This document shows, piece by piece, positions 1-64,000 of a stretch of DNA of 64,000 bases. The position numbers and the translations under genes are program-made. Origin of the DNA: Clostridiales bacterium SIT11 (GTDB taxonomy: Bacteria > Bacillota > Clostridia > Tissierellales > Peptoniphilaceae); the NCBI GenBank assembly GCA_001299455.1, contig CYUK01000003.1, positions 434,001 through 498,000 on the forward strand, given 5' to 3'. Numbering within the stretch: position 1 is the stretch's first letter; each line of letters starts with the position of its first letter. The notes beneath the pieces are model-generated. The model worked only from the letters and a program-made list of their open reading frames with translations, was not told where the DNA came from and did not search any database.

Positions 1-712
1 CATAAAAGTATCTTGCATTTGCAATGACTTTATCTTTGTACTTTGCATACGATCTCTTGTCTTGATTAAATGTTTTTATCACTTCTATTCCATTAACATA
101 CTCAATAATTGCAGAATTCATTTCTCGATTTACCTTTACAGATCCTTCATATTGAACAGCATAATTTTTCATTACGAGTCCCATAAAAAGCATCCCCACA
201 GGAATGGATACTAATGATAAAAGAGCCATTCTCCAATCAAGAAATAATAAGTAAATAAATATACTCAAAGAACCTAAGAGATTCGATGTCATTTCAGGCA
301 ACAGGTGAGCGAGCGGTTTCTCCATACTTTCAACCTGATCCACTATAATCTGCTTAAAGTTTCCGCTTGGAACAGAGATTATTTCTCCTAACGGCATCTT
401 CGGAAGTTTATCAATCATTCTCAAGCGAATATCTTTCAATACACTAAAAGTCGCTTTATGAGATACAGATAACGCCGTAGAGTATAAAACAGATTTTAAA
501 ATATAAGATAACAGACCTATTCCCATCCATAAAAAATAGACCTTGAAATCTGCAATTCCATTTAATAAATAGACTAAAATACGGCTTGCAGCAATGTATG
601 GAACAATTCCGGCAATAACACCGATACTTGCTATAAATACAGATGTTTTTAACTTTGAATGTTCCTTATATGCAAGCTCCCACAATATTACAGCAGGACT
701 TTTTTCTTTCAT
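1..712 (-). CDS. ABC exporter, N-terminal transmembrane part (runs off window)
   Basis: The 237 visible codons start at ATG 712 behind a GGAGG ribosome site and remain open to the window edge, so the ATPase half is not seen. The protein has several hydrophobic helices and the MDR-type exporter core (for example DIRLRMIDKLPKMPLGEI and the segment around FKQIIVDQVESMEKPLAHLLPE), as in type-1 transmembrane domains fused to an ABC ATPase. It begins 35 bases after the ECF ATPase gene, in the same direction, so it is probably co-transcribed with the TetR-ECF module. Such modules often carry two exporter half-genes; a partner could lie to the left. The substrate cannot be told. Confidence 0.85.
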   Translation of the reverse strand, partial: MKEKSPAVILWELAYKEHSKLKTSVFIASIGVIAGIVPYIAASRILVYLLNGIADFKVYFLWMGIGLLSYILKSVLYSTALSVSHKATFSVLKDIRLRMIDKLPKMPLGEIISVPSGNFKQIIVDQVESMEKPLAHLLPEMTSNLLGSLSIFIYLLFLDWRMALLSLVSIPVGMLFMGLVMKNYAVQYEGSVKVNREMNSAIIEYVNGIEVIKTFNQDKRSYAKYKDKVIANARYFY

Positions 713-747
713 AATTTAACACCTCCATAATTGTATCCATTTTCATT

Positions 748-2139
748 TTATTTTAGAAATTCATATATTGTACCATCACAGTGTTTTATAAATTCAAAAT
801 CATGTGTAATAATTATAATGAGTTTTCCTTCTCTCTCCATATCGTGTAGGAAATTAATTAATGTATTCATCTGTGGTTTACATAATCCACTTGTAGGCTC
901 ATCTAAGATAATAATAGGTTTATTACTAAGCCTTGCTATAGCAATCAACAATCTTTGCTTCTCTCCTCCCGATAAACTTTGAGGATGTTTTTCAAGCTTT
1001 GATAATAATCCCATCTTTTCTAACATTTTTTCATTTAGGCTTTTATCTTCACTTACTGTTGATACTTCCGATAATACACTTTCTGTAAAAAGCTGGGAGC
1101 TAGGATCTTGCATTACCATAAAAATTTCTTTATTTTGTTTTGTAACTTTTTTTTGATTAACAAATACATATCCGTGACCTTTTGTAGTACCGGTCAATAA
1201 TTTAATGAAAGTACTTTTCCCTATTCCATTTTTTCCAATGATAAAATTTACTCCCTTATTAAAGGAAATACTAAAGTCAAAAATTTTATTCTTTTCGTAT
1301 TTTTTCTTAAAATTATGACATGATAAATCTCCATTGCTAAAATTATTTTTATCATCCAATAAATTCACTTTATAATATTTATTAATCTCTAAATCACTTT
1401 TCTCTATTTTATTAAATGTTCTAAGTCCATATCCTTCTGCAATAGCATTCAAATTATAATCATTTAAATCTTCTTTTTCGTATGAAATTAAAGACTCATT
1501 ATCAATAATACAGAGCCTATCCATTATATCTTTTAAATAAAATAATCTATGTTCCACAACAATTATTATCTTATTTAATTCTTTTAATTTCACTAAGGCT
1601 TCTTTTAACCTTTCTATAGATTCATTATCTAATGATGAAGATGGTTCATCTAATAAAATAATATCATTTTCAGAAATTGCACAAGCTGCAAGTGCTATCA
1701 TTTGCTTTTCTCCACCAGATAAATCAAATATATTTTTGTCTAATAAGTATTCTATATTTAAGAGTTTTGAGTATTTCTTTATTCTATTGATTATCTCTGA
1801 CTTGTCAGTATTTCTATTTTCTAGCTGAAAGGCTAACTCCTCAGTGGAATTCATACAGTAAAATTGAGATTTTGGATTTTGAAATACATTTGAAATAATA
1901 CATGATCTTTCAAATATATTTTTACTAAGTAAATCTAGGCTGTTATATTTTATTTCTCCATTAATATTAGCATCAAGGTATTCAGGTATTACTCCATTAA
2001 TTGCTTTTAATAGTGTGCTTTTTCCACATCCAGAATGTCCTGTAATAACTGTAATTTCACCAGCTTTACATTCAAAATTTAGATTTTTTAAGATATTTTC
2101 ATCATCAAAAGATAAATCAAGCTTTCTTATTTTAAGCAT
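748..2139 (-). CDS. ECF transporter ATPase, two ABC domains fused
   Basis: This 463-residue protein holds two complete ABC ATPase domains. Domain 1 has Walker A GHSGCGKST near residue 35, signature LSGGEKQM near 140 and Walker B IILLDEPSSSLD. Domain 2 has Walker A GKNGIGKST near 302, signature LSGGEKQR near 393 and Walker B IIILDEPTSGL. The fused A1-A2 layout is typical of energy-coupling-factor importers. Its start overlaps the end of the T-component gene by 8 bases, so translation is coupled. With the T and S proteins it should form an importer for a vitamin-like or metal substrate; nothing here names the substrate. Confidence 0.9.
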   Translation of the reverse strand: MLKIRKLDLSFDDENILKNLNFECKAGEITVITGHSGCGKSTLLKAINGVIPEYLDANINGEIKYNSLDLLSKNIFERSCIISNVFQNPKSQFYCMNSTEELAFQLENRNTDKSEIINRIKKYSKLLNIEYLLDKNIFDLSGGEKQMIALAACAISENDIILLDEPSSSLDNESIERLKEALVKLKELNKIIIVVEHRLFYLKDIMDRLCIIDNESLISYEKEDLNDYNLNAIAEGYGLRTFNKIEKSDLEINKYYKVNLLDDKNNFSNGDLSCHNFKKKYEKNKIFDFSISFNKGVNFIIGKNGIGKSTFIKLLTGTTKGHGYVFVNQKKVTKQNKEIFMVMQDPSSQLFTESVLSEVSTVSEDKSLNEKMLEKMGLLSKLEKHPQSLSGGEKQRLLIAIARLSNKPIIILDEPTSGLCKPQMNTLINFLHDMEREGKLIIIITHDFEFIKHCDGTIYEFLK

Positions 2140-2833
2140 ATTTTCTACCTCTTATATAAAAAAATAAAACTAAAATAGAAACAAAAAAAATTAAATAGTC
2201 AGCAAATGTTAACTTTGCTTCTCTAATATTTGATCTATTTTGATTGACAGCAAGACCCTTAGTTAATGAAGCTACTGTCAATTCATCAGCAGAATTTGAT
2301 AGGGTCATCAATAGTGGGATTATCCTATATTCAATTAATAAAATAGGATTCTTTAAAAATTTCCTAAAACTTATACCCCTCAAATAAATAGCTTGTTTTA
2401 TTTGTCTATACTCAATTCTTGTTGCATAAAAATATCTAACCATAACCGCAACAGGAATGGCTATCTGATCAGGACACTTCACCTTTTTTAATGAACAAAT
2501 TGCTTCTCCTACACTAGTCGTTAAAATTATATAATTTCCCATAACCATAGGTGCAAAAACTCTTTTTATTATAATTATAACTATGTGTATAAGTGATAAT
2601 ATTATAGAATCATTTAATTCCCTAATATTAATTTCTATAATATTCAATATTATAAAAAGTATGATTGATTTAATCCCGGATTTTATATGTCCAGATAAAA
2701 ATAATAAAAAAGTAGGGAGCATACATATTAATACATAATATATAGGATTTAGGCTTTGAATATTTCCAATTGTCATAATAAAAGAAATAACCATCATTAA
2801 AAATAATTTTGCTCTAAAATCTATCCTTATCAT
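2132..2833 (-). CDS. ECF transporter T component (EcfT/CbiQ family)
   Basis: A 233-residue integral membrane protein with about five hydrophobic helices. It carries the coupling-helix motif typical of EcfT proteins (around YLRGISFRKF, an Ala/Arg-Gly pattern that grips the ATPases). It overlaps the ATPase gene downstream and lies 24 bases after the S component. It is the membrane scaffold coupling ATP hydrolysis to the S component. The family call rests on membrane topology plus operon position. Confidence 0.85.
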   Translation of the reverse strand: MIRIDFRAKLFLMMVISFIMTIGNIQSLNPIYYVLICMLPTFLLFLSGHIKSGIKSIILFIILNIIEINIRELNDSIILSLIHIVIIIIKRVFAPMVMGNYIILTTSVGEAICSLKKVKCPDQIAIPVAVMVRYFYATRIEYRQIKQAIYLRGISFRKFLKNPILLIEYRIIPLLMTLSNSADELTVASLTKGLAVNQNRSNIREAKLTFADYLIFFVSILVLFFYIRGRKYA

Positions 2834-2857
2834 ATCTAATAACCCGCTCCCTAATTC

Positions 2858-3439
2858 TTACTTACCAACTTTTGAAAAATGTTTTTTCAAGAACACAATT
2901 CCCAAACTACAACCTACAAAAGCACCAATAAATCCTAAAATAGCCATGACTATTAAAATCCAATCAGGCATAACTTTCATCATGGTGTCAATAAATTCTT
3001 GCTTATAACCTTGATTTAAGAGCTCTTGTACATACTCATTTCTTGAGATGATAATCGGAACATAGTTTCCTAACGTACAAAGACTTGAAAAAGAAAATGC
3101 TAATCTAGATTTTCCTTTACTGTCATAAGAGCCTGATTTTAATATTATTTCTCCAATAAATCCTGCAATTGCTCCTGTTAAAAGTGCCCATGGACCATGA
3201 CCCATGATGACATAAGCTAAAGATATTAGCATTGTTTGAATAAAAAGCATTCCTGGCTTCTTAATTTTTGTTGAAAAAAGCATGTTACTAGGTCCAACTA
3301 AAATCCCCTGTACTAAGGGAACAATTGGCATCAAAACAGGAACCATAGCTGTAAATGAGCCTATTAGCATAAAAATAAACCCAAGTACTGCAAACAAACC
3401 AACATTAATTAAATCTCTAACTTCTAATTTTTTATTCAT
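2858..3439 (-). CDS. ECF transporter S component, MptD/Trep_Strep type
   Basis: A 193-residue protein with about five to six membrane helices. The N-terminus (RDLINVGLFAVLGFIFMLIG) and the segment around VPLVQGILVGPSNMLFSTKI resemble the Trep_Strep/MptD group of substrate-binding S components. The start is ATG 3439 with a GGAGG site just upstream. It lies directly before EcfT and EcfA, forming a dedicated (group I) ECF operon. The ligand is not known for most members of this group. Confidence 0.82.
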   Translation of the reverse strand: MNKKLEVRDLINVGLFAVLGFIFMLIGSFTAMVPVLMPIVPLVQGILVGPSNMLFSTKIKKPGMLFIQTMLISLAYVIMGHGPWALLTGAIAGFIGEIILKSGSYDSKGKSRLAFSFSSLCTLGNYVPIIISRNEYVQELLNQGYKQEFIDTMMKVMPDWILIVMAILGFIGAFVGCSLGIVFLKKHFSKVGK

Positions 3440-3456
3440 TTCTGAAACCTCCTTAG

Positions 3457-4050
3457 TTATCTATTTTTTTCTAAATCTAAAATATAATTTAAAATTGTAT
3501 CTTTTAGATATTTCCTATTCTCATCATATGAATCTCTTGCATTAAGAACTTGCGAGCTTAATATCATTCCATTTATATAATTTACTAAAAAACCATCTTC
3601 AAAAATCTTTGAATCAATTCCTAATTTATTAGATATTGAATCTAATTGATTTACTGTTTCTGTTTTCAAATCTTGAAACATCTTTTCTAAATCTTCATTA
3701 TATTTTTTTGATTGTAATAAAAGAGAATAAACCTTAGTAATATCTGTATCTGGTAGACACTTATCTACTAAAATTTCACTCATCTGTTCATATTTATCTT
3801 GACCTATGTGAGCTTCTAAATAATTATCAATTAAATTATTTCTATACTGATTTCCATCAAGCATTAAATCCTTAAGCATTTCAGCTGTGCTTTTATAATG
3901 ATGATAGACACCACCTGTGCTCATGCCAACTTCTTTAATCACATCTTCCATTGTTGTATTCTGAAATCCTTTATTCAAAAAACATCTCATTGCTGCATCT
4001 CGAATTTCTTTTTTTCTAATTTGACCAACTTTTGTTTCCTTATCTTTCAA
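3457..4050 (-). CDS. TetR/AcrR family transcriptional regulator
   Basis: The N-terminal helix-turn-helix is clear (RDAAMRCFLNKGFQNTTMED, then GVYHHYKSTAEML), followed by a helical ligand-binding domain. A TTG at 4050 lies 7 bases after GGAGG and gives 197 residues. An ATG at 4068 would add 6 codons but overlaps that ribosome site, so the TTG start is preferred. It is the first gene of the ECF/exporter operon and most likely represses it, relieved by a small molecule. No operator was assigned. Confidence 0.88.
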   Translation of the reverse strand: MKDKETKVGQIRKKEIRDAAMRCFLNKGFQNTTMEDVIKEVGMSTGGVYHHYKSTAEMLKDLMLDGNQYRNNLIDNYLEAHIGQDKYEQMSEILVDKCLPDTDITKVYSLLLQSKKYNEDLEKMFQDLKTETVNQLDSISNKLGIDSKIFEDGFLVNYINGMILSSQVLNARDSYDENRKYLKDTILNYILDLEKNR

Positions 4051-4252
4051 TAAAATACCTCCAATCATTCGATTATTTTCCGAGGATTCCCTCGGTTTTT
4101 ATTATATCTTAATTGAAAAATATTTTCAATATCAATCAAATTATAAATTTTGCTCTACTCTACCGTATACTTCTTAATTAATTTATTTAAATGCGGTATA
4201 ATTAATAAAACTGAATAAACGCTTAACGCTTATAACTTTAATAGCAAGCACA

Positions 4253-4347
4253 GTAAGTGAGTACCCACTTACGAAAAATTGATGAAGCAGAACCTTTATG
4301 GACTGCTTCTTTTTTTATCAATTTTACCTTGTTAGGGAGAACCCTAA
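4253..4347. other. Candidate oriT region upstream of mobC-relaxase
   Basis: The non-coding stretch before mobC contains a 7-bp inverted repeat (GTAAGTG 4253-4259, CACTTAC 4266-4272) and a second short palindrome (TTAGGG-AGAA-CCCTAA, 4332-4347). Inverted repeats directly upstream of mobC/mobA are the usual setting of a MOBP/MOBQ origin of transfer. The nick position cannot be fixed by eye. Confidence 0.5.
4284..4316 (+). terminator. Rho-independent terminator-like hairpin before mobC
   Basis: GAAGCAG (4284-4290) pairs with CTGCTTC (4303-4309) and is followed by a run of seven T residues. It would insulate or attenuate plus-strand reading into mobC. Confidence 0.6.
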
Positions 4348-4379
4348 GACCCCAATAATTTATGATAAGGAGATATACT

Positions 4380-4736
4380 ATGGATAATAGAAAAAGAAAT
4401 AATCAACTAAAAATATATTTAACAGATGAAGAGAAAGAAATCTTTGAAAAGAAAATGAAACTTGCTAATTGCAAAACTATGTCCCATTTTCTTAGAAAAT
4501 GTGTATTGGAAAAAGAGATTTATGTTGTTGATTTAGAACCATTTAGAAACCTACAATGGCTACTTTCGAATGCAACAAATAATATAAATCAGATTGCAAA
4601 AGCTACTAATACAACTGGTGTTATTTACAAGAAAGATATCGATTATATGAGAGAAAAAATAGAAAAATTGTCAAGAGAAATATGGCAAATCCATTCTCTA
4701 CTTCTTAATAAATCAAAAGAAAGTTCTGGTGATTAG
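4380..4736 (+). CDS. mobC: MobC-family relaxosome accessory protein
   Basis: This 118-residue protein has a basic N-terminal ribbon-helix-helix-like part (KIYLTDEEKEIFEKKMKLA) and the MobC core (NLQWLLSNATNNINQIAKATN). It should bind oriT and help the relaxase nick. ATG 4380 is chosen because an AAGGAG site lies 8 bases upstream; ATG 4362 has no ribosome site. The relaxase ATG follows the stop codon by one base, so the two are translated as a unit. It is one of few plus-strand genes outside Tn916 and is read away from the TetR-ECF operon. Confidence 0.88.
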   Translation: MDNRKRNNQLKIYLTDEEKEIFEKKMKLANCKTMSHFLRKCVLEKEIYVVDLEPFRNLQWLLSNATNNINQIAKATNTTGVIYKKDIDYMREKIEKLSREIWQIHSLLLNKSKESSGD

Positions 4737-4737
4737 T

Positions 4738-6069
4738 ATGGCAATTACAAAAATACACCCAATAAAATCAACTCTAAATTTGGCAATAGATTACATTACT
4801 AAGAGTGAAAAAACTGATAAAAAAGTCTTGGTATCTTCATTCAAATGTCATCCATCTACTGCACACATTCAATTTATGAAAACACGAGAAGATAATGATA
4901 CCAAAGGTACAGTTTTAGCTAGACATTTGATTCAATCTTTTCTACCAGGAGAGGTTGATCCTATAAAAGCTCACGAAATTGGAATGGAATTATGTAAGAA
5001 AATTTTAAAAGAAGATTATGAATTTGTTCTTGCAACTCATATAGATAGAGGGCATATCCATAACCATATTATTTTTAATAATGTTAATTACAAGACTGGC
5101 AAATGCTACCAATCTAACAAAAAAACTTACCATAAAATTAGGTATCAAAGTGACGAGTTATGTAAAGAAAATAAGCTTTCAGTCATTGATAAATATTATG
5201 AAGCTTACAAAAGAAAATATAAAACTGCTGGTAAATCTTGGTACGAATATGACCAAAACAAGAAAGGAAATTCTTGGAAATCTAAACTACAATTTGATAT
5301 AGATAGAATGATTAATAAATCTAAATCTTGGGAAGAGTTTTTGGAAAATATGAAATCTCTTGATTATGAAATTAAGTTTGGTAAACACATTGCTTTTCGT
5401 CATGAAGATAAGCAAAGATTTACAAGATCGAAGACTATCGGAGAAGATTATACCGAAGAAAAAATCAAAGAAAGAATAGATTTAGCTATTAAAAACAAAG
5501 CTAATCCTATTAAAAAACGCGTAGGAAATGTTATTGATATATCTACTAATGAAAAAGCTCAATCCTCAAAAGGCTATGAAATTTGGGCAAGAAAACACAA
5601 TATCAAAACAATGGCTGATTCAATAATTAAATTAAGAGAACAAGGAATTAATTCAATCACTCAGCTCGATGATCTAATCAAAAAATCTGCTGATGATAGA
5701 CAAGACTTATTAGATAAAATAAAGAAGATTGAAACTGAAATGAAGAGTTTATATCAAGATATGGAAAATATAAATACTATAAATAAGTATCGTGAAATCT
5801 ATAAATACCATAAGAAAAATCCTGATGACAAACAATTTGCAGAAGAATATTATAGCGAACTTTCCGTATATAAAATAGCCGCTAAAGAAATCTTAGAAAA
5901 CTATAAAAAACTACCCAATACAAAAGAAATACTATCAAGCCTCGATAAATTGCAAGAAAAAAAGAACAACCTTATGCAAGAGTATTCTTTGAATAAAGAA
6001 CAATTTTATGACCTTGTTCAGTATAGGAAAAACTATGAAAATTATTATGGGAAGGAAGTGGAGAGATAA
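4738..6069 (+). CDS. MOBP-type relaxase/mobilization nuclease (MobA/VirD2 family)
   Basis: This 443-residue protein has the relaxase fold at its N-terminus. The metal-binding motif is clear (ATHIDRGHIHNHIIFN, near residue 105), preceded by RHLIQSFLPGEVDP, a typical Tn1549-like relaxase segment. The C-terminal 200 residues are charged and helical. ATG 4738 follows the mobC stop closely; an upstream GTG at 4729 is less likely. It would nick oriT and pilot the single strand to a VirD4 coupling protein. It may be the relaxase of the ICE whose transfer genes lie at 34-64 kb, or part of a separate mobilizable element; the window does not show an integrase outside Tn916. Confidence 0.92.
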   Translation: MAITKIHPIKSTLNLAIDYITKSEKTDKKVLVSSFKCHPSTAHIQFMKTREDNDTKGTVLARHLIQSFLPGEVDPIKAHEIGMELCKKILKEDYEFVLATHIDRGHIHNHIIFNNVNYKTGKCYQSNKKTYHKIRYQSDELCKENKLSVIDKYYEAYKRKYKTAGKSWYEYDQNKKGNSWKSKLQFDIDRMINKSKSWEEFLENMKSLDYEIKFGKHIAFRHEDKQRFTRSKTIGEDYTEEKIKERIDLAIKNKANPIKKRVGNVIDISTNEKAQSSKGYEIWARKHNIKTMADSIIKLREQGINSITQLDDLIKKSADDRQDLLDKIKKIETEMKSLYQDMENINTINKYREIYKYHKKNPDDKQFAEEYYSELSVYKIAAKEILENYKKLPNTKEILSSLDKLQEKKNNLMQEYSLNKEQFYDLVQYRKNYENYYGKEVER

Positions 6070-6153
6070 AAAGCTATAAAAGAGTAAACGATAACTCTGT
6101 GTAATTGCATTAAAGGGTATTATAATATTTATTGTTAAGTATAAGAATTTAAG

Positions 6154-6208
6154 AGTCAAGTCCATAATATTGTGTAAATTAAACTAGTACAATATTATGG
6201 ACTTGACT
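6154..6208. terminator. 20-bp perfect inverted repeat between convergent genes
   Basis: A 20-base arm (6154-6173) is matched perfectly by 6189-6208, with a 15-base loop and an AT-rich tail containing six Ts. It lies between the plus-strand relaxase and the minus-strand VanZ gene, so it most simply serves as a bidirectional terminator. Confidence 0.65.
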
Positions 6209-6215
6209 AAATTTT

Positions 6216-6737
6216 TTAAATACCATTATATTTTAAAAAAACAATTAATACTAAACTTATAAAAATAGCACTAATAAAAGCTATCCAAAAAATAAATTTA
6301 TCTACTTTAAACTTAGATTTAAATTTTTTTAAAGCTAAATTATATATTCCCACGCCCAATACACCACCTAATGTATTATTAATTATATCAGTTATATCAA
6401 ATACTCCAATTGACAATGCGTACTGTAAAAACTCTATAGCTAAACTAAAGAAAAATACAAAAAGAATACTTTTTAAATTGTTTTTACGAAATAAAATAGA
6501 TCTAATCATAATTCCCAAAGGTAAAAAAATGAGTATATTTGATACCATCTCATCAAAAATAACTTTAATATTAACTGTATTGTCATAATAAAATGGTAGT
6601 AAATTTATTTGTCGCTCAATCAATAAATTATTGATTGAAAATGTCATTTTAAATACTACAATAAAGATTAACCAAATTATATAGTATACAGTTAGCACTT
6701 TCATCCCAACTGAAATATATTGATTTTTCAATTTCAT
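6216..6737 (-). CDS. VanZ family membrane protein
   Basis: A 173-residue protein with about five membrane helices. The VanZ-family core is visible (NILIFLPLGIMI and later LAIEFLQYALSIGVFDITDIINNTLGGVLGVGIY, where the E, Q and D-x-x-D-x-x-x-N-T-x-G residues are family hallmarks). VanZ proteins are linked to low-level teicoplanin or other peptide-antibiotic resistance. It is the last gene of the ABC/immunity locus and is preceded by an AAGGGG ribosome site. A role in resistance to a lipid-II-targeting peptide is inference from context. Confidence 0.85.
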   Translation of the reverse strand: MKLKNQYISVGMKVLTVYYIIWLIFIVVFKMTFSINNLLIERQINLLPFYYDNTVNIKVIFDEMVSNILIFLPLGIMIRSILFRKNNLKSILFVFFFSLAIEFLQYALSIGVFDITDIINNTLGGVLGVGIYNLALKKFKSKFKVDKFIFWIAFISAIFISLVLIVFLKYNGI

Positions 6738-6764
6738 AATTAATTCCCCTTCAATCTATTAAAG

Positions 6765-7168
6765 TCACTTTAATTCCTTATTATACATTAACTTATATCT
6801 ATTACAGTTTTCAATTAAATCATCGTGACTCCCATCACCTACTATTTTCCCATTACTTTCCTCATAGAAGAATAAGTAACTTCATTACTTAACCTTTGTA
6901 AATAGTAGTTTTTAATATTATCTACTATTACAGATATAAATTGTAAAGATAAATATATAAGTATAAGTATTATAATATTATCAAATCTAGTGGAATGAAT
7001 TTGAATTATATTAATTATTGTTTGTCCTAATTTAAGAACTAAAAACGGAAAAACACCACTTACAATTGACAATATTATAGTAATCGCAAAAGAATTTTTA
7101 TCTACTTCATAAATCATCTTGAATGCTATTTTTATACATTCAAGATGATTTATTTTATCCTTACCCAT
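6765..7168 (-). pseudogene. ABC exporter with large internal deletion
   Basis: Codons 1-108 encode the start of an exporter transmembrane domain (FAITIILSIVSGVFPFLVLK, then TYSSMRKVMGK) and stop at 6842. In another frame the next bases encode the C-terminal end of an ABC ATPase (GKIVGDGSHDDLIENCNRYK) up to a stop at 6765. The middle, with most of the membrane domain and all nucleotide-binding motifs, is missing, and the join is out of frame. An intact family member has about 580-600 residues, so some 450 codons are lost. It sits 31 bases after the second permease gene, in the same direction. Confidence 0.82.
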
Positions 7169-7198
7169 ATATTTATCCTCTACTTCCCATTAAAATAT

Positions 7199-8428
7199 TT
7201 ATTGCTCTATTTTGTTATATGATTTTATACTTAGCAATAAATACAGAGCAATATTAATTAAAGCCATTATTACTAGAAACTTTGGAATCCATAAAATTTT
7301 ACCTGGCAACTTAACAAATTCAAATTTTTGATACTGTTCAATTAAGCTATTTTCTGCAGTACCTAATCCCATAGACGGCAAAAAATAAAATATTGATTTA
7401 AACAATTTTTTTCCATACAATAATGATGGAATAAAAAATAAAACACTCGATATGGCTGATGAAACCATAGAAACTTTTGAATTTATAGCGACAAATATTG
7501 ACATCATTGAACTTGCAATAGTAAATAATATACTTAACAAAAATACACTTAATATAACTTTACCTATAGTTAAATTAGATATTGACAGTTGATTAAATAG
7601 TAACATTTGAAAAGATGAATCTAAACCATTAGTATAAAGATATTTAATAGTTCCATAATAAATAGATATATTTAATATCAAATAAAGCGATATAATACTT
7701 GCTAAGGCAAGTATCTTGCTGCAAATATATTTATTTCTTCCATTTCTAGTTGTTCTAAAAATTGAATCTAGGTAATTTTCTTTATCTTCGACAATGCATT
7801 GTGATGAAATCAATATACAAATTAGTGATAATACCGTTATAAAAATATTTACGAAAAATAGTATATCTTCACTAAAATATCCTCCATAATAAAATGGTTT
7901 ATTTACCTCTTTATATTTTTCTAGAGCAAATTCTGTTATCTTGTCATTGTCATATTTCTGTTTTATGTCCCTTTCCAATGCATCATAACAACTTTGATAA
8001 AAATTTAAATCTTTTTCTGTATCAAGTTCGTTTACATCAAGTAAACTTCCAGATGTTGTAATTGTATATGGGTATGTTATTACTCTTAATATAGGATCAA
8101 ATTTCGATATATTTTTTTTAGCATCCTCTGATAAGTTTTCTCTACTGTTTACATTTTCATTATTTAATATTTCTTTATAAGATTTTACTACTTTAGTTAT
8201 TTTTTCTTCTGTCAAATAACCTTCAGAGGCTTTATTATCCTCATTAAAATGATCTATAGCCTCTTTTCCAAAATAGGTAATTGTATCACCAGAACTTATA
8301 TCATCATATTGTACACTTCTATAAGTAATAAATGATATCAAAAAAGTAAAAAATAAACCCACGACCAAAAAAACTCTTACTGATTTTTTAGATAAAAATC
8401 TTTTTAGTTCCTGTAAATATATGTTCAT
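7199..8428 (-). CDS. ABC-2 type permease (second of a paralogous pair)
   Basis: A 409-residue protein with one N-terminal helix (VRVFLVVGLFFTFLISFI), an extracytoplasmic domain of about 150 residues and about five C-terminal helices. Its start (MNIYLQELKRFLSKKS) and its outside domain (GKEAID, then a KEIL segment) parallel the other permease at 8854-10128, so the two likely arose by duplication and form a heterodimer with the single ATPase. This is the layout of peptide exporters and bacteriocin self-protection ABC systems. A GGGGAGG ribosome site precedes ATG 8428. Specificity is unknown. Confidence 0.8.
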   Translation of the reverse strand: MNIYLQELKRFLSKKSVRVFLVVGLFFTFLISFITYRSVQYDDISSGDTITYFGKEAIDHFNEDNKASEGYLTEEKITKVVKSYKEILNNENVNSRENLSEDAKKNISKFDPILRVITYPYTITTSGSLLDVNELDTEKDLNFYQSCYDALERDIKQKYDNDKITEFALEKYKEVNKPFYYGGYFSEDILFFVNIFITVLSLICILISSQCIVEDKENYLDSIFRTTRNGRNKYICSKILALASIISLYLILNISIYYGTIKYLYTNGLDSSFQMLLFNQLSISNLTIGKVILSVFLLSILFTIASSMMSIFVAINSKVSMVSSAISSVLFFIPSLLYGKKLFKSIFYFLPSMGLGTAENSLIEQYQKFEFVKLPGKILWIPKFLVIMALINIALYLLLSIKSYNKIEQ

Positions 8429-8489
8429 AATCTATACCTCCCCTACAGCTTTGACAAAGCAAACTAGTCTTATTATTTATAATTAATAT

Positions 8490-8537
8490 AGAAGCCCACA
8501 AAATATAGACTAAAATTTCTATATAGTGTGAGCCTCT
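8490..8537 (-). other. Long imperfect RNA hairpin between two operon genes
   Basis: The arms 8490-8509 and 8518-8537 can pair over 20 positions with two mismatches and two G-U pairs, with an 8-base loop. It lies in the 169-base gap between the 96-residue gene and the second permease. No T-run follows it on the minus strand, so it looks more like an mRNA processing or stability element than a terminator. Confidence 0.5.
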
Positions 8538-8597
8538 ATGATTCATCATTAATATGATGCTCTAAGAGTTTTTAAAGCGCGAACTCTGTTACCAGTT

Positions 8598-8888
8598 CTA
8601 TATTCTCCTTATTTTATTTTTTTCATCCCACGATAAAATTGGATCATAATAATCTTTTAAAATCATTCTTTCTTCATAAGATTGTGGTCTTGTATATATA
8701 CTTTCATGTGGTCCATAATCTATGGAAGATGTTAATATGTTTATATTCTTAGGCAACCAATCGCATTCATTTAAATAAACTTGTATCTTATCATACTTAT
8801 CCTCATAATCAGGTCCTTCGATTACCATGTTTAAGGTAATGTTTTCTTTATTATTATATTTTTCTGCTTCTAGGGTTATTAAGTCCAT
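8598..8888 (-). CDS. Unknown 96-residue acidic protein within the ABC operon
   Basis: I do not recognise this protein. It is 96 residues, soluble-looking, rich in Asp, Glu, Tyr and Asn, with no signal peptide or membrane helix. ATG 8888 is preceded by GGAGG at a good distance and overlaps the end of the upstream permease gene by 35 bases, which argues for coupled expression of a real gene. Its place between two permease genes suggests an accessory or regulatory part of the transporter, but no known motif supports a function. It could be a shortened gene; the stop is followed by other-frame coding potential of only 17 codons. Confidence 0.6.
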   Translation of the reverse strand: MDLITLEAEKYNNKENITLNMVIEGPDYEDKYDKIQVYLNECDWLPKNINILTSSIDYGPHESIYTRPQSYEERMILKDYYDPILSWDEKNKIRRI

Positions 8889-10128
8889 AATTACCTCCAA
8901 TTTTTGAATACATCATTACTACTAAACTTGGTAAAATAATAATATATATTACAGCTGATATCATTATAAGACTTGATGAACTCATCCAATTTCCAAAAAC
9001 ATTTACAAAATTAAAATCAGCTATTTGATTTTGTAATGAATTGAGTAGTCCTACTCCTGAAGATGGAAAAATATAGTTTATAGCACTAATCATACCAATA
9101 GGAGAAATTATTGTTGGAAATACTGCTAATAAAATTGATTTCATTATGGATTCAACTTTTCTTTTACTTAATACAGAAATAATTAGTGTAGCAAGAATGG
9201 TTGAAATCAATATGATACTATTACAAATAAGCATATATTTATTAAACTGTCCAAAGTTCCAATTATGCAAACTTAAAGCACTAAACATCATCTGAACAGA
9301 AGTCTTTTTATACTCTGTTCCAAAAGCATAGTCTAATATAGAGCCTTGTATGAAGTTTCCTAAGAGCAAAGTTAATACCGAAATCGTAAGTATTGCTAGG
9401 ATTTTATAGATGGCAAACTTTCTTCTGCCATATTTAGTTGTTTTAAATATATAATCTAAATCATTCTCACTATCTGACGAGAATATTGGAGCTGCTACTA
9501 CAACCATTAAAATTATTATTATCGTATTATAAAATCCTCTATAATCATTTGCATCTGTACTATAATATCCATAATATTCATATGGAGTCTTTATTTTACT
9601 CAGTGCTTTTTCAGATTTTTCTATAATTTGATTCTGAGCTTTATTAGGATATTCATTTTCAATTACTTTATTTAGATAATCAAATACTTTATTGTAAAAA
9701 TATTTGGTATCATTGATATCTATGCTTAAAACTGGAGGAAGGTTATTACTTTGAGAATCAGTGAATACTTCATTTACTTTCTTACTTATATGTTCTATAG
9801 GCATAAGCTTCTTTGTATTAATTTCAGGTTTTAATTCAGACCTATCAGTAACATTATATTCTCTTAGTATTTCTCTATATTTTTTTGTGCCATTATAAAT
9901 TAAATCTTCTGTTATCTTTCCTGAATAAGGCTCTTTAGCTTTTTTAATATATTCTATTGCTTCTTTTCCTTTTAAATTTTTTACTTTATCTCCTTCTCCA
10001 TAGGTAATTTTTGTAAAATTAATTGGAGCTATGGAAAGCAATATAGCAAGTAGTAATGAAAACAATATTATAATTTGATTTGATCTTATTGATAAAATCC
10101 TCTTTATCTCATTTAAGTAAATTTTCAT
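8854..10128 (-). CDS. ABC-2 type permease (first of a paralogous pair)
   Basis: A 424-residue membrane protein: N-terminal helix (QIIILFSLLLAILLSIAPI), a large extracytoplasmic domain (about residues 35-190) and several C-terminal helices from FYNTIIIILMVVVAAPIF onward. It starts one base after the ATPase stop codon. Together with the ATPase and the second permease it makes a three-gene exporter of the kind used for peptide-antibiotic immunity. The link to antimicrobial peptides is inference from architecture and from the nearby VanZ and two-component genes. Confidence 0.82.
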   Translation of the reverse strand: MKIYLNEIKRILSIRSNQIIILFSLLLAILLSIAPINFTKITYGEGDKVKNLKGKEAIEYIKKAKEPYSGKITEDLIYNGTKKYREILREYNVTDRSELKPEINTKKLMPIEHISKKVNEVFTDSQSNNLPPVLSIDINDTKYFYNKVFDYLNKVIENEYPNKAQNQIIEKSEKALSKIKTPYEYYGYYSTDANDYRGFYNTIIIILMVVVAAPIFSSDSENDLDYIFKTTKYGRRKFAIYKILAILTISVLTLLLGNFIQGSILDYAFGTEYKKTSVQMMFSALSLHNWNFGQFNKYMLICNSIILISTILATLIISVLSKRKVESIMKSILLAVFPTIISPIGMISAINYIFPSSGVGLLNSLQNQIADFNFVNVFGNWMSSSSLIMISAVIYIIILPSLVVMMYSKIGGNYGLNNPRSRKI

Positions 10129-10129
10129 T

Positions 10130-11017
10130 TTAATTCACCTTAAAACTTCTATCTTCTGGAAAGACCCATAAATAGAAGTCTTCTAGATGAGCTTTTGTTA
10201 ATTTAGAATTATTTAAAACATCATCTTTATCTGATATGTATCTAATGAGTACGTTTCCATCATCTTGTTGTTTTACATTAACAACATTCAATTGTGTTTC
10301 TTTTTCTGCATATTCTCTATTTGATATAGATGCTTCGTATACCTTATTCTTAATTTTAGATATCAGTTCATCAGTTGTTCCAGAATATACAAATTTACCA
10401 TCTTTCATAATTAAATTTGATGTTGATATATATTCAATATCAGAGACTATATGAGTCGAAAGCAAAACTATTTTATTTTTTGATATTTCCGTGATAAAAT
10501 TTCTTAATTTTATTCTCTCACCAGGATCAAGTCCTGCTGTTGGTTCATCTAAAATTAATATTTTAGGATCATTTAAAATAGCTTGACATATTCCTACTCT
10601 CCTTCTCATTCCTCCTGAAAGCTTTACTACTTTTTTGTACTTGACATCAGATAAGTTTAATACTTCTAGGAGTTTATCAATCATTTCTTCTGTTTTGCTC
10701 TTGTCTATACCTTTTAAAGCAGCTACATATTGTAAAAATGAATTTACAGTAAACTCTGGAGCACAAATAAATTCTTGAGGTAAAAACCCTAACAAATTCC
10801 TATATTCTTCTCCTAATTTGTTGATTCTTTCCCCATTATATAAAATTTCGCCTTGACTCGGTATACTAATTCCAGTGATCATTTTAATTAAAGTTGTTTT
10901 CCCAGCACCATTTGCACCTAAGAGTCCCCAAACACCTGGACATAACGTAGCTGATGCATTATCAACCGCTAATTTATCTTTAAATTTCTTACTTACATTT
11001 TTAATCTCTAATTCCAC
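10130..11017 (-). CDS. ABC transporter ATPase (peptide exporter type)
   Basis: This 295-residue protein has Walker A (LLGANGAGKTTLIK, near residue 38), a Q-loop (LPQEF), signature LSGGMRRRVGICQ near 135, Walker B (ILILDEPTAGLDPGE) and the switch His in LSTHIVSDIE. The start is GTG 11017 behind GGGAGG. It energises the two downstream permeases. Its upstream region is cut by the Tn916 end about 170 bases away, so the native promoter may be only partly retained. Confidence 0.92.
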   Translation of the reverse strand: MELEIKNVSKKFKDKLAVDNASATLCPGVWGLLGANGAGKTTLIKMITGISIPSQGEILYNGERINKLGEEYRNLLGFLPQEFICAPEFTVNSFLQYVAALKGIDKSKTEEMIDKLLEVLNLSDVKYKKVVKLSGGMRRRVGICQAILNDPKILILDEPTAGLDPGERIKLRNFITEISKNKIVLLSTHIVSDIEYISTSNLIMKDGKFVYSGTTDELISKIKNKVYEASISNREYAEKETQLNVVNVKQQDDGNVLIRYISDKDDVLNNSKLTKAHLEDFYLWVFPEDRSFKVN

Positions 11018-11359
11018 TAAACTACCTCCCTTATCTTTTATGCTTCCTTATTAAAAAGTAAAAAATACATCTTCATGTTAGTGATAAAAATTTTACTCCT
11101 CTATGATTTTATTTTAATTGATACAATAAAAAAGTGTTTTAATATTCTATTGATTAATTCTTAAGATTTCATTAATTTTTATATAAAACAAAGTATAAAT
11201 TTCTAATTATCTTTTTATATTTTCTTAAATGCTCGTAAAGCCTTATTCTATGTGCTTTCGAGTATTTTTACTGTAGGAAGATACTTCACGTTTCTTTGCA
11301 TATTTCCTCATGTCTTAGCTGTCAGAAGTGGTAAATAAGTAGTAAATTCATTTGTACTA
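11018..11359 (-). other. Intergenic: ABC operon leader, Tn916 junction and int-side end
   Basis: No gene is seen. Bases 11018-11180 are AT-rich leader or promoter DNA of the ABC operon. The Tn916 int-side end must lie close to 11185, as judged from the element's usual length of about 18.03 kb and its visible other end. The transposon arm carries integrase arm-type repeats at 11327-11349 (AGTGGTAAAT, AAGTAGTAAATTC). Confidence 0.65.
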
Positions 11360-12577
11360 CTAAGCAACAAGACGCTCCTGTTGCTTCTCTTTATTCAAGC
11401 GTTTCATCTCTGACATTGCGGAATCAAATGTTGCGTGTGCGTAATAGTTCAGCGTCATGGCTATATTTGCATGCCCCATAATGTATTGTAATGCTTTTGG
11501 GTTCATTCCTGCATTTGCATAGTTGGTACAGAATGTATGTCGCAAACTATGTGGAGTGATGTGTGGTAACTTATCATCATTATACTTGTTGTATTTCTTA
11601 ACAAGACCTTTCATCATACCATTATAGTCACTCGCCACTTTTGGATAGTTCTTTCTATTAAGAAAGAGGAAATCACTATATCCATCAATCTCAACACGCT
11701 TATCATTCTTTCGATTCGCTAACACTCGCTTAAATGCTTGATAGGCTTCTTCAACCATAGGAACTTGACGTTCACCACTTTTGGTCTTTGGTGTTTCAAT
11801 GTAGTACCCAATTTCAGTATCTCTCAATAGCTGATGGTCTATATTGACAAGACGATTCTCAAAATCTAAATCTGGAAGTGTCAAACCACCAAACTCTGAA
11901 ATACGAAGACCTGTTTTTAAGAGTATCAGAATTTCATCATAATTTTTGCTGTAGGTTTTATCAGCTTTCGCAAAGGCTAACAGTTTTTCTTCCTGTTCTC
12001 CTGTTAGTACGGTCTTAGGGACAGTATCATCATCAAGAACTGCATTCAGTTGAAAGTCAAATGGATTCTTCCGAACACAATCATCTTGTATCGCAATGTA
12101 GAATGAAGCCTTTAAAGAACGTTTATAGTTATTGATGGTTTGATAGGCATAACCATTTTCACTCATTCTAATCGCCCATTCTTTAGCGTCTGATGGTTTA
12201 ATACTATCAATACTTCTTGCACCTAACTTGTCTTTCTTCAAAATATCCATAAGATATTTGCGTCCAGTTTCAGTATTTTTTCTAACCTTTGGTCTTTGAG
12301 CGTTCTGTTTTGCGTAAAGCTGGCAGAGTGTCATTTTCTTTCCTACAACATCAATACCATCATGAATGTCTTTCTGTAACTCTGCGATTTTCTCCCTAAG
12401 TGAGATACAATCACGCTTTCCTGCTGGTACTCTGTCTGTAGCCACAAGTTTCCACGAGTAAACAAATTGCGGTTCTCCAAATGAATCTGTATATTTGTAT
12501 AAGTATCTTCCGTCTTTTCGTTGGCTCTCTCCAGTCTTTAAAATTCGACCTTTATTGTCACGTCTTTTTTCTGACAT
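11360..12577 (-). CDS. int: Tn916 integrase (tyrosine recombinase)
   Basis: At 405 residues it has the length of Tn916 Int. The N-terminal arm-binding domain (residues 1-70) is followed by the SAM-like core-binding domain (about 85-170) and the catalytic domain. The catalytic signature is complete: Arg in LLKTGLRISE, HSLRH, GHANIAMTLNYYAH with His and nucleophilic Tyr. It excises and inserts the transposon using variable coupling sequences. Xis lies just upstream in the same direction. Confidence 0.98.
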   Translation of the reverse strand: MSEKRRDNKGRILKTGESQRKDGRYLYKYTDSFGEPQFVYSWKLVATDRVPAGKRDCISLREKIAELQKDIHDGIDVVGKKMTLCQLYAKQNAQRPKVRKNTETGRKYLMDILKKDKLGARSIDSIKPSDAKEWAIRMSENGYAYQTINNYKRSLKASFYIAIQDDCVRKNPFDFQLNAVLDDDTVPKTVLTGEQEEKLLAFAKADKTYSKNYDEILILLKTGLRISEFGGLTLPDLDFENRLVNIDHQLLRDTEIGYYIETPKTKSGERQVPMVEEAYQAFKRVLANRKNDKRVEIDGYSDFLFLNRKNYPKVASDYNGMMKGLVKKYNKYNDDKLPHITPHSLRHTFCTNYANAGMNPKALQYIMGHANIAMTLNYYAHATFDSAMSEMKRLNKEKQQERLVA

Positions 12578-12658
12578 GGCATTTGCTCCTTTCCATTATG
12601 GAAAGAGCCCTGATACGACTTAATACTATTTTATCATATACAAGACCCTTTGGCTACG

Positions 12659-12862
12659 CTAGATTGCATTCAATGTATCTATAATTTTTTCAAATTGTTT
12701 TCGTTTAACCTGAATACGATTTCCATTCATAATCAGCCAGTTTGCATTTTTATTTTCTTCTGCCAAACGACGCAGCTTGTTTTCGCCAATACGAAAATAT
12801 TTTGACGCTTCTTCAATAGTTAGGGTATAACGCTCCCAAATCGGAATGTCAGTCTGCTTCAT
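12659..12862 (-). CDS. xis: Tn916 excisionase
   Basis: A 67-residue basic protein with a winged-helix excisionase motif ([23 protein letters not shown]). It matches Tn916 Xis in size and place. It bends the transposon ends and steers Int toward excision. A GGAGG site precedes ATG 12862. Confidence 0.97.
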
Positions 12863-13318
12863 AAAATCCTCCTTTCCAAATCACTTATTGGATTTCATAA
12901 AAGTTGTTTTACAAGCAATCGAACAGCTCTAGCAAAGCTCACGGGAGTTCCACCCCTGCATGGTTCTCATGTAGCCATACTCATTGCCTGCGACGCTTTT
13001 AACGCTCGGACTATTGACTGTATGGGAGTATCATTATCACGATAAGAAAGTCGTCGCTGGCAATCCTGCTAAAGATTGTTTTTCGGAACACTAACTGAAA
13101 CGCTCGCTATCTTTAGAAGATAGGTCATGGCGGTTAGCTCCGTTGGCTCTTTTCTTATCGAAACGTATTCAATTACTTTTATTCAGTTTTCAAAGAACAA
13201 TGGCTCGTTAGCCTATCAAAACACATTGAAAGCTCAATATGCTTTGATGGAATAACAAACCTCCCTGTTCGGGAAGCGTGGAATAGTATGGCACGCTTCC
13301 ACGAAAAGAGAGAGGTTA
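12863..13318. other. Tn916 non-coding stretch between xis and orf8
   Basis: No convincing gene is seen in these 456 bases. A hairpin formed by GGAAGCGTG and CACGCTTCC (about 13272-13305) follows orf8 on the minus strand and could end or slow transcription toward xis-int. Tn916 maps place the small orf5 and orf10 in this general area; I find no start with a ribosome site to support them here. Confidence 0.55.
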
Positions 13319-13549
13319 TTACTTAATTTCAAATGACAGAATCTTTGTAATCAGTCTGGTTTCCATTCTTCCACGTAAGACTTCATCAACGACCATACTT
13401 TGATTGCCATATTCATCTTTCATAAGTCGTAGGGAACGTTTCGTTATGTACCCTCTGTAATGATGTAGAATCTGGTTAATCGCTTCTGTATCGCCATCTG
13501 TTGCCTTTACAATGAGAGGAAAGGGAATCATAGGATATTGTGTTTTCAT
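13319..13549 (-). CDS. orf8: Tn916 Orf8, small helix-turn-helix-type protein
   Basis: This 76-residue protein (start MKTQYPMIPFPLIVKATDGD) matches Tn916 Orf8. It overlaps orf7 by 4 bases and is co-transcribed with it. Together they drive the xis-int and transfer genes when tetracycline relieves attenuation. The short N-terminal helix (LIVKATDGDTEAINQILHHY) resembles the start of sigma-like HTH_16 proteins. Confidence 0.93.
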   Translation of the reverse strand: MKTQYPMIPFPLIVKATDGDTEAINQILHHYRGYITKRSLRLMKDEYGNQSMVVDEVLRGRMETRLITKILSFEIK

Positions 13550-13968
13550 TCTTCAAATTCCTCCATAAACTTTTTGATTAAGGCTAGTCCACTGGTTCTA
13601 TGCCGATAGACAGTAGAACGGTTCAATTTCAACAGGTCTGCAATTTCTGAATCGCTCATGTCCATAAAGTAAAACAGCAGTAGAATTTCACGTTTCTTGT
13701 CTGGCAACTCACGTAATGCTTCACTCAATAAATCATTTTCAACACCAACTGATATTCCATTGAGTGTAAAAATCTGAAAGTCAGTTGAATAGTTATCTGT
13801 TGTCGCAAACTGGCTAACAAGATAATCGCCAACATCAGAAAAGGACACTTCACGCTTTGCGATCCTTGAAAGATAAAGCAGATAATTCTTTCGCTCGTCT
13901 TCCATAGCACGTTTACAGATATAGTCAAACTGATTTTCTATTGTGGTCTGAAAAAAAGATGGTTTCAT
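13546..13968 (-). CDS. orf7: Tn916 Orf7, sigma-70-like regulator
   Basis: 140 residues from ATG 13968, which has AAGGGGGTG just upstream. The C-terminal sigma region 4 is clear (LRELPDKKREILLLFYFMDM, then ADLLKLNRSTVYRH). In Tn916 it activates its own operon and the int/xis and transfer genes. It lies downstream of tet(M), so reading through from the tet(M) promoter raises its level. Confidence 0.94.
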   Translation of the reverse strand: MKPSFFQTTIENQFDYICKRAMEDERKNYLLYLSRIAKREVSFSDVGDYLVSQFATTDNYSTDFQIFTLNGISVGVENDLLSEALRELPDKKREILLLFYFMDMSDSEIADLLKLNRSTVYRHRTSGLALIKKFMEEFEE

Positions 13969-14472
13969 GTTTCTCACCCCCTTTCTGTCTAGGAAAGGAA
14001 GTGAGCCTTGCTCTTTTATCTCCTTTCACTCTTAGTCCCAATGTGAAAGGGGGATTTGTTGCATTACTGATGAATAAACTTTGTAAAAAAGTTCTGAATA
14101 ACCAAAAAAGCACACAAACAGATTGATTTCTCTGTTTACATGCTTTTATTTTTCTATCTATATGATTTATAAAACCACATTGGTGGACGTACTTATCTAT
14201 TGCAGATAGACGACTTTTTTTGATAAATACTCAATGTGGGGAACTTGATTGTATGTGATATACTTCATGGCGACTTTGACCTCCAACAAACCGCCATTTG
14301 GAAGTAAGATACAATATTTTAACAGCATAAATAGCACTACCATATAACGGTTTTTTTTATTGGCGTTTAGTAGTGCTTTTTATTAAATATGAACCTATAA
14401 ACTATATAACATGTTTTTCTATACCTGTTTCTAATTCAATAGGAACAGTAAAATGTATAGAGGTGGTCTACT
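13969..14472. other. Divergent regulatory region between orf7 and orf9
   Basis: Five hundred bases without a supported gene separate minus-strand orf7 and plus-strand orf9. There is a terminator-like hairpin (AGCACTAC near 14324 with GTAGTGCT near 14371, then Ts) and AT-rich promoter-like DNA. A GAGGTGG ribosome site at 14460 serves orf9. An antisense role of orf9 transcription on orf7 has been proposed for Tn916. Confidence 0.55.
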
Positions 14473-14826
14473 ATGCGTAAAAAAGAAGATAAATATGATT
14501 TTAGAGCCTTTGGTTTAGCCATTAAAGAAGCTCGATTGAAACGAGGTTTAACTCGTGAACAAGTGGGAGCATTGATTGAAATTGACCCACGTTACTTAAC
14601 TAATATTGAAAATAAGGGGCAACACCCCAGCATACAAGTTCTTTATGACCTTGTATCGTTACTTCATGTTTCCGTTGATGAATTTTTCTTACCTGCTAAT
14701 AACTTGGTAAAAAGCACCCGACGATTACAGATAGAGAAATACATGGATAGCTTTACAGACAAAGAACTATCCTTAATGGAATCTTTAGCCAGCGGTATCA
14801 ACGAAGCAAGAAACATCGAAGACTAA
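14473..14826 (+). CDS. orf9: Tn916 Orf9, Cro/CI-type repressor
   Basis: A 117-residue protein with an XRE helix-turn-helix at its N-terminus ([19 protein letters not shown], then [17 protein letters not shown]). It is the only long plus-strand gene of Tn916 and faces orf7/orf8. It is regarded as a repressor of the orf7-orf8 operon. It is followed by a strong bidirectional hairpin. Confidence 0.94.
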
Positions 14827-14851
14827 TTAAAAGAATCCATACATAACGGAA

Positions 14852-14896
14852 AGAGCCGATAAAATGAGATTGTATTAATCTCATTTTATCGGCTCT
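14852..14896. terminator. 19-bp hairpin between orf9 and orf6
   Basis: Arm 14852-14870 pairs perfectly with 14878-14896 over 19 bases, with a 7-base loop. It closes plus-strand orf9 and overlaps the last codons of minus-strand orf6, so it may act in both directions. Confidence 0.8.
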
Positions 14897-15071
14897 GCGT
14901 CTTTGCGTCTGGCTCTGTAATCACAGTTACTTTGAACTGCTTTATTTCAATTAAATTTTCTTGTCTGCATTTCGGACAATAGAGGGGGAATTTTTTTAAT
15001 TCAGTATCTTCCCTTATCTTTAATCGTGTTTTATTTCCACATACAGGACACAATATCCACTTGTAGTTTAT
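14886..15071 (-). CDS. orf6: Tn916 Orf6, cysteine-rich KTR-domain protein
   Basis: About 60 codons encode a zinc-ribbon-like protein: CPVCGNKTR near the start and CPKCRQ in the middle give two CxxC pairs, and the end TEPDAKTQSR is the usual one. It lies just downstream of tet(M). No ATG, GTG or TTG precedes the body: behind the strong AAAGGAGGAG site the reading frame runs through ATT and ATA. Either one of these rare codons starts translation, or the start was lost by an ATG to ATA change at 15069-15071. Function is unknown. Confidence 0.75.
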   Translation of the reverse strand: MNYKWILCPVCGNKTRLKIREDTELKKFPLYCPKCRQENLIEIKQFKVTVITEPDAKTQSR

Positions 15072-15171
15072 AATAACTATCTCCTCCTTTACACTTTAAT
15101 TCAAATCTTTATTAAAGAATATTTCATCTTATTTAACAAGAAACCATATTTATATAACAACATAAAATACA

Positions 15172-17091
15172 CTAAGTTATTTTATTGAACATATATCGTA
15201 CTTTATCTATCCTACTATTTGGACGACGGGGCTGGCAAACAGGTTCACCGGTAGTAACATGGTACCCTTTTAACTCTGTTAAACAAACACTACGTCCATT
15301 TGTAAAGAAAGTTAAATCACTACGATATTCTTGAATACATCGAGCAGGGATTTCTCCACTAAGAATGACCTCATTATTTTTCAATTGAGTGTCTACGATG
15401 TTCGCACAATATTTAGGAGCATCGTTGTATGCTCGTGAAAGATATTCCTGTGGCGCATAAATTTTAAAACTAAGATATGGCTCTAACAATTCTGTTCCAG
15501 CTTTTTTTAAGACTTGTTCCAATACAATAGGAGCAAGCATTCGAAAATCTGCTGGGGTACTAACAGGGCTATAGTATAAGCCATACTTAAAACAGATTTT
15601 ACAGTCCGTCACATTCCAACCATACAATCCTTGTTCACAGCCATAGCGTATCCCCTCCATAACTGCATTTTGAAACGATTGATTTAAGTATCCAAGAGAA
15701 ACCGAGCTCTCATACTGTACTCCGCTCCCTAATGGAAGCGGTGCTACAGATAGACCAATGGAAGCCCAGAAAGGATTTGGCGGCACTTCGATGTGAATGG
15801 TATATTCTGCATTTTTTAACGGTCTCTCCATATAAATGACTGTAGGCTCTTTTAGTTCTATCTCCACATGATACTTTTCTTGCAACAGTGCACTAATCAC
15901 TTCCATTTGTACTTTCCCTAAGAAAGAAAGTATAATTTCATGTGTCGTAGAATCCACGTAATATCGTAGAAGCGGATCACTATCTGAGATTTCCAAAAGG
16001 GCATCAAGCAACATTTCTCTCTGTTCAGGTTTACTCGGTTCAACAGTTGTTTGTAGTAGAGGGTGCGGATTTTCAATCTTTTTTCTCTGTGGCAATAGTT
16101 TTGTATCTCCAAGAACACTATTTAACTTCAAAAACTCATTTTGCAAAATAACAATTTCTCCAGAATAAGCTCTATCAATCTTACATAATTCACCATTTAT
16201 TGAAGTATACATTTCTGTAACTTTTATTTTTTCTTTTTCTGATACTCTAACCGAATCTCGTAAATGTAGTACTCCACTATAAAGGCGTATATATGCAAGA
16301 CGTTGTCTTTTTTTTGTATATTCAATTTTGAAAACATTTCCGCAAAGTTCAGACGGACCTCGATGTGTTGATGAATAAAATTTATTCGTAATAACTTCTA
16401 TAAGGTTATCAATCCCTATATTACTTTTTGCACTTCCATGATAAAGAGGGAACAGAGAACAATTCTGAAATCTTATGCTTTCCTCTTGTTCGAGTTCCAA
16501 TGCTTCTAATGATTTACCGGACATATATTTCTCTAAAAGGTCATCGTTTCCCTCTATTACCGTATCCCATTGTTCAGATTCGGTAAAGTTCGTCACACAC
16601 ATATTAGGATACAGTTCTACCTTCTGTTTGATTACAATTTCGGCAGAAAGTTTCTCTTTAATATCCTGATAAACCGTTGATAAATCAATTCCATTTTGGT
16701 CAATCTTATTGATAAAAAAGATTGTGGGAATCCCCATTTTCCTAAGTGCATGAAATAATATACGAGTTTGTGCTTGTACGCCATCTTTTGCAGAAATCAG
16801 TAGAATTGCCCCATCTAAAACTGATAATGAACGATATACTTCTGCTAAGAAATCCATATGTCCTGGCGTGTCTATGATGTTCACCTTCGTATTTTCCCAC
16901 TGAAAAGAGGTTATTCCTGTCTGAATTGTAATTCCTCTCTGACGTTCTAAAAGCGTATTATCCGTCCTCGTTGTACCTTTGTCCACGCTTCCTAATTCTG
17001 TAATCGCTCCACTGTTATATAATAAGCTTTCTGTTAAGGTAGTTTTTCCTGCATCAACATGAGCTAAAACTCCAATATTAATAATTTTCAT
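15172..17091 (-). CDS. tet(M): Tetracycline resistance ribosomal protection protein TetM
   Basis: 639 residues from ATG 17091 (GGAGG upstream), the usual TetM length. It is an EF-G-like GTPase: G1 AHVDAGKTT near residue 10, G3 DTPGH near 74, G4 NKID near 128, then EF-G domains II to V. It binds the ribosome and expels tetracycline from the A site. I see no frameshift or missing motif. A leader peptide and hairpins upstream provide drug-sensitive attenuation, and reading past this gene feeds the Tn916 regulatory and excision genes. Confidence 0.99.
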
Positions 17092-17106
17092 GTGATTTTC
17101 CTCCAT

Positions 17107-17193
17107 TCAAAAGCCCAAAAGGGCATAAAAATCCCAGTGATAAATACTCTTATCACTGGGATTTTTATGCATAACCATAGGCATACAAAGCAT
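17107..17193 (-). CDS. orf12: tet(M) leader peptide (orf12)
   Basis: A 28-codon ORF whose peptide starts MLCMPMVMHKNPSDKS ends two bases before the tet(M) ribosome region. Its second half is the stem of a hairpin, so ribosome movement on this ORF decides whether the hairpin forms. This is the known Tn916 attenuation leader. Confidence 0.93.
   Translation of the reverse strand: MLCMPMVMHKNPSDKSIYHWDFYALLGF
17131..17162 (-). terminator. tet(M) attenuator hairpin
   Basis: ATCCCAGTGATAA (17131-17143) pairs with TTATCACTGGGAT (17150-17162), inside the leader ORF and followed by T residues on the minus strand. A second, longer-range pair (AAGGTATTCTTAAA near 17231 with TTTAAGAATACCTT near 17318) lies upstream and may compete with it. 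Confidence 0.85.
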
Positions 17194-17369
17194 ACAGATA
17201 TTCTCCGGATACTTTAGAATCACATGATAAAGGTATTCTTAAACTGGGTACAAAAAACTAAGCCCTCCTAAAAAAGGACATCCAATTATTTGTTCCCACT
17301 ATCAAATTGACAGTTTATTTAAGAATACCTTGCCGCATATTTATTAACTCCTTTTAAATAGATACTTAA

Positions 17370-17398
17370 ATAATAGCACGTAAGAGCATATTTGTAAA
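17370..17398 (-). promoter_or_regulatory. tet(M) promoter
   Basis: On the minus strand: -35 TTTACA (17393-17398), a 17-base spacer, -10 TATTAT (17370-17375). Downstream, an AAAGGAG site precedes a 7-codon mini-ORF (17315-17338) whose codons form one arm of the upstream hairpin. Confidence 0.85.
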
Positions 17399-17467
17399 GG
17401 AATCTCCAATTTTTTATCAAAGAGAGTACGTGATTACAAAATAGCTGTAATAATGTACCAATATTTG

Positions 17468-18403
17468 TTATTCTATAATCTTCCAATTACTCCCGTTCTT
17501 TTCAAGTACCAAATCAAATTGAGATACCTGCGTTGCTTTGGTCTGCTGGTCGATATACTCCACTGTCAGCGATACCGTGACTTGATTATCCTTACGATTG
17601 TGAATAGGATTTACCAGTTCTTGAAAGATGTACTCTTTTCCGATTGGTTTTAATATCCCGTCATTCACATAGTAGGAAAGTTCACTGGCTGTCGCTGTAG
17701 GATAGAGCTTGAAGAACGTCGTTAAAAACTCATTGATTTCATTGGTTGTAATGGAATCAACCGTCCCCTCACTTTCAATGGCTTTTGGTTTATAACTTGA
17801 TTTCTTAGGTATGTTGGTAATGGTCGGATTCTTAACCAGTACCATATTTCCAGAACCATCTACATAGACACTCACTATATAAGCAGAGTGGACGGTCTTT
17901 GTATTTTCTCCCTCTGTAATGAGCTGGTCTACACTGTAGGTTACATTAAACTCATTGTCGCCAGTTGGCTCTACCGTCCATATCTGAAATCCTCTTACAG
18001 AAGACGATACAGGAATATCTTTGCGTACTGTATCAACATTGAGAGCTTGAAGTTCATCTGTCAGATAGCCTTTTAGACTTTCCATTCGATTATCAATGGA
18101 CTTATCGGATTGCTCCCATGAATAGTAGACTTTCGCAAAGTTCTCTACAAAATTTTCTACATGATGAGTATCAACGTATTCCTTTTCTATGATAGTTGTT
18201 TCGTGAATAGTATGAGTATCTATAGCTGTAAAGTGCTTGAATATCGCAAAGCTGAAACTAAGCCCTAAAAGTACCCACAAGGCAATCACAACCTTTTTAT
18301 GAGGATTGACCTTATAGTAGACACGAGGTTTCTTTTCCTTTGGTATCTGTTTTTCTTTATTCTGATTTTTTCTAAATTTCATCATTAAATCTTCCTTTCT
18401 CAT
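17468..18403 (-). CDS. orf13: Tn916 Orf13, VirB8/TcpC-like transfer protein
   Basis: 311 residues with one N-terminal membrane helix (VVIALWVLLGLSFSFAIF, about residues 53-70) and two NTF2-like extracytoplasmic domains, as in TcpC/VirB8. It anchors the transfer channel. It overlaps the orf14 stop by 4 bases. A start at ATG 18385, six codons in, has the better ribosome site (AGAAAGGAAG). Confidence 0.93.
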   Translation of the reverse strand: MRKEDLMMKFRKNQNKEKQIPKEKKPRVYYKVNPHKKVVIALWVLLGLSFSFAIFKHFTAIDTHTIHETTIIEKEYVDTHHVENFVENFAKVYYSWEQSDKSIDNRMESLKGYLTDELQALNVDTVRKDIPVSSSVRGFQIWTVEPTGDNEFNVTYSVDQLITEGENTKTVHSAYIVSVYVDGSGNMVLVKNPTITNIPKKSSYKPKAIESEGTVDSITTNEINEFLTTFFKLYPTATASELSYYVNDGILKPIGKEYIFQELVNPIHNRKDNQVTVSLTVEYIDQQTKATQVSQFDLVLEKNGSNWKIIE

Positions 18404-19401
18404 TGTTTGATTCGTCCTGCTCCCACTAAATGCTGTTGCCAGTAGGGGCTTGTTAAGTCGGCATAACCGATTGGGTCGCCTGCATGAAACATACGGTTAT
18501 TGCCAAGGTATATCCCAACATGAGTAATATAAGAGCCAGCGTTATAGGTAGAATGAAAGAAAACCAAATCGCCAGCTTGTGCTTCCGATAGTGGGATATG
18601 CTGGGTCACATCATATTGCTGTTGTGCGGTTCGTGGTAAGTTAATTCCAGCTTTTCCATACGTCCATTGTGTCAGTCCGCTACAATCAAAAGAAGTAGTC
18701 GGGGAAGCTCCACCGTAAACGTATCGCCAGCCCTCATATTTCAGTGCTTCGTCCATGATGGCTTGTACCGTATCATCATCAAACTCTGTTGTGACAAGAT
18801 ACTGCGTTACCAGTTGCACATAAAACATATTGCCATAGTTGTATCGCCAGCCCCCATTGATAGGTATGGCTATGGGATTGGGGTAAGACACTTTTTCGCC
18901 ACCTGAATACTCTTTTGAGAAACTTTGAGCCAGTTCAAAGGTATATTTATTTCCACGATTAGCCACATACCCTAAGAAACCACCACCATAATTGTAGGAC
19001 TGGATAACCGATTCTAAATCTACACTGAGCCTTTCGCTACTGGCTAATAATTCACTGAAATACTTCACACCTTGCTTAATGGATTCTTCTGTACTCAATG
19101 AATTAGGTGGAAGACCGAGGGATTCCGAGGACTGCATAACATCTTCCGCAGTACCGCCCGATTCCACCTGTATAATCGCAAGAAGTATGTTGACATATTC
19201 TTCAACGCCATATTCTTTGGCATATTTTTCTACCATAGGCTTATGAGCCAGCACTTCTGCGGAAACATTCACACCTCCATAATGAATATTGGAAATTCCG
19301 CTGTCCTGTTCATCTGAAAATAAAATGGCAACAAACAGAAGCAGTGAGAAGACCATCAAGAATAATCCAGAACCACCAATCACTAAAGTTTTCAACTTCA
19401 T
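18400..19401 (-). CDS. orf14: Tn916 Orf14, lytic transglycosylase plus NlpC/P60 hydrolase
   Basis: 333 residues: a membrane helix at the N-terminus (SGLFLMVFSLLLFVAILF), a goose-lysozyme-like domain (about 50-190, with NILLAIIQVESGG) and a C-terminal NlpC/P60 domain with catalytic Cys in TSFDCSGLTQW and His in HVGIYLGNNRMFHAGDP. It opens the cell wall for the transfer channel. The group II intron site known in the related Tn5397 lies in this gene; here it is uninterrupted. Confidence 0.95.
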   Translation of the reverse strand: MKLKTLVIGGSGLFLMVFSLLLFVAILFSDEQDSGISNIHYGGVNVSAEVLAHKPMVEKYAKEYGVEEYVNILLAIIQVESGGTAEDVMQSSESLGLPPNSLSTEESIKQGVKYFSELLASSERLSVDLESVIQSYNYGGGFLGYVANRGNKYTFELAQSFSKEYSGGEKVSYPNPIAIPINGGWRYNYGNMFYVQLVTQYLVTTEFDDDTVQAIMDEALKYEGWRYVYGGASPTTSFDCSGLTQWTYGKAGINLPRTAQQQYDVTQHIPLSEAQAGDLVFFHSTYNAGSYITHVGIYLGNNRMFHAGDPIGYADLTSPYWQQHLVGAGRIKQ

Positions 19402-21575
19402 GGTTTCTTACCGACTTTCTTAATGGTGGCGGTTTTGATTGGTGGTCTACTTCTTGTATTTTGTAGTGGTACTCTTTGAACAGTAGACGGACGTTCTTTT
19501 GTGATTGGACGTTGTGAAGTTCTATCTGCTGTAGTGGTTGAAGTTGCTGGCTTTTGAACGGTTTTTTCTTGAACGGTATTGCCTTGGCGTTCCACTTTTG
19601 GACTTGAAAAATCGGACTTAACTGCTGGACGCTCTTGTTTGGCTTGTTGAGATTCCTTATATGAAGTCTGAATATTAGACTGTTTTGAGGTCTGTTCATC
19701 ATGATATTGTTCTTGTCTTGTAGTCGGTCTTTCATGAACAGAAGAAGCAGGCTGTTTTTTCTGTTTGACCTGTTCCATTTCAGAGCGACGCTTCGCAATG
19801 GTTTTTCGCCTTTGTTCCTGCTGTTCCTTGCGTCCACTGGCTCTGTCCGCTTTGGTTTGAGAAATACTACTGGTTAAATCACGGACATTCTCTTTTACTT
19901 TGGATTTTCCTTGATATACTGCATATCTTGCATTGGTCGGCAAATCTTTAACCTGTTCTTTCAAACCACTAGCAGTGTCTACCATTCTGTCTTTGGTATC
20001 AGCTACTGTACCGATGGTTTGACCGATACGTTTTCCAAGTGTTGATTTTTCCTTTCCGTCTGGTCGGGAGTGATCTGCTTGTGTCCTTGCAGAACTCCCC
20101 GAACCCGACTGTCCTTTTTTACCTGTAACAATGGCAGACCCAGCCCCTAGAGTAGTCATGGAACGTCCAAGTTTCCGCTGTAGACGGTGCATGTGAGCGT
20201 GCATAAGCATACGAGGTTTTCTCATCACACGACTTCCCACACTTTGAGAATCGTTACTCTGTAGAGAAAACATACTCATTAAATCGCCCAGCTTGAAGTA
20301 GATTCCTGCAAAGGTCACAATCTGTAGAAAAGCAATCAAAAAGAACGGATAACCAGCCGATAAGGTATAGAGCATGGTTGAAATACTAAATGCTGTCGTA
20401 ATAATCAATGTGATTCCAGCTCGTGTCAAAATGGTATTAAAGAGCTTTGTTATGGCTCGTTTTGACATACCATCAAATGATGGAATCATGCTTAAAATAA
20501 AGCTCACAGGCAGAAACATAGCATAGATGATAAAAAGTACCTGCGAGAAAATCATGATTCCTGTTAATAGGAATACAAATATGGAAATCCCAATATTGAA
20601 GACAAATAGGAAGAAGACTGTACCTAAACGGTTAATGGTCTTTGTAATGGTTAGATTGGTATTGCTTCTGTCTTCAATTTCTTCCGCAACAATTTTTTCT
20701 CTGTCTTCGCCATTGTTGGAATCTGGGCTGGTGGAGAGCAGGCTTTCCACACGGTCAATACCGATACTTTCAATGTCTGAACTGTTGTATTGAAGCAGTA
20801 GCCACGGTTGCTGAACCTGTATGGAAAACAGGCTATCTCTGATTAAGTCCACGCTGTCCTTGCCTTGACTATCGGAATGGGGCATGACAATCTTCGTGCC
20901 AAGTGATAAACTGGCATTACTGATGTCTGATGAAAAGTCATTGATTTTTTTAATGTAGTCGGGAGCGTAGGCAATAAAGGAAGCCGATAGGATAAACACC
21001 AGCACAAAATTCATAATGGCATGAATTGCCTTTGTGGTTTCTCTCTTTATCAGTCCCGTATAGGCAACATAAACCCCAAGAACCAAAATCAAGAGTAAGA
21101 GGAATCCAACATAGAAACCCTCTGTTGAAAATCCGTTTGCACTCACACCAGCTAAGGTCTGCATATTCTTACCAATGGAATCTGCTGTAGCGGAAATGAA
21201 GTCTAAGGAATAGGCTTCCTGTACTAAGTAACCTGTCGCATTGGAAACATACAAACTGATTGTCCAAATAAAATTGGTAATGGCATATAGTCCATACATG
21301 ACCTGTTTTCCAATCCCGTCCGACCAGTTCCACGGAAGCCAGCCCCAGCTATTATCCACATAAAAATCCAGTTGATAGTTTTCAAGTGGGTATCGGCTGT
21401 ATTCATTTGCCACATTGACCGTATCATCTACCAAGCCCGCAGCTTGAACCACCGTTCCCAGCATGGCTAAAAGAAAAATGGCAATCACAAGTGTGAAAGC
21501 CACTGTCATTGCCACTTTACCTAGACGTTTCAGCGTCCAGTTTGATTTTATTCTGTTTACTATTGATGGTTTCAC
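19398..21575 (-). CDS. orf15: Tn916 Orf15, VirB6-like multi-pass membrane protein
   Basis: 725 residues. An N-terminal helix (VAMTVAFTLVIAIFLLAMLG) is followed by about six more within the first 440 residues. The C-terminal 280 residues are polar, rich in Lys, Gln, Arg and Ser, and likely cytosolic. It is the channel subunit of the Tn916 type IV secretion apparatus. It overlaps orf14 by 4 bases. Confidence 0.94.
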   Translation of the reverse strand: MKPSIVNRIKSNWTLKRLGKVAMTVAFTLVIAIFLLAMLGTVVQAAGLVDDTVNVANEYSRYPLENYQLDFYVDNSWGWLPWNWSDGIGKQVMYGLYAITNFIWTISLYVSNATGYLVQEAYSLDFISATADSIGKNMQTLAGVSANGFSTEGFYVGFLLLLILVLGVYVAYTGLIKRETTKAIHAIMNFVLVFILSASFIAYAPDYIKKINDFSSDISNASLSLGTKIVMPHSDSQGKDSVDLIRDSLFSIQVQQPWLLLQYNSSDIESIGIDRVESLLSTSPDSNNGEDREKIVAEEIEDRSNTNLTITKTINRLGTVFFLFVFNIGISIFVFLLTGIMIFSQVLFIIYAMFLPVSFILSMIPSFDGMSKRAITKLFNTILTRAGITLIITTAFSISTMLYTLSAGYPFFLIAFLQIVTFAGIYFKLGDLMSMFSLQSNDSQSVGSRVMRKPRMLMHAHMHRLQRKLGRSMTTLGAGSAIVTGKKGQSGSGSSARTQADHSRPDGKEKSTLGKRIGQTIGTVADTKDRMVDTASGLKEQVKDLPTNARYAVYQGKSKVKENVRDLTSSISQTKADRASGRKEQQEQRRKTIAKRRSEMEQVKQKKQPASSVHERPTTRQEQYHDEQTSKQSNIQTSYKESQQAKQERPAVKSDFSSPKVERQGNTVQEKTVQKPATSTTTADRTSQRPITKERPSTVQRVPLQNTRSRPPIKTATIKKVGKKP

Positions 21576-21577
21576 AT

Positions 21578-24025
21578 TTACACCTCTTTTCGCACAGGTG
21601 GTCTGGTATCAAAGGCATGGAGCAGTTCTTCAAATACAGGGTGGAACTGTATCACACCGACACGACCATATAAATCACTGATAAGGCATTGCCCGTTTTC
21701 CAAATCACGCAATCGCTTCTGATTGTTTTCGTCCTCTGGGTCTACACCAAAAAAGGCTAAGGTCTTTTTAATCTCGTTAAGGTCAGTGGAACGAAATGCA
21801 AATTTTAAGCCGAGGTTATTTTTCAGTTTTTCATCTAAGAGGTCGTCTGTATTTTGGGTCACGAAATATACCCCAGCGTTCATAGCACGACCAGCCCGAA
21901 CCAGCTTCATAGATAGTGTTTTTCCTTGTGCTACCTGTAAAAAGCTCCATGCTTCGTCTAAATCTACAATCTTGAAAATGCTTCGGTCTGTATGGATAAA
22001 GTCTAAAGCAAAGGTACTAATGACAATCAGCATAGCAACGGATAAAAGCTCCATAGTGGTATATTCCTCAAAGGAAGTTTCCTTGTCGGGAAGTACCAAG
22101 TCCGCAACCTGTATAATGTTCAGTTGTTTTTCTAAGCTGATAGACTGCTCCACATAACCATTACTGAATAATAAATGTGCAAAGTCATAGTCTGTAAAAC
22201 TTTCGATATGGTCGGCTATACTGGTACTTAGTGGCGTATTCTCAACCCGTAATTCCTCAATCACTTTCATCAACCCTCGTACTTCACTATTGGTTACTGC
22301 ACGAATGGCTTTTCTAAGGATTGGGAAGCGTTCCCCATCACGAGAGGAAATCCCCGTAAGGAATGTCAGAATATCAATAGCCAGTGATTCAGAATCTTTG
22401 GGATTTTTCATAATCACATAAGGGTCAAGTAAGCCTTTGTTTTTCTCATCAGAAGTCAGAGTGACGATATTGATTTCATGGGAAATCTCTGGCAAGGTTT
22501 CTTTCCATCTGCCACGTTCTGCTTTTGGGTCTACAATCACTGCTTGTGCCCCATAAAGCACCGCATAATAGACGATAAGGTTATTCGCAAAGGATTTACC
22601 ACCACCCAGCGAACCAACAAAAGCCGACGCTAACGCATTGGTTACTGAACCCTTAACCCCTTGACTGGCAAGAGCAGGTTTCAGATAGACATTGCGTCCA
22701 GTATCTAAGCTGTAGCCAACATAAATCCCCTCATTTTCCCCCAGCATTTGAGTAGCACCAAAACCTAAACCAGCGAGGAAATCAGAGGTCACGTATTGAA
22801 TATAATCATTCATATAACGCTTGCTGGCAGGTAAAAATTCTTCATGTAAGCCGAGCATATCCCCAAATGGTCGTACCAGTTTTACGCTTAAATCGTCATA
22901 AAAATCTTTCACTTCATTACAACGACGTTTGAGTTCGTCAAGATCATTTGCTGATACCCTTACCACATAAGACAGCTTGTACATAGATTCCTTGCTTTGG
23001 TCTAAATTGGTTTCCAGCTCATTCACACTTTCCAGAGCTTCCGCCACATTGGAGCTGGTTTCATTATCACTTTGCCAAGCGTGGTTATCCAAGTCTTTCA
23101 GTTCTTTCTTTTTATTGCGGACAGTAGATAGGGCTTTACGATTCGCTACAATTTCCACATTCATTGACGTATCAATCGGGAATGTAAATTGCTGTTGCTG
23201 GTAGTAGAAGATTTCAGAGGACGGGAAGTCCAGTTCTCCGACAATGCTGTTAATGGTAAAGTAAGCTACATAGACGGTTTCATCTTCCTGCTGGATTTTC
23301 AAATATCGCTGTTTTTCTTCCACCAAACAGCGAGTAGGCTTAATCAAGTCATAGTATTTAATCAGCGTTTCATTATCCAGCTTTTTCTTTGATAGATGGT
23401 ACTCATACTCTTCATAGGCAGTGCCTGTCTGTCCGTAAAGGTGTTCAATCAGATAGCCGAAGTCGTCCTTATCTAACCTGCGGATTTTGAAACGACGAGA
23501 GATTTTATTTTCTAAGAGCTTTTCCATCTTCTGAAAACGCAGGATTTCATCATTACTCATACTAACAAAATCGCCCATCAGCTTATGGTTCACATCATAG
23601 ACAAAATCAGACAAAGCATTTTTTGCTTCAACGGTAAGACTTTTCATAGAAAACTCCTGATCGTTGAGAAGCAACTTAAAGCCGATAAAGAAACGGTAGT
23701 TCACTTGATTTTCGCCAATCATGGATATTAAAGCGTCTGTCTGTTGGTCGATTTTGTCATAGGCAACCGCTTTGAGCTTGCCAGTGACTTCATTTTTGGA
23801 ACGCTCTTGTGCAGAACGTATGCTGGATTCTGTACTGATTTGTAAAGCATGAATTTTGCCATCACGATTTTGTGCGATAAGCTGTCTGAAAGAATCATGC
23901 ACTTGTATTTTCTGTTCTGGACTTAGAAATGAGTAATTGTAAGGAACAAGCTCATAGTAAGCATAACATTCCCCGTCTTTATTCCAGACGAGATTGTTTT
24001 CAATGTATTTAATTGGATATGCCAT
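21578..24025 (-). CDS. orf16: Tn916 Orf16, VirB4-type conjugation ATPase
   Basis: 815 residues from ATG 24025, which follows a TTAGGAG site and gives the usual Tn916 length; an upstream ATG at 24076 only extends into orf17. Walker A is GSLGGGKSFANNL near residue 475 and Walker B lies in FKIVDLDEAWSFLQ. It powers assembly of the channel and substrate transfer. The next gene, orf15, starts two bases after its stop. Confidence 0.95.
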   Translation of the reverse strand: MAYPIKYIENNLVWNKDGECYAYYELVPYNYSFLSPEQKIQVHDSFRQLIAQNRDGKIHALQISTESSIRSAQERSKNEVTGKLKAVAYDKIDQQTDALISMIGENQVNYRFFIGFKLLLNDQEFSMKSLTVEAKNALSDFVYDVNHKLMGDFVSMSNDEILRFQKMEKLLENKISRRFKIRRLDKDDFGYLIEHLYGQTGTAYEEYEYHLSKKKLDNETLIKYYDLIKPTRCLVEEKQRYLKIQQEDETVYVAYFTINSIVGELDFPSSEIFYYQQQQFTFPIDTSMNVEIVANRKALSTVRNKKKELKDLDNHAWQSDNETSSNVAEALESVNELETNLDQSKESMYKLSYVVRVSANDLDELKRRCNEVKDFYDDLSVKLVRPFGDMLGLHEEFLPASKRYMNDYIQYVTSDFLAGLGFGATQMLGENEGIYVGYSLDTGRNVYLKPALASQGVKGSVTNALASAFVGSLGGGKSFANNLIVYYAVLYGAQAVIVDPKAERGRWKETLPEISHEINIVTLTSDEKNKGLLDPYVIMKNPKDSESLAIDILTFLTGISSRDGERFPILRKAIRAVTNSEVRGLMKVIEELRVENTPLSTSIADHIESFTDYDFAHLLFSNGYVEQSISLEKQLNIIQVADLVLPDKETSFEEYTTMELLSVAMLIVISTFALDFIHTDRSIFKIVDLDEAWSFLQVAQGKTLSMKLVRAGRAMNAGVYFVTQNTDDLLDEKLKNNLGLKFAFRSTDLNEIKKTLAFFGVDPEDENNQKRLRDLENGQCLISDLYGRVGVIQFHPVFEELLHAFDTRPPVRKEV

Positions 24026-24401
24026 AAAATTCACTCCTAACTGCTGTAATGGCTTCTTGTGGCTGGTTTCTGCCAAGCGTTACTTTTTTTCCTGCATAGG
24101 TCAGCTTTGGTCGCAGTGCATAAGCAATGACAGACTTCAAAAATCCATAAGGCTTTTTACCATCAAAAGTTTTTGTAGACATAAACCATGTGAAAGCCAC
24201 AGGAATCCCAAAGTATTTGAGAAATGCTCCCTCTATCATGGAAAGAGGGGGCAAGTTGCCAAGTATCATCACTGCAAAGAGTGACACGACAAACCATGTC
24301 ATTTGCGTAAAGGTTATGGGAAACGGAAGTCTAAAATCATTGATAGAATACAGTACCTTTTCCACAGACCAGATACTGGTATAGCTTCGTATTTTCTTCA
24401 T
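24009..24401 (-). CDS. orf17: Tn916 Orf17, TcpE family membrane protein
   Basis: 130 residues from ATG 24401, preceded by GAAAGGA. Two hydrophobic helices (MTWFVVSLFAVMILGNLPPL and FLKYFGIPVAFTWFM) fit TcpE. An alternative start at 24515 adds 38 codons but lacks a ribosome site and overlaps ardA. The gene overlaps orf16 by 17 bases. It is a small membrane part of the transfer channel. Confidence 0.88.
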   Translation of the reverse strand: MKKIRSYTSIWSVEKVLYSINDFRLPFPITFTQMTWFVVSLFAVMILGNLPPLSMIEGAFLKYFGIPVAFTWFMSTKTFDGKKPYGFLKSVIAYALRPKLTYAGKKVTLGRNQPQEAITAVRSEFYGISN

Positions 24402-24489
24402 GTAATCAATCCTTTCATAAAAAATAGGGGTAGCTGATTGAGCCACCCCGTAAAATAGAAAATCTGCCAGTAGTAATGTACCGACAGAT

Positions 24490-24987
24490 TTAATAGACGA
24501 TTTCAAAAATCCCATGATTGGTTGAGATAAACGTTCCTGAAAGGTCTAAATCCCGACCATAGGCTTGATAATCAATATAGTTTTGAAGACTAGCTGGTAC
24601 TTCGCCTAAAGCACCCGTTTCTTCAATGTAGTAGCGTGCCACGTCATACATATCATCACAATCGGAATGAATGATAATATCCTCTTGATGTTCGCTTAGT
24701 TCTTCAATGCTTGAAAAATGAGTGAGCAGAGCAGATAGCTCCGATTGTAATTCTTCGGGTAATTCCGATACCATTTCCCATAGTCGATTGAGTTCGCCAA
24801 TGGAAGTGTATTCGTCAACCGTAAAGGGTAACTCGTAGTCATGAATGGCGTATTCCTCATATTCATCATTCAAGCCGATTTTCTCTTTGACTTCCTCAAA
24901 GTCAATGGGAAAGGTAAACCACGCACCGACCAATTCGCCCTCATTGTATTTGCCTAAATTCGCAATATAGACTTGCATATCGTCCAT
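24490..24987 (-). CDS. ardA: Tn916 Orf18, ArdA antirestriction protein
   Basis: 165 highly acidic residues (start MDDMQVYIANLGKYNEGELV), the DNA-mimic ArdA fold. It binds type I restriction enzymes in place of DNA and so shields the entering strand. The negative charge, with few Lys and Arg, is plain in the sequence. Confidence 0.96.
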   Translation of the reverse strand: MDDMQVYIANLGKYNEGELVGAWFTFPIDFEEVKEKIGLNDEYEEYAIHDYELPFTVDEYTSIGELNRLWEMVSELPEELQSELSALLTHFSSIEELSEHQEDIIIHSDCDDMYDVARYYIEETGALGEVPASLQNYIDYQAYGRDLDLSGTFISTNHGIFEIVY

Positions 24988-25103
24988 ATATTCACGTCCT
25001 TTCTTTGTAGAGATTCAAAAATCCCTACCGCACTTCGTTTGGTGTACCATTCCTTTGCGGAACATAAGAAAACCACTTATATTCCACAAAAGAACGGTTT
25101 TAT

Positions 25104-25325
25104 TTAAGCACCAATAATGCGATTGAATAGCTCTAGTAAAATGTCTTTTACTCCAGCAGCGTTGAAGACTAAGCCAACCGCAATAATCGCAATAATTAAA
25201 AAGCCAATCAGTTTGCTAAACTCACGCTTGAAGCCAAGATACAAGCCAATCACAACGATTGCTAAAAGCACCAGTGATTGAGCGTTTGATAGAAACCAGT
25301 TATAAAGGTTTTGTCCAAAATTCAT
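25104..25325 (-). CDS. orf19: Tn916 Orf19, small membrane protein
   Basis: 73 residues with two hydrophobic helices (SLVLLAIVVIGLYLGF and LIGFLIIAIIAVGLVF). It matches Tn916 Orf19 in size and place and is thought to be a minor component of the transfer apparatus. No motif gives a closer role. Confidence 0.9.
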   Translation of the reverse strand: MNFGQNLYNWFLSNAQSLVLLAIVVIGLYLGFKREFSKLIGFLIIAIIAVGLVFNAAGVKDILLELFNRIIGA

Positions 25326-25367
25326 AAAAATGTTCTCCTCTCTATATTCAATGAATTTGTATTTGAG

Positions 25368-26573
25368 TTATTTTTTTGTTGTTATCACGTCCTGTTCTTT
25401 TACTGACTGTTGCTTCAAAATCTGCTTGTGTCGGTCTGTCAGTTTCGCATGGTCGAGAATGTCTTTTACAACCTGCGTCTGGTTGATTTCATCAAGTTTA
25501 ATCGCAACCTTTAAGGTCGGGGCAACTTGATGAGATAGCCAGTTCAGCGTCCTTTGGAAGGAGTAAGGCTCTGGTTTTGTGGTTAGTTTTAATCGTTCAC
25601 GATTGTTCCCAATAAACCAAGCCCATTCTTCATTCAGTTTCCAATCAGAACGAGGTTTGGAATCGTCTTTATCTACAAAACGGATATACCGATTGATAAT
25701 TTTAAAGGCGGTATGCTCTGGATTGTCATAGACGAGTAAATCACGGACTGCATAATAGGCACGCTCATTTTTCAATCGAATCTCAAAACGGTTTTTTACT
25801 TCTGCGTCTTCAATGGGAATATCATTTTTCTTGTACTGCTCGTAGTCCTTTTCATAGATACAGAAATAAACTTCACTTTGTAATGAACCGATATAGAGGG
25901 TGTTTCCCATACATTCCTTTTCCTCTTTGCGTACCAGTTCGCCACTGCGATAGCTTTTAAAACTGCGGAAGACGGAGATACATTCTTCCTGTTGGCACTT
26001 TTCAGTGAGTACAGGGATATTCAAAATCCCTGTCTTATCGTTAATGGCAAGGTCAAGGCGTTTCATCACACCGCCAGCCACCAAAACGTCCATAAAGAAC
26101 TCATACCAGCTTCTTTGTTGTGCCAGAAGATAGCTTTCAAATTGTCTGCACCCACGACCTTTCAATTCCACCAGAACTCCTTTGTCCAGTTCATGGGAGC
26201 AAAGGACGAATATGTCGCCTAAAGCATAATGCTCTGAATAAGAATAGAAACCATAGTCCTCATGAAGAAAATAGGACAGTTTCAGTTGTAAGATGTTTTC
26301 GACCACCTGCTGTACGTCTGTTGTCGGAAAGCGAATCCTTACATAATCAAACAGCATTTCAAGGGGAGCGTCGGGATTGAAGCGTTCCAGAGCTTCCCAA
26401 AGGGACTGCTGTAAATCCTCTGATGGCTTGACTTTTCCTGTTTCAATATCGCTTAGATACTGCCTTGTAATACCAGTCGCAACAGCTAAACGGTTTTGAG
26501 ATAGTCCATAAGCCAAGCGTTTTTCTTTTAAATGCTGTAACCAAGTTTGTTCATTCAGTAAAAATCCCTCCAA
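25368..26573 (-). CDS. orf20: Tn916 Orf20, MobT relaxase (Rep_trans family)
   Basis: 401 residues. An N-terminal Cro/CI-type DNA-binding domain (KRLAYGLSQNRLAVATGITRQ) is followed by a rolling-circle replication initiator domain (about 110-380), as in MobT. It nicks oriT just upstream to start transfer and also lets the excised circle replicate. The gene is intact. Confidence 0.95.
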   Translation of the reverse strand: MEGFLLNEQTWLQHLKEKRLAYGLSQNRLAVATGITRQYLSDIETGKVKPSEDLQQSLWEALERFNPDAPLEMLFDYVRIRFPTTDVQQVVENILQLKLSYFLHEDYGFYSYSEHYALGDIFVLCSHELDKGVLVELKGRGCRQFESYLLAQQRSWYEFFMDVLVAGGVMKRLDLAINDKTGILNIPVLTEKCQQEECISVFRSFKSYRSGELVRKEEKECMGNTLYIGSLQSEVYFCIYEKDYEQYKKNDIPIEDAEVKNRFEIRLKNERAYYAVRDLLVYDNPEHTAFKIINRYIRFVDKDDSKPRSDWKLNEEWAWFIGNNRERLKLTTKPEPYSFQRTLNWLSHQVAPTLKVAIKLDEINQTQVVKDILDHAKLTDRHKQILKQQSVKEQDVITTKK

Positions 26574-26750
26574 TCAAAAAGGCGTATGTCAACTTTTAAA
26601 GCCCATTTGACATACGCTGAAATTTTGTAAATCCCTTGTAACCAAAGGATTTTCTAATGTTTTTTTGACTGTTTCCTGTCGATTTGTACCCCCCTGTTAG
26701 ATACGGGGGGTTAAGTGCTGGCGTGGCTATTGCCACACCAGCCAGCAAGA
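26574..26750. other. oriT: Tn916 origin of transfer
   Basis: The gap between orf20 and orf21 holds the known oriT layout: a C-run/G-run hairpin (ACCCCCCT near 26688, GGGGGGT near 26706) followed by GCTGGCGTGGC-TATT-GCCACACCAGC-type pairing near 26717-26742. Confidence 0.88.
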
Positions 26751-28136
26751 TCAGTCCACACCTGCGACTTCCGCTTCGCACGTCGCCTGCGTGGACTGTC
26801 TGCTGTTGGATAACTTTTTAATTTCCTCCAAGAAATCATATCCTTTTGGTACAAGGGGAGTATAAAACTCTGATATGACACTTGTTCCTACATCAACATA
26901 GCCACGACCTTTGATTCGCTTTAAGAAGAAATCCTTTTGTACGTCACTGCCAAACATCATGCCATAGCCCATTTCAGACATACGACCTAAAGCCACTCTG
27001 AAATTAAACTGATCACGGATTCCGTCGCCTAAATATTTTGCGTCTGGACGTTGACAAGCCAGTATTAGAAAGAAGCCAGCTTGACGACCTAACATGACAA
27101 TCTGTTTCAGCTTATTCATAACTGCGGTGTTTTCTTTTGTTCCCAGCATTTCCATGAAAGCGACGTATTCATCAAAGATTAAGAAGTGTGCCGGGAGACC
27201 TAAGTAAGCATAATTTTTGCCAGTCTTATAGTTCTTCATCTGCTTCATTTCCTCACTACGTTTCATCATTTCTTCATAGAATGTTTCAATGCAAGAAAGC
27301 AAGTCTTCTTTTCTATAGTAGACATTTGCCATCACAGAACCTAAGTCCGCAAGGTCAGCATTTTTCGGGTCAAGAATATACAGTTTTGAATCTGTATGAA
27401 GCAAGGCTTCAATCAGTGTCAGTATAAAGTAAGTTTTACCGCCACCTGTACCACCAGCAATCAACATATGAGGGAGCTTATCATATTCCCACCATACGTT
27501 TTTCATTAAGCGAAGTTTACCATCTTTAGCTTCTACTTCATCAATAGAAATACGACTGGCTATGGTGTCATAGAGCAAAGTATATTCCACATAGGAATCC
27601 TTTAACTCTTTATCCGTCAGCTCACAGTACAAGCCACTCTCTAATTTCTTTTCCAAGTGTAAGAGTTGGTCTTGATATTTTCCCAGCGTGATTTCCACCC
27701 GTATCTGTATCAAGCCATTTTTAAGTCGATAATACATTTTAGGGAAGTAGGTTATCTTTTCCTTTGTACGACCAGCACTATCTTTAAAGAAACCCTCTGT
27801 TTTGACCTGTTCAGATTCATACCACTTGTTTTCAAGTATCATCTTTGCCAGTTTTTGACGGTGGTAAAGTTGTTTAACCGTATCATAGCGAACCCGTTTG
27901 AATACAAACGCTACCAGCAAGCAGATAAGAATTGCGACACTGAAACTGATAATTAAATAGGGAATGTCAATCTTATCTGCTTGTGATAGGTTAAAATCCT
28001 GCCAGTTGATCTGCTGGATTGTCTTCACATGAAACAGTCCGACAACCAGCAGGAAAACAGGCAGGAGTGACGCTATCGTAAAATGAAAGACTAAATCTTT
28101 ACCAGATGGGCGAATCCTTTTACCACGCTGTTTCAT
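26751..28136 (-). CDS. orf21: Tn916 Orf21, FtsK/SpoIIIE-type coupling protein
   Basis: 461 residues with two N-terminal membrane helices (FTIASLLPVFLLVVGLF and LIISFSVAILICLLVAF) and an FtsK-type motor: Walker A IAGGTGGGKTYF near residue 235 and Walker B LIFDEYVAFME. It hands the relaxase-DNA complex to the channel. It is the TcpA homologue. Confidence 0.95.
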   Translation of the reverse strand: MKQRGKRIRPSGKDLVFHFTIASLLPVFLLVVGLFHVKTIQQINWQDFNLSQADKIDIPYLIISFSVAILICLLVAFVFKRVRYDTVKQLYHRQKLAKMILENKWYESEQVKTEGFFKDSAGRTKEKITYFPKMYYRLKNGLIQIRVEITLGKYQDQLLHLEKKLESGLYCELTDKELKDSYVEYTLLYDTIASRISIDEVEAKDGKLRLMKNVWWEYDKLPHMLIAGGTGGGKTYFILTLIEALLHTDSKLYILDPKNADLADLGSVMANVYYRKEDLLSCIETFYEEMMKRSEEMKQMKNYKTGKNYAYLGLPAHFLIFDEYVAFMEMLGTKENTAVMNKLKQIVMLGRQAGFFLILACQRPDAKYLGDGIRDQFNFRVALGRMSEMGYGMMFGSDVQKDFFLKRIKGRGYVDVGTSVISEFYTPLVPKGYDFLEEIKKLSNSRQSTQATCEAEVAGVD

Positions 28137-28164
28137 GCGAAAAAGTCTCCTTTCTACCTAGCGA

Positions 28165-28551
28165 CTATTTGTCTTGTGTCGGTTCTTTCTTTGCTTGTGG
28201 TTGAGCTTTGAATGAACTAGAATCCTTTGTCAGCACAATATCGTCTGCCTTGATATACCAGTCAACATCTGCTCCTTGATAGGTGGCAGTAGCAACGGTG
28301 TCCGCAATGGGATTGATAAGTTCCACCCGTGCGTTATAATCAAACTCTTTCAAAGGCACGCTGGCAGGAATACTTACTTGAATCATGCGTCCTTGTCCTT
28401 TGGATTTTAAGTCATAGGTACGTTCCTTGATTTCATCTGAAACCGACCCGTCTTCATTTTGGATTCTCACTTCACGACGTAGAGCAGAGAATTTCAATTC
28501 TCCAAAAGTCGTGTCTTTATCTAATACAATGCCATTTGCTAATCTCATCAT
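28165..28551 (-). CDS. orf22: Tn916 Orf22, DUF961 protein
   Basis: 128 residues, DUF961 family, paralogous to orf23 downstream of the same leader (compare TFGELKFSALRREVRIQNED with its neighbour's TFGNLEFAGEDKVVQRRING). ICEBs1 relatives act with the relaxase as helicase-processivity factors. It lies 15 bases after orf23. Confidence 0.93.
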   Translation of the reverse strand: MMRLANGIVLDKDTTFGELKFSALRREVRIQNEDGSVSDEIKERTYDLKSKGQGRMIQVSIPASVPLKEFDYNARVELINPIADTVATATYQGADVDWYIKADDIVLTKDSSSFKAQPQAKKEPTQDK

Positions 28552-28566
28552 TTTTCCTCTCTTTCT

Positions 28567-28881
28567 TTATTCTTTTATCATGTCGTCAGCATGTAAAAGG
28601 TAATTTGTAAAACCACGAGTGCCGATTTTGTAGCCCTCTGCGGTAATACGTGGATTGACTAACTTCACACGTTCCTCAAAGCCGAAATGTTTTTCGCCAG
28701 CTTCAGCAGGAAGCACCACCACAATATCATCTGCTCTTTGAACATCAGAATAGAGATTATAGCTTCTTGATAAGACAGTTAGCCGTCCGTTGATTCTTCG
28801 CTGAACGACTTTATCCTCGCCAGCAAATTCTAAATTGCCGAATGTTTTTTCCATGTTGGGAATCACAAATTTAAGTTCCAT
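28567..28881 (-). CDS. orf23: Tn916 Orf23, DUF961 protein
   Basis: 104 residues, DUF961 family; first long gene of the transfer operon. Its likeness to Orf22 points to an old tandem duplication. A role in conjugative DNA processing is inferred from ICEBs1 homologues. Confidence 0.93.
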   Translation of the reverse strand: MELKFVIPNMEKTFGNLEFAGEDKVVQRRINGRLTVLSRSYNLYSDVQRADDIVVVLPAEAGEKHFGFEERVKLVNPRITAEGYKIGTRGFTNYLLHADDMIKE

Positions 28882-28903
28882 ATTTTTACCTATCCTTTCT
28901 TTT

Positions 28904-28978
28904 TTATTGGCTGAATGAATGTTTGATGGTCTTAAAGAGTGGGGAACGACCTTTTGATTCTTGATTTTTTGTTTTCAT
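28904..28978 (-). CDS. orf24: Tn916 Orf24, 24-residue peptide
   Basis: ATG 28978 follows GAAAGGAAG at a good distance and opens 24 codons (MKTKNQESKGRSPLFKTIKH, then four more). It heads the transfer operon. Its small basic product has no known role; it may be a leader ORF. Confidence 0.65.
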   Translation of the reverse strand: MKTKNQESKGRSPLFKTIKHSFSQ

Positions 28979-29011
28979 AAGTTCACTTCCTTTCAAAATC
29001 GGGTAAAAAAA

Positions 29012-29038
29012 TAGACACCTCATTTTTTGAAGTGTCTA
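29012..29038. terminator. Hairpin at the start of the Tn916 transfer operon
   Basis: TAGACAC (29012-29018) pairs with GTGTCTA (29032-29038), extended inward with one mismatch. A poly-A/T flank makes it terminator-like, and it may hold back transcription entering from outside. Confidence 0.65.
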
Positions 29039-29089
29039 CCTATTAAATATTCAAATTTTATTGGAAGTATCTTTATATCTTCACTTTTC

Positions 29090-29216
29090 AAGGATAAATC
29101 GTCGTATCAAAGCTCATTCATAAGTAGTAAATTAGTAGTAAATTGAGTGGTTTTGACCTTGATAAAGTGTGATAAGTCCAGTTTTTATGCGGATAACTAG
29201 ATTTTTATGCTATTTT
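29090..29216. other. Tn916 transfer-side terminal region
   Basis: This arm contains tandem integrase arm-type repeats (AAGTAGTAAATTAGTAGTAAA at 29122, cut here to its core) followed by TTTTGACC and a terminal stretch ending near GATTTTTATGCTATTTTT. The junction to flanking DNA falls in the T/A run at about 29213-29225. Confidence 0.8.
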
Positions 29217-29231
29217 TTAAAAAATAAAAAA

Positions 29232-29269
29232 ACACCTTAATTATGTAGTTTTATACATAATTAAGGTGT
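29232..29269 (-). terminator. Terminator of the two-component operon
   Basis: A 16-bp perfect stem (29232-29247 with 29254-29269) and a 6-base loop are followed on the minus strand by seven Ts. The end of Tn916 abuts this U-tract. Confidence 0.88.
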
Positions 29270-29274
29270 AATCC

Positions 29275-30333
29275 TCATTTATTTTTTAATCTTACAATGA
29301 CAATAACTTCATTATTAGAACTTTCTACCTCTATCTTACCCTCATGTAATTCAATAATTTCTTTTGCGATAGGTAAACCTAAGCCAGATCCCACTTTTTT
29401 TGAATTTCTTGCTAGATTTAATCTAGTAAATTTGTTAAACATATTTCTTATCTGCGCTTCTTCTAGTGTATCGGCCTTGTTAATAATTTTTAATATTACA
29501 CACTTATACGTTTGATATATTTTAACTTTTATCTCTGTATTTGCATAAGAATATAAGATTGCATTTTTTAAAATATTCTCTAAGGCTCTTTTCATTTTAT
29601 TTGGATCGACATTTACAAATATTGAGCCTTCACTTGAGATATTTATCTTATGATTATTCTCTTTCATCATAGGATAAAGCTCATCTCTTAATTGTATTAA
29701 AAAATATTCTAAATCAATTTTTTCTTTATGAATACTAAATTCACCATTATTTAATCTAGCAATTTCAAAAAATTGGTTTATAAGATCTTCTAATCCTAAT
29801 GCTGTTTCTAATAATTGTCTAATATATTTCTCTCTTTGCTTATTAGGCAAGTCTTTCATTTCATCGAGCATTGATAAATATCCAATGATAGATGTCAAAG
29901 GAGTTCTTAAGTCATGTGCTAAGTAGGTGATTAAATCATTATCTTCATTTTCTCTTTTTTTAAGCGTATATTCTATCTCTTTTTGTTTAAATTTTAATCT
30001 ATTTATGGAATCTTCTAAAGTTTTATAAGGAGTCGGGAAACTAACAACATTCTCATCCAAATCGTCTATTTTTTTGCATAAGTCAATATAATCTTTCTCT
30101 AATTTTGAAAATTCTTTTATTATAATAATTAATATCCCCAATAATAAAATAACAAAAAAAATCAGATCCAATCTATTAACAAAAAATTCGTGTATTTCAT
30201 TATTAAATCTAAAAATATTGCTATCTATTGCAAGCATACAACTCATTAGAATAAATAAAAATACCATAATTTTTATTACTATTTTTTTTAGTATATCTTT
30301 AAAATATTGATCTTTATCCAATTTTATACCCAA
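29275..30333 (-). CDS. Sensor histidine kinase (VanS-like)
   Basis: About 350 residues. Two N-terminal membrane helices (about 18-37 and 52-70) enclose a short outside loop of about 15 residues. Then come a dimerisation domain with the phosphorylated His in LAHDLRTPLTS near residue 138 and an ATPase domain with the N box (NILKNAILYS) and G box (GSGLGLPIAKEI). No ATG starts it: a TTG at 30333 overlaps the regulator gene, and a second TTG lies at 30321. It signals to the regulator encoded directly upstream. The likely target is the ABC operon now beyond Tn916. Confidence 0.92.
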   Translation of the reverse strand: MGIKLDKDQYFKDILKKIVIKIMVFLFILMSCMLAIDSNIFRFNNEIHEFFVNRLDLIFFVILLLGILIIIIKEFSKLEKDYIDLCKKIDDLDENVVSFPTPYKTLEDSINRLKFKQKEIEYTLKKRENEDNDLITYLAHDLRTPLTSIIGYLSMLDEMKDLPNKQREKYIRQLLETALGLEDLINQFFEIARLNNGEFSIHKEKIDLEYFLIQLRDELYPMMKENNHKINISSEGSIFVNVDPNKMKRALENILKNAILYSYANTEIKVKIYQTYKCVILKIINKADTLEEAQIRNMFNKFTRLNLARNSKKVGSGLGLPIAKEIIELHEGKIEVESSNNEVIVIVRLKNK

Positions 30334-30997
30334 CTCCCCATACAGTTGTTATTATATTGTTTTGCACTCCTAACTTTTCCCTAATATGTCTAATATGAAC
30401 TGAAACCGTATTGTTTTTTATATAATATTCATCCGGATATATTTTATAGAATAAATCTTCGGATCCTAGTACTTCAGATTTTTTCTCTAGTAATGATTTT
30501 AAAATAATAAATTCAATAGGAGTTAAATCAATTTCCTGTCCATCAACTAAAACTTCTCTTGATTTGATATTTAAATCCACATTTTGATAAGTTAAAATAT
30601 TTCCTGTACCTTCTTTAGTTTTTAAATTATAATTATTGTATCTTCTTAATTGAGCCTTTACTCTAGCAACTAACTCTCCAGGTAAAAATGGTTTAGTTAC
30701 ATAATCATCCGCTCCAAAGGTTAAGCCCTTAATTTTACTTGACTCATCATCTTTTGATGTAAGCATAATAATTGGATAATTAAAAGACTCTCTAATCTTT
30801 TTGCATAAATAATATCCATCTTTATCAGGTAACATAATATCTAAAATCGCTAAATCAAATTCTTCTTCCTTAATATATCTAATTGCTTCCTCTGAACATG
30901 TTGCCTTTTTTATAATATAATTTTCATTTTCTAGATATATCTCTATTAAATCTAAAATACTTTCATCATCTTCTACTACTAATACTGAGTAATTCAT
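30314..30997 (-). CDS. OmpR-family response regulator (VanR-like)
   Basis: 227 residues. The receiver domain has acidic residues VVEDDES near 8-10, the phosphorylated Asp in LAILDIMLPD near 53 and Lys in VTKPF near 103. The C-terminal winged helix (IDLTPIEFIILKSLLEKK, then NNTVSVHIRHIREKLG) binds DNA. It overlaps the kinase gene by 20 bases. Confidence 0.94.
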   Translation of the reverse strand: MNYSVLVVEDDESILDLIEIYLENENYIIKKATCSEEAIRYIKEEEFDLAILDIMLPDKDGYYLCKKIRESFNYPIIMLTSKDDESSKIKGLTFGADDYVTKPFLPGELVARVKAQLRRYNNYNLKTKEGTGNILTYQNVDLNIKSREVLVDGQEIDLTPIEFIILKSLLEKKSEVLGSEDLFYKIYPDEYYIKNNTVSVHIRHIREKLGVQNNIITTVWGVGYKIG

Positions 30998-31239
30998 AAC
31001 TAAATTTCCACCATTTTAAATCTATCACTTTTGTCAAAACAACTTTAAAAAAATAAAGAAATTTTTTAATTAAAAGAATCAAGAAGAACAATACAACATC
31101 CTTTTAATGAATTAAATATATCTTTCTAAATTTCTTAAATCTATAATTTTTGATTTAATATACATTTCTTTCGTTGTTTATAAATGTCTACTTATAGATA
31201 TTGTACCATTATTCTTTATCTCATTTCAATATCTATATC

Positions 31240-31620
31240 TACTATATTGATAATAGATTGTCTTTGCTGTCATCACATATACTATATCTTTTAAAAAGTT
31301 TTCGTCTGTTCTAGCCTTCTAATCGTCTTTTCTTTTTCAGACTTCAAATCCAAAACATTTTAGCTTTGTTGGTTTAATAACTTTGAATTTTGTTGCATTT
31401 ATTTTAATCCTAACTTCTTTTCTATACATTGGTTACTAAAACTATTACTCTATTTGCCACTACACTGTTTGCTACTGTTAGTATACTGTAATCTACATAT
31501 CTAACCAACCTTAATATCATATTCATGTTCATCAAGTCAGGTCGTTCCTCTCTTCCACATATCTCCATGTGAAATTTCAGGATTGCTATGGAATTCGTCG
31601 ACAAATACGCTGTTTAGGGA
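31240..31620 (-). pseudogene. Decayed fragment of a group II intron reverse transcriptase
   Basis: Read on the minus strand, LRLVRYVDYSILTVANSVVANRVI followed in another frame by KKLGLKINATKFKVIKPTKL and CFGFEV matches the region around the YADD motif of group II intron maturases. The metal-binding YADD has become YVDY and the frame is broken several times. No ribozyme domain V was seen nearby. It is distinct from the intact intron at 36201-38541, whose motif is YADDF. The 31001-31240 stretch beside it is AT-rich and shows no gene. Confidence 0.6.
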
Positions 31621-31693
31621 CTTTCACCCCAGTATTGGAACTTGCCCCATCATACAATACAGTAAGCAGACAAAAACCTGCCCCTATAATCTT

Positions 31694-31880
31694 TTACCTT
31701 TCTATGCTTTTATCATTTTTCTTCTTTTCATCCACTTTCATATCCCCTTTAGTCTTAAATTTCTTTAATTTCTCTATTGTTGATATTTTTGCTTTAGTAT
31801 GCTCTTTAGCTTTTAATAATTTGGCAGAGTATACTTTTAGACTTGTGTATTCCTTATTATCTTTTCCTATGCTTTTTAGC
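31694..31880 (-). pseudogene. 3' remnant of an SSB-like ICE gene
   Basis: About 58 codons (GKDNKEYTSLKVYSAKLLKA, later KLKKFKTKGD, ending SIER then stop) align with the C-terminal end of the protein encoded at 34133-34789 (SSKLLKAKE, then IKSFKTDD, ending GAER then stop). Only the tail survives; the rest was replaced by the toxin remnant. Confidence 0.65.
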
Positions 31881-31931
31881 TTGCTTTAGGTCTTTTTTAA
31901 ATTTACTTGTAAACTTTATCTTATACTTCAA
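31857..31931 (-). pseudogene. RelE/YafQ-type toxin cut to 24 codons
   Basis: A TTG at 31931 overlaps the end of the antitoxin gene and opens MKYKIKFTSKFKKDLKQAKK plus four codons. This is the N-terminus of YafQ/RelE family toxins, which normally have about 90 residues. The frame then stops and continues into the SSB-like remnant, so the toxin fold and active site are lost. Confidence 0.7.
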
Positions 31932-32193
31932 GGGCTTTCCTCAAGTCATCCATATTGTCATAGGATTTCACATTCGTATCTTTAGCTATCATTCTTCCTT
32001 CTTCAATCGCTTTTATAGTTTCATCACTTGGAACATTAAGTTTTAAATCAAAAGGAATGCCACTTTCTCTAATACTCGCCCTTAAAAACATGTTAATGGC
32101 AGTAGTCATATTTAAGCCTAGACTGGAGTAGATTTTTTCGGCAGCTTCTTTTATTTCTTTATCTGTTCGTATATTCAAATTTGTTGTAGCCAT
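31921..32193 (-). CDS. RelB/DinJ family antitoxin (orphan)
   Basis: 90 residues. The N-terminus is a ribbon-helix-helix DNA-binding unit (TTNLNIRTDKEIKEAAEKIY, then SLGLNMTTAINMFLRASIRE), and the C-terminal half would bind the toxin. Its toxin gene is truncated, so the antitoxin may persist as a regulator or by chance. A good promoter precedes it. Confidence 0.9.
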   Translation of the reverse strand: MATTNLNIRTDKEIKEAAEKIYSSLGLNMTTAINMFLRASIRESGIPFDLKLNVPSDETIKAIEEGRMIAKDTNVKSYDNMDDLRKALEV

Positions 32194-32214
32194 TTCCCCA
32201 TCTCCTTTGACCTT

Positions 32215-32243
32215 ATTATATGACCAAATTTGTGCGTAGTCAA
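32215..32243 (-). promoter_or_regulatory. Promoter of the antitoxin gene
   Basis: Minus strand: -35 TTGACT (32238-32243), a 17-base spacer, -10 TATAAT (32215-32220). A repeated GGTCA around the -10 is a possible autoregulation site. Confidence 0.8.
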
Positions 32244-32273
32244 TACACTGTCATTATATTTTATGCATTAATT

Positions 32274-32504
32274 TTACTGTTGATATTCTTCATTATCATA
32301 CTCAAGTAAATCACCTGGTTGACAATCAAGCTCCTTACAGATGCTAGCTAAAGTATTAAATCTGATACCTTTGGCCTTTCCTGTTTTTAATATTGATAAA
32401 TTTGCTTCGGTTATTCCTATCCTTCCTGCGAGCTCTTTTGATGTCATATTTTTCTTTTTTAATACTTGATCCAGATTTATAATTATTTGATCCTTCATTT
32501 TCAA
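32274..32504 (-). CDS. Small Cro/CI-type regulator (YozG-like)
   Basis: 76 residues, nearly all a helix-turn-helix domain (KKKNMTSKELAGRIGITEAN, then LSILKTGKAKGIRFNTLASI). It overlaps the DUF2975 gene by 4 bases; this pairing of a membrane DUF2975 protein with a tiny XRE protein is common in Firmicutes. It probably binds the palindromes at 33534-33582 in front of the operon, which is inference. Confidence 0.88.
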   Translation of the reverse strand: MKMKDQIIINLDQVLKKKNMTSKELAGRIGITEANLSILKTGKAKGIRFNTLASICKELDCQPGDLLEYDNEEYQQ

Positions 32505-33022
32505 ATTATACTTTCCGAATCTTCTTTTAAGGATTTTCCCGAATTAAATATCATCATTGATGAAAATGCTATAACCATCAAAATTATATTCGTTAAATAA
32601 TCCTTAATAGTTAAATTAAAAACACCGCTAATATTGTCCACTTTAAGATAATTGAAAACTAGCATAGAAATAATTTGACAAATCGTCAGAATTATAAGTG
32701 CTATTAATATATCTCTCGAATATTTTGAATTTAAGTCTGAAAAATAATCTTTCTTCTCTAAATTCACTAAAATCTTCTCAAATTTATCCAATGAGAAACC
32801 AGCAACAATGAATATCATAAGAGCACTCAAGCATGAATAAATAATAAAAGGAAGTGAAACTTCTTGTAGATTAAATTGATTAGATTCAACTACTTGTATT
32901 ACATCATCTTTAAAAATTAGAGTTAATACACTTCCAAGCAAGGTAAAACCTGCTCCTAAATATGACATATATCTTAAAACCTTAGATAATATAATCGCTA
33001 TTTTAAAAATAAAACTCTTCAT
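32501..33022 (-). CDS. DUF2975 membrane protein
   Basis: 173 residues with four hydrophobic helices (about 12-32, 52-75, 100-125 and 140-160), the usual DUF2975 form. It lies between the lipoprotein and the small regulator. The biochemical function is unknown; it may sense membrane state and control the partner regulator. Confidence 0.82.
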   Translation of the reverse strand: MKSFIFKIAIILSKVLRYMSYLGAGFTLLGSVLTLIFKDDVIQVVESNQFNLQEVSLPFIIYSCLSALMIFIVAGFSLDKFEKILVNLEKKDYFSDLNSKYSRDILIALIILTICQIISMLVFNYLKVDNISGVFNLTIKDYLTNIILMVIAFSSMMIFNSGKSLKEDSESII

Positions 33023-33044
33023 AACTTCTCCTCAACACTTTCGT

Positions 33045-33515
33045 TTATCTATTATCATCTACATCTTTCCATTCTTGTACTTTATCTTTCAGATCATTTA
33101 AATCTTCTTTAGAAAGTTCCAAGGTTAATGAAGATGGAATCATGGGCATTCCCTCCATTGTAATATATGGATAATTTTCATAAATATAAAAATCTATCTT
33201 TGTAGCTTTTTTATCCTCTCTCTTGCTGGTTAATAAAAAGTGGTAAGACTCTATTGCATCATCTGGTATTTCTTTAAAATAATTGTCGAAGTTTTTATCA
33301 TTAATATTTGCTACGCTCATTCCTGTTAAATTGCCAAAGTAGTCTAAAACTTCTTGTTCTTCTGTTTCAACAATTTTTTTATTGTTAGAATCAAATATTT
33401 CAATCTTTTCTTCTTTTTTACTACTTGTTTGTTCTGTTGTAGTATTTGGACTACAAGAAGTTAAAACTATAGAAAAAACAAGAAAAATAGCCATTATTAA
33501 AAATCTTTTTCTCAT
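33045..33515 (-). CDS. Putative lipoprotein, unknown family
   Basis: 156 residues from ATG 33515 behind GGGAGG. A lipoprotein signal is clear (KRFLIMAIFLVFSIVLTSC, with lipobox LTSC), followed by a Thr/Ser/Lys-rich linker and a small domain of about 110 residues that I do not recognise (with VLDYFGNLTG and DDAIESYHFLLTSKRED). It heads an operon with DUF2975 and the regulator. An upstream GTG/ATG extension is unlikely because the ribosome site would lie inside it. Confidence 0.75.
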   Translation of the reverse strand: MRKRFLIMAIFLVFSIVLTSCSPNTTTEQTSSKKEEKIEIFDSNNKKIVETEEQEVLDYFGNLTGMSVANINDKNFDNYFKEIPDDAIESYHFLLTSKREDKKATKIDFYIYENYPYITMEGMPMIPSSLTLELSKEDLNDLKDKVQEWKDVDDNR

Positions 33516-33533
33516 TATGATCCTCCCCATTGA

Positions 33534-33595
33534 ATTATTGTAAAACGATAATTATCTTTATTTATTATTGTAAAACAATAATTTTTGTTTGTCAA
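33534..33595 (-). promoter_or_regulatory. Promoter with two palindromic operators for the lipoprotein operon
   Basis: Minus strand: -35 TTGACA (33590-33595), exact 17-base spacer, -10 TACAAT (33567-33572). A perfect 8-3-8 palindrome, ATTATTGT-AAA-ACAATAAT (33564-33582), covers the -10. A near copy with one changed base lies at 33534-33552, exactly 30 bases away (three helical turns), so a repressor could bind both on one face. Confidence 0.85.
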
Positions 33596-33611
33596 TATCA
33601 TTCGTAATGAC

Positions 33612-34049
33612 TTAAAACTTATCAAAGTCTTCTTGCGTAGCTACTTCTTTGTATTTATAGTCGTCATTATTCTTTTCTGTGAACATATCATTTACAAGTC
33701 CAATTGTTAGTAGAGATAAATCAGAAACAGAAAGACCAAGTTCCACTGCCCTTAGTAAAAACAAGGGTGTAGTCATTGGTCTTTCTGTTGGTCTTATTTT
33801 TTTTAGGGACTTCTTCTGACTTTATGTTTAGCCCCCATAATTCAATTATTTGAGGCAGAATTTTAAGACTCATTTAGAGCTTTGTTAGAATCCGATTTTT
33901 CCATCAAAGCATTAGTTCTAAAAGTTCTGGAATAAGAGCGATTTCTAAGTCTACGTCATATCCCATATTTTTCTCAGTTAAGGCTGTTTCAATTTTACTG
34001 AGTTCAATCGTACTTTTATAATCTGTTATCTTATTATCTATACATCAAT
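33612..34049 (-). pseudogene. Decayed gene or gene pair, possibly phage tail-module derived
   Basis: Three consecutive reading stretches on the minus strand make sense only if joined: DYKSTIELSKIETALTEKNM up to a stop near 33915; then MSLKILPQIIELWGLNIKSE; then, after a shift at a run of eight As near 33810, RPTERPMTTPLFLLRAVELG continuing to a stop at 33612 (end TQEDFDKF). From memory the last part resembles small proteins near tail genes of Gram-positive prophages, but this is weak. At least one stop and one +1 shift mark it as broken. Confidence 0.5.
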
Positions 34050-34109
34050 ACTACAATCTCCACATATAGCACCATTATATAATCTGTTTCAATATGACAA
34101 AAAAATAAA

Positions 34110-34127
34110 GGCAGTCCGAAGACTGCC
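34110..34127 (-). terminator. Terminator of the ICE helicase operon
   Basis: GGCAGTC and GACTGCC enclose a TTCG tetraloop on the minus strand and are followed by a T-rich tract, directly after the SSB-like gene. Confidence 0.9.
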
Positions 34128-34132
34128 GATAT

Positions 34133-34789
34133 TTACCTCTCTGCACCTTTGCTATGGTCTTTCTTGTTTGACTTAACTTTGTCATCTGTCTTAAAGCTTT
34201 TTATTTGCCCTAATATGGACTTTTTATCCTTGCCTTGACTCTTTACTTGTTCTTTTGCTTTTAAGAGCTTAGAAGACAAAATACGAACATTTTTATGTTC
34301 TTTTCCTTTGTTGTCAATGCTTGTTTTTACTTGACCAAATATTTTAACAAAATCTCCTTGTTTTAGGTTATCTAAATCTTTTGTCTTATCTCCATAGGCT
34401 GAACAATTGGTATAAACTTTATTCCCATCGTCATCTTTTGAAACAATTGAAAAGTTGCTTACCTTGAACTTTTCTCCATTAGCATTTTCTCTTTCAAGAT
34501 TTTCTACTTTGCCAGCTATATTACCCACGAGATTTATGAGATCGTCTTTTTCTTCAAGTTCATTGATATTTTCAACAATCTTACCTTGCTCTTTCATATC
34601 ATCAATCATATAGTCAAAGTCATCATTTAATAGACCTGTTGTGTCTTTGATCATAAATAAAACATAGACTTCTTCAAGTGCTTTCTCATCAGTAACGCCC
34701 TTTTCTATACTCACAAGTGCTTTTATAAAATCCTTGTAGTTATTATTCATCATTTCTTCTAAGTTTTCTCTAATATCTTTGTATTCCAT
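34133..34789 (-). CDS. SSB-like OB-fold protein with an N-terminal helical domain
   Basis: 218 residues. The first 90 are helical and acidic with no known motif. Residues about 95-175 resemble a single-strand DNA-binding OB fold (KVSNFSIVSKDDDGNKVYTN, then CSAYGDKTKDL and GDFVKIFGQV) and are clearly related to the shorter protein at 58640-58951. The tail is Lys-rich. It is the last gene of the operon after the helicase and may coat ICE DNA during processing. Confidence 0.7.
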   Translation of the reverse strand: MEYKDIRENLEEMMNNNYKDFIKALVSIEKGVTDEKALEEVYVLFMIKDTTGLLNDDFDYMIDDMKEQGKIVENINELEEKDDLINLVGNIAGKVENLERENANGEKFKVSNFSIVSKDDDGNKVYTNCSAYGDKTKDLDNLKQGDFVKIFGQVKTSIDNKGKEHKNVRILSSKLLKAKEQVKSQGKDKKSILGQIKSFKTDDKVKSNKKDHSKGAER

Positions 34790-34832
34790 AATTTCCTCCT
34801 TGTATTAAATAAGGAGAGCTATTCGCCCTCCT

Positions 34833-36200
34833 CTACCTTTCTTGTCCTTTTTCGTTTTTTTCTTGATTTTTATCTTTTTCTTCCTCTGATTTGAATTTTG
34901 ATATTTGTCCCAATATTGATGGTTTATATTCCCTTGCGTGAAGATTATCCTCTACATCATAAGTCGATTCAAAGTAATCACTATCTTTAAAATCATTGTC
35001 ATACCTATCTGGTATTCCGTCATTGTCAAGATCTTTTGCCAGTGGATCATAGAAGTTTCCGTCATCATCTATTTCTAAGCCTAGAGCTTGTTTCAAATCT
35101 TCTTCATCTACTGATACCATATCATCAAAGCTAGACATCTTTATGGCTTCAGTCATATCTTTAATAGCTTGTGAGTTGGATATACCGTCTTCTACAAAAG
35201 ATTCTGTTCTAATAGCTACATCATCTACAAACTGAGTCCATGTTTTTTCTTCCAAATTTACCTCATATTGAATAGAATGCTTCCCATCTGGTGTTTCTGT
35301 ATAGGCAAGTCCTATATGGCTTAAATCAGGGTATAGTTTGTCAAAGTCTTCATAGCTATTAGATTCTGAAAACTCATAATTAGAATAATCAACTATCGCC
35401 CTCTTTAAATCTTCTAATAGTGGTGATTGGTTTTCTAGTTCTTCTACTTCTCCCATATCTAAAAGTTTATTAATCTCAGCTAGCCTTAGCGTTTTATCCC
35501 TTAACTCATCTGCTTTTTCAAATGGTTTAGTTAATTCTACTTTGGCATTTTCTAAAGATTCTTTATAGTTTTCAAGGTTTTGATTTAACCTTTCAAGTCT
35601 TGAAGGCATTTTTTCAATTGCATTATCAAGCCTTGTTATATTGCCATCAGTAGAGTTTGAAAACTCTCCGAAGTATTCTGCTTTTCCTAGGAGTTTAAAA
35701 TTGTGAGTATTAGTCATAAAGTTATATGAAACTTGTAAGTCTAAATTCCTATATTTACCAATAACCTTACTATCATTTATCTTTACCTTTTTTATTTCTT
35801 CTAATAGCTTCTCTCCAGCCTCTTTCTTATCTAAAATCTTATTTCCACCAAGACTTATTGAAGTGAATTTTATGTCTTCTTCTCCTAATTTCTCAATACT
35901 TGCAATATCTTCCTTGACCGCTTGTATTTCCATCTCAGTTTTTAAAATACTTTGAGGATAAATTTTATTTACCTTATCTTCAAGCTTGTATTTATTAGAC
36001 TTGTAGTTTGCTTCCAGCATTTTTAGCTTTGTAACTTCGTTATCTAAATCCATTTTTTCTTTAATTATAGGATTGCCTGTAGCCAAAGCCTTAATTTCTG
36101 AATAAGATAGACTTGCTTCATCAACATCTTCTGCAACACGCACAGGTGTCTTGCTTGTCATAATTTGGGATATAAATTTCTGCTTATTTTCTATTGTCTG
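34833..36200 (-). CDS. Helicase/methylase gene, exon 2 (C-terminal 455 codons)
   Basis: This reads in frame from CAG at 36200, the first base after the intron: QTIENKQKFISQIMTSKTPV. It is the well-conserved continuation of ICE helicases after FDAYLW. The segment LSYSEIKALATGNPIIKEKM is typical of the family C-terminus, followed by coiled coil and an acidic region with a calcium-site-like DLDNDGIPDRYDND loop. An ATG at 36161 could give a free 442-residue protein if the intron does not splice. It should be read with 38542-44817. Confidence 0.9.
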   Translation of the reverse strand, partial: QTIENKQKFISQIMTSKTPVRVAEDVDEASLSYSEIKALATGNPIIKEKMDLDNEVTKLKMLEANYKSNKYKLEDKVNKIYPQSILKTEMEIQAVKEDIASIEKLGEEDIKFTSISLGGNKILDKKEAGEKLLEEIKKVKINDSKVIGKYRNLDLQVSYNFMTNTHNFKLLGKAEYFGEFSNSTDGNITRLDNAIEKMPSRLERLNQNLENYKESLENAKVELTKPFEKADELRDKTLRLAEINKLLDMGEVEELENQSPLLEDLKRAIVDYSNYEFSESNSYEDFDKLYPDLSHIGLAYTETPDGKHSIQYEVNLEEKTWTQFVDDVAIRTESFVEDGISNSQAIKDMTEAIKMSSFDDMVSVDEEDLKQALGLEIDDDGNFYDPLAKDLDNDGIPDRYDNDFKDSDYFESTYDVEDNLHAREYKPSILGQISKFKSEEEKDKNQEKNEKGQER

Positions 36201-38541
36201 GTCGAGTAGGTCGGGGATATTACTATCCCTTTCCCCTCTAAGAACCGTGCATGAGAGTTTCCCCTCACACGGCTCAAGTTTTTATAAGCCCTAATTAAAG
36301 AGCCAGCGTGTTTTCTTCATTATTTATATGCAATTTTCTATGACACCAAGGGTGTACTAAAGTTTTAAGGGTAATGTTATTTTGAATTGTTTGATGTACT
36401 CTAAAGTCTGTATCAATAGTTATTTTCTCTCCACAAACAGGGCATATTCCATTTTGCGTTTTATACAGTCTATTTATAACTGTACGTCCTTTAAGTTCGT
36501 TTCGTATTTTTAACTCTTCTCTTTCTTCAAAGTATATTTGCCAATTTTCATCAAATGGATTTGCTTCAGCTTGTATCTTGGTAAATCTTTTAATATCAGT
36601 GTCTGTAGCATATTTAAGACGAAGATAGTATTTCTCGCCATTTTCCATTCTGTCGCCAGTTGCTACACTGAAAGTCCAGGTTCTATTTCCAATGGTATGG
36701 AAGTATTTCTTAGCTATCCATTTTCTACCTTTCTTTGGGTGTCTACGAACACACCAGGTCCACAAGCTTTTATACATTTCATAATCAAGTTTTTCAAAGG
36801 CTTTAGATGAAACATTATATTTCTGATAGTTTACCCAACCTATAATTATTGGATTTAATTTTCTAATCAAAATTTCTTGTTTCATTGACGGATTATCTTT
36901 TATGATTCGTCTGATTTTATCGACAATAGCCTTGAAGTTCTTATCAGATGGTTTTGTAAGCAACTTATCTTTATACATCCTAATATTAACTCCAAGAAAA
37001 TCAAAACCGTCATTTATGTGTGTTATGAGTGTCTTTTCCTCTGATAATTCTAAACCTCTTTCAGCTAGAAATTTTACAATGATTGGCTTTACACCATTTT
37101 CAAGCAATTCTGCACTTTCTCCTGTAACAATGAAATCATCTGCATATCTAACAAAATTAACCTTTGGGAAATATGTTTTCTTATTTACTGTTCTTCTATG
37201 GTATTTCTCTTTGATTGCTTTTTCTAGACCATCTAATACCATATTAGAAATAATAGGTGATATTGGCGAGCCTTGGGGACTTCCTGTTTCTGTTGGAAAT
37301 AGTTTTTGTTTTTCTATATATCCACACTCAAGCCAAAGTTTTAATAATTTCTTGTTCATTGGGATATTATTTAATATCCATTCATGACTTATATTATCAA
37401 AACAACCTTTTATATCTCCCTCCAGTACCCATTTTGCAGATTTCTTTTTATTGAGTGATGTAAAACACTGCTCGATAGCATCTTGTGTACATCTTTTTGC
37501 CCTAAATCCATAAGAATTAGGATCAGCAGTAGTTTCTGCTATGGGTTCAAGTGCAAATTTATATAGAGTTTGCATTGCTCTATCTGTCATTGTAGGAATG
37601 CTGAGAGGTCTTTTCTTCCCATTTTTCTTTGGTATATACATTCTTTTAAGAGGCTTAGGTTTATATCCTCTTAAATTTAACTTCTCTATCGCCTTATACT
37701 TTGCCTGTGATGTTAGCCATAATTCACCATCAACACCACTTGTTTTCTTGCCTTGGTTTTCAGTTACCCTCTTAATAGCCAAGGCTTTTGCATAAAATGA
37801 AGTTGTGAGTAAATGTTGTAAAGATTTTACCTTTCCATATTTACTCATTTTCCACGCTTTCACAATACGCATTTGTAGTTTTTTAACATAGCTTTCTGCT
37901 AGATAAAAGTCTATACTTTCCCAGTTTTTAGCTCTGTTAGTAGTAGCACACATTTTACTGTTCATTTGCTTTCTCCTTTCAAAAATTCTACAAGTTCTCT
38001 TGTGATTAAAAACCAAATGGAAGTCTGCACTCTTTCAAGTTAGGGCAAATTTTGAACCCCTATCCATCTCATTACAAGATGGCATTCGCTTTTTCCATTC
38101 TCCTTTACCTGCACCATTATCAGCATTTCTTACGATTTGCCTTGCCTTATGGCAATAGTACAGGCTTACCATGTTTCACTTAATTAACATTGATAACTTA
38201 GGCTCTACCTCTCTGCCGGTAGTCTTTTTGTCCGTGTAATCTCACTATGGAAAGGATTATCCGACTACACACCATTTTGGTTCAGGCTTATCAGCAACTT
38301 TAGCCTGTTCGCCTTAACGACATTTATCAGTAGTTCACATATGTTAGCCATATTATCAAGCCTCGCTCCCTAACCACTTTGTTGCTAGTAGTTTCGGTAT
38401 TACCTCACGGTTTTACCTCAAGTAGGGCTACTTTAATATCGGCTTACCACACCTAAGTGCAGTCTATACTCGGCTCAACTAACGGAATAGTTGGTTTGGT
38501 CATTTTGCCAAACAGTTAAATTAAGCGACTTCATGTCGCAC
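36201..38541 (-). mobile_element. Group II intron, apparently complete
   Basis: The minus strand begins GTGCGAC at 38541, the consensus group II 5' end, directly after a TGG codon. Domain V is a 34-base hairpin at 36242-36275 (GAGCCGTG through CACGGTTC with a GAAA loop). Domain VI follows, ending CTCGAC at 36201. The 2341-base unit holds a reverse transcriptase gene in domain IV. About 525 bases of ribozyme domains I-III precede that gene. The domain V sequence and protein type suggest the chloroplast-like bacterial class (tentative). Confidence 0.93.
36295..37965 (-). CDS. Group II intron reverse transcriptase/maturase with HNH endonuclease
   Basis: 556 residues from ATG 37965, which has AAAGGAG upstream; the frame stays open 17 codons further but lacks a site. 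It has an RT N-terminal domain (KTSGVDGELW), RT fingers-palm with catalytic NFVRYADDFIVTG near residue 270, a maturase X domain (about 390-470) and a C-terminal zinc/HNH endonuclease (CPVCGEK, later HPWCHRKLH). All parts look intact, so the intron should splice and retrohome. The target is the conserved helicase gene. Confidence 0.96.
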   Translation of the reverse strand: MNSKMCATTNRAKNWESIDFYLAESYVKKLQMRIVKAWKMSKYGKVKSLQHLLTTSFYAKALAIKRVTENQGKKTSGVDGELWLTSQAKYKAIEKLNLRGYKPKPLKRMYIPKKNGKKRPLSIPTMTDRAMQTLYKFALEPIAETTADPNSYGFRAKRCTQDAIEQCFTSLNKKKSAKWVLEGDIKGCFDNISHEWILNNIPMNKKLLKLWLECGYIEKQKLFPTETGSPQGSPISPIISNMVLDGLEKAIKEKYHRRTVNKKTYFPKVNFVRYADDFIVTGESAELLENGVKPIIVKFLAERGLELSEEKTLITHINDGFDFLGVNIRMYKDKLLTKPSDKNFKAIVDKIRRIIKDNPSMKQEILIRKLNPIIIGWVNYQKYNVSSKAFEKLDYEMYKSLWTWCVRRHPKKGRKWIAKKYFHTIGNRTWTFSVATGDRMENGEKYYLRLKYATDTDIKRFTKIQAEANPFDENWQIYFEEREELKIRNELKGRTVINRLYKTQNGICPVCGEKITIDTDFRVHQTIQNNITLKTLVHPWCHRKLHINNEENTLAL

Positions 38542-41500
38542 CCACAAATAAGCATCAAAGGTATTCTCTGTTACATATCTAAAGATATTTACCTTATCAT
38601 TTTCATTGCCTTGACGAACAATTCTACCACTTCTTTGCTCTAGGTCAGACGGTCTCCAAGGGACGTCTAAATCGTGTAAGGCTATTAGTTTGTTTTGTAC
38701 ATTAGTACCTGCACCCATTTTTTGAGTAGAGCCTAATAATACTCTTACTTCTCCCCTTCTTACCTTAGAGAACAATTCATCTTTTTGTTTGTCTGTATCT
38801 GCTTCGTGGATAAAGGCTATTTCTTCTTTAGGTATTCCCATATTCACTAGCTTATTTCTAATATCATCATAGATATTAAATTCTCCATCTCCTTTTGGTG
38901 TAGACATATCTGAAAATACTAATTGAGTTGATGAATTTTCTTTTGTCTTATCCCAGATACTAAAGACGTTTTTAACGCATACATTTACCTTTGAATTAGG
39001 ATCATCTGGAAGTAGTGGATTTATTAATCTTTGATCTAGAGCAAGTTTCTTACCATCATTTGTAATCTTTAACATATTATCTTCTGTTGGTTCGACTTGG
39101 TTATTTCTAACTGCATCAGCTCTTTCTGAAATAGCTTCTAATATTTCTTTTTGTTCCTCAGTAGGTTTTGTTTTAATAACTTCAAAATTTGCTTCTGGTA
39201 CTGGCAAATTTAACATATCTGATGTCTTTATATCTGCTACTTCTTTAAACATAGACATCAGCTCTGGCAAGTTATAAAACTTTGAAAATCTTATCTTTTG
39301 CCTATATCCAGTGCCTTCTGGAGATAATTCAAAGGTGTTTTCTGTTTCTCCAAAAGTAGAAGCCCAGGCATCAAAATGTTCTAATCCTCTTGCCTTTAAA
39401 TCGTCATATTGAAGGTATCTTTGCATGGTATAAAGCTCTGTCATTGAATTTGATATTGGTGTACCAGTAGCAAATACAACGCCCTTTCCATCTGTCATTT
39501 CGTCCATATACCTACATTTCATATACATATCTGAAGACTTAAAGGCTTCACTTTGACCGATACCCGCAACATTTCTCATCTTGGTATGCAAGAATAAGTT
39601 TTTGTAATTATGAGCTTCGTCTATAAATAACTTATCTACTCCTAGTTCTTCAAAGGTTATTACATCATCTTTTTTAAAGTCATCATTTAGTTTTTCAAGT
39701 CTTACCAAAAGTTTCTTCTTTGTCTTTTCCAGTTGTTTTACTGTGAAATTTTCTCCTCTATTTCTTTTATTCTCGTCAATAAAGGAAACTATATCATCTA
39801 TTTGGTCTTGTATATGCCTTACCTGATATTCCTTAGACATTGGTATTTTCTCAAATTGAGAGTGTCCTATGATGACTGCATCATATTCTCCCGTTGCAAT
39901 CCTACCAATAAATCTTTTCCTATTTTTAGGTTGGAAGTCTTTTTTATCAGCCACCATAATATTTGCTGACGGATATAATTGCATAAACTCTCTACCAATT
40001 TGAGTGGTTAGATGGTTAGGAACTACAAATAATGATTTACTTGCAAGTCCTAACTTTTTAGATTCCATAGCAGAAGCTACCATTTCAAAAGTTTTTCCTG
40101 CTCCTACTACATTAGCAAGTAGTGTATTTCCTCCATAAAGAGTCCTTGCTATGGCATTTTTCTGATGTTCTCGAAGTCTGATTTCAGTATTCATTCCATC
40201 AAAAGTTAAGTTAGAACCATCAAATTCTCTATTTCTAATTGAATTGAATTTTTCATTATAAATCTTCTCTAGCCTATATCTTCTATCAGGATCTTCAAAT
40301 ATCCAGTTCTTAAATTCCTCTTTAATCAATTCCTGCTTTTGACTTGCAAGCATAGTTTCTTTTTTGTTTAATACTGAAGTCTTAGAACCATCATCATTTA
40401 TTACTTGGTCAAATACCTTTGTATCTTTTAGATTAAGAGCATTTTCAATTAGCTTATAGGCATTTACTCTACTTGTACCATAAGTCATGTTAGCAAGGTC
40501 ATTAGTTGAGTCAACACTTTTACCTTCAATGTTCCATTCACTTGTATGTGGTGAGAACCTAACATTTATATTCCACCTATCATAACCAGGTGTTTTTAAA
40601 AGATTAAAAGTAAAGTCTTCTATATCTTTTTGAGGTATCCATGTTGCTCCTAGTCTTACATTTATATCAGAAGCAGTGAGTTCTTCAGGCATAACTTCTT
40701 GTAATTTTTCTTTTTGATATTTGAGTTTGCCTAACTCGTTTAATAATGTGTCTTTCTTTTCAGAAGGTGCTAAATCTATTACATTTTCGATTTCTCCGAT
40801 ATATGAATTTAGGTATCCAATTTTTTCTCTAATATTGCCACTTAGATATTCATCAGCTGATACATATGAAAAATGAAATGGATCGTCATTGTTAAAGTTT
40901 TCAAAGGGCATTCTGTTATTTATTAGGTCTGTATCATTAATATCTAAAAATATCTCGCCCTCAAGCTCACCAATTAATGTGTCCCTATCTTTATTAGTAA
41001 TAGATTCCATATATTCAAAATCTACATATCCTTTTTGTGAAACTGATAAGACTAAGGCTTCAAGGGAAGTATCTACATGATCTACTACCTTTGCCTTTGT
41101 GATTGTTCTTTTTGAAAATATATCACTCTTAGCTTTGAAATTATCCTCATCATCAAGTATTTCTATTGATGAAACTAAAGGAAAGTTTGAGTCTTCCTTT
41201 AAGGCTCTAGTGTTTGATAAGGAGTTAATAAAGCCATGTTTCTTTGAAAAGTTATCATAGACTTTATTTAACTTTGCTTGTGACTCTTTTATTTCCTCGT
41301 CAGAAAAATCATCCTTTTGCTTTTCTATTACATCTTTCAAAGCGTTCATTACATCAAGATAATCTTTTATCTTTTCTTTATTTTTATCTGACATATTCTG
41401 CTTAATTAAGACTGAGTTTTCTCTTAGGTAGACTTCTTCATCAATGATGGTATAGGAAAAATTCTTAACATCATCTGTCGCTGGTAGACTTAATTCTTCA

Positions 41501-44500
41501 TCTTCCAATAGTTCGACCTCTTCATATTTTGAATTTGAAGATATTTCCTTACTTGCAAGATCCATTAAATCTTTTAGATTTTCGTCTTCTTTTGCATCAC
41601 AAGTGATAGTATTGCCAAATCTTCCAGATACTTCTTTCATATCCCCTAGTACCATTTGAGGATTATCTACGAAATATTTGTTGTAAGTCAAACCCTTTTT
41701 ATCAGTTGCTAGATGAATCCAATCGTCATCTCTTTCTATAACTGAATCTCTCTTTTTCAAGAAAATAATATCTGAAGTAACTTCTGTGCCAGCAAGTCCT
41801 TTAAATGTTGTATTAGGAAGCCTCATAGCTCCTAAAAACTCACATCTTGCATTAATATATTTTCTAACAGATTCATCTTTTTTATCCATAGTTCCAGATG
41901 ATGTTATGAAGGCAATAATTCCTCCATTCCTAACCTTATCTATTGACTTTGCAAAAAAATAATCGTGAATCAGAAAGTTATTTCTGTTATATTCACGATC
42001 ATTAACTTTAAAATCTCCAAAGGGAACATTTCCTATAACTAAATCGAAAAAGTTATTTGAGAAGTTTGTTTCTTCAAAGCCTTTAATTTGAATATTGGCT
42101 TCAGGATAAAGCTCTCTTGCTATTCTTCCGCTTAGACTATCTTTTTCTACTCCATAAACTTTAGAGCTTTGCATTTCACTTGGCATATTACCAATAAAAT
42201 TACCGACCCCTGCAGACGGTTCAAGGATATTCCCAGTCTTAAATCCCATATCTGTTAGGGTTTTATATATTCCATCCATTACCTCTCTAGGTGTATAAAA
42301 CGATGTTAAAGTAGACTCTTTAGCATTTAAATACTCTTCATTTGTTAGATTTTCCTTTAAAATATTCCTTGCTTCAAGCCATTGACCTCCCTTTTCTTCA
42401 TCAAAGACATCGGCAAGACCACCCCAACCTAAATAATCAGCAAGATAAGCTTGTTCATATTCTTTTGGACTCCTATTTTCATTTTCAAGTCTTTTGAGCA
42501 TTTTAATAGCTTTGATATTTTTATCTAGCTTTTCTGATGGTGTTAGGTATTCTGAGTAGATATGATTTTTTAAGTCATAATTTCTAGCAAAACTTAGTCT
42601 TTCCTTATTAGGTTCATAGCCTAGATTCTTTAAATCTTCTTTTCCCCTCAATAAGTTTTCGGCTGCTTCCCTAGGCACATTGTATCTATCCATCATTTGG
42701 TCAATTTCTGGATTGTAGTTATCTATAAAGCTTTCTTGCTCTACTTGTCTTTCAATTTGTTTTTCATACTCAGATAACTTATATATCTCATAATTTCCAC
42801 TATCTAAAAGGTCATCAATCTTTCTACTTTCTTCAAATGTTTCACCCTTATATAAGGGGATTTCTTCCCCATTAACTTCTACTTTAGTTCCTGTTTCAAT
42901 TAAGTTAATTCCATCAAAGATATTCTCATCTTCTAAAATAAATTCCTTACCAACCTTTACTGCTAGTTTTTCTGATGTTTGACTTAGATTTTCAAAGATT
43001 TCTTCAAGGTATGAATCGTTTCTATATGGAATTACTTCCGAACCCCTAATCATACCTCCCATATATTCCATATTATCTCTAATGGTTACAGTTTTAAGTC
43101 CTCCACTTAGTTCATCAAAATCTGTAATGGTAAAGTCCTTATCTTTATATCTAACCTGATCGCCTATCTTAAATTTAGGTTCTATCTTTTCCTTTACTTC
43201 TTCTTGTAAAGATTTTTCCTCGCTTATTGCAATTTGCTCTTCTAAATATGAAAATTCACGCTCATTTACTTCTTCACCGTCACCAAGGTCAATCCTATAA
43301 TGCTCGACAACTTCGCCATCTACATAGTGGTCAAAATAGAATTTGAAATATCCGATATAATAATCAGTCATTTCTCCAAATTCATTTTCTCCAATAGTTT
43401 GATTATGGTCTTTAACATCAATATCCTTTTGTCTTAGGACATTTATTAATTCTTTGGTTACTATCTGCCCACTATAATCGGGAACTAATTCGTGGTTTTC
43501 ATTAAATTCTACAATCCAGTAATCTTTTCTATTTTCAATGTTTTTGCCATTAAAAAAAGAAGCTTCATCAGCTTCCTTTTCTTGACTTATTTCATTTTCT
43601 AAGCTTCCACGTATTCCTTGATTGCCATTTTCTTCACTGTTGCCATCAAGTTGTTCATCTGTCCTTGGTATTCCTCTGGATTCTCTCTCATAATCTTCTC
43701 TGTCAATCCTTGTGCTTTCATCATCTTGACTTTTTCTCTCTTGATAAAGTCCACTGCCTGATTCTGAATTTCCTTCAGATGGTTCAAAAGTGTTTTCTCC
43801 TCGTACATTTCCTGAAGTTTCTTCCAGTTCTCCATGTCCTCGCTCCCTACCAGGTAAGACAGTCTTAGAACTGCGTATGTTGGATTCGGAAATCTCTCCA
43901 TAAATTCCAGATCCTTCTCCATCATGTCCAAGGTTTTCTCCTCGATCTTCATCGCTATTTCCTCTGTCGCTTCCATCTGTGAAAACTCGTCCATCTCTAC
44001 TTCTTGACCTATCATCTCGTCTATATAAATCATCTTGACCTCCTTTATCTTCATTTATATTTTCTATATCTCTATTATAGTCGGCAGCGACCCTTTCTGT
44101 CAGCAGCCTAGCTCGATCCATTTCCTTAGATTTTTCTATTGTTTTATCTATAATATCTTCGCTAACCCTTGATATTACAAGACCTATCTGCTCTAAAGAA
44201 ATTGTATTAATCCTAGAAAAATTATTTTTTAAATTTTCCATATCCATAGGATAGACTGTATTAAACCTATTAGCTACCGCATAAGATATTGAGTCTCTCA
44301 TAAACTTTTCAAAGCTAAGTCTATCCTCTATATCTATCCTCAAATCAGCAAGAGCCAAATTAATATATTCATCTCCATAAATTCTACTTAAAGAAAATAT
44401 ATTTTCATTGAGTGAATCACTAGCTTCAAATGAAGAAGCATTTATTATTTCTTTTAAAGTCTCGTTATGGTTTTCGTGATCAAACTGCCATAAGCTAACC

Positions 44501-44817
44501 TCATTGATATTCCTATCCATTGATGTGGTCTGACTAATATCGAAAACATATGAAATTCTTTGATTTACATCACTTCCAACTAAAATTGGAATACCCTTTT
44601 GACCTCTCATAACAACTCGACCAAAATATTTTTTCCACATATCAAAAGTCGCACAAGCTCTAGCTTCAGGTTCTTTGTTATATATACTTAGTTGGCTAGA
44701 AAAATCATATTTTTGATTGTTACCTATAACTTTTAAGAGCTTTAAATATTCTTTTTCATCTTGTAACACCTCATACTTTATTGCTTCTTGTATATTCTTA
44801 AAATCATTTACTTGCAT
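38542..44817 (-). CDS. Giant ICE DNA methylase/SNF2-type helicase, exon 1
   Basis: The 2092 codons up to TGG at 38542 form exon 1; joined with 36200-34833 they give about 2547 residues. Order: an N-terminal ArdC-like segment ([14 protein letters not shown] near 65-80); a polar, Gly/Arg/Ser-rich linker (about 260-430); LPD-type domains; an N6-adenine methylase with [12 protein letters not shown] near 867 and GNVPFGDF near 930; a helicase with Walker [12 protein letters not shown] near 1572, DEAH box [11 protein letters not shown] near 1733 and motif VI region [14 protein letters not shown] near the end. Such proteins are hallmarks of Tn1549/CTn elements and are thought to protect and unwind element DNA. 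Without splicing, seven intron codons and a stop truncate it before its conserved C-terminus. Confidence 0.93.
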
Positions 44818-45769
44818 TTCCTACCTCCGTTCTATGAATTTCTTTTATAATAGCCATTAAAACATCAACCACAATAGAATTGCCGGCCTGCTTATATAGC
44901 TTGCTTGAAGTACAATTTTTTCTTCTTGGATGTGCTTCTTCTAGTTTGTTAATATCAATGTCATCAAAACCCATGAGTCTTAAACATTCTCTTTCTGTTA
45001 AATACCTATATTTACCATTTCCAATATCTATTATTCCTGAATTAGGAACTCTCATCTGTTTTGTAGAAATAGTATAAGAAAAAGCTTTAATCACTTTTAA
45101 TCGCCCTCTAAAACTGTTATCTATGCCTTTATTTAAAAATTTCAGCATATAAGGTTGGGTCATTGTATAAAGTTCACTTACATTCTTTTCTAAAAATTCA
45201 CTTAGTGGTCTTGTTTCTTTCCTCTCCAATTTATTAAAAGAAAAGTTATTTGATCCGAGATATGAAACAACAAATATCCTTTCTCTTTTTTGAGGTATCC
45301 CAAAGTCCATTGCATTTAAGATTTCATATTTGCTTTCATATCCAAGGTTTTCTAACTCTTTTAGATAAATAAAAAAGGAGTCCCTCATATTTCTATCAAG
45401 GACTCCCTTTACATTTTCCCAAATTATCCATTTAGGTTTTTCTTTCATTTCTTTAATTATTCTAATTGTTTCAAATAGTAAGCTTGATCTAGTTCCTGAA
45501 TTCTTTGCTCCTCCCTGCTTTTTTCCAATTCTTGAAAAATCTTGGCAAGGACTTCCATGCATAATTAAGTCTATATTTTCATTAGGTGCTTTATATCCTA
45601 CTACTGATTTTGGCTTATAACTTTCTCCGAAAAGAGCGTTGTATGATTTAACACAAGCCTTATCTATTTCTACATAATCAACTACTTCATAAGGTATCTT
45701 TAAATTAATAAAAGCCTTTCTAATAGCACCTATGCCACCGAAAAGCTCTAATATTTTTACCTTATTCAT
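44804..45769 (-). CDS. DNA cytosine-5 methyltransferase
   Basis: 321 residues with the C5 motifs in order: motif [14 protein letters not shown], motif IV with catalytic Cys in [12 protein letters not shown], motif VI ENVKGVL, motif VIII region, motif [12 protein letters not shown] and [10 protein letters not shown]. No restriction enzyme gene is beside it, so it is probably a solitary methylase shielding the element from host restriction. It overlaps topB by 8 bases and the helicase by 14 bases. Confidence 0.95.
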
Positions 45770-47483
45770 TTAGATTATTCTTGTACCTATCTACAAGCTC
45801 CCTTATACTATCTTCTATTTCTCTTAAAAAGTCTTCTTTATCTACCTCACCAGAGCTAATCTTTGCAAGTTTCATTTCCCATTCAGATGTTGTTTCTGCT
45901 GATTTGAATTTATCCTCTACAATCGATACAAGCCTATTGCCTTTTTCTGTTACAAGTAAGTTTTTCTTATCTCTTCTTATGAGGTCCTTATGGATAAGAT
46001 TTTCAATAATTCCTGCTCTTGTTGCTGGTGTTCCTAAGCCTTTCCTTTCTACTTCTATTTCTTTATCCAAAGACTCTACTCCTGCATTCTCCATAGCCTT
46101 TAAAAGTGTGTTTTCATTATAATGGCTTGGAGCTTTTGTAAATTTCTCAGATATATTTTTAGAAGTTAGCTTAATTTTATCTCCAGTCTTTATATCTGGT
46201 AATTCATTTTCTTGTCTTTCCTTTACATAGCTCTTTAGATACTTTGTATAACCTTCATCTGTTACAGTCTTGCCACTTGCATTGAAGTTAAACTTATCAT
46301 ATTCATATCTGGTTTTTCTGCTAGATTCCTTTAAGTTATCCGAACATGAAGCAAGTAATTTATCCTTAATTAGATTATAGATTTTACTTTCTTTATCAGA
46401 TAAATCTTTAGCTTTTCCAATCCCTGATATAGTAGGAATAATTGCATAGTGGTCTGTAACCTTAGACGAATTAAAAATAGACTTAAAGTTTGATTCATTG
46501 ATTTTAAAATCTTCTTCAAGTCCTTCTAATAATTCTTTTATAGTATTAACCATATCATCGGTTAAATACCTGCTATCTGTTCTTGGATATGTGATTAGCT
46601 TTTTTTCATACAAACCTTGTGCCAAATTTAAAGTGTCATTTGCTGAATATCCAAAATATTTATTTGCTTCTCTTTGTAAGGTAGTGAGATCATAAGGCTT
46701 ATCTGGTTTTGTGCTTATTTCTTTATCTTCTACCTCTGTAATAACTATTTCATCTTCTAGTAGATTTAATAGTTGCTCTGCAACTTCAATTTTATCAATT
46801 CTATCTGATACAAGTTTCAATCCTTTATAAGATAGGTCAACTGTATAATATTTTTGCTTCTTAAATAGGTTTATTTCACTATCCCTCTTAGCTATTAAAT
46901 ATAGGGTTGGAGTTTGTACTCTACCAACTGAATATGTTTCCTTGTAAATGCAAGAATAAAGCCTACTTAAATTCATTCCTACCAGCCAATCTGCAATGGC
47001 TCTTGCACTTGCTGATCTATATAAGTCTTCAAAGTTTTCTCCGTCTTTAAGATTTCTAAAGCCATCTTCAATAGCTTTGTTTTCCATTGAAGATATCCAA
47101 AGTCTTTGAATCTTCTTCTTACATTTAGCTTGATTATATACAAGCCTAAAAATAAGTTCTCCCTCTCTTCCAGCATCACAAGCATTTATAACTGTGTCGA
47201 TATTCTTATCGTTTAAAAGTGTCTTTAAAACTCCATATTGTTTCTTAGTGCTTTTAGATACTTCATAAATATATTCTTCTGGAATTATAGGAAGAGTGTC
47301 TATCGTCCATTTCTTCCATTTTTCATCGTGTCTTTCTGGACTTGTCATTTGAATTAAATGACCTACACACCAAGAAACAATGTATCCACCTCCCTCATAA
47401 TATCCGTTTTTTCTTGTTATTGCTCCAATTACTTTTGCAATTGTAACTGCTACACTTGGCTTTTCTGCTATTACTAATTTCAT
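45762..47483 (-). CDS. topB: DNA topoisomerase III
   Basis: 573 residues from ATG 47483 (GGAGG upstream). The TOPRIM domain starts at the N-terminus (KLVIAEKPSVAVTIAKVIG, with DAGREGE near 102), and the type IA active-site Tyr lies in KKLITYPRTDSRYL near 307. It relaxes or decatenates DNA during replication and transfer of the ICE. It is a constant part of Tn1549-like elements. Confidence 0.96.
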   Translation of the reverse strand: MKLVIAEKPSVAVTIAKVIGAITRKNGYYEGGGYIVSWCVGHLIQMTSPERHDEKWKKWTIDTLPIIPEEYIYEVSKSTKKQYGVLKTLLNDKNIDTVINACDAGREGELIFRLVYNQAKCKKKIQRLWISSMENKAIEDGFRNLKDGENFEDLYRSASARAIADWLVGMNLSRLYSCIYKETYSVGRVQTPTLYLIAKRDSEINLFKKQKYYTVDLSYKGLKLVSDRIDKIEVAEQLLNLLEDEIVITEVEDKEISTKPDKPYDLTTLQREANKYFGYSANDTLNLAQGLYEKKLITYPRTDSRYLTDDMVNTIKELLEGLEEDFKINESNFKSIFNSSKVTDHYAIIPTISGIGKAKDLSDKESKIYNLIKDKLLASCSDNLKESSRKTRYEYDKFNFNASGKTVTDEGYTKYLKSYVKERQENELPDIKTGDKIKLTSKNISEKFTKAPSHYNENTLLKAMENAGVESLDKEIEVERKGLGTPATRAGIIENLIHKDLIRRDKKNLLVTEKGNRLVSIVEDKFKSAETTSEWEMKLAKISSGEVDKEDFLREIEDSIRELVDRYKNNLNE

Positions 47484-47499
47484 TAATACCTCCATAAAT

Positions 47500-47531
47500 A
47501 AAAAAAAGAGCGAAAGATTTCTCTCTCGCTC
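47500..47531 (-). terminator. Terminator after the AbiE operon
   Basis: On the minus strand, GAGCGAGAG pairs with CTTTCGCTC (one mismatch) and is followed by eight Ts (47500-47507). Confidence 0.82.
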
Positions 47532-47538
47532 AAAATAT

Positions 47539-47569
47539 TTCTCCCGAATATTGTATTTTTTCGGGAGAA
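47539..47569. repeat. Second copy of the AbiE palindrome, after the toxin gene
   Basis: TTCTCCCGAATATTGTAT (47539-47556), three Ts, then TTCGGGAGAA (47560-47569). Arms of 10 bases pair. This is nearly the same sequence as the operator at 49175-49206, in the same orientation, so the operon lies between two direct copies of a palindromic site. Confidence 0.85.
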
Positions 47570-47574
47570 TTCTA

Positions 47575-48558
47575 TTACTTATTAATTTCTTTTTCTAGTT
47601 CTTTAAGAACTTTTATAATTTCATCAAATTTTGGATATTCTCCATATATCATTTCTTCCATAGCCTTATAATCTTTTTCTATTTCAGAAAATCGGTATTT
47701 TCTTGGGACTAATTTTAATCTACCATCTAATGCTTCTTCATACCTTGCCCACTTCCTAGGATAAAACTTCATTTTGAATTCAGTTACTTTCTTTAATAAC
47801 TCCTTATCCTCTAAGGCTCTGTCTTTGAAATCTGAATTTGCTATTTTATATAAGTCATAAAAGTGTCTTGCATACCTATGTGGCATAGGAGAAGATTCTG
47901 GTCTATTTGCTTCGTGGTGTAAAATTGTTGCTTTTTCCCAAAAAGTTCTCTCTGCTGATACTGTTCTTATATTAGTTTTTTCTTTAAAAACATTTGGATA
48001 GGCTTCTCCAATTATTGGCAGGATTTCCACTTCAATTGCAGGTGTCCATGCTGCAAGACTTCCTATTTCAAGCCTTATATTTTGTGTCAAATAATTAGAT
48101 TCAAAGATTTTAGGATATTTACATAGAATTGTTTGTGGATCAAGAGTATCAATCATAAATTCAAAGTCCATGTCCTTGAAATCTTGTTCTAAGACTTTTA
48201 ATAATTCATCTCTTAAAAAGATTTCAGTCTTTTCATTGACTTCTTTGTTGAATTTATCCTGTTTAGTATTTGACCTTTCTAACCAAGGTTCTTTTTCTTC
48301 GTAACCTAATACTCGCCAATCTAAGATTAGATCTATATCTTCAGAAAATCTTTCTATAAGTCCAAAGCATTTTGAAAGTGATGTTCCTCCTTTAAAGGTA
48401 AAATATTCCCTCCATTTGTTTTCATTAAATAGATAGTCTAAGATAAAAGTAACCCAATAGTCTTTTTCAATGACGGCTTCAGATATATTTTTCTTTCTTG
48501 CAGTATTGACTATTAAAACTCTTAAATCTTCTTTGTTTTCTATATAAAACTTACTCAT
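47575..48558 (-). CDS. abiEii: AbiEii/AbiGii-type nucleotidyltransferase toxin
   Basis: 327 residues from ATG 48558 (GAGGG upstream; overlaps abiEi by 8 bases). The nucleotidyltransferase motif is clear: FKGGTSLSKCFGLIERFSED followed by IDL, giving GGTS-x(n)-D-x-D. This is the toxin half of the type IV AbiE system, which halts growth on phage infection and also stabilises mobile elements. Length and motifs are normal. Confidence 0.92.
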   Translation of the reverse strand: MSKFYIENKEDLRVLIVNTARKKNISEAVIEKDYWVTFILDYLFNENKWREYFTFKGGTSLSKCFGLIERFSEDIDLILDWRVLGYEEKEPWLERSNTKQDKFNKEVNEKTEIFLRDELLKVLEQDFKDMDFEFMIDTLDPQTILCKYPKIFESNYLTQNIRLEIGSLAAWTPAIEVEILPIIGEAYPNVFKEKTNIRTVSAERTFWEKATILHHEANRPESSPMPHRYARHFYDLYKIANSDFKDRALEDKELLKKVTEFKMKFYPRKWARYEEALDGRLKLVPRKYRFSEIEKDYKAMEEMIYGEYPKFDEIIKVLKELEKEINK

Positions 48559-49162
48559 TTTTGCCCTCACAAATTTCCCTTATTACTTCATATATCCATG
48601 CTGGCACTGATTTTGATTCGTTCATTAAGTCTATTCTTTCTTTTTCACTTAAGTTTTCTCTTATTTTTTGTATAACTTGGGCATTGATATTTTCTTTGCC
48701 CAAAGACTTAATTGCTTGAATAACTGTTGCGGTCTTTAGGGACATATTGGCAATTTCTCCTGGATTTACTTTTTTAAATTCTAAAACCGTATCTCCAATT
48801 TTATATTCCTTATATCTTCCACTAGATATATATTTATAGTGAGTTGGAACTTGTGTTGAAAGTCCTAATAAGTTTAAGGCTGTGCTATTATATGGTGCAA
48901 TATTCCAATTGTATTTTCTTGCTATAGCAAGTGCCAACTCGTGAATTGATACTGCTTCGTACTCTCCAATTAATTCACTGTATCTTGGATTATAATAGAA
49001 TCCATTAATTACTCTTGTTATTTTATTTTCACTAACTAGTTGATTTAAAGTTCTACGAACAGTTTCATTTCCTGCTATATCTAAAAAATCATTGTTTATA
49101 AAAACTTTCCTGCTATCAAAATCATTAATTCTATTTTTTATTTGATCTAAATAAGAATTCAT
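48551..49162 (-). CDS. abiEi: AbiEi-type antitoxin/transcriptional regulator
   Basis: 203 residues from ATG 49162, preceded by AAAGGTGG. The N-terminal winged helix (VRRTLNQLVSENKITRVING FYY) is followed by the AbiEi antitoxin domain (YNWNIAPYNSTALNLLGLST, GRYKEYKIGD). AbiEi neutralises the toxin and represses the operon by binding inverted repeats; a matching palindrome overlaps the promoter here. Confidence 0.88.
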   Translation of the reverse strand: MNSYLDQIKNRINDFDSRKVFINNDFLDIAGNETVRRTLNQLVSENKITRVINGFYYNPRYSELIGEYEAVSIHELALAIARKYNWNIAPYNSTALNLLGLSTQVPTHYKYISSGRYKEYKIGDTVLEFKKVNPGEIANMSLKTATVIQAIKSLGKENINAQVIQKIRENLSEKERIDLMNESKSVPAWIYEVIREICEGKNE

Positions 49163-49174
49163 TTTGCACCACCT

Positions 49175-49214
49175 TTCTCCCGAATATTGTATCATATTCG
49201 GGAGAAATATTCAA
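49175..49214 (-). promoter_or_regulatory. AbiE promoter with overlapping palindromic operator
   Basis: Minus strand: -35 TTGAAT (49209-49214), exact 17-base spacer, -10 TACAAT (49186-49191). The palindrome 49175-49206 (13-base arms with a 6-base centre, TTCTCCCGAATAT and its complement) covers the spacer and -10. Confidence 0.85.
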
Positions 49215-49236
49215 TTTAGATTAAATTTTCATATCC

Positions 49237-50097
49237 TTATAATAGTTCATCATCTTCATCTAAAAATTCTTCATGACTTTCTTCATTGTCAGATTCATCT
49301 TCTGACTCACTAATATAATCCTCATCATCTTCTTCAAAGTCTTCCAACATTTTATCTTCTTTAGCTTTGACTACCTTAAAATAATATCCTGCTCCTACAA
49401 CTCCTCCAATTACAAGTACAACAATTAGAAATGAACCTATCCCACTTTTCTTTTCTTCTTTTACTGGAACAGTCTTAGGTTCTTCTTTTTTTACTTCTTC
49501 TTTCTTAGGCTCTTCAACCTTTATAGTATTTTTATCTTCTGATTCAATCATATTAAGTAGGTCTTGCTCTCCTACTTCTGTTAATAATCTTACATTATCT
49601 TGATTTGATGAGTGATCTACTATTAGGTGCATAGTTTTTCCACTTTTAGTTTGAAATGTTAAAAATTGTCTTACATCTACTGGATTTTCTTTATCTTTTT
49701 CTGTATCTCCACTTGGTGTAATATCTTTTCCATTCCTATCGACATTTTCAATTACTGAACCTCTTGCCTTATTTTCCCCAGTCGCAAGATTATTTACTGC
49801 CTTTGTATTACCACCTTTTACAAGTGGTGTTTTCTTAGGAGGATTATTTGAAGGCTTATTTGCTTCACTTGTATTTCCTGGTATTCTTGGAACATCTTGA
49901 TAAGGAATTTCTTCTTTTGATGGTGTAAAAACATCTTCTTTCAACATTTTTTCAAATTCTTCTTTTTGTGGTTCATAGATTGATTTGTTTTGACTTTCAA
50001 TCTGTCCTTCATTTGTCATCGCAAATGTAGTTGCTGGTACTGTAAATGTAAAAAGGAGTAACGCTATGGCTACTCCTCGTTTAATACTCTTATTCAT
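49237..50097 (-). CDS. DUF4366 (CD1107-family) mobile element membrane protein
   Basis: 286 residues: a signal peptide (GVAIALLLFTFTVPATTFA), a Pro/Asn/Lys-rich extracellular part with a small domain (about 140-180, FQTKSGKTMHLIVDHSSNQD), one membrane helix (IGSFLIVVLVIGGVVGAGYYF, about 228-246; the first and last residues approximate) and a very acidic cytosolic tail. The DUF4366 family is tied to Tn1549/CTn transfer operons. It follows the coiled-coil surface gene by 14 bases. Likely part of the outer transfer apparatus. Confidence 0.85.
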   Translation of the reverse strand: MNKSIKRGVAIALLLFTFTVPATTFAMTNEGQIESQNKSIYEPQKEEFEKMLKEDVFTPSKEEIPYQDVPRIPGNTSEANKPSNNPPKKTPLVKGGNTKAVNNLATGENKARGSVIENVDRNGKDITPSGDTEKDKENPVDVRQFLTFQTKSGKTMHLIVDHSSNQDNVRLLTEVGEQDLLNMIESEDKNTIKVEEPKKEEVKKEEPKTVPVKEEKKSGIGSFLIVVLVIGGVVGAGYYFKVVKAKEDKMLEDFEEDDEDYISESEDESDNEESHEEFLDEDDELL

Positions 50098-50111
50098 TTT
50101 TCTATCCTTTC

Positions 50112-51695
50112 TTATTTTACATTTTTAAATACATAGACTGCTTTTCTAGCATTGTCCCATTCTATTGTTTGGTTTTTGCCATCTTTAATATCTCCATGAC
50201 TTGCTCCAAAAGCTTTAGCAATATTTGAAATTGAAGCATGAATTCTTCCATTTATAATCACTGGCTTAACATCTGAATTGTAGACCTTTCCATCTGAATC
50301 TTTCATAACACCAGTATCAATATTTAGTCTTAATGTCTTTTTAGCTAAGATATTATTCTCTTTGTTTGAGAAAATGGCTTCACGAGTAGAGTTGTCATAC
50401 TCAACATTAAAACCTAGAGTATAAGCAATATATCTTACTGGAATCATAGTTCTTCCTTGATCCACATAAGTTTTTACATCCATATAGACTGTTGTCTTAC
50501 CATCTTTGTTGATAATGTTATAAAAGTTTTTGTCTACTTGGAAAACTGCAAATTCTTTTTCATCTTTAGCTTGTTTTTTGTCCTGTTGTTCCTCTTGCTT
50601 TTTCATCTTGTTAAGATCAAATTGTTTTAAGATGTTCTTGTCATCCGTTTTCAAAAGTTCGTCCCATTTTTTATCTTGAGATTTCTTATCTTCTTTCTTC
50701 TCTCTGTTTTCTTTTTGGAGTTTTAGAAGTTCATCTAATTTTTTAGATAGGTCTTGGTTTTGATTTTTTTCTTTTTCATCTTTAGCTTGCTTTTCAAGTT
50801 CTTCTTTCGATTTTTTATTTGCTTCCTCGATTAACTTCTTTGCTTCTTCAATTTTCTTATCTAATTCTCCTTTTAGCTTTTTAATTTCTTCTTCAGAAGC
50901 TTTTTGTTTTTCTTCTAGTCCTTTAATCTTATCTTCTAATTCTTTTTTTGTATTTTCAGAAGATTCTTTTAAGCTATCAATAGCATTTTGAAGTTCTTCA
51001 ATTTTCTTACAGCATTCTGACTTAGAATTTTCTGTCTCTTCCCTTTTAGACTCTAAGTCTTTTATCTTAGTATCTTTTTCATCAAGAACTTTTTCCAAAC
51101 CCTTAATTTTATTATCTTTATCTTCAATTTCTTTAGTCTTCTTTGCAAGTTCCCCTTCTAAAGACTCAAGCTTTTCTTGCATTTCTTTGATTTTATTTTC
51201 GTTTTTATCGGTCTTTTCTTTCTCAGCTTCTAACTCCCATTTTGTAGATGAATAATCTTCTTTTAGTTTTGCATTTTCATCTTGCATTCTTTTTAATTCA
51301 TCTTTAAGCTGCGTAATTTCTACTATTAGTTCATCATTGTTAGAATTTTTAAAATCCTCAATTTCTTTATTCAATTGAGCAACCTTATTATCTTTATCTC
51401 TAATTTCTTCTTCTAGCTTAGCTTTTTCTTGTTTTAGTTTCTCTCCATTATCTTTGCAAGATTCTAACTTTTCCTTTAATTCATTTATCTTTGATTGGTC
51501 TTCTTGTTTCTTATCATTTAAGTCTTTGATCTGATTTTCTAAATCACTAATTTTAATAATAGAACTCTCTATCACTTTTTTACTACCATCTGTATCATCA
51601 GCTTTAGCTAGTACATTAGTAGTTGAGGTTGATGTTAAAACTAATAAAAGAGCCATAAAAAAGGCTCTTAGTCTGTTCGTATTAAATTTCTTCAT
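50112..51695 (-). CDS. Secreted coiled-coil protein with copper amine oxidase-like N domain
   Basis: 527 residues. A signal peptide (LRAFFMALLLVLTSTSTTNVLA) is followed by about 300 residues of heptad-rich coiled coil (40-345), very rich in Lys and Glu. A C-terminal domain (about 385-527, with YVDQGRTMIPVRYIAYTLGF and NGRIHASISNIAKAFG) resembles the copper amine oxidase N-terminal-like repeat used by clostridial surface proteins. It has no LPXTG motif. Its place among transfer genes suggests a stalk that contacts the recipient or spans the wall, which is inference. RBS and overlap with DUF4315 (14 bases) support it. Confidence 0.8.
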   Translation of the reverse strand: MKKFNTNRLRAFFMALLLVLTSTSTTNVLAKADDTDGSKKVIESSIIKISDLENQIKDLNDKKQEDQSKINELKEKLESCKDNGEKLKQEKAKLEEEIRDKDNKVAQLNKEIEDFKNSNNDELIVEITQLKDELKRMQDENAKLKEDYSSTKWELEAEKEKTDKNENKIKEMQEKLESLEGELAKKTKEIEDKDNKIKGLEKVLDEKDTKIKDLESKREETENSKSECCKKIEELQNAIDSLKESSENTKKELEDKIKGLEEKQKASEEEIKKLKGELDKKIEEAKKLIEEANKKSKEELEKQAKDEKEKNQNQDLSKKLDELLKLQKENREKKEDKKSQDKKWDELLKTDDKNILKQFDLNKMKKQEEQQDKKQAKDEKEFAVFQVDKNFYNIINKDGKTTVYMDVKTYVDQGRTMIPVRYIAYTLGFNVEYDNSTREAIFSNKENNILAKKTLRLNIDTGVMKDSDGKVYNSDVKPVIINGRIHASISNIAKAFGASHGDIKDGKNQTIEWDNARKAVYVFKNVK

Positions 51696-51918
51696 TATGA
51701 ATGTTCTCCTTTTCTTTTAATTTTTCTTCTCTTTTTCTATCATTGATTTTCTCCATTAATTCTTCCAAGCTAATATTGTTCCTCCTAAGAGTTACAATTA
51801 TTTCTTCATTTTCAACTTGTATTTCTTCATCGCAAATTTCTTTATATTTTGCATTTAAATCTTTCAATTTCTCTTCCATTTTTTTCTTTTTATTCCTAAT
51901 ACTTATAAGTTTTCTGTT
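51682..51918 (-). CDS. DUF4315-type small coiled-coil protein
   Basis: 78 residues from GTG 51918, behind GGGAGA; an upstream ATG at 51975 would run into the NlpC gene. The product is helical and charged (KLISIRNKKKKMEEKLKDLN, then IIVTLRRNNISLEELMEKIN). DUF4315 proteins occur at this position in CTn elements. Function unknown. Confidence 0.75.
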   Translation of the reverse strand, partial: NRKLISIRNKKKKMEEKLKDLNAKYKEICDEEIQVENEEIIVTLRRNNISLEELMEKINDRKREEKLKEKENIHNEEI

Positions 51919-51935
51919 CACATAATATCTCCCTT

Positions 51936-54515
51936 CTATCTTGGTCTTCCAAAACCATAAAAGTGTGATTTCCAATATTTTGAATTTATTGATGTGTATT
52001 GAATTGGATCTCCTGCGTGAATCATCATTCCGTTACCTGCGTATATTCCTACGTGAGATATTGGTGTTCCACTGTTATATGTTGAGTGGAAAAATATAAT
52101 ATCTCCAGGTTGAGCTTCACTTGGACTTACTGGATTACAATAGTCTTTATATATTCTCCATGCAGTTGTTCTTGGCATTCTCTTTACACCAGACTTTGTA
52201 AATGACCAACATACAAAACCTGAACAGTCAAAGTTAGATGGTCCACTTGCTCCAAACACATATCTTTTACCTATATGTTTTTCTGCTTCATTAAATAAGG
52301 CTTTTGCAGTAGCTGAATCAAAAGCAAGACCAGGATTTCCAAAGTTTGGATTGTCTACTATTTCTCCTAAGTCCCCATTACCTAATCCAAAAACATCTCC
52401 CATATTCCCCTTAGCTTCAAGAAGAGCTTCATAATGAACTACATTGTCTGGATAATCTTTAAATATTTCCCTAACAACTTCATCCATTTCTTTTTTCTTT
52501 AAAGTTACAATTAACCTTTTATATTCGTACTCTTCTTTTTCATAGCTAGTATAAGGATTGCCACGACTATCATATCTTGTTCTTGCTACTGTTCTTGTTC
52601 TAATTTCAATTTCTTCCTTAAAATCAAGCTTATACATCTTGTCGAAAAGTTCTTTTAAAATTCCTTTTACTTCAGATGCTGATTTTACTTCTCCACATCT
52701 TGAAGTTATATAGGATAAAAGTTCATGGGTATTATGACCAATTTCTCCTTCTTTATTTATGATATATTCGTCATATCCAGGATGACTTGTTTTTACACTT
52801 TCTATTTGTGATTGTAGGTCATATTCCATTGATGAAAATTCTTGATTAACTTCACTTAGAACTGTATCTTGTGATAGGTATGTTGTTGTCATTACTGAGT
52901 TTACTGAGTTGCTTAGTCCACTCATACCAACACTTCCACCACCAATCATGATTGATAGCATAAGTCCTAGTCCTATTACTACAAATAGAACCATCTTGCT
53001 TTTTCTTACTATTAGCTCTTTAGAAGCCTTACCTAAACTTAAAATAGCTTTTTTAACTCTATCTACCAGTCTTGTTTCGTGCTTTTTAGCTATCATGCTC
53101 TTCATTTGCTTTCTTTGGTAAAACTTCTTAAATCTATTTTTCTTTATATAGGCATCTGACTTTTTTAAATCTTCCAAGCCACTTTTAAACTCCAACTTGC
53201 TTTTTCTCTTTTTTATTTTCTTATCAAGTTTAGATAGCTTTTTTAAGGACTTTTTCTTTTTGTCTAACTTATACTTCCTTATTCCATGCTGGAGTTTAGA
53301 GCTTACATTAGCGACTTTTTCTCCAGATTCTACACCAGTATTGTCAGATCCCAAACTTAGATAATCTCTCACTAACTCTGATGACTTAGCTCCAGATAAT
53401 AAAACCTCAGAAGATAGACTTCCTTTAGTTTTATTTTTTAAAATATTATCCTTTAGCTTGCTTTTAGACTTTTCAAGCTCTCCAATCTTTTTATCTGAGA
53501 TAAAGTCTTTAACATCTTGTGTCTTCTTAGAATCTTTCGTTGTAACTTTCTTCGATTCATTTTTTAAGTTATCAATTTTCTTGCGAGTAAATTTATCACT
53601 TTCATAATTTTTTCTCTTGTAGTAAGTCTTCTTTTTATTAACTTTCTTTTGTTCTGAAGATTTAAGGCTTGTTTCTTTTTCATCCTTTATAAATTCTTGA
53701 TTATTGTCTTTAAGCTCAGAATTGTCAAAAGTCTTATCTGTATCAACTTCGCTTGGCTTATTTTCTTTATCTATCTCTTTAGAAATTTTTTCCTTATCTC
53801 TAAACTTCTTTTCTTGATAAAGTTTCTGCTTTTGCTTTTTATCAATATTAGTATTACTTTCGTTCTTACTTACTTCATCTTTAACAAGCTTATCTTTTCT
53901 ATATATTCTCTTACTTTTCTTTGCTTCGATAGGTTTATCTTCGCTTGTGTGGATTCGCTTAGACTCTCTCTCTTTAATTTTGTCTTGGAATTTATCCTTA
54001 CTATGGATAAGTTTATCCTCATAATTTTTAAGAACTTGTCTTTTACTTGATGCCTTCTTATTGCTTTTTTGTTGAGCCTTAGCTGAAATATCATCTGTTG
54101 TTAATTTATTAGAATTAATATTTCTACTGTTTTCACTATCAAAATCAACTTTTTTAAAGTCTACATCTAAGTCTTCATCAAGTTTAAAGCTTTCATCTGT
54201 CCTTATTTCAAGATTAGCTTGTTTTGTTTCTTCAACCTTATCCTTATTATCTAAAACTTCTTTTCTGATTCTTTCCTTGTTTTTAGCCTTCTGAAAGTCT
54301 TTTAGTTTATCTTGTTTTTGATCTTTAGATAATACATTCTCATGAATAAGTTTAGATTCTTTTTCTGAAATTTTATCTTCGAACCTATCCTTAGTCTTAA
54401 TAATCTTATTGGTATAATCATCTGAATGAACAAGTTTACTATCTACATTCTTTTCAGGAGCGTCCCTATTTCGTATAATTTTCTTTTGAAAATCTTTTTT
54501 TAGTTTTTTATCCAT
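51936..54515 (-). CDS. NlpC/P60 cell-wall hydrolase with a long charged N-terminus (CD1108-like)
   Basis: 859 residues. The first 490 are Lys-, Asp- and Ser-rich and contain a repeated motif (DRFEDKISEKESKLIH near 43-58 and DKFQDKIKERESKRIH near 173-188). One membrane helix (SKMVLFVVIGLGLMLSIMIG, about 505-525) leads to an outer part ending in an NlpC/P60 domain: Cys in SNFDCSGFVCWSF, His in HVGIYAGNGMMIHAGDP. It cuts peptidoglycan for the transfer channel, like Tn916 Orf14. The N-terminal repeats would be cytosolic. Confidence 0.9.
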   Translation of the reverse strand: MDKKLKKDFQKKIIRNRDAPEKNVDSKLVHSDDYTNKIIKTKDRFEDKISEKESKLIHENVLSKDQKQDKLKDFQKAKNKERIRKEVLDNKDKVEETKQANLEIRTDESFKLDEDLDVDFKKVDFDSENSRNINSNKLTTDDISAKAQQKSNKKASSKRQVLKNYEDKLIHSKDKFQDKIKERESKRIHTSEDKPIEAKKSKRIYRKDKLVKDEVSKNESNTNIDKKQKQKLYQEKKFRDKEKISKEIDKENKPSEVDTDKTFDNSELKDNNQEFIKDEKETSLKSSEQKKVNKKKTYYKRKNYESDKFTRKKIDNLKNESKKVTTKDSKKTQDVKDFISDKKIGELEKSKSKLKDNILKNKTKGSLSSEVLLSGAKSSELVRDYLSLGSDNTGVESGEKVANVSSKLQHGIRKYKLDKKKKSLKKLSKLDKKIKKRKSKLEFKSGLEDLKKSDAYIKKNRFKKFYQRKQMKSMIAKKHETRLVDRVKKAILSLGKASKELIVRKSKMVLFVVIGLGLMLSIMIGGGSVGMSGLSNSVNSVMTTTYLSQDTVLSEVNQEFSSMEYDLQSQIESVKTSHPGYDEYIINKEGEIGHNTHELLSYITSRCGEVKSASEVKGILKELFDKMYKLDFKEEIEIRTRTVARTRYDSRGNPYTSYEKEEYEYKRLIVTLKKKEMDEVVREIFKDYPDNVVHYEALLEAKGNMGDVFGLGNGDLGEIVDNPNFGNPGLAFDSATAKALFNEAEKHIGKRYVFGASGPSNFDCSGFVCWSFTKSGVKRMPRTTAWRIYKDYCNPVSPSEAQPGDIIFFHSTYNSGTPISHVGIYAGNGMMIHAGDPIQYTSINSKYWKSHFYGFGRPR

Positions 54516-54522
54516 ATCACAC

Positions 54523-56946
54523 CTACTTAGCTTCTTCTGGTTTTGTTGTCATTAGCTTATATAGCATGGTGTCTTTAGGGAATTTATCTATAAATGGAAC
54601 AATAGTATTTCCAAAGAATAAGAGTCCCTCACCTGCATTTGAATTAGTTATATAGTTTAACTGATAAGGCGATATTTTTAATTTCTTAGCAAGAATATCC
54701 CTATCTCCAGATGCTTGATTTAACATTAGAACAAAGTCTGTATTATCAAAGATATTTTCAATTTCCTGACTTGTTAAAAGGTCTTTTACGTTTTGTGTTA
54801 TACCTGTTGGAATACCACCCCATTTTCTAAATCTTTTCCAGATTTCTACTGAATATGAAGCAGTTTGTGGGTCTTTTAATAAAAGGTGGAACTCATCTAT
54901 ATAGTATCTAGTAGACTTGCTTCCTCTATTTAGGGAAACCTTGTTCCAAACCTGGTCTTGAATTACAAGCATACCTATTTTTTTAAGTTGTGTTCCTAGC
55001 TCTTTTATATCAAAACAGAGTAGTTGTCTATTTAAGTCAACATTTGACCTATTATTAAATACATTAAGACTTCCCTTAACATAAATTTCCATTTCTGTTG
55101 CGAGCTTTCTACCGACTCCCTCTTCTTGAGATAGGAGCATATCGTATAAATCTCCTAATATTGGCATATTTTCTGGTTTTGGGTCTTCAAAATATTTTTG
55201 GTATATCTTTGGTAAGCACCTATCTATAACTGATTTTTCTGCAGCAGTAAGACCAGATCCTCCTACTACAAGTTCAAGCATAGACATTATGAAGTTTGCC
55301 TTATCCTTTAAAGGTGCGTCCCCATCTCCATAGTTCATATTAATATCTAGTGGATTAAGGTAGTCCTTTGATTTTGCTGAAACTTTAATAACTTCTCCAT
55401 TAAATTGTTTTACAAGGTTTGAATACTCGCCTTCAGGATCACAAATAATTACATCATCGTCTGTTACAAGAATTGCATTTGCCATCTCTCTCTTTGCCGA
55501 GAAAGATTTACCAGAACCTGGTGTTCCTAATATTAATCCGTTAGGGTTCTTGAGTTTCTTCCTATCTGCCATAATTAAGTTTTGGCTAAGGGCATTTAAG
55601 CCATAGTACAAAGAATTTGCTGAATCAATAAATAGCTCTTCTGTTGTAAAAGGCATAAATACTGCCGTTGATGATGAAGTTAAAAATCTTTTTATCTCGA
55701 CTTGGTTAACTCCTAGAGGTAAGACAGAAACAAGTCCTTGCTCTTGCTGATGAGATAATCTTTTCACCTGACAATTATGTCTGTTAGCAATTGATGAGAT
55801 TTGAGCAATAGTATTTTCTAATTTTTGATTAGTCCTAGCAAAATTCATCATTACTATGGTAACTACAAAGAGCCTTTCATCTCTATTTTGTAAGTCAGAT
55901 AACATGGACTTAACATCCGCACCAAAAGTATTTATATCTGATGGAATAATATCCATATCATATCCTGCTCGAACTGCTTTCTTTTGTTCTTCAATTTTCA
56001 TTCTATCCAGGTCTGTATTTTTTCTCTTAATGAGTTTAATGGCTTCTGCTTGTTCAACTACATCTATATGAAAAGCTACATAAATATTGTCATCAATATC
56101 TAAAAACTCAGATAACATTCTGTCTGATAACTCACTTGCAAGTATTTGAAAATGGCTTACTGCTCCAATATATTTACCAAATTTAAAATTATTTGCTGGT
56201 GCAAAATTAAAGATATTGGGAGTTATATGTGACTTTGTAGACTCTTTCTTCTTCAAATCTTTATATGAAAAATAAAAGTTTTTGTCTGGATTTAACATAT
56301 CGTGAACAAGTCTTAGCCTTTCTTCACCATCAAGGCTTTCTGCTCTTACTCCCATAGATTTAAAGTTAGATAAAATATCTACTTCAAGTCTATTTAACTT
56401 TGCTCTTGCTTGCTCTAGGTTATCGGCTTCTGTTGTAAAGGTTATATACTTCATCTTTTTAAGTCCGTTATTGCCCTTTGCAAGTTGAAGCTTTAACATC
56501 TCCCTAAACTCTTTTCTTACATCGTCATAGAAGTCTCCCTTATCAGCAATTTTAATTGCATCTTGTAGGTCTTTATTTCTTCCTAATTGATTTACATACG
56601 AAAGTTCAATGTGGACACTTGGATCAAAAGAATTTAAAAAGTTGGCAAATTGGTTAAAGATTAAATCTCTATCTTCTTCCAATGCCAACTGGTAATTTAT
56701 ATCTTGAAATGAAATTGTCCTTGAATAATTTTTTTCATCTAACTGGCAAATGCCCTCTGGTAACATTCTTATATAGGGAATTGTATCTTCAACAGTAAAT
56801 CTCTTTTTCTCTTTATTTAAAAGTACACTTAGAAGACTATTTGTTGGATCTTTCTTTGTTTTTAGCCTTCTTACTTCCTTTCGGTCTTTTTTTAATTGTT
56901 TTTCCCTTAGATTTAGGTCGCTGATTTGCTTTTTTCTTTGCTTCAA
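54523..56946 (-). CDS. VirB4/TraE-type conjugation ATPase
   Basis: 807 residues. The start is TTG 56946 with a perfect AGGAGG six bases away; it lies 110 bases inside the prgI gene. Walker A is LGTPGSGKSFSAKREM near residue 475, and Walker B and downstream motifs include VIICDPEGEYS and YYIDEFHLLL. It energises assembly of the transfer channel. The N-terminal 20 residues are very basic. Confidence 0.94.
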   Translation of the reverse strand: MKQRKKQISDLNLREKQLKKDRKEVRRLKTKKDPTNSLLSVLLNKEKKRFTVEDTIPYIRMLPEGICQLDEKNYSRTISFQDINYQLALEEDRDLIFNQFANFLNSFDPSVHIELSYVNQLGRNKDLQDAIKIADKGDFYDDVRKEFREMLKLQLAKGNNGLKKMKYITFTTEADNLEQARAKLNRLEVDILSNFKSMGVRAESLDGEERLRLVHDMLNPDKNFYFSYKDLKKKESTKSHITPNIFNFAPANNFKFGKYIGAVSHFQILASELSDRMLSEFLDIDDNIYVAFHIDVVEQAEAIKLIKRKNTDLDRMKIEEQKKAVRAGYDMDIIPSDINTFGADVKSMLSDLQNRDERLFVVTIVMMNFARTNQKLENTIAQISSIANRHNCQVKRLSHQQEQGLVSVLPLGVNQVEIKRFLTSSSTAVFMPFTTEELFIDSANSLYYGLNALSQNLIMADRKKLKNPNGLILGTPGSGKSFSAKREMANAILVTDDDVIICDPEGEYSNLVKQFNGEVIKVSAKSKDYLNPLDINMNYGDGDAPLKDKANFIMSMLELVVGGSGLTAAEKSVIDRCLPKIYQKYFEDPKPENMPILGDLYDMLLSQEEGVGRKLATEMEIYVKGSLNVFNNRSNVDLNRQLLCFDIKELGTQLKKIGMLVIQDQVWNKVSLNRGSKSTRYYIDEFHLLLKDPQTASYSVEIWKRFRKWGGIPTGITQNVKDLLTSQEIENIFDNTDFVLMLNQASGDRDILAKKLKISPYQLNYITNSNAGEGLLFFGNTIVPFIDKFPKDTMLYKLMTTKPEEAK

Positions 56947-57247
56947 TGTATGCCTCCTTTCTTATTCTCTTAGTTGGTTGATAAAACTTATGAAGATAGA
57001 AAAATTTAAAATATTTTTCAAAAGTTAAGGTATCTTTTTCATATAAGGTTATAAAAAAGATTGGCAGGGTTACTATTAGCATTACAATAATAGAAACATC
57101 ATTAGGTAGATATTTCTTCATAAATATATAGGTTGGTATGCCAATTAGTCCTGCCACAGAAAAACCTATAAGTTGTCTTTTAGTTAAGTTAAAGGCAACC
57201 TTTGTTTTAATCTTATCCAAATCTTTTGGTATTGGTACATACGCCAT
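56837..57247 (-). CDS. PrgI family channel protein
   Basis: 136 residues: PrgI hallmark start AYVPIPKDLDKIKTKVAFNL, two membrane helices (about 27-45 and 52-70), then a basic tail. It is the VirB3-like partner of VirB4. The long Lys/Arg-rich end overlaps the virB4 start. Confidence 0.9.
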   Translation of the reverse strand: MAYVPIPKDLDKIKTKVAFNLTKRQLIGFSVAGLIGIPTYIFMKKYLPNDVSIIVMLIVTLPIFFITLYEKDTLTFEKYFKFFYLHKFYQPTKRIRKEAYIEAKKKANQRPKSKGKTIKKRPKGSKKAKNKERSNK

Positions 57248-57248
57248 T

Positions 57249-57539
57249 TTAATCTCCCTCTACTTCTTCTTTGGAAAGTTCAAGTATATGGTCATAATTA
57301 GATGTTGTTTCCTCTTCTAGGTAGCTAATTCTTTCTTCTAATTCTTCTTGTTTTTCTTCATTTCTGTCATTGTATTCTCCTTGATACATAACAAATTCAT
57401 TGTGACATCTTCCGAGTCTATTTATTCTCCTCTTTAAGTTTCTAATTTCTTCATTTCTTTTCTTCTCTTTTAAGATTTCATAAGTTCCTCCCAATAAAAT
57501 TCCAAGTCCTAATAAAGCACAATTTTTCTTTTTTAACAT
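57249..57539 (-). CDS. Small membrane-anchored coiled-coil protein, unknown
   Basis: 96 residues: a short N-terminal hydrophobic helix (NCALLGLGILLGGTYEIL) and a charged coiled coil. It sits between the VirB6-like and PrgI genes, ends one base before prgI starts, and is probably a transfer component. I do not recognise the family beyond its place in CTn operons. Confidence 0.72.
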   Translation of the reverse strand: MLKKKNCALLGLGILLGGTYEILKEKKRNEEIRNLKRRINRLGRCHNEFVMYQGEYNDRNEEKQEELEERISYLEEETTSNYDHILELSKEEVEGD

Positions 57540-57548
57540 TTATTCCTC

Positions 57549-58412
57549 CTAGTGCGTATTCATAATACTTTTTGCAACTGTTCCACTCTTAAACATCATA
57601 AGTCCAAGTAGTAGAGCATATCCTAATATACTAAACAAGCTTGCGTGAATATCTGTAATCTGTACCGTCCTTATTAAAACGGTGTAGATACCTAAACATA
57701 CCATCAAAAACAAACCTTGTAGTCCCAAGGCAAAAAGTCCCTTGATATAATTTGTTCCAATCTGACCCCATTCTTTATTTCCCATAGTCGCAAATGGTAT
57801 GGATGATACTGATGAGTAGACATATATTTCAAACATACGCCCATATACTATTAAGGTAATAGTTAAAGATATACATTGAATTGCAATCCTTACAAGGCTT
57901 GTTTCAACTAATATCATTATTAATGCACCAACATCTTTTTCTTTTAATGTATCAACCATAGCAACTATCTGATCTCCTGAAACAGTGGCAGAAGTAGTGA
58001 TTACCCCTGCCGCTTTGTTTACAAGATTTTGTGCCACATCAAAGACTGCCATTGAAAATTCAAAGGCATGGCTTGCAAGGTAGACTGCTATAAACATCTT
58101 TATAATGTATTTGAAAAACTCAAAAGTGTCTGTATCATGCATATTATTCTTTTGCATAACCATATTTATGAGTTCAATACATAATACTGCTGTTATGATA
58201 AGACCTGCTATTGGAACAATCACATTATCATTAATGTTTTTTATGAAGTTATATACTTCTCCATTCCAACCCATTGGTGTTTTACCAACATCAGTTGCAA
58301 TAACTCCTACCTTGTCATTTATATCTAAGAACATGGACTCAAGATTTGCTTTGATACCTCCGAGTAGCATATCCTTAAAAAATTCAGTTAGCTTGTCAAA
58401 GATACCAAACAT
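57549..58412 (-). CDS. VirB6/TrbL-like multi-pass membrane protein
   Basis: 287 residues with about six membrane helices (first IVPIAGLIITAVLCIELINM near 68; last YALLLGLMMFKSG). The N-terminus (FDKLTEFFKDMLLGGIKANL) is typical of the small VirB6-like protein of Tn1549-type elements. It forms part of the inner-membrane channel. Just 10 bases separate it from Maff2. Confidence 0.87.
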   Translation of the reverse strand: MFGIFDKLTEFFKDMLLGGIKANLESMFLDINDKVGVIATDVGKTPMGWNGEVYNFIKNINDNVIVPIAGLIITAVLCIELINMVMQKNNMHDTDTFEFFKYIIKMFIAVYLASHAFEFSMAVFDVAQNLVNKAAGVITTSATVSGDQIVAMVDTLKEKDVGALIMILVETSLVRIAIQCISLTITLIVYGRMFEIYVYSSVSSIPFATMGNKEWGQIGTNYIKGLFALGLQGLFLMVCLGIYTVLIRTVQITDIHASLFSILGYALLLGLMMFKSGTVAKSIMNTH

Positions 58413-58422
58413 AGACTTTCTC

Positions 58423-58638
58423 CTAATTTAAAGCATTTGCAAGTAGTGGAATTAATTTAATACCGATTAGTACAATTCCTCCACCAGCCATAAGCTGCTT
58501 AATACCTTGAGATTTAGCACCAGGGTTATCATTACCATAACCTTCCATTAAGTTAATAACTCCCCATGCTCCTAAACCTGCACCAATTGCAGTTACAAGT
58601 GTCTTTAAAACTCCAACTCCAGCTGTAAAAAATTCCAT
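58423..58638 (-). CDS. Maff2 family small membrane protein
   Basis: 71 residues: two hydrophobic helices with a Gly-rich loop (LKTLVTAIGAGLGAWGVINL, then GIKQLMAGGGIVLIG). Maff2/TrbC-pilin-like proteins are constant in this gene position and may be the pilin or a channel subunit. Confidence 0.88.
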   Translation of the reverse strand: MEFFTAGVGVLKTLVTAIGAGLGAWGVINLMEGYGNDNPGAKSQGIKQLMAGGGIVLIGIKLIPLLANALN

Positions 58639-58639
58639 A

Positions 58640-58951
58640 TTATTCCTCCTCGTTTTCTTTCTTATTTTCTATTTTGTTTAGTGATTTAACTATAAAATTC
58701 TTGTAGACCTTATCTCCTTTTTTATTTTCTTTGAAATATCCAAAGACATGGATTAGATCTCCTTTTTCAAATTCTTTTACAATTTCTACCTTTTCTCCAT
58801 ATACTGAGCAATTTGTATATTCCTTGCCCTTTCCATATTTTTTAACAAGAGCAAAATTTGCTACTTGAACATTTTCTCCATCTTTTTCAAATTCTGAAAA
58901 TTCAGCTTCCTTAACTAAATTTGCATTAATATTTATCATTTCTCTATCCAT
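58640..58951 (-). CDS. SSB-like OB-fold protein
   Basis: 103 residues with a single-strand DNA-binding pattern (VQVANFALVKKYGKGKEYTN, CSVYGEKVEIVKEFEKGDLI, HVFGYFKEN) and an acidic C-terminal tip (KENEEE), as in SSB. It is related to the protein at 34133-34789. It would protect transferred single strands. Confidence 0.75.
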   Translation of the reverse strand: MDREMININANLVKEAEFSEFEKDGENVQVANFALVKKYGKGKEYTNCSVYGEKVEIVKEFEKGDLIHVFGYFKENKKGDKVYKNFIVKSLNKIENKKENEEE

Positions 58952-59189
58952 TAATTTCTTCTCCTTAATCCATAAATTTCAATTAAAAAAGCGACTGAAC
59001 TTATATTTCAATCGCTAAATGTCTTATATATTAAATTGTTTTAAGTGGGACTTCTTATCCTTACCATTTTTACCTCCTAATTTTGAGTATAAAAAAAGAC
59101 GATAGAATAACTTTACGCTTTTCTATCATCTATTGTGTTTATTGAACGTTTATTTAATTGTTTAACTCTGCAAGCTGGAATTTTTTAAT
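58952..59189. other. Intergenic with two minus-strand terminators
   Basis: One hairpin (GCGATTGAA with TTCAGTCGC, 58991-59015) and one with GATAGAA/TTCTATC (59101-59127), each followed by a T-run on the minus strand, separate the SSB-like gene from the 106-residue gene. Between them AGGAGG precedes an 8-codon ORF (59041-59067, MVRIRSPT), too short to call a gene. Confidence 0.6.
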
Positions 59190-59510
59190 CTATTGATTTT
59201 TCTCAAAAAGCAAGCTTCCTATAAAGTTACCAATTACTGAAATTATCCCATATGCCAATATATAAATAGCTGCACTATCGTTGTAAAAGATAAATATAGT
59301 CGGTATAAATAACAACATAACAAACAAAGAAAATAACCAATTAAACGAATTTTTCATTCCATAAATCAATGAAACAATTAAGCATATAATTGGAATTGCA
59401 ATTAATAAAATGAACATACCACTTCCAGTATCTATAATAAGAAATGGCGCTAGATAAAATGCAAGAATGATTATAATCAAATATATTAACATTTTTCTAA
59501 ATTTTTCCAT
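59190..59510 (-). CDS. Unknown 106-residue membrane protein
   Basis: Four hydrophobic helices fill the protein (first MLIYLIIIILAFYLAPFLII, last AAIYILAYGIISVIGNFIGS), with a C-terminal KNQ. I do not recognise a family. It has its own terminator and lies next to a duplicated virD4 fragment, so it looks like cargo rather than a transfer gene. Confidence 0.65.
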   Translation of the reverse strand: MEKFRKMLIYLIIIILAFYLAPFLIIDTGSGMFILLIAIPIICLIVSLIYGMKNSFNWLFSLFVMLLFIPTIFIFYNDSAAIYILAYGIISVIGNFIGSLLFEKNQ

Positions 59511-59648
59511 AAAAACACCCTCATAAATTCTAACTTATATAGCTCTATTATATTAAATATACCCTCGTCCGTGTAGTTATAACAGTAAATATTACAATCT
59601 TGTAATCACTGTATTTCCATTTAATTCAGTCCTACCTTTTTGCTTTAA

Positions 59649-59997
59649 ATTACTCTTCCACATCAAATAAGTTTCTCTTATCATAATCTTCCAATAACTT
59701 GTAATTCTTATGCTTTGTAATATCAAATTTATCAGACAAGAAAGATATTACTTCTCTTAGCTGGTATATACACTTACCACCATCCATTACAGTTATTTCA
59801 TCTTGGCTCATAAGTTCCTTACCAGTCTTTTGGTAATTTAGACCTAAAGATTTTTGATTTGATCTTGTTTCCGATGTGTTATATAGGTCTATAGTTTCTT
59901 TTCCCCCTAGAAAGAGTGTAAAATCATTGTTACCAACTATTGTATCTACATGGTCTTTATAGATTGCTTTTAATTAAGATTGTACTTGCTGATATTT
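59649..59997 (-). pseudogene. Duplicated, decayed 3' end of virD4
   Basis: This stretch repeats 60401-60790 of the intact virD4 gene at about 90 per cent identity. It lacks 42 bases (equivalent of 60654-60695) lost between direct repeats of TTCTTTTCC and a further 14 bases near 59985, and carries a nonsense change (CAA to TAA on the minus strand). The end of its frame stops at NLFDVEE, sooner than the intact copy. Confidence 0.9.
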
Positions 59998-60041
59998 ACC
60001 CTGAGAATTTTTAATTTCTATCTCCTATTAATACCTTGTTT

Positions 60042-60317
60042 CTAGTCTTCTAAAATCGATACTTCAAGGTCTATTGCTTTAAATGTAACAGTTATTCCTA
60101 CTTCTTCTTTTACTGTTTTTTCAAATAACTCAGCTATATCATATGGGGACATATCATATATATCTTCATACCATTCATTACTCTCATCGTACATTGTCTC
60201 ACATATTGCTTCAATATAATTTTTATTATCCATAGTGAGTTCTGCATCACTTTCCAAAATAAACTGCTCACCATTTATATTTAATATAATTAAAGATGAT
60301 TTTCTATTTTCACACAT
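60042..60317 (-). CDS. Unknown 91-residue acidic protein between virD4 copies
   Basis: 91 residues, strongly acidic, no membrane helix or signal (SSLIILNINGEQFILESDAE, later CETMYDESNEWYEDIYDMSP). No family recognised. It starts 19 bases after virD4 and is followed by the partial virD4 duplicate, so it probably arrived with that duplication. Its size and charge recall immunity or antirestriction proteins, but nothing shows this. Confidence 0.65.
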   Translation of the reverse strand: MCENRKSSLIILNINGEQFILESDAELTMDNKNYIEAICETMYDESNEWYEDIYDMSPYDIAELFEKTVKEEVGITVTFKAIDLEVSILED

Positions 60318-60335
60318 TTTGCTATCTCCATAAAA

Positions 60336-62132
60336 TCAAATGTTTAATCTATTTATTTTATAACTAGATTTTAACTTTACCTTATCTCTATTTGTTAAAT
60401 ACTCTTCCACATCAAATAAGTTTTTCTTATCATAGTCTTCCAATAACTTGTAATTTTTATGCTTTGTAATATCAAACTTATCAGACAAGAAAGGTCTTAC
60501 TCCTCTTAGCTGGTATATACACTTACCACCATCCATTACAGTTATTTCATCTTGGCTCATAAGTTCCTTGCCAGTCTTTTGATAATTTAGTCCAAAAGAC
60601 TTTTGATTTGATCTTGTTTCTGATGTGTTATATAGGTCTATGGTTTCTTTTCCTAAGGTTTCTGATAATTCTTTTACTGTTGTTTTTTCTTTTCCCCCTA
60701 GAAAGAGTGTAGAGTCACAGTTACCAACTATCGTATCTGCATGGTCTTTATAAATTGCTTTTAATTGAGATTGTGCTTGCAGTATTATACTTGCTGATAT
60801 TTCTCTTGATCGAATTGTCGCTATTAGTTTTTCAAATTTAGGAATTAAGCCTATATTTGCAAACTCATCAAGTAGACACCTTACATGAACTGGAAGTCTT
60901 CCACCATACACATCATCTGCCTTGTCACATAATAAATTAAATAGTTGAGAATACATTATTGAAACTACAAAGTTAAAGGTATCGTCAGTATCTGATATTA
61001 TTACGAATAAAGCAGTTTTTCTATCTCCAATTTTATCGAGTTCTAATTCATCTTCGCTCATTAGTTCTCTAAGCTCTCTTATATCAAAAGGTGCAAGTCT
61101 TGCTCCACAAGATATTAAAATTGACTTGGCAGTTTTTCCTGCTGCAAGCTTATATTTCTTATATTGCTTAACTGCAAAATGACTTGGGTCTTTCTTTTCA
61201 AGAGCTTCAAAGAGCCTATCAATTGGGTTCATATAGGTTTCGTCATCTTCTCTAACTTCACTTGCGTCAATCATATCTAAAAGTGTCTTAAAGTTCTTTT
61301 CTTCTTCTGGTGCTTCATAATAGATATAACCGATAAGAGCAGTGTAATATAACTTCTCAGCCTTTACCCAGAAATCTTCTCCTGCCTTTTCTCCATCTCC
61401 CTTGGTATTAGCAATTATGGTTTGAACAAGCTTTAAAATATCTTTTTCTGATCGAAGATAAGCAAAGGGATTGTATTTCATAGATTTTTTAAAGTTTATT
61501 GTATTTAAAATTTTTATGTCATATCCATTTTCATAAAGCATTTTTCCACACTCTAACACAAGTGTACCTTTAGGGTCTGTTACTACATAAGAAGAATGCA
61601 TTTGCATTAGATTTGGCTTTACATAAAATCTCGTTTTACCTGATCCAGAACCTCCTATTACTAATACATTTTTATTTCTAGCATATTTAGGGTTTTTAGG
61701 TCTTGAGTTCATTGTAAGTCTTTCAGTATTAGTTATAAGAACATTGTTTTCAAACTTAGGGTCAATGTATGGAGCAATATCCTTACTTTCTCCCCATCTT
61801 GCAGATCCATATTCTTTACCTTGCCTGTATTTCTTTTTATTTTTACCTTTACTATAAACTATTAGCTTAACAAGACCAGCAACTGAAATACCCAATAACA
61901 AGTCCCTTGGATTAAGGCTTGGTACATAAGATAAAGTTCCTATATCAGAAATTCCAACCATTATTCTATCAATAATATCTCCTCCTACATAAGAATTGAT
62001 GTGCTTAGAAAAAATATTGCCAATATAGAAGAATGATAGATAAGGAATGTTTGCTAATATAAATTTCTTTGGGTTGTCTATTTTAATTAAGTTTTTAATA
62101 TCAGAAAGAATAGCTTCCAATATCTTATTCAT
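60336..62132 (-). CDS. VirD4/TraG-type coupling protein
   Basis: 598 residues from ATG 62132, which overlaps the antirepressor stop; a GTG at 62147 is possible. Membrane helices lie near the N-terminus (about 25-45 and 70-95). Walker A is VIGGSGSGKTRFYVKP near 158, Walker B is CLLDEFANIG near 422. It recruits the relaxase-DNA complex and pumps it through the channel. The gene looks intact despite the nearby decayed duplicate. Confidence 0.95.
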   Translation of the reverse strand: MNKILEAILSDIKNLIKIDNPKKFILANIPYLSFFYIGNIFSKHINSYVGGDIIDRIMVGISDIGTLSYVPSLNPRDLLLGISVAGLVKLIVYSKGKNKKKYRQGKEYGSARWGESKDIAPYIDPKFENNVLITNTERLTMNSRPKNPKYARNKNVLVIGGSGSGKTRFYVKPNLMQMHSSYVVTDPKGTLVLECGKMLYENGYDIKILNTINFKKSMKYNPFAYLRSEKDILKLVQTIIANTKGDGEKAGEDFWVKAEKLYYTALIGYIYYEAPEEEKNFKTLLDMIDASEVREDDETYMNPIDRLFEALEKKDPSHFAVKQYKKYKLAAGKTAKSILISCGARLAPFDIRELRELMSEDELELDKIGDRKTALFVIISDTDDTFNFVVSIMYSQLFNLLCDKADDVYGGRLPVHVRCLLDEFANIGLIPKFEKLIATIRSREISASIILQAQSQLKAIYKDHADTIVGNCDSTLFLGGKEKTTVKELSETLGKETIDLYNTSETRSNQKSFGLNYQKTGKELMSQDEITVMDGGKCIYQLRGVRPFLSDKFDITKHKNYKLLEDYDKKNLFDVEEYLTNRDKVKLKSSYKINRLNI

Positions 62133-62859
62133 CGTAGTAACCTTCACTATCTAATAAAATTAGTAGGAAGTGTCTTCCCTTTGGTGTTATAAATGTTTGT
62201 ATTCCTACAAGTGTACCTAGTGGATCAACCCATTCTTTCACTTCAAAATATCCCTTGTTCTTATCTGCATAAGGTAATAGTTTCTTTTTCTTATCTCTGT
62301 AAATTAATCCCTTATCCATTAGAAAATTTATAAATTGGTTTTGTGGTATTCCTAACTCTTTGGCAGTATTTCTAAAGTTTGTAAGTAGGTTATAATCTAC
62401 TAATTTGTCATAATAGTCTGCCTTTGGTCTTAATACTTCAATTTCTTCTTCTCTTTCGGCAATAATTCTATTGGCTACAAGAATTGCATCTGCAAGTAAC
62501 TCTTCATTAGTTTTCTTTTCTTGCCCTACTATATATCCTCCATTTTTTCTAATACTTGGTAAGACTTCTCTAGTTACCCAAGCTTTGAATACTTTTGCTT
62601 GTGGTAGTTTTGATGAGAGGATAAGTGAATACAATCCTGACTCATTAATTATTGAAATATTCTGTATTCCTCCAGGGGTGTTCCATTTCGTTACACCCTT
62701 ATCTTCTTCATCTACATGGTCATAAACAGCTTTCCTCGGATTGACATAACCTAACATAGTTGCTACTTCATTTGCTATAAAGAAAAACTCACCGTCTTTT
62801 TCTATAACAGTGAGTTTCCCAAAATTCTTATTTTCAAATGTTTTTAAATTACTTATCAT
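62125..62859 (-). CDS. BRO/antirepressor-like DNA-binding protein
   Basis: 244 residues: a BRO-N domain (about 1-110; VATMLGYVNPRKAVYDHVDE, then GLYSLILSSKLPQAKVFKAW) and a C-terminal KilA-C/ANT-like domain (about 155-235; TAKELGIPQNQFINFLMDKG). Such proteins are phage antirepressors also found in CTn elements. It is translationally coupled to the coupling protein and may govern transfer or replication of the ICE. Confidence 0.9.
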   Translation of the reverse strand: MISNLKTFENKNFGKLTVIEKDGEFFFIANEVATMLGYVNPRKAVYDHVDEEDKGVTKWNTPGGIQNISIINESGLYSLILSSKLPQAKVFKAWVTREVLPSIRKNGGYIVGQEKKTNEELLADAILVANRIIAEREEEIEVLRPKADYYDKLVDYNLLTNFRNTAKELGIPQNQFINFLMDKGLIYRDKKKKLLPYADKNKGYFEVKEWVDPLGTLVGIQTFITPKGRHFLLILLDSEGYYDE

Positions 62860-63341
62860 AAGCTTTGCTCCTTATGTTTATTTTTAACTTTATCTTTACT
62901 AATGGTGTCCTTAGCCATATCTTTAAACTTATTTATAGTCTTCGTTATTGAATCTTTTCTATCGGCCTTTCTTTCAGAAGCCTTAACTGCTTTTTTAAAG
63001 GCGTGTTCCATAACTTTTATATCCTTAGATTGAAAAAACACAGAGTGGTTACCAGTTTCCTTATCTTTCATAACAGAAAACTTCACTCCGTGTTTGTTTA
63101 AAATTTTCTTTAGTTCTTTTAACTCAGGATCTTTTAGATTAATTTCTTCTAACTGTCCCTTTTTAACCATATCCTTTAGTTTTACTTCTTCTCCGTTATT
63201 TTTTATTACATTTTTCAAGCCTCCTTGTTCTTCTATTTGCTTGTGTACTTTCTTTAAGGCATCAAGAATTGCTTTACTTGTTGCTTTTGCCAGTCTTACT
63301 TCAAGATTAAGACTTGACCTTGATACTTCTTCATTAATCAT
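62856..63341 (-). CDS. PcfB/DUF3801 family protein
   Basis: 161 residues (start MINEEVSRSSLNLEVRLAKA; core LKKILNKHGVKFSVMKDKET). PcfB-like proteins accompany conjugation relaxases and coupling proteins and may aid relaxosome assembly. The C-terminal 40 residues are Lys-rich. It overlaps its neighbours by 4 and 8 bases. Confidence 0.82.
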   Translation of the reverse strand: MINEEVSRSSLNLEVRLAKATSKAILDALKKVHKQIEEQGGLKNVIKNNGEEVKLKDMVKKGQLEEINLKDPELKELKKILNKHGVKFSVMKDKETGNHSVFFQSKDIKVMEHAFKKAVKASERKADRKDSITKTINKFKDMAKDTISKDKVKNKHKEQSL

Positions 63342-63999
63342 CTATTCCACCTCCATATAAAAGTAACTCTTTGTATTTTCTTAACTTCTCTTGATGGATT
63401 TTTCTTCTAAAATCTTCTCCCGTAACTTTAACTGGTATTGTCATTTCAAGTATTCTTGAATATATCCTCTGATACTCAAGTTCAATATTAGGATTTTGAA
63501 TAATTTCCAATGATAAGTTTGTAGTAAAAATTGTCGGCCTACCCTTTAAGTATCTTGAGTTTATAATGTTATATACTTGTTCTCTTGCATAAGATGTATC
63601 CCTTTCAATTCCAAGGTCATCTAAGATTAACAAAGGAACATTAGAGAGGTTACTTATTATTTCATTTGAATCAACCTTAAATGCAGATTTTTGTATTTGA
63701 TTTATAACCTGAGATAAATTCATAATCTTAACTTTAACTTGTTCTCTTTCAATTAATTCATTTGCAATAGAACAAGCAAGATAAGTCTTTCCACTGCCAA
63801 CATCTCCATAAAATAAAAGTCCAACATTGTCTTCCTTCATTTGTTCAAAACTTTTAGCATAATTGTAAGCAACCTTGTAAGCTTGACCTTTTTCATTTAG
63901 GAATTTCTCAAAAGTATATTGGTGTTGGTTTGGCGATGAAAAACAATCTCTTTTTAGCGATGATATTCTCGTTAATATTTCTCTTTCTGCATTTTCCAT
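63334..63999 (-). CDS. DnaC/IstB-like AAA+ ATPase (start at window edge)
   Basis: 221 residues: Walker A LLFYGDVGSGKTYLACSI near residue 85, Walker B LLILDDLGIE near 130, sensor 1 region IFTTNLS. It is related to DnaC helicase loaders and probably brings helicase to the ICE replication origin. The ATG lies two bases from the window edge, so an earlier start outside cannot be excluded. Confidence 0.88.
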   Translation of the reverse strand: MENAEREILTRISSLKRDCFSSPNQHQYTFEKFLNEKGQAYKVAYNYAKSFEQMKEDNVGLLFYGDVGSGKTYLACSIANELIEREQVKVKIMNLSQVINQIQKSAFKVDSNEIISNLSNVPLLILDDLGIERDTSYAREQVYNIINSRYLKGRPTIFTTNLSLEIIQNPNIELEYQRIYSRILEMTIPVKVTGEDFRRKIHQEKLRKYKELLLYGGGIDD

Positions 64000-64000
64000 A

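Follow-up and report, generated by a model that had tools for sequence, protein, structure and literature searches.

Remains of a sactipeptide cluster around a probable immunity-only ABC transporter block in Clostridiales bacterium SIT11

A compact gene block with one ABC ATPase, two permeases, a 96-residue protein, a deleted exporter and a VanZ-like protein raises the question of whether it serves resistance to a peptide or its production, and of what the small protein might be. The window analysed is a stretch of 64,000 nt (CYUK01000003.1 of Clostridiales bacterium SIT11, assembly GCA_001299455.1, forward strand 434,001-498,000), and every open frame listed for 6216-11017 in an earlier note, made from the sequence alone, was found on the minus strand at the place given. 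The limits assigned to the block stood only in part: the genes were as placed, but the unit reaches as far as a histidine kinase and a response regulator at 29275-30997, from which it is separated by a Tn916-type element whose flanks are contiguous in the plasmid pAPRE01.

Table 1. Features of the block and of the element within it (window coordinates)
Feature	Position	Strand	State or evidence
VanZ-like membrane protein	6216-6737	-	intact, last gene of the block; PF04892 E 1.2e-20
Exporter stub (peptide-export ABC protein)	6842-7168	-	compared with intact copies by tblastn and at the junction
ABC permease 2, 409 aa	7199-8428	-	intact; ABC2_membrane_3 E 5.7e-10
Precursor-gene 3' tail	8549-8610 (approx.)	-	junction alignment, junction scan, locus L019 coordinates
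Small ORF, 96 aa from ATG	8598-8888	-	maturase remnant
ABC permease 1, 424 aa	8854-10128	-	intact
ABC ATPase, 295 aa	10130-11017	-	intact; PF00005 E 1.7e-30
Tn916-type conjugative transposon	11193-29210	.	between ATPase and histidine kinase
int in Tn916	11360-12577		Tn916 integrase DNA-binding domain
tet(M) in Tn916	15172-17106		Tet(M) model, above cut-off
Histidine kinase of the cluster	29275-30333	-	open frame whole; HisKA and HATPase_c
Response regulator of the cluster	30314-30997	-	open frame whole; Response_reg and Trans_reg_C

An intact relative and the deletions in the window

Gene order and DNA identity both indicate descent from a TIGR04067 sactipeptide cluster, an intact form of which is found on pAPRE01 of Anaerococcus prevotii: VanZ, exporter, permease, sactipeptide precursor, maturase, permease, ATPase, histidine kinase and response regulator, with the precursor scoring 126 bits against the TIGR04067 cut-off of 45. 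The window shares this order, including the position of VanZ, at 92.6-99.7% DNA identity in VanZ, the permeases and the ATPase, whereas the precursor, maturase and exporter are whole in pAPRE01 and its locus carries no Tn916. With 465 bits against a RumMC cut-off of 720, the pAPRE01 maturase is a relative standing outside that equivalog. The cluster (Apre_1834-1840, strain DSM 20548) has been reported as thuricin-CD-like (Murphy et al. 2011, PMC3132745), and in the part of that paper covered Apre_1836 is a hypothetical and Apre_1839 a possible structural gene, neither being presented as an immunity gene. Those parts of the literature that were covered report no activity, peptide or resistance for this cluster.

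Comparison with the intact maturase gene identified the 96-residue ORF as the scar of two cluster deletions: maturase codons 1-7 are fused at ~8868 to residues ~272-358 of 518, and the end of the ORF runs into the precursor-gene tail. The ORF aligned at 86% with residues 265-358 of the intact pAPRE01 maturase (tblastn) and gave a match (E 1.5e-5) to NF035951, the model for RumMC sactipeptide maturases, over profile positions 265-314 of 510, so that its description as a protein of no known family fails. The fragment holds a single cysteine, at position 42, and lacks both cysteines 132, 136 and 139 (CxxxCxxC) and the C-terminal cluster at 397-484, which by position and family we take to be SPASM-type; no radical SAM maturase bearing these two sets of cysteines was found in the window. 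A ribosome-site-like stretch does precede the ORF and its start does overlap the upstream permease gene, as had been remarked in support of a real gene, but both features were inherited from the intact maturase gene, a caution that a short frame may be a deletion scar even when a good ribosome site precedes it. Homology to the maturase ruled out a chance ORF, the phage records searched, which gave no match, ruled out a phage gene, and identity to the maturase interior ruled out a leaderless bacteriocin. Further searches with the ORF gave no match in PHROGs, a best E of only 0.32 against PDB sequences and, among plasmids, just pAPRE01 and a weak Paraclostridium match (E 9e-5).

The statement that the block contains no bacteriocin precursor is true of the whole gene, no intact precursor peptide gene of a TIGR04067 cluster being present in the window, but a 3' tail persists, fused to the maturase remnant at ~8606-8610 (junction alignment of ten loci; a 5-base shared word in the junction scan). 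The tail peptide itself gave no tblastn match in the window, and the pAPRE01 precursor none across genome G000; precursor residues 46/47-64/65 were detected by tblastn in the ten other non-producing loci. The exporter had rightly been called deleted, in that comparison with intact copies left only a stub covering residues 1 to ~105 of the 591, a junction at ~6844-6848 from which the middle has been removed, and a C-terminal piece (residues 563-591) surviving between the stub and VanZ. At the level of sequence, the precursor and the exporter have each been deleted for the most part, and the maturase has lost its catalytic portion together with the cysteine-bearing C-terminal one; what is left comprises VanZ, the two permeases, the ATPase and the two-component regulator.

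Distribution, retention and family of the ABC genes

The family consists largely of human-associated anaerobes, and the locus was found, at high DNA identity, in 15 of its 130 genomes. Precursor, maturase and exporter are all full length in four carriers, complete clusters occurring in A. prevotii, A. tetradius, E. coagulans and A. octavius; eleven are without a whole precursor and maturase and have kept the ABC genes, a loss of production that becomes relevant if such sactipeptides are considered as antimicrobials. Throughout these eleven non-producing loci the ATPase is intact and permease 1 open (11/11 each), and permease 2 is intact in 10/11, its interruption in U. massiliensis (G129) counting against an immunity-only role. 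The losses form a nested series, and thereby offer natural variants for asking which gene protects. Both maturase junctions are common to nine loci; in A. hydrogenalis the junction on the maturase side is a different one, but its precursor breaks within ~3 bases of the site used by the other ten, on account of which the maturase may not have been lost there in a separate event. A search with exporter and VanZ DNA gave no long remnant without ABC genes among the matches listed.

Six inferred deletions all spare the three ABC genes, an outcome reached in 0.08% of random-placement trials, or 0.3% with five deletions, when uniform placement and independent events are presumed; with the A. hydrogenalis event and the nested exporter deletion set aside, the product of the four single-event frequencies is ~0.018. 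Among the derivatives permease 1 carries 13 nonsynonymous and 7 synonymous changes, but since these copies are nearly identical the pN/pS comparison has little power and is too sparse to prove selection; retention of the ABC genes may in part reflect recent spread.

The permeases are paralogous, as had been claimed, with 28% identity. Permease 2 is near-identical in most other carriers. The maturase deletion has one end within the gene overlap, whereby the last residues of permease 1 no longer match those of intact loci. The outside region of permease 1 lies between helices 15-37 and 191-212, and 26 of its 39 differences from pAPRE01 fall in residues 38-190; the corresponding share in permease 2 is 9/13 against pAPRE01 but 14/32, hardly any excess, against G045. 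Pfam searches placed PF12698 on permease 2 and gave no match for permease 1, the exporter stub or the small ORF. A predicted model of permease 1 (mean pLDDT 78.9, pTM 0.83) has the ABC-2 membrane fold of a type V exporter permease and resembles PmtCD, the phenol-soluble-modulin exporter, and NosY of NosFY (VIA Z 16.2 and 20.9, the latter over 227 residues at 2.9 A), from which the window permease differs in its outside region of ~150 residues between the first two long helices and in a sequence identity of only 9-16%. Foldseek gave PmtCD at E 0.0024 and no match at E <= 0.001, and a PDB sequence search with permease 1 no match up to E 10. The ATPase matched the lantibiotic-protection and PmtA models below their cut-offs, and its 149.8 bits against 309.75 for TIGR03740 place it outside LanFEG. 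Seven divergent loci hold phmmer-supported permease relatives; a maturase gene, of three distinct kinds, lies nearby in five, and in G051 and G072 none was seen among frames of at least 300 aa in the 7 kb examined. A membrane protein of G036 (L032), considered as a further relative, had no phmmer match to either permease, and its locus was left uncounted.

Immunity without production and its alternatives

The block is probably what is left of a sactipeptide cluster of the ruminococcin-C-like type (TIGR04067), a remnant that is carried on conjugative elements, retains immunity alone and would shield its host from the peptide of neighbours. The suggestion that it serves resistance rather than production is upheld by a broken precursor and maturase and by an ATPase and both permeases that are whole here and in nine of the ten other non-producing loci. 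It thereby has the form of an orphan bacteriocin immunity locus, with complete ABC genes and no structural gene, the description of those genes as immunity-type being drawn from their neighbourhood. Orphan ABC immunity is a kind already known: enterococcal mr10EFGH is an orphan ABC immunity transporter with resistance transmissible without production (PMC10598978), likewise bacteriocin-protecting ABC genes lacking a structural gene, but of another bacteriocin class and transporter and with no stepwise deletion series described in the part covered. The ruminococcin C cluster of Ruminococcus gnavus E1 has, in the part of its report covered, a RumMC-type maturase, Cys-containing precursors of ~63 residues and genes predicted for immunity (PMC6779426), whereas the window is without a working maturase. 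Thuricin Z/huazacin (PMC8172795) and gnavucin D (PMC13239113; two predicted immunity genes) are likewise described, in the parts covered, as sactipeptide clusters with ABC transporter or permease genes; the likeness lies in the presence of those genes, and both clusters, unlike the window, are complete and producing.

That the whole block is decaying, without present function, its immunity genes lingering through recent losses and rapid movement of the elements, is unlikely: the copies are indeed near-identical, permease 2 is broken in G129, VanZ is frameshifted in G112 and was not found in G037, and in four genomes Tn916 lies between the operon and the genes of its kinase and regulator, yet the ATPase and permease 1 have come through several deletions elsewhere unbroken in every non-producing locus. 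A broader resistance, to cell-envelope peptides such as bacitracin, nisin and glycopeptides with VanZ contributing, would fit the lantibiotic-protection match of the ATPase, the VanZ domain and the maturase-free permease relatives of G051 and G072, but is less probable still, given that VanZ scores 75.4 bits, far under the curated vanZ-A cut-off of 250 for a glycopeptide resistance protein, and that in five of the seven divergent loci the related permeases lie near sactipeptide maturases. VanZ is at most a candidate for a part in immunity.

The earlier note had proposed the 96-residue protein as an adapter or immunity factor, and a co-opted piece of the maturase, still able to bind peptide or leader and of help to the pump, could account for a frame and maturase start kept in eight of nine copies, and for just two synonymous changes and one nonsynonymous change among the eight of equal length. 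The nonsynonymous change, however, turns codon 87 of the 96 into a stop in Peptoniphilus harei; P. senegalensis has a 3-base insertion, F. magna DSM 20470 has a longer truncated maturase instead, and A. hydrogenalis has no counterpart though its ATPase and permeases are intact. Co-option is accordingly very improbable, and the stop in one copy together with the absence from A. hydrogenalis marks the ORF as a scar. Its conservation, which that note had made decisive, was found in nine of 130 genomes, but as a single inherited scar with identical junctions.

If the block is a retained sactipeptide immunity module, the ATPase and two permeases would act as a type V (ABC-2) exporter pulling the sactipeptide out of the membrane, the outside domains of the permeases may bind it, and a carrier could survive beside sactipeptide producers; a TIGR04067 sactipeptide should then suit a challenge assay better than nisin, bacitracin or teicoplanin would. 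Conjugative elements would carry the module from genus to genus, and in the present case a tet(M)-bearing Tn916 is nested inside the module. This suggests a route from producer locus to resistance locus, in which production genes are lost and the shield stays and spreads. It is conceivable, though doubtful, that a mobile production cluster has been turned stepwise and repeatedly into a mobile immunity-only module in four genera, losing precursor and maturase, then exporter, and keeping the pump, and that tetracycline-linked Tn916 transcription might replace two-component control of peptide resistance. Literature searches found no match for cheater wording, led nowhere on resistance without production and gave no title on Tn916 read-through.

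Transcription of the pump driven from Tn916 might occur, since int reads toward the pump and no terminator-like site was found between them; between 10900 and 12700 the count of none compares with 0.9 expected in shuffles, and that of promoter-like sites, 11, with 6.7 expected, neither being informative alone. Tn916 occupies the same site in G014, G015 and G017, making four genomes in all.

Identity of the 96-residue frame

Inspection of the block confirmed the frames recognised in an earlier note, namely a VanZ-like protein, an exporter stub, a permease, the 96-aa ORF, a further permease and an ATPase, all on the minus strand. Pfam matches were obtained for VanZ, permease 2 (ABC2_membrane_3) and the ATPase (ABC_tran), and a Pfam search of the 96-aa ORF, exporter stub and permease 1 returned none. 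The same note had assigned the 96-residue protein to no known family, a description overturned by its single NCBIfam match, the RumMC family of radical SAM sactipeptide maturases (E 1.5e-5, profile 265-314 of 510).

Plasmid pAPRE01 of Anaerococcus prevotii covered 100% of the block in four pieces at 96.3% identity, its annotated order being VanZ, ABC exporter, permease, 'Apre_1838 family putative sactipeptide bacteriocin', radical SAM protein, permease, ATPase, histidine kinase and response regulator; this cluster is already described by Murphy et al. 2011 (PMC3132745). The 96-aa ORF begins with the first 7 residues of the pAPRE01 maturase and continues with maturase residues ~272-358 of 518 (residues 265-358 aligned by tblastn, 86%), its 3' end running into the tail of the precursor gene. 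It retains one cysteine, those at 132, 136, 139 and 397-484 of the intact maturase being missing. The strong ribosome site and upstream overlap previously taken as signs of a genuine gene are present, but are features of the maturase gene, because the ORF consists of the maturase start joined to maturase interior.

Distribution and nested deletions

The 130 genomes of the Peptoniphilaceae surveyed yielded 16 matches to the 96-aa ORF, 20 to permease 2 and 7 to the precursor, distant relatives included in each. With the 96-aa ORF and permeases as queries, the same locus was found at high DNA identity in 15 of the 130; an exporter/VanZ DNA query by itself recovered the same 15 loci, its further matches, among those listed, being short or weak (e.g. 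79 bases in genome G024). Whole-length precursor, maturase and exporter genes occurred in four carriers (A. prevotii, A. tetradius, Ezakiella coagulans and A. octavius), the remaining 11 loci, termed non-producing, being without the full-length set. The 96-aa frame was present in 9/11 of these, with a stop in one copy (P. harei).

Three deletions were inferred in the window against intact alleles: one of ~685 bases, which cost the precursor gene its 5' portion and the maturase its C-terminal portion; one of ~791 bases, in which the N-terminal portion of the maturase was lost together with its catalytic cluster; and one of ~1360 bases, removing most of the exporter. Both junction ends shared 5, 1 and 5 bases respectively, and 7 in the smaller exporter deletion of G039. 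In Finegoldia magna DSM 20470 the loss was confined to the maturase C-part and the bulk of the precursor; Peptoniphilus senegalensis had additionally lost the N-part; a small exporter deletion was a further loss in A. vaginimassiliensis, A. marasmi, A. obesiensis, P. harei and Urinicoccus massiliensis; and a larger one spanning it was present in the window, G017 and A. lactolyticus. A. hydrogenalis differed from the other non-producing loci in its maturase-side junction and exporter deletion, its precursor-side break lying at most ~3 bases from theirs.

On these sequence comparisons the nested losses fit stepwise loss. Recombination between elements could alternatively have assembled the series, since P. 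senegalensis, for example, is closer to the window in permease 1 (99.6% identity) than in permease 2 (95.4%).

All six inferred deletions spared the three ABC genes, an outcome reached in 0.08% of trials with same-size random placement and in 0.3% with five of the deletions; when the A. hydrogenalis maturase loss, which may not be an independent event, was left out as well, multiplying the single-event frequencies of the other four deletions gave ~0.018. Among the non-producing loci the ATPase was intact in 11/11, permease 1 an open frame in 11/11, permease 2 intact in 10/11 (broken in U. massiliensis) and VanZ intact in 9/11, P. harei having a frameshift and a search of the A. obesiensis locus finding no VanZ; the exporter was whole in two (F. 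magna and P. senegalensis). Neither this immunity-only form of a TIGR04067-type sactipeptide locus nor its deletion series was found in literature searches on sactipeptides and bacteriocins of Anaerococcus, Peptoniphilus and Finegoldia. For enterococci, PMC10598978 describes orphan ABC immunity genes that lack an accompanying structural gene.

The permeases and a proposed pump

The permease 1 model (mean pLDDT 78.9, pTM 0.83) adopted an ABC-2 membrane fold nearest to NosY (VIA Z 20.9) and PmtCD (VIA Z 16.2); the best Foldseek E was 0.0024, with none at or below 0.001. Its outside region of ~150 residues, among the less certain parts of the model, held 26 of the 39 differences from pAPRE01 counted over 416 residues of the permease, an excess that would be expected of a ligand-binding face. 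Permease 2 had 9/13 differences from pAPRE01 and 14/32 from G045 in its outside region.

Seven divergent loci contained phmmer-supported permease relatives, five of them with a RumMC-like maturase gene near by (see table); in the 7 kb fetched for each of L062 (G051) and L063 (G072), no maturase occurred among frames of at least 300 aa. NCBIfam testing of these maturases covered L058, L060 and L033. The precursor-like gene of L058 scored above the TIGR04067 cut-off and that of L060 under the CA_C0660 cut-off, and those of L059 and L033 matched the precursor query. Given the permease fold and the related permeases near maturase and precursor genes, the ATPase and two permeases probably constitute the self-protection pump of the sactipeptide cluster, predicted to bind and export the peptide and so confer protection.

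Features of the locus and its surroundings
Feature	Location	Observation
Tn916-type element	window 11193-29210	integrase with Tn916 DNA-binding domain; Tet(M)
Divergent locus, F. magna	L058; near-copy L059 (G114)	RumMC-like maturase near permease relative
Divergent locus, G001	L060; near-copy L061 (G126)	RumMC-like maturase near permease relative
Divergent locus, G114	L033	RumMC-like maturase near permease relative
Insertion, U. massiliensis (G129)	L023 ~11276-12627	~1.35 kb; break in permease 2
Likely second peptide cluster, pAPRE01	L019 5477-7176	adjoins first; AlbA-like radical SAM protein (101.5 bits, cut-off 850), 41-residue Cys-containing peptide; ABC ATPase directly past it
Further radical SAM frame, 457 aa, in the genome of the window but outside the window	G000:C3:149417-150712 (L001, L002)	two-part match to RumMC model
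Additional DNA in Tn916 copy, A. marasmi (G015)	L055 5710-7301	~1.6 kb, at equivalent of window 28902-28904
Right end of Tn916-type element, P. senegalensis and E. coagulans	L027 1-3072, L030 17529-19901	few kb VanZ-side of locus; site differs from window's
Group II intron reverse transcriptase	window 36295-38016	TIGR04416
Gene set at element edge	window 748-3439	two-domain ABC ATPase, small permease, third membrane protein, beside TetR-like regulator

Mobile surroundings

Tet(M) in the window scored 1512 bits (cut-off 1420). The flanks of the Tn916-type element adjoin each other in pAPRE01, and G014, G015 and G017 carry the same element at the same position. Arrival of the transposon probably preceded the large exporter deletion, because A. 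marasmi (G015) has the small deletion and the window, G014 and G017 the large. Past the element, the kinase and regulator are followed by a conjugation region encoding VirB4- and VirD4-like proteins; the opposite flank carries a relaxase and a MobC-like gene.

The group II intron seems absent from G014 and G129, since their alignments skip from window 36200 to 38542. The 457-aa radical SAM frame is possibly a SCIFF maturase, and the gene set at the element edge, judged by eye, is perhaps an ECF-type transporter.
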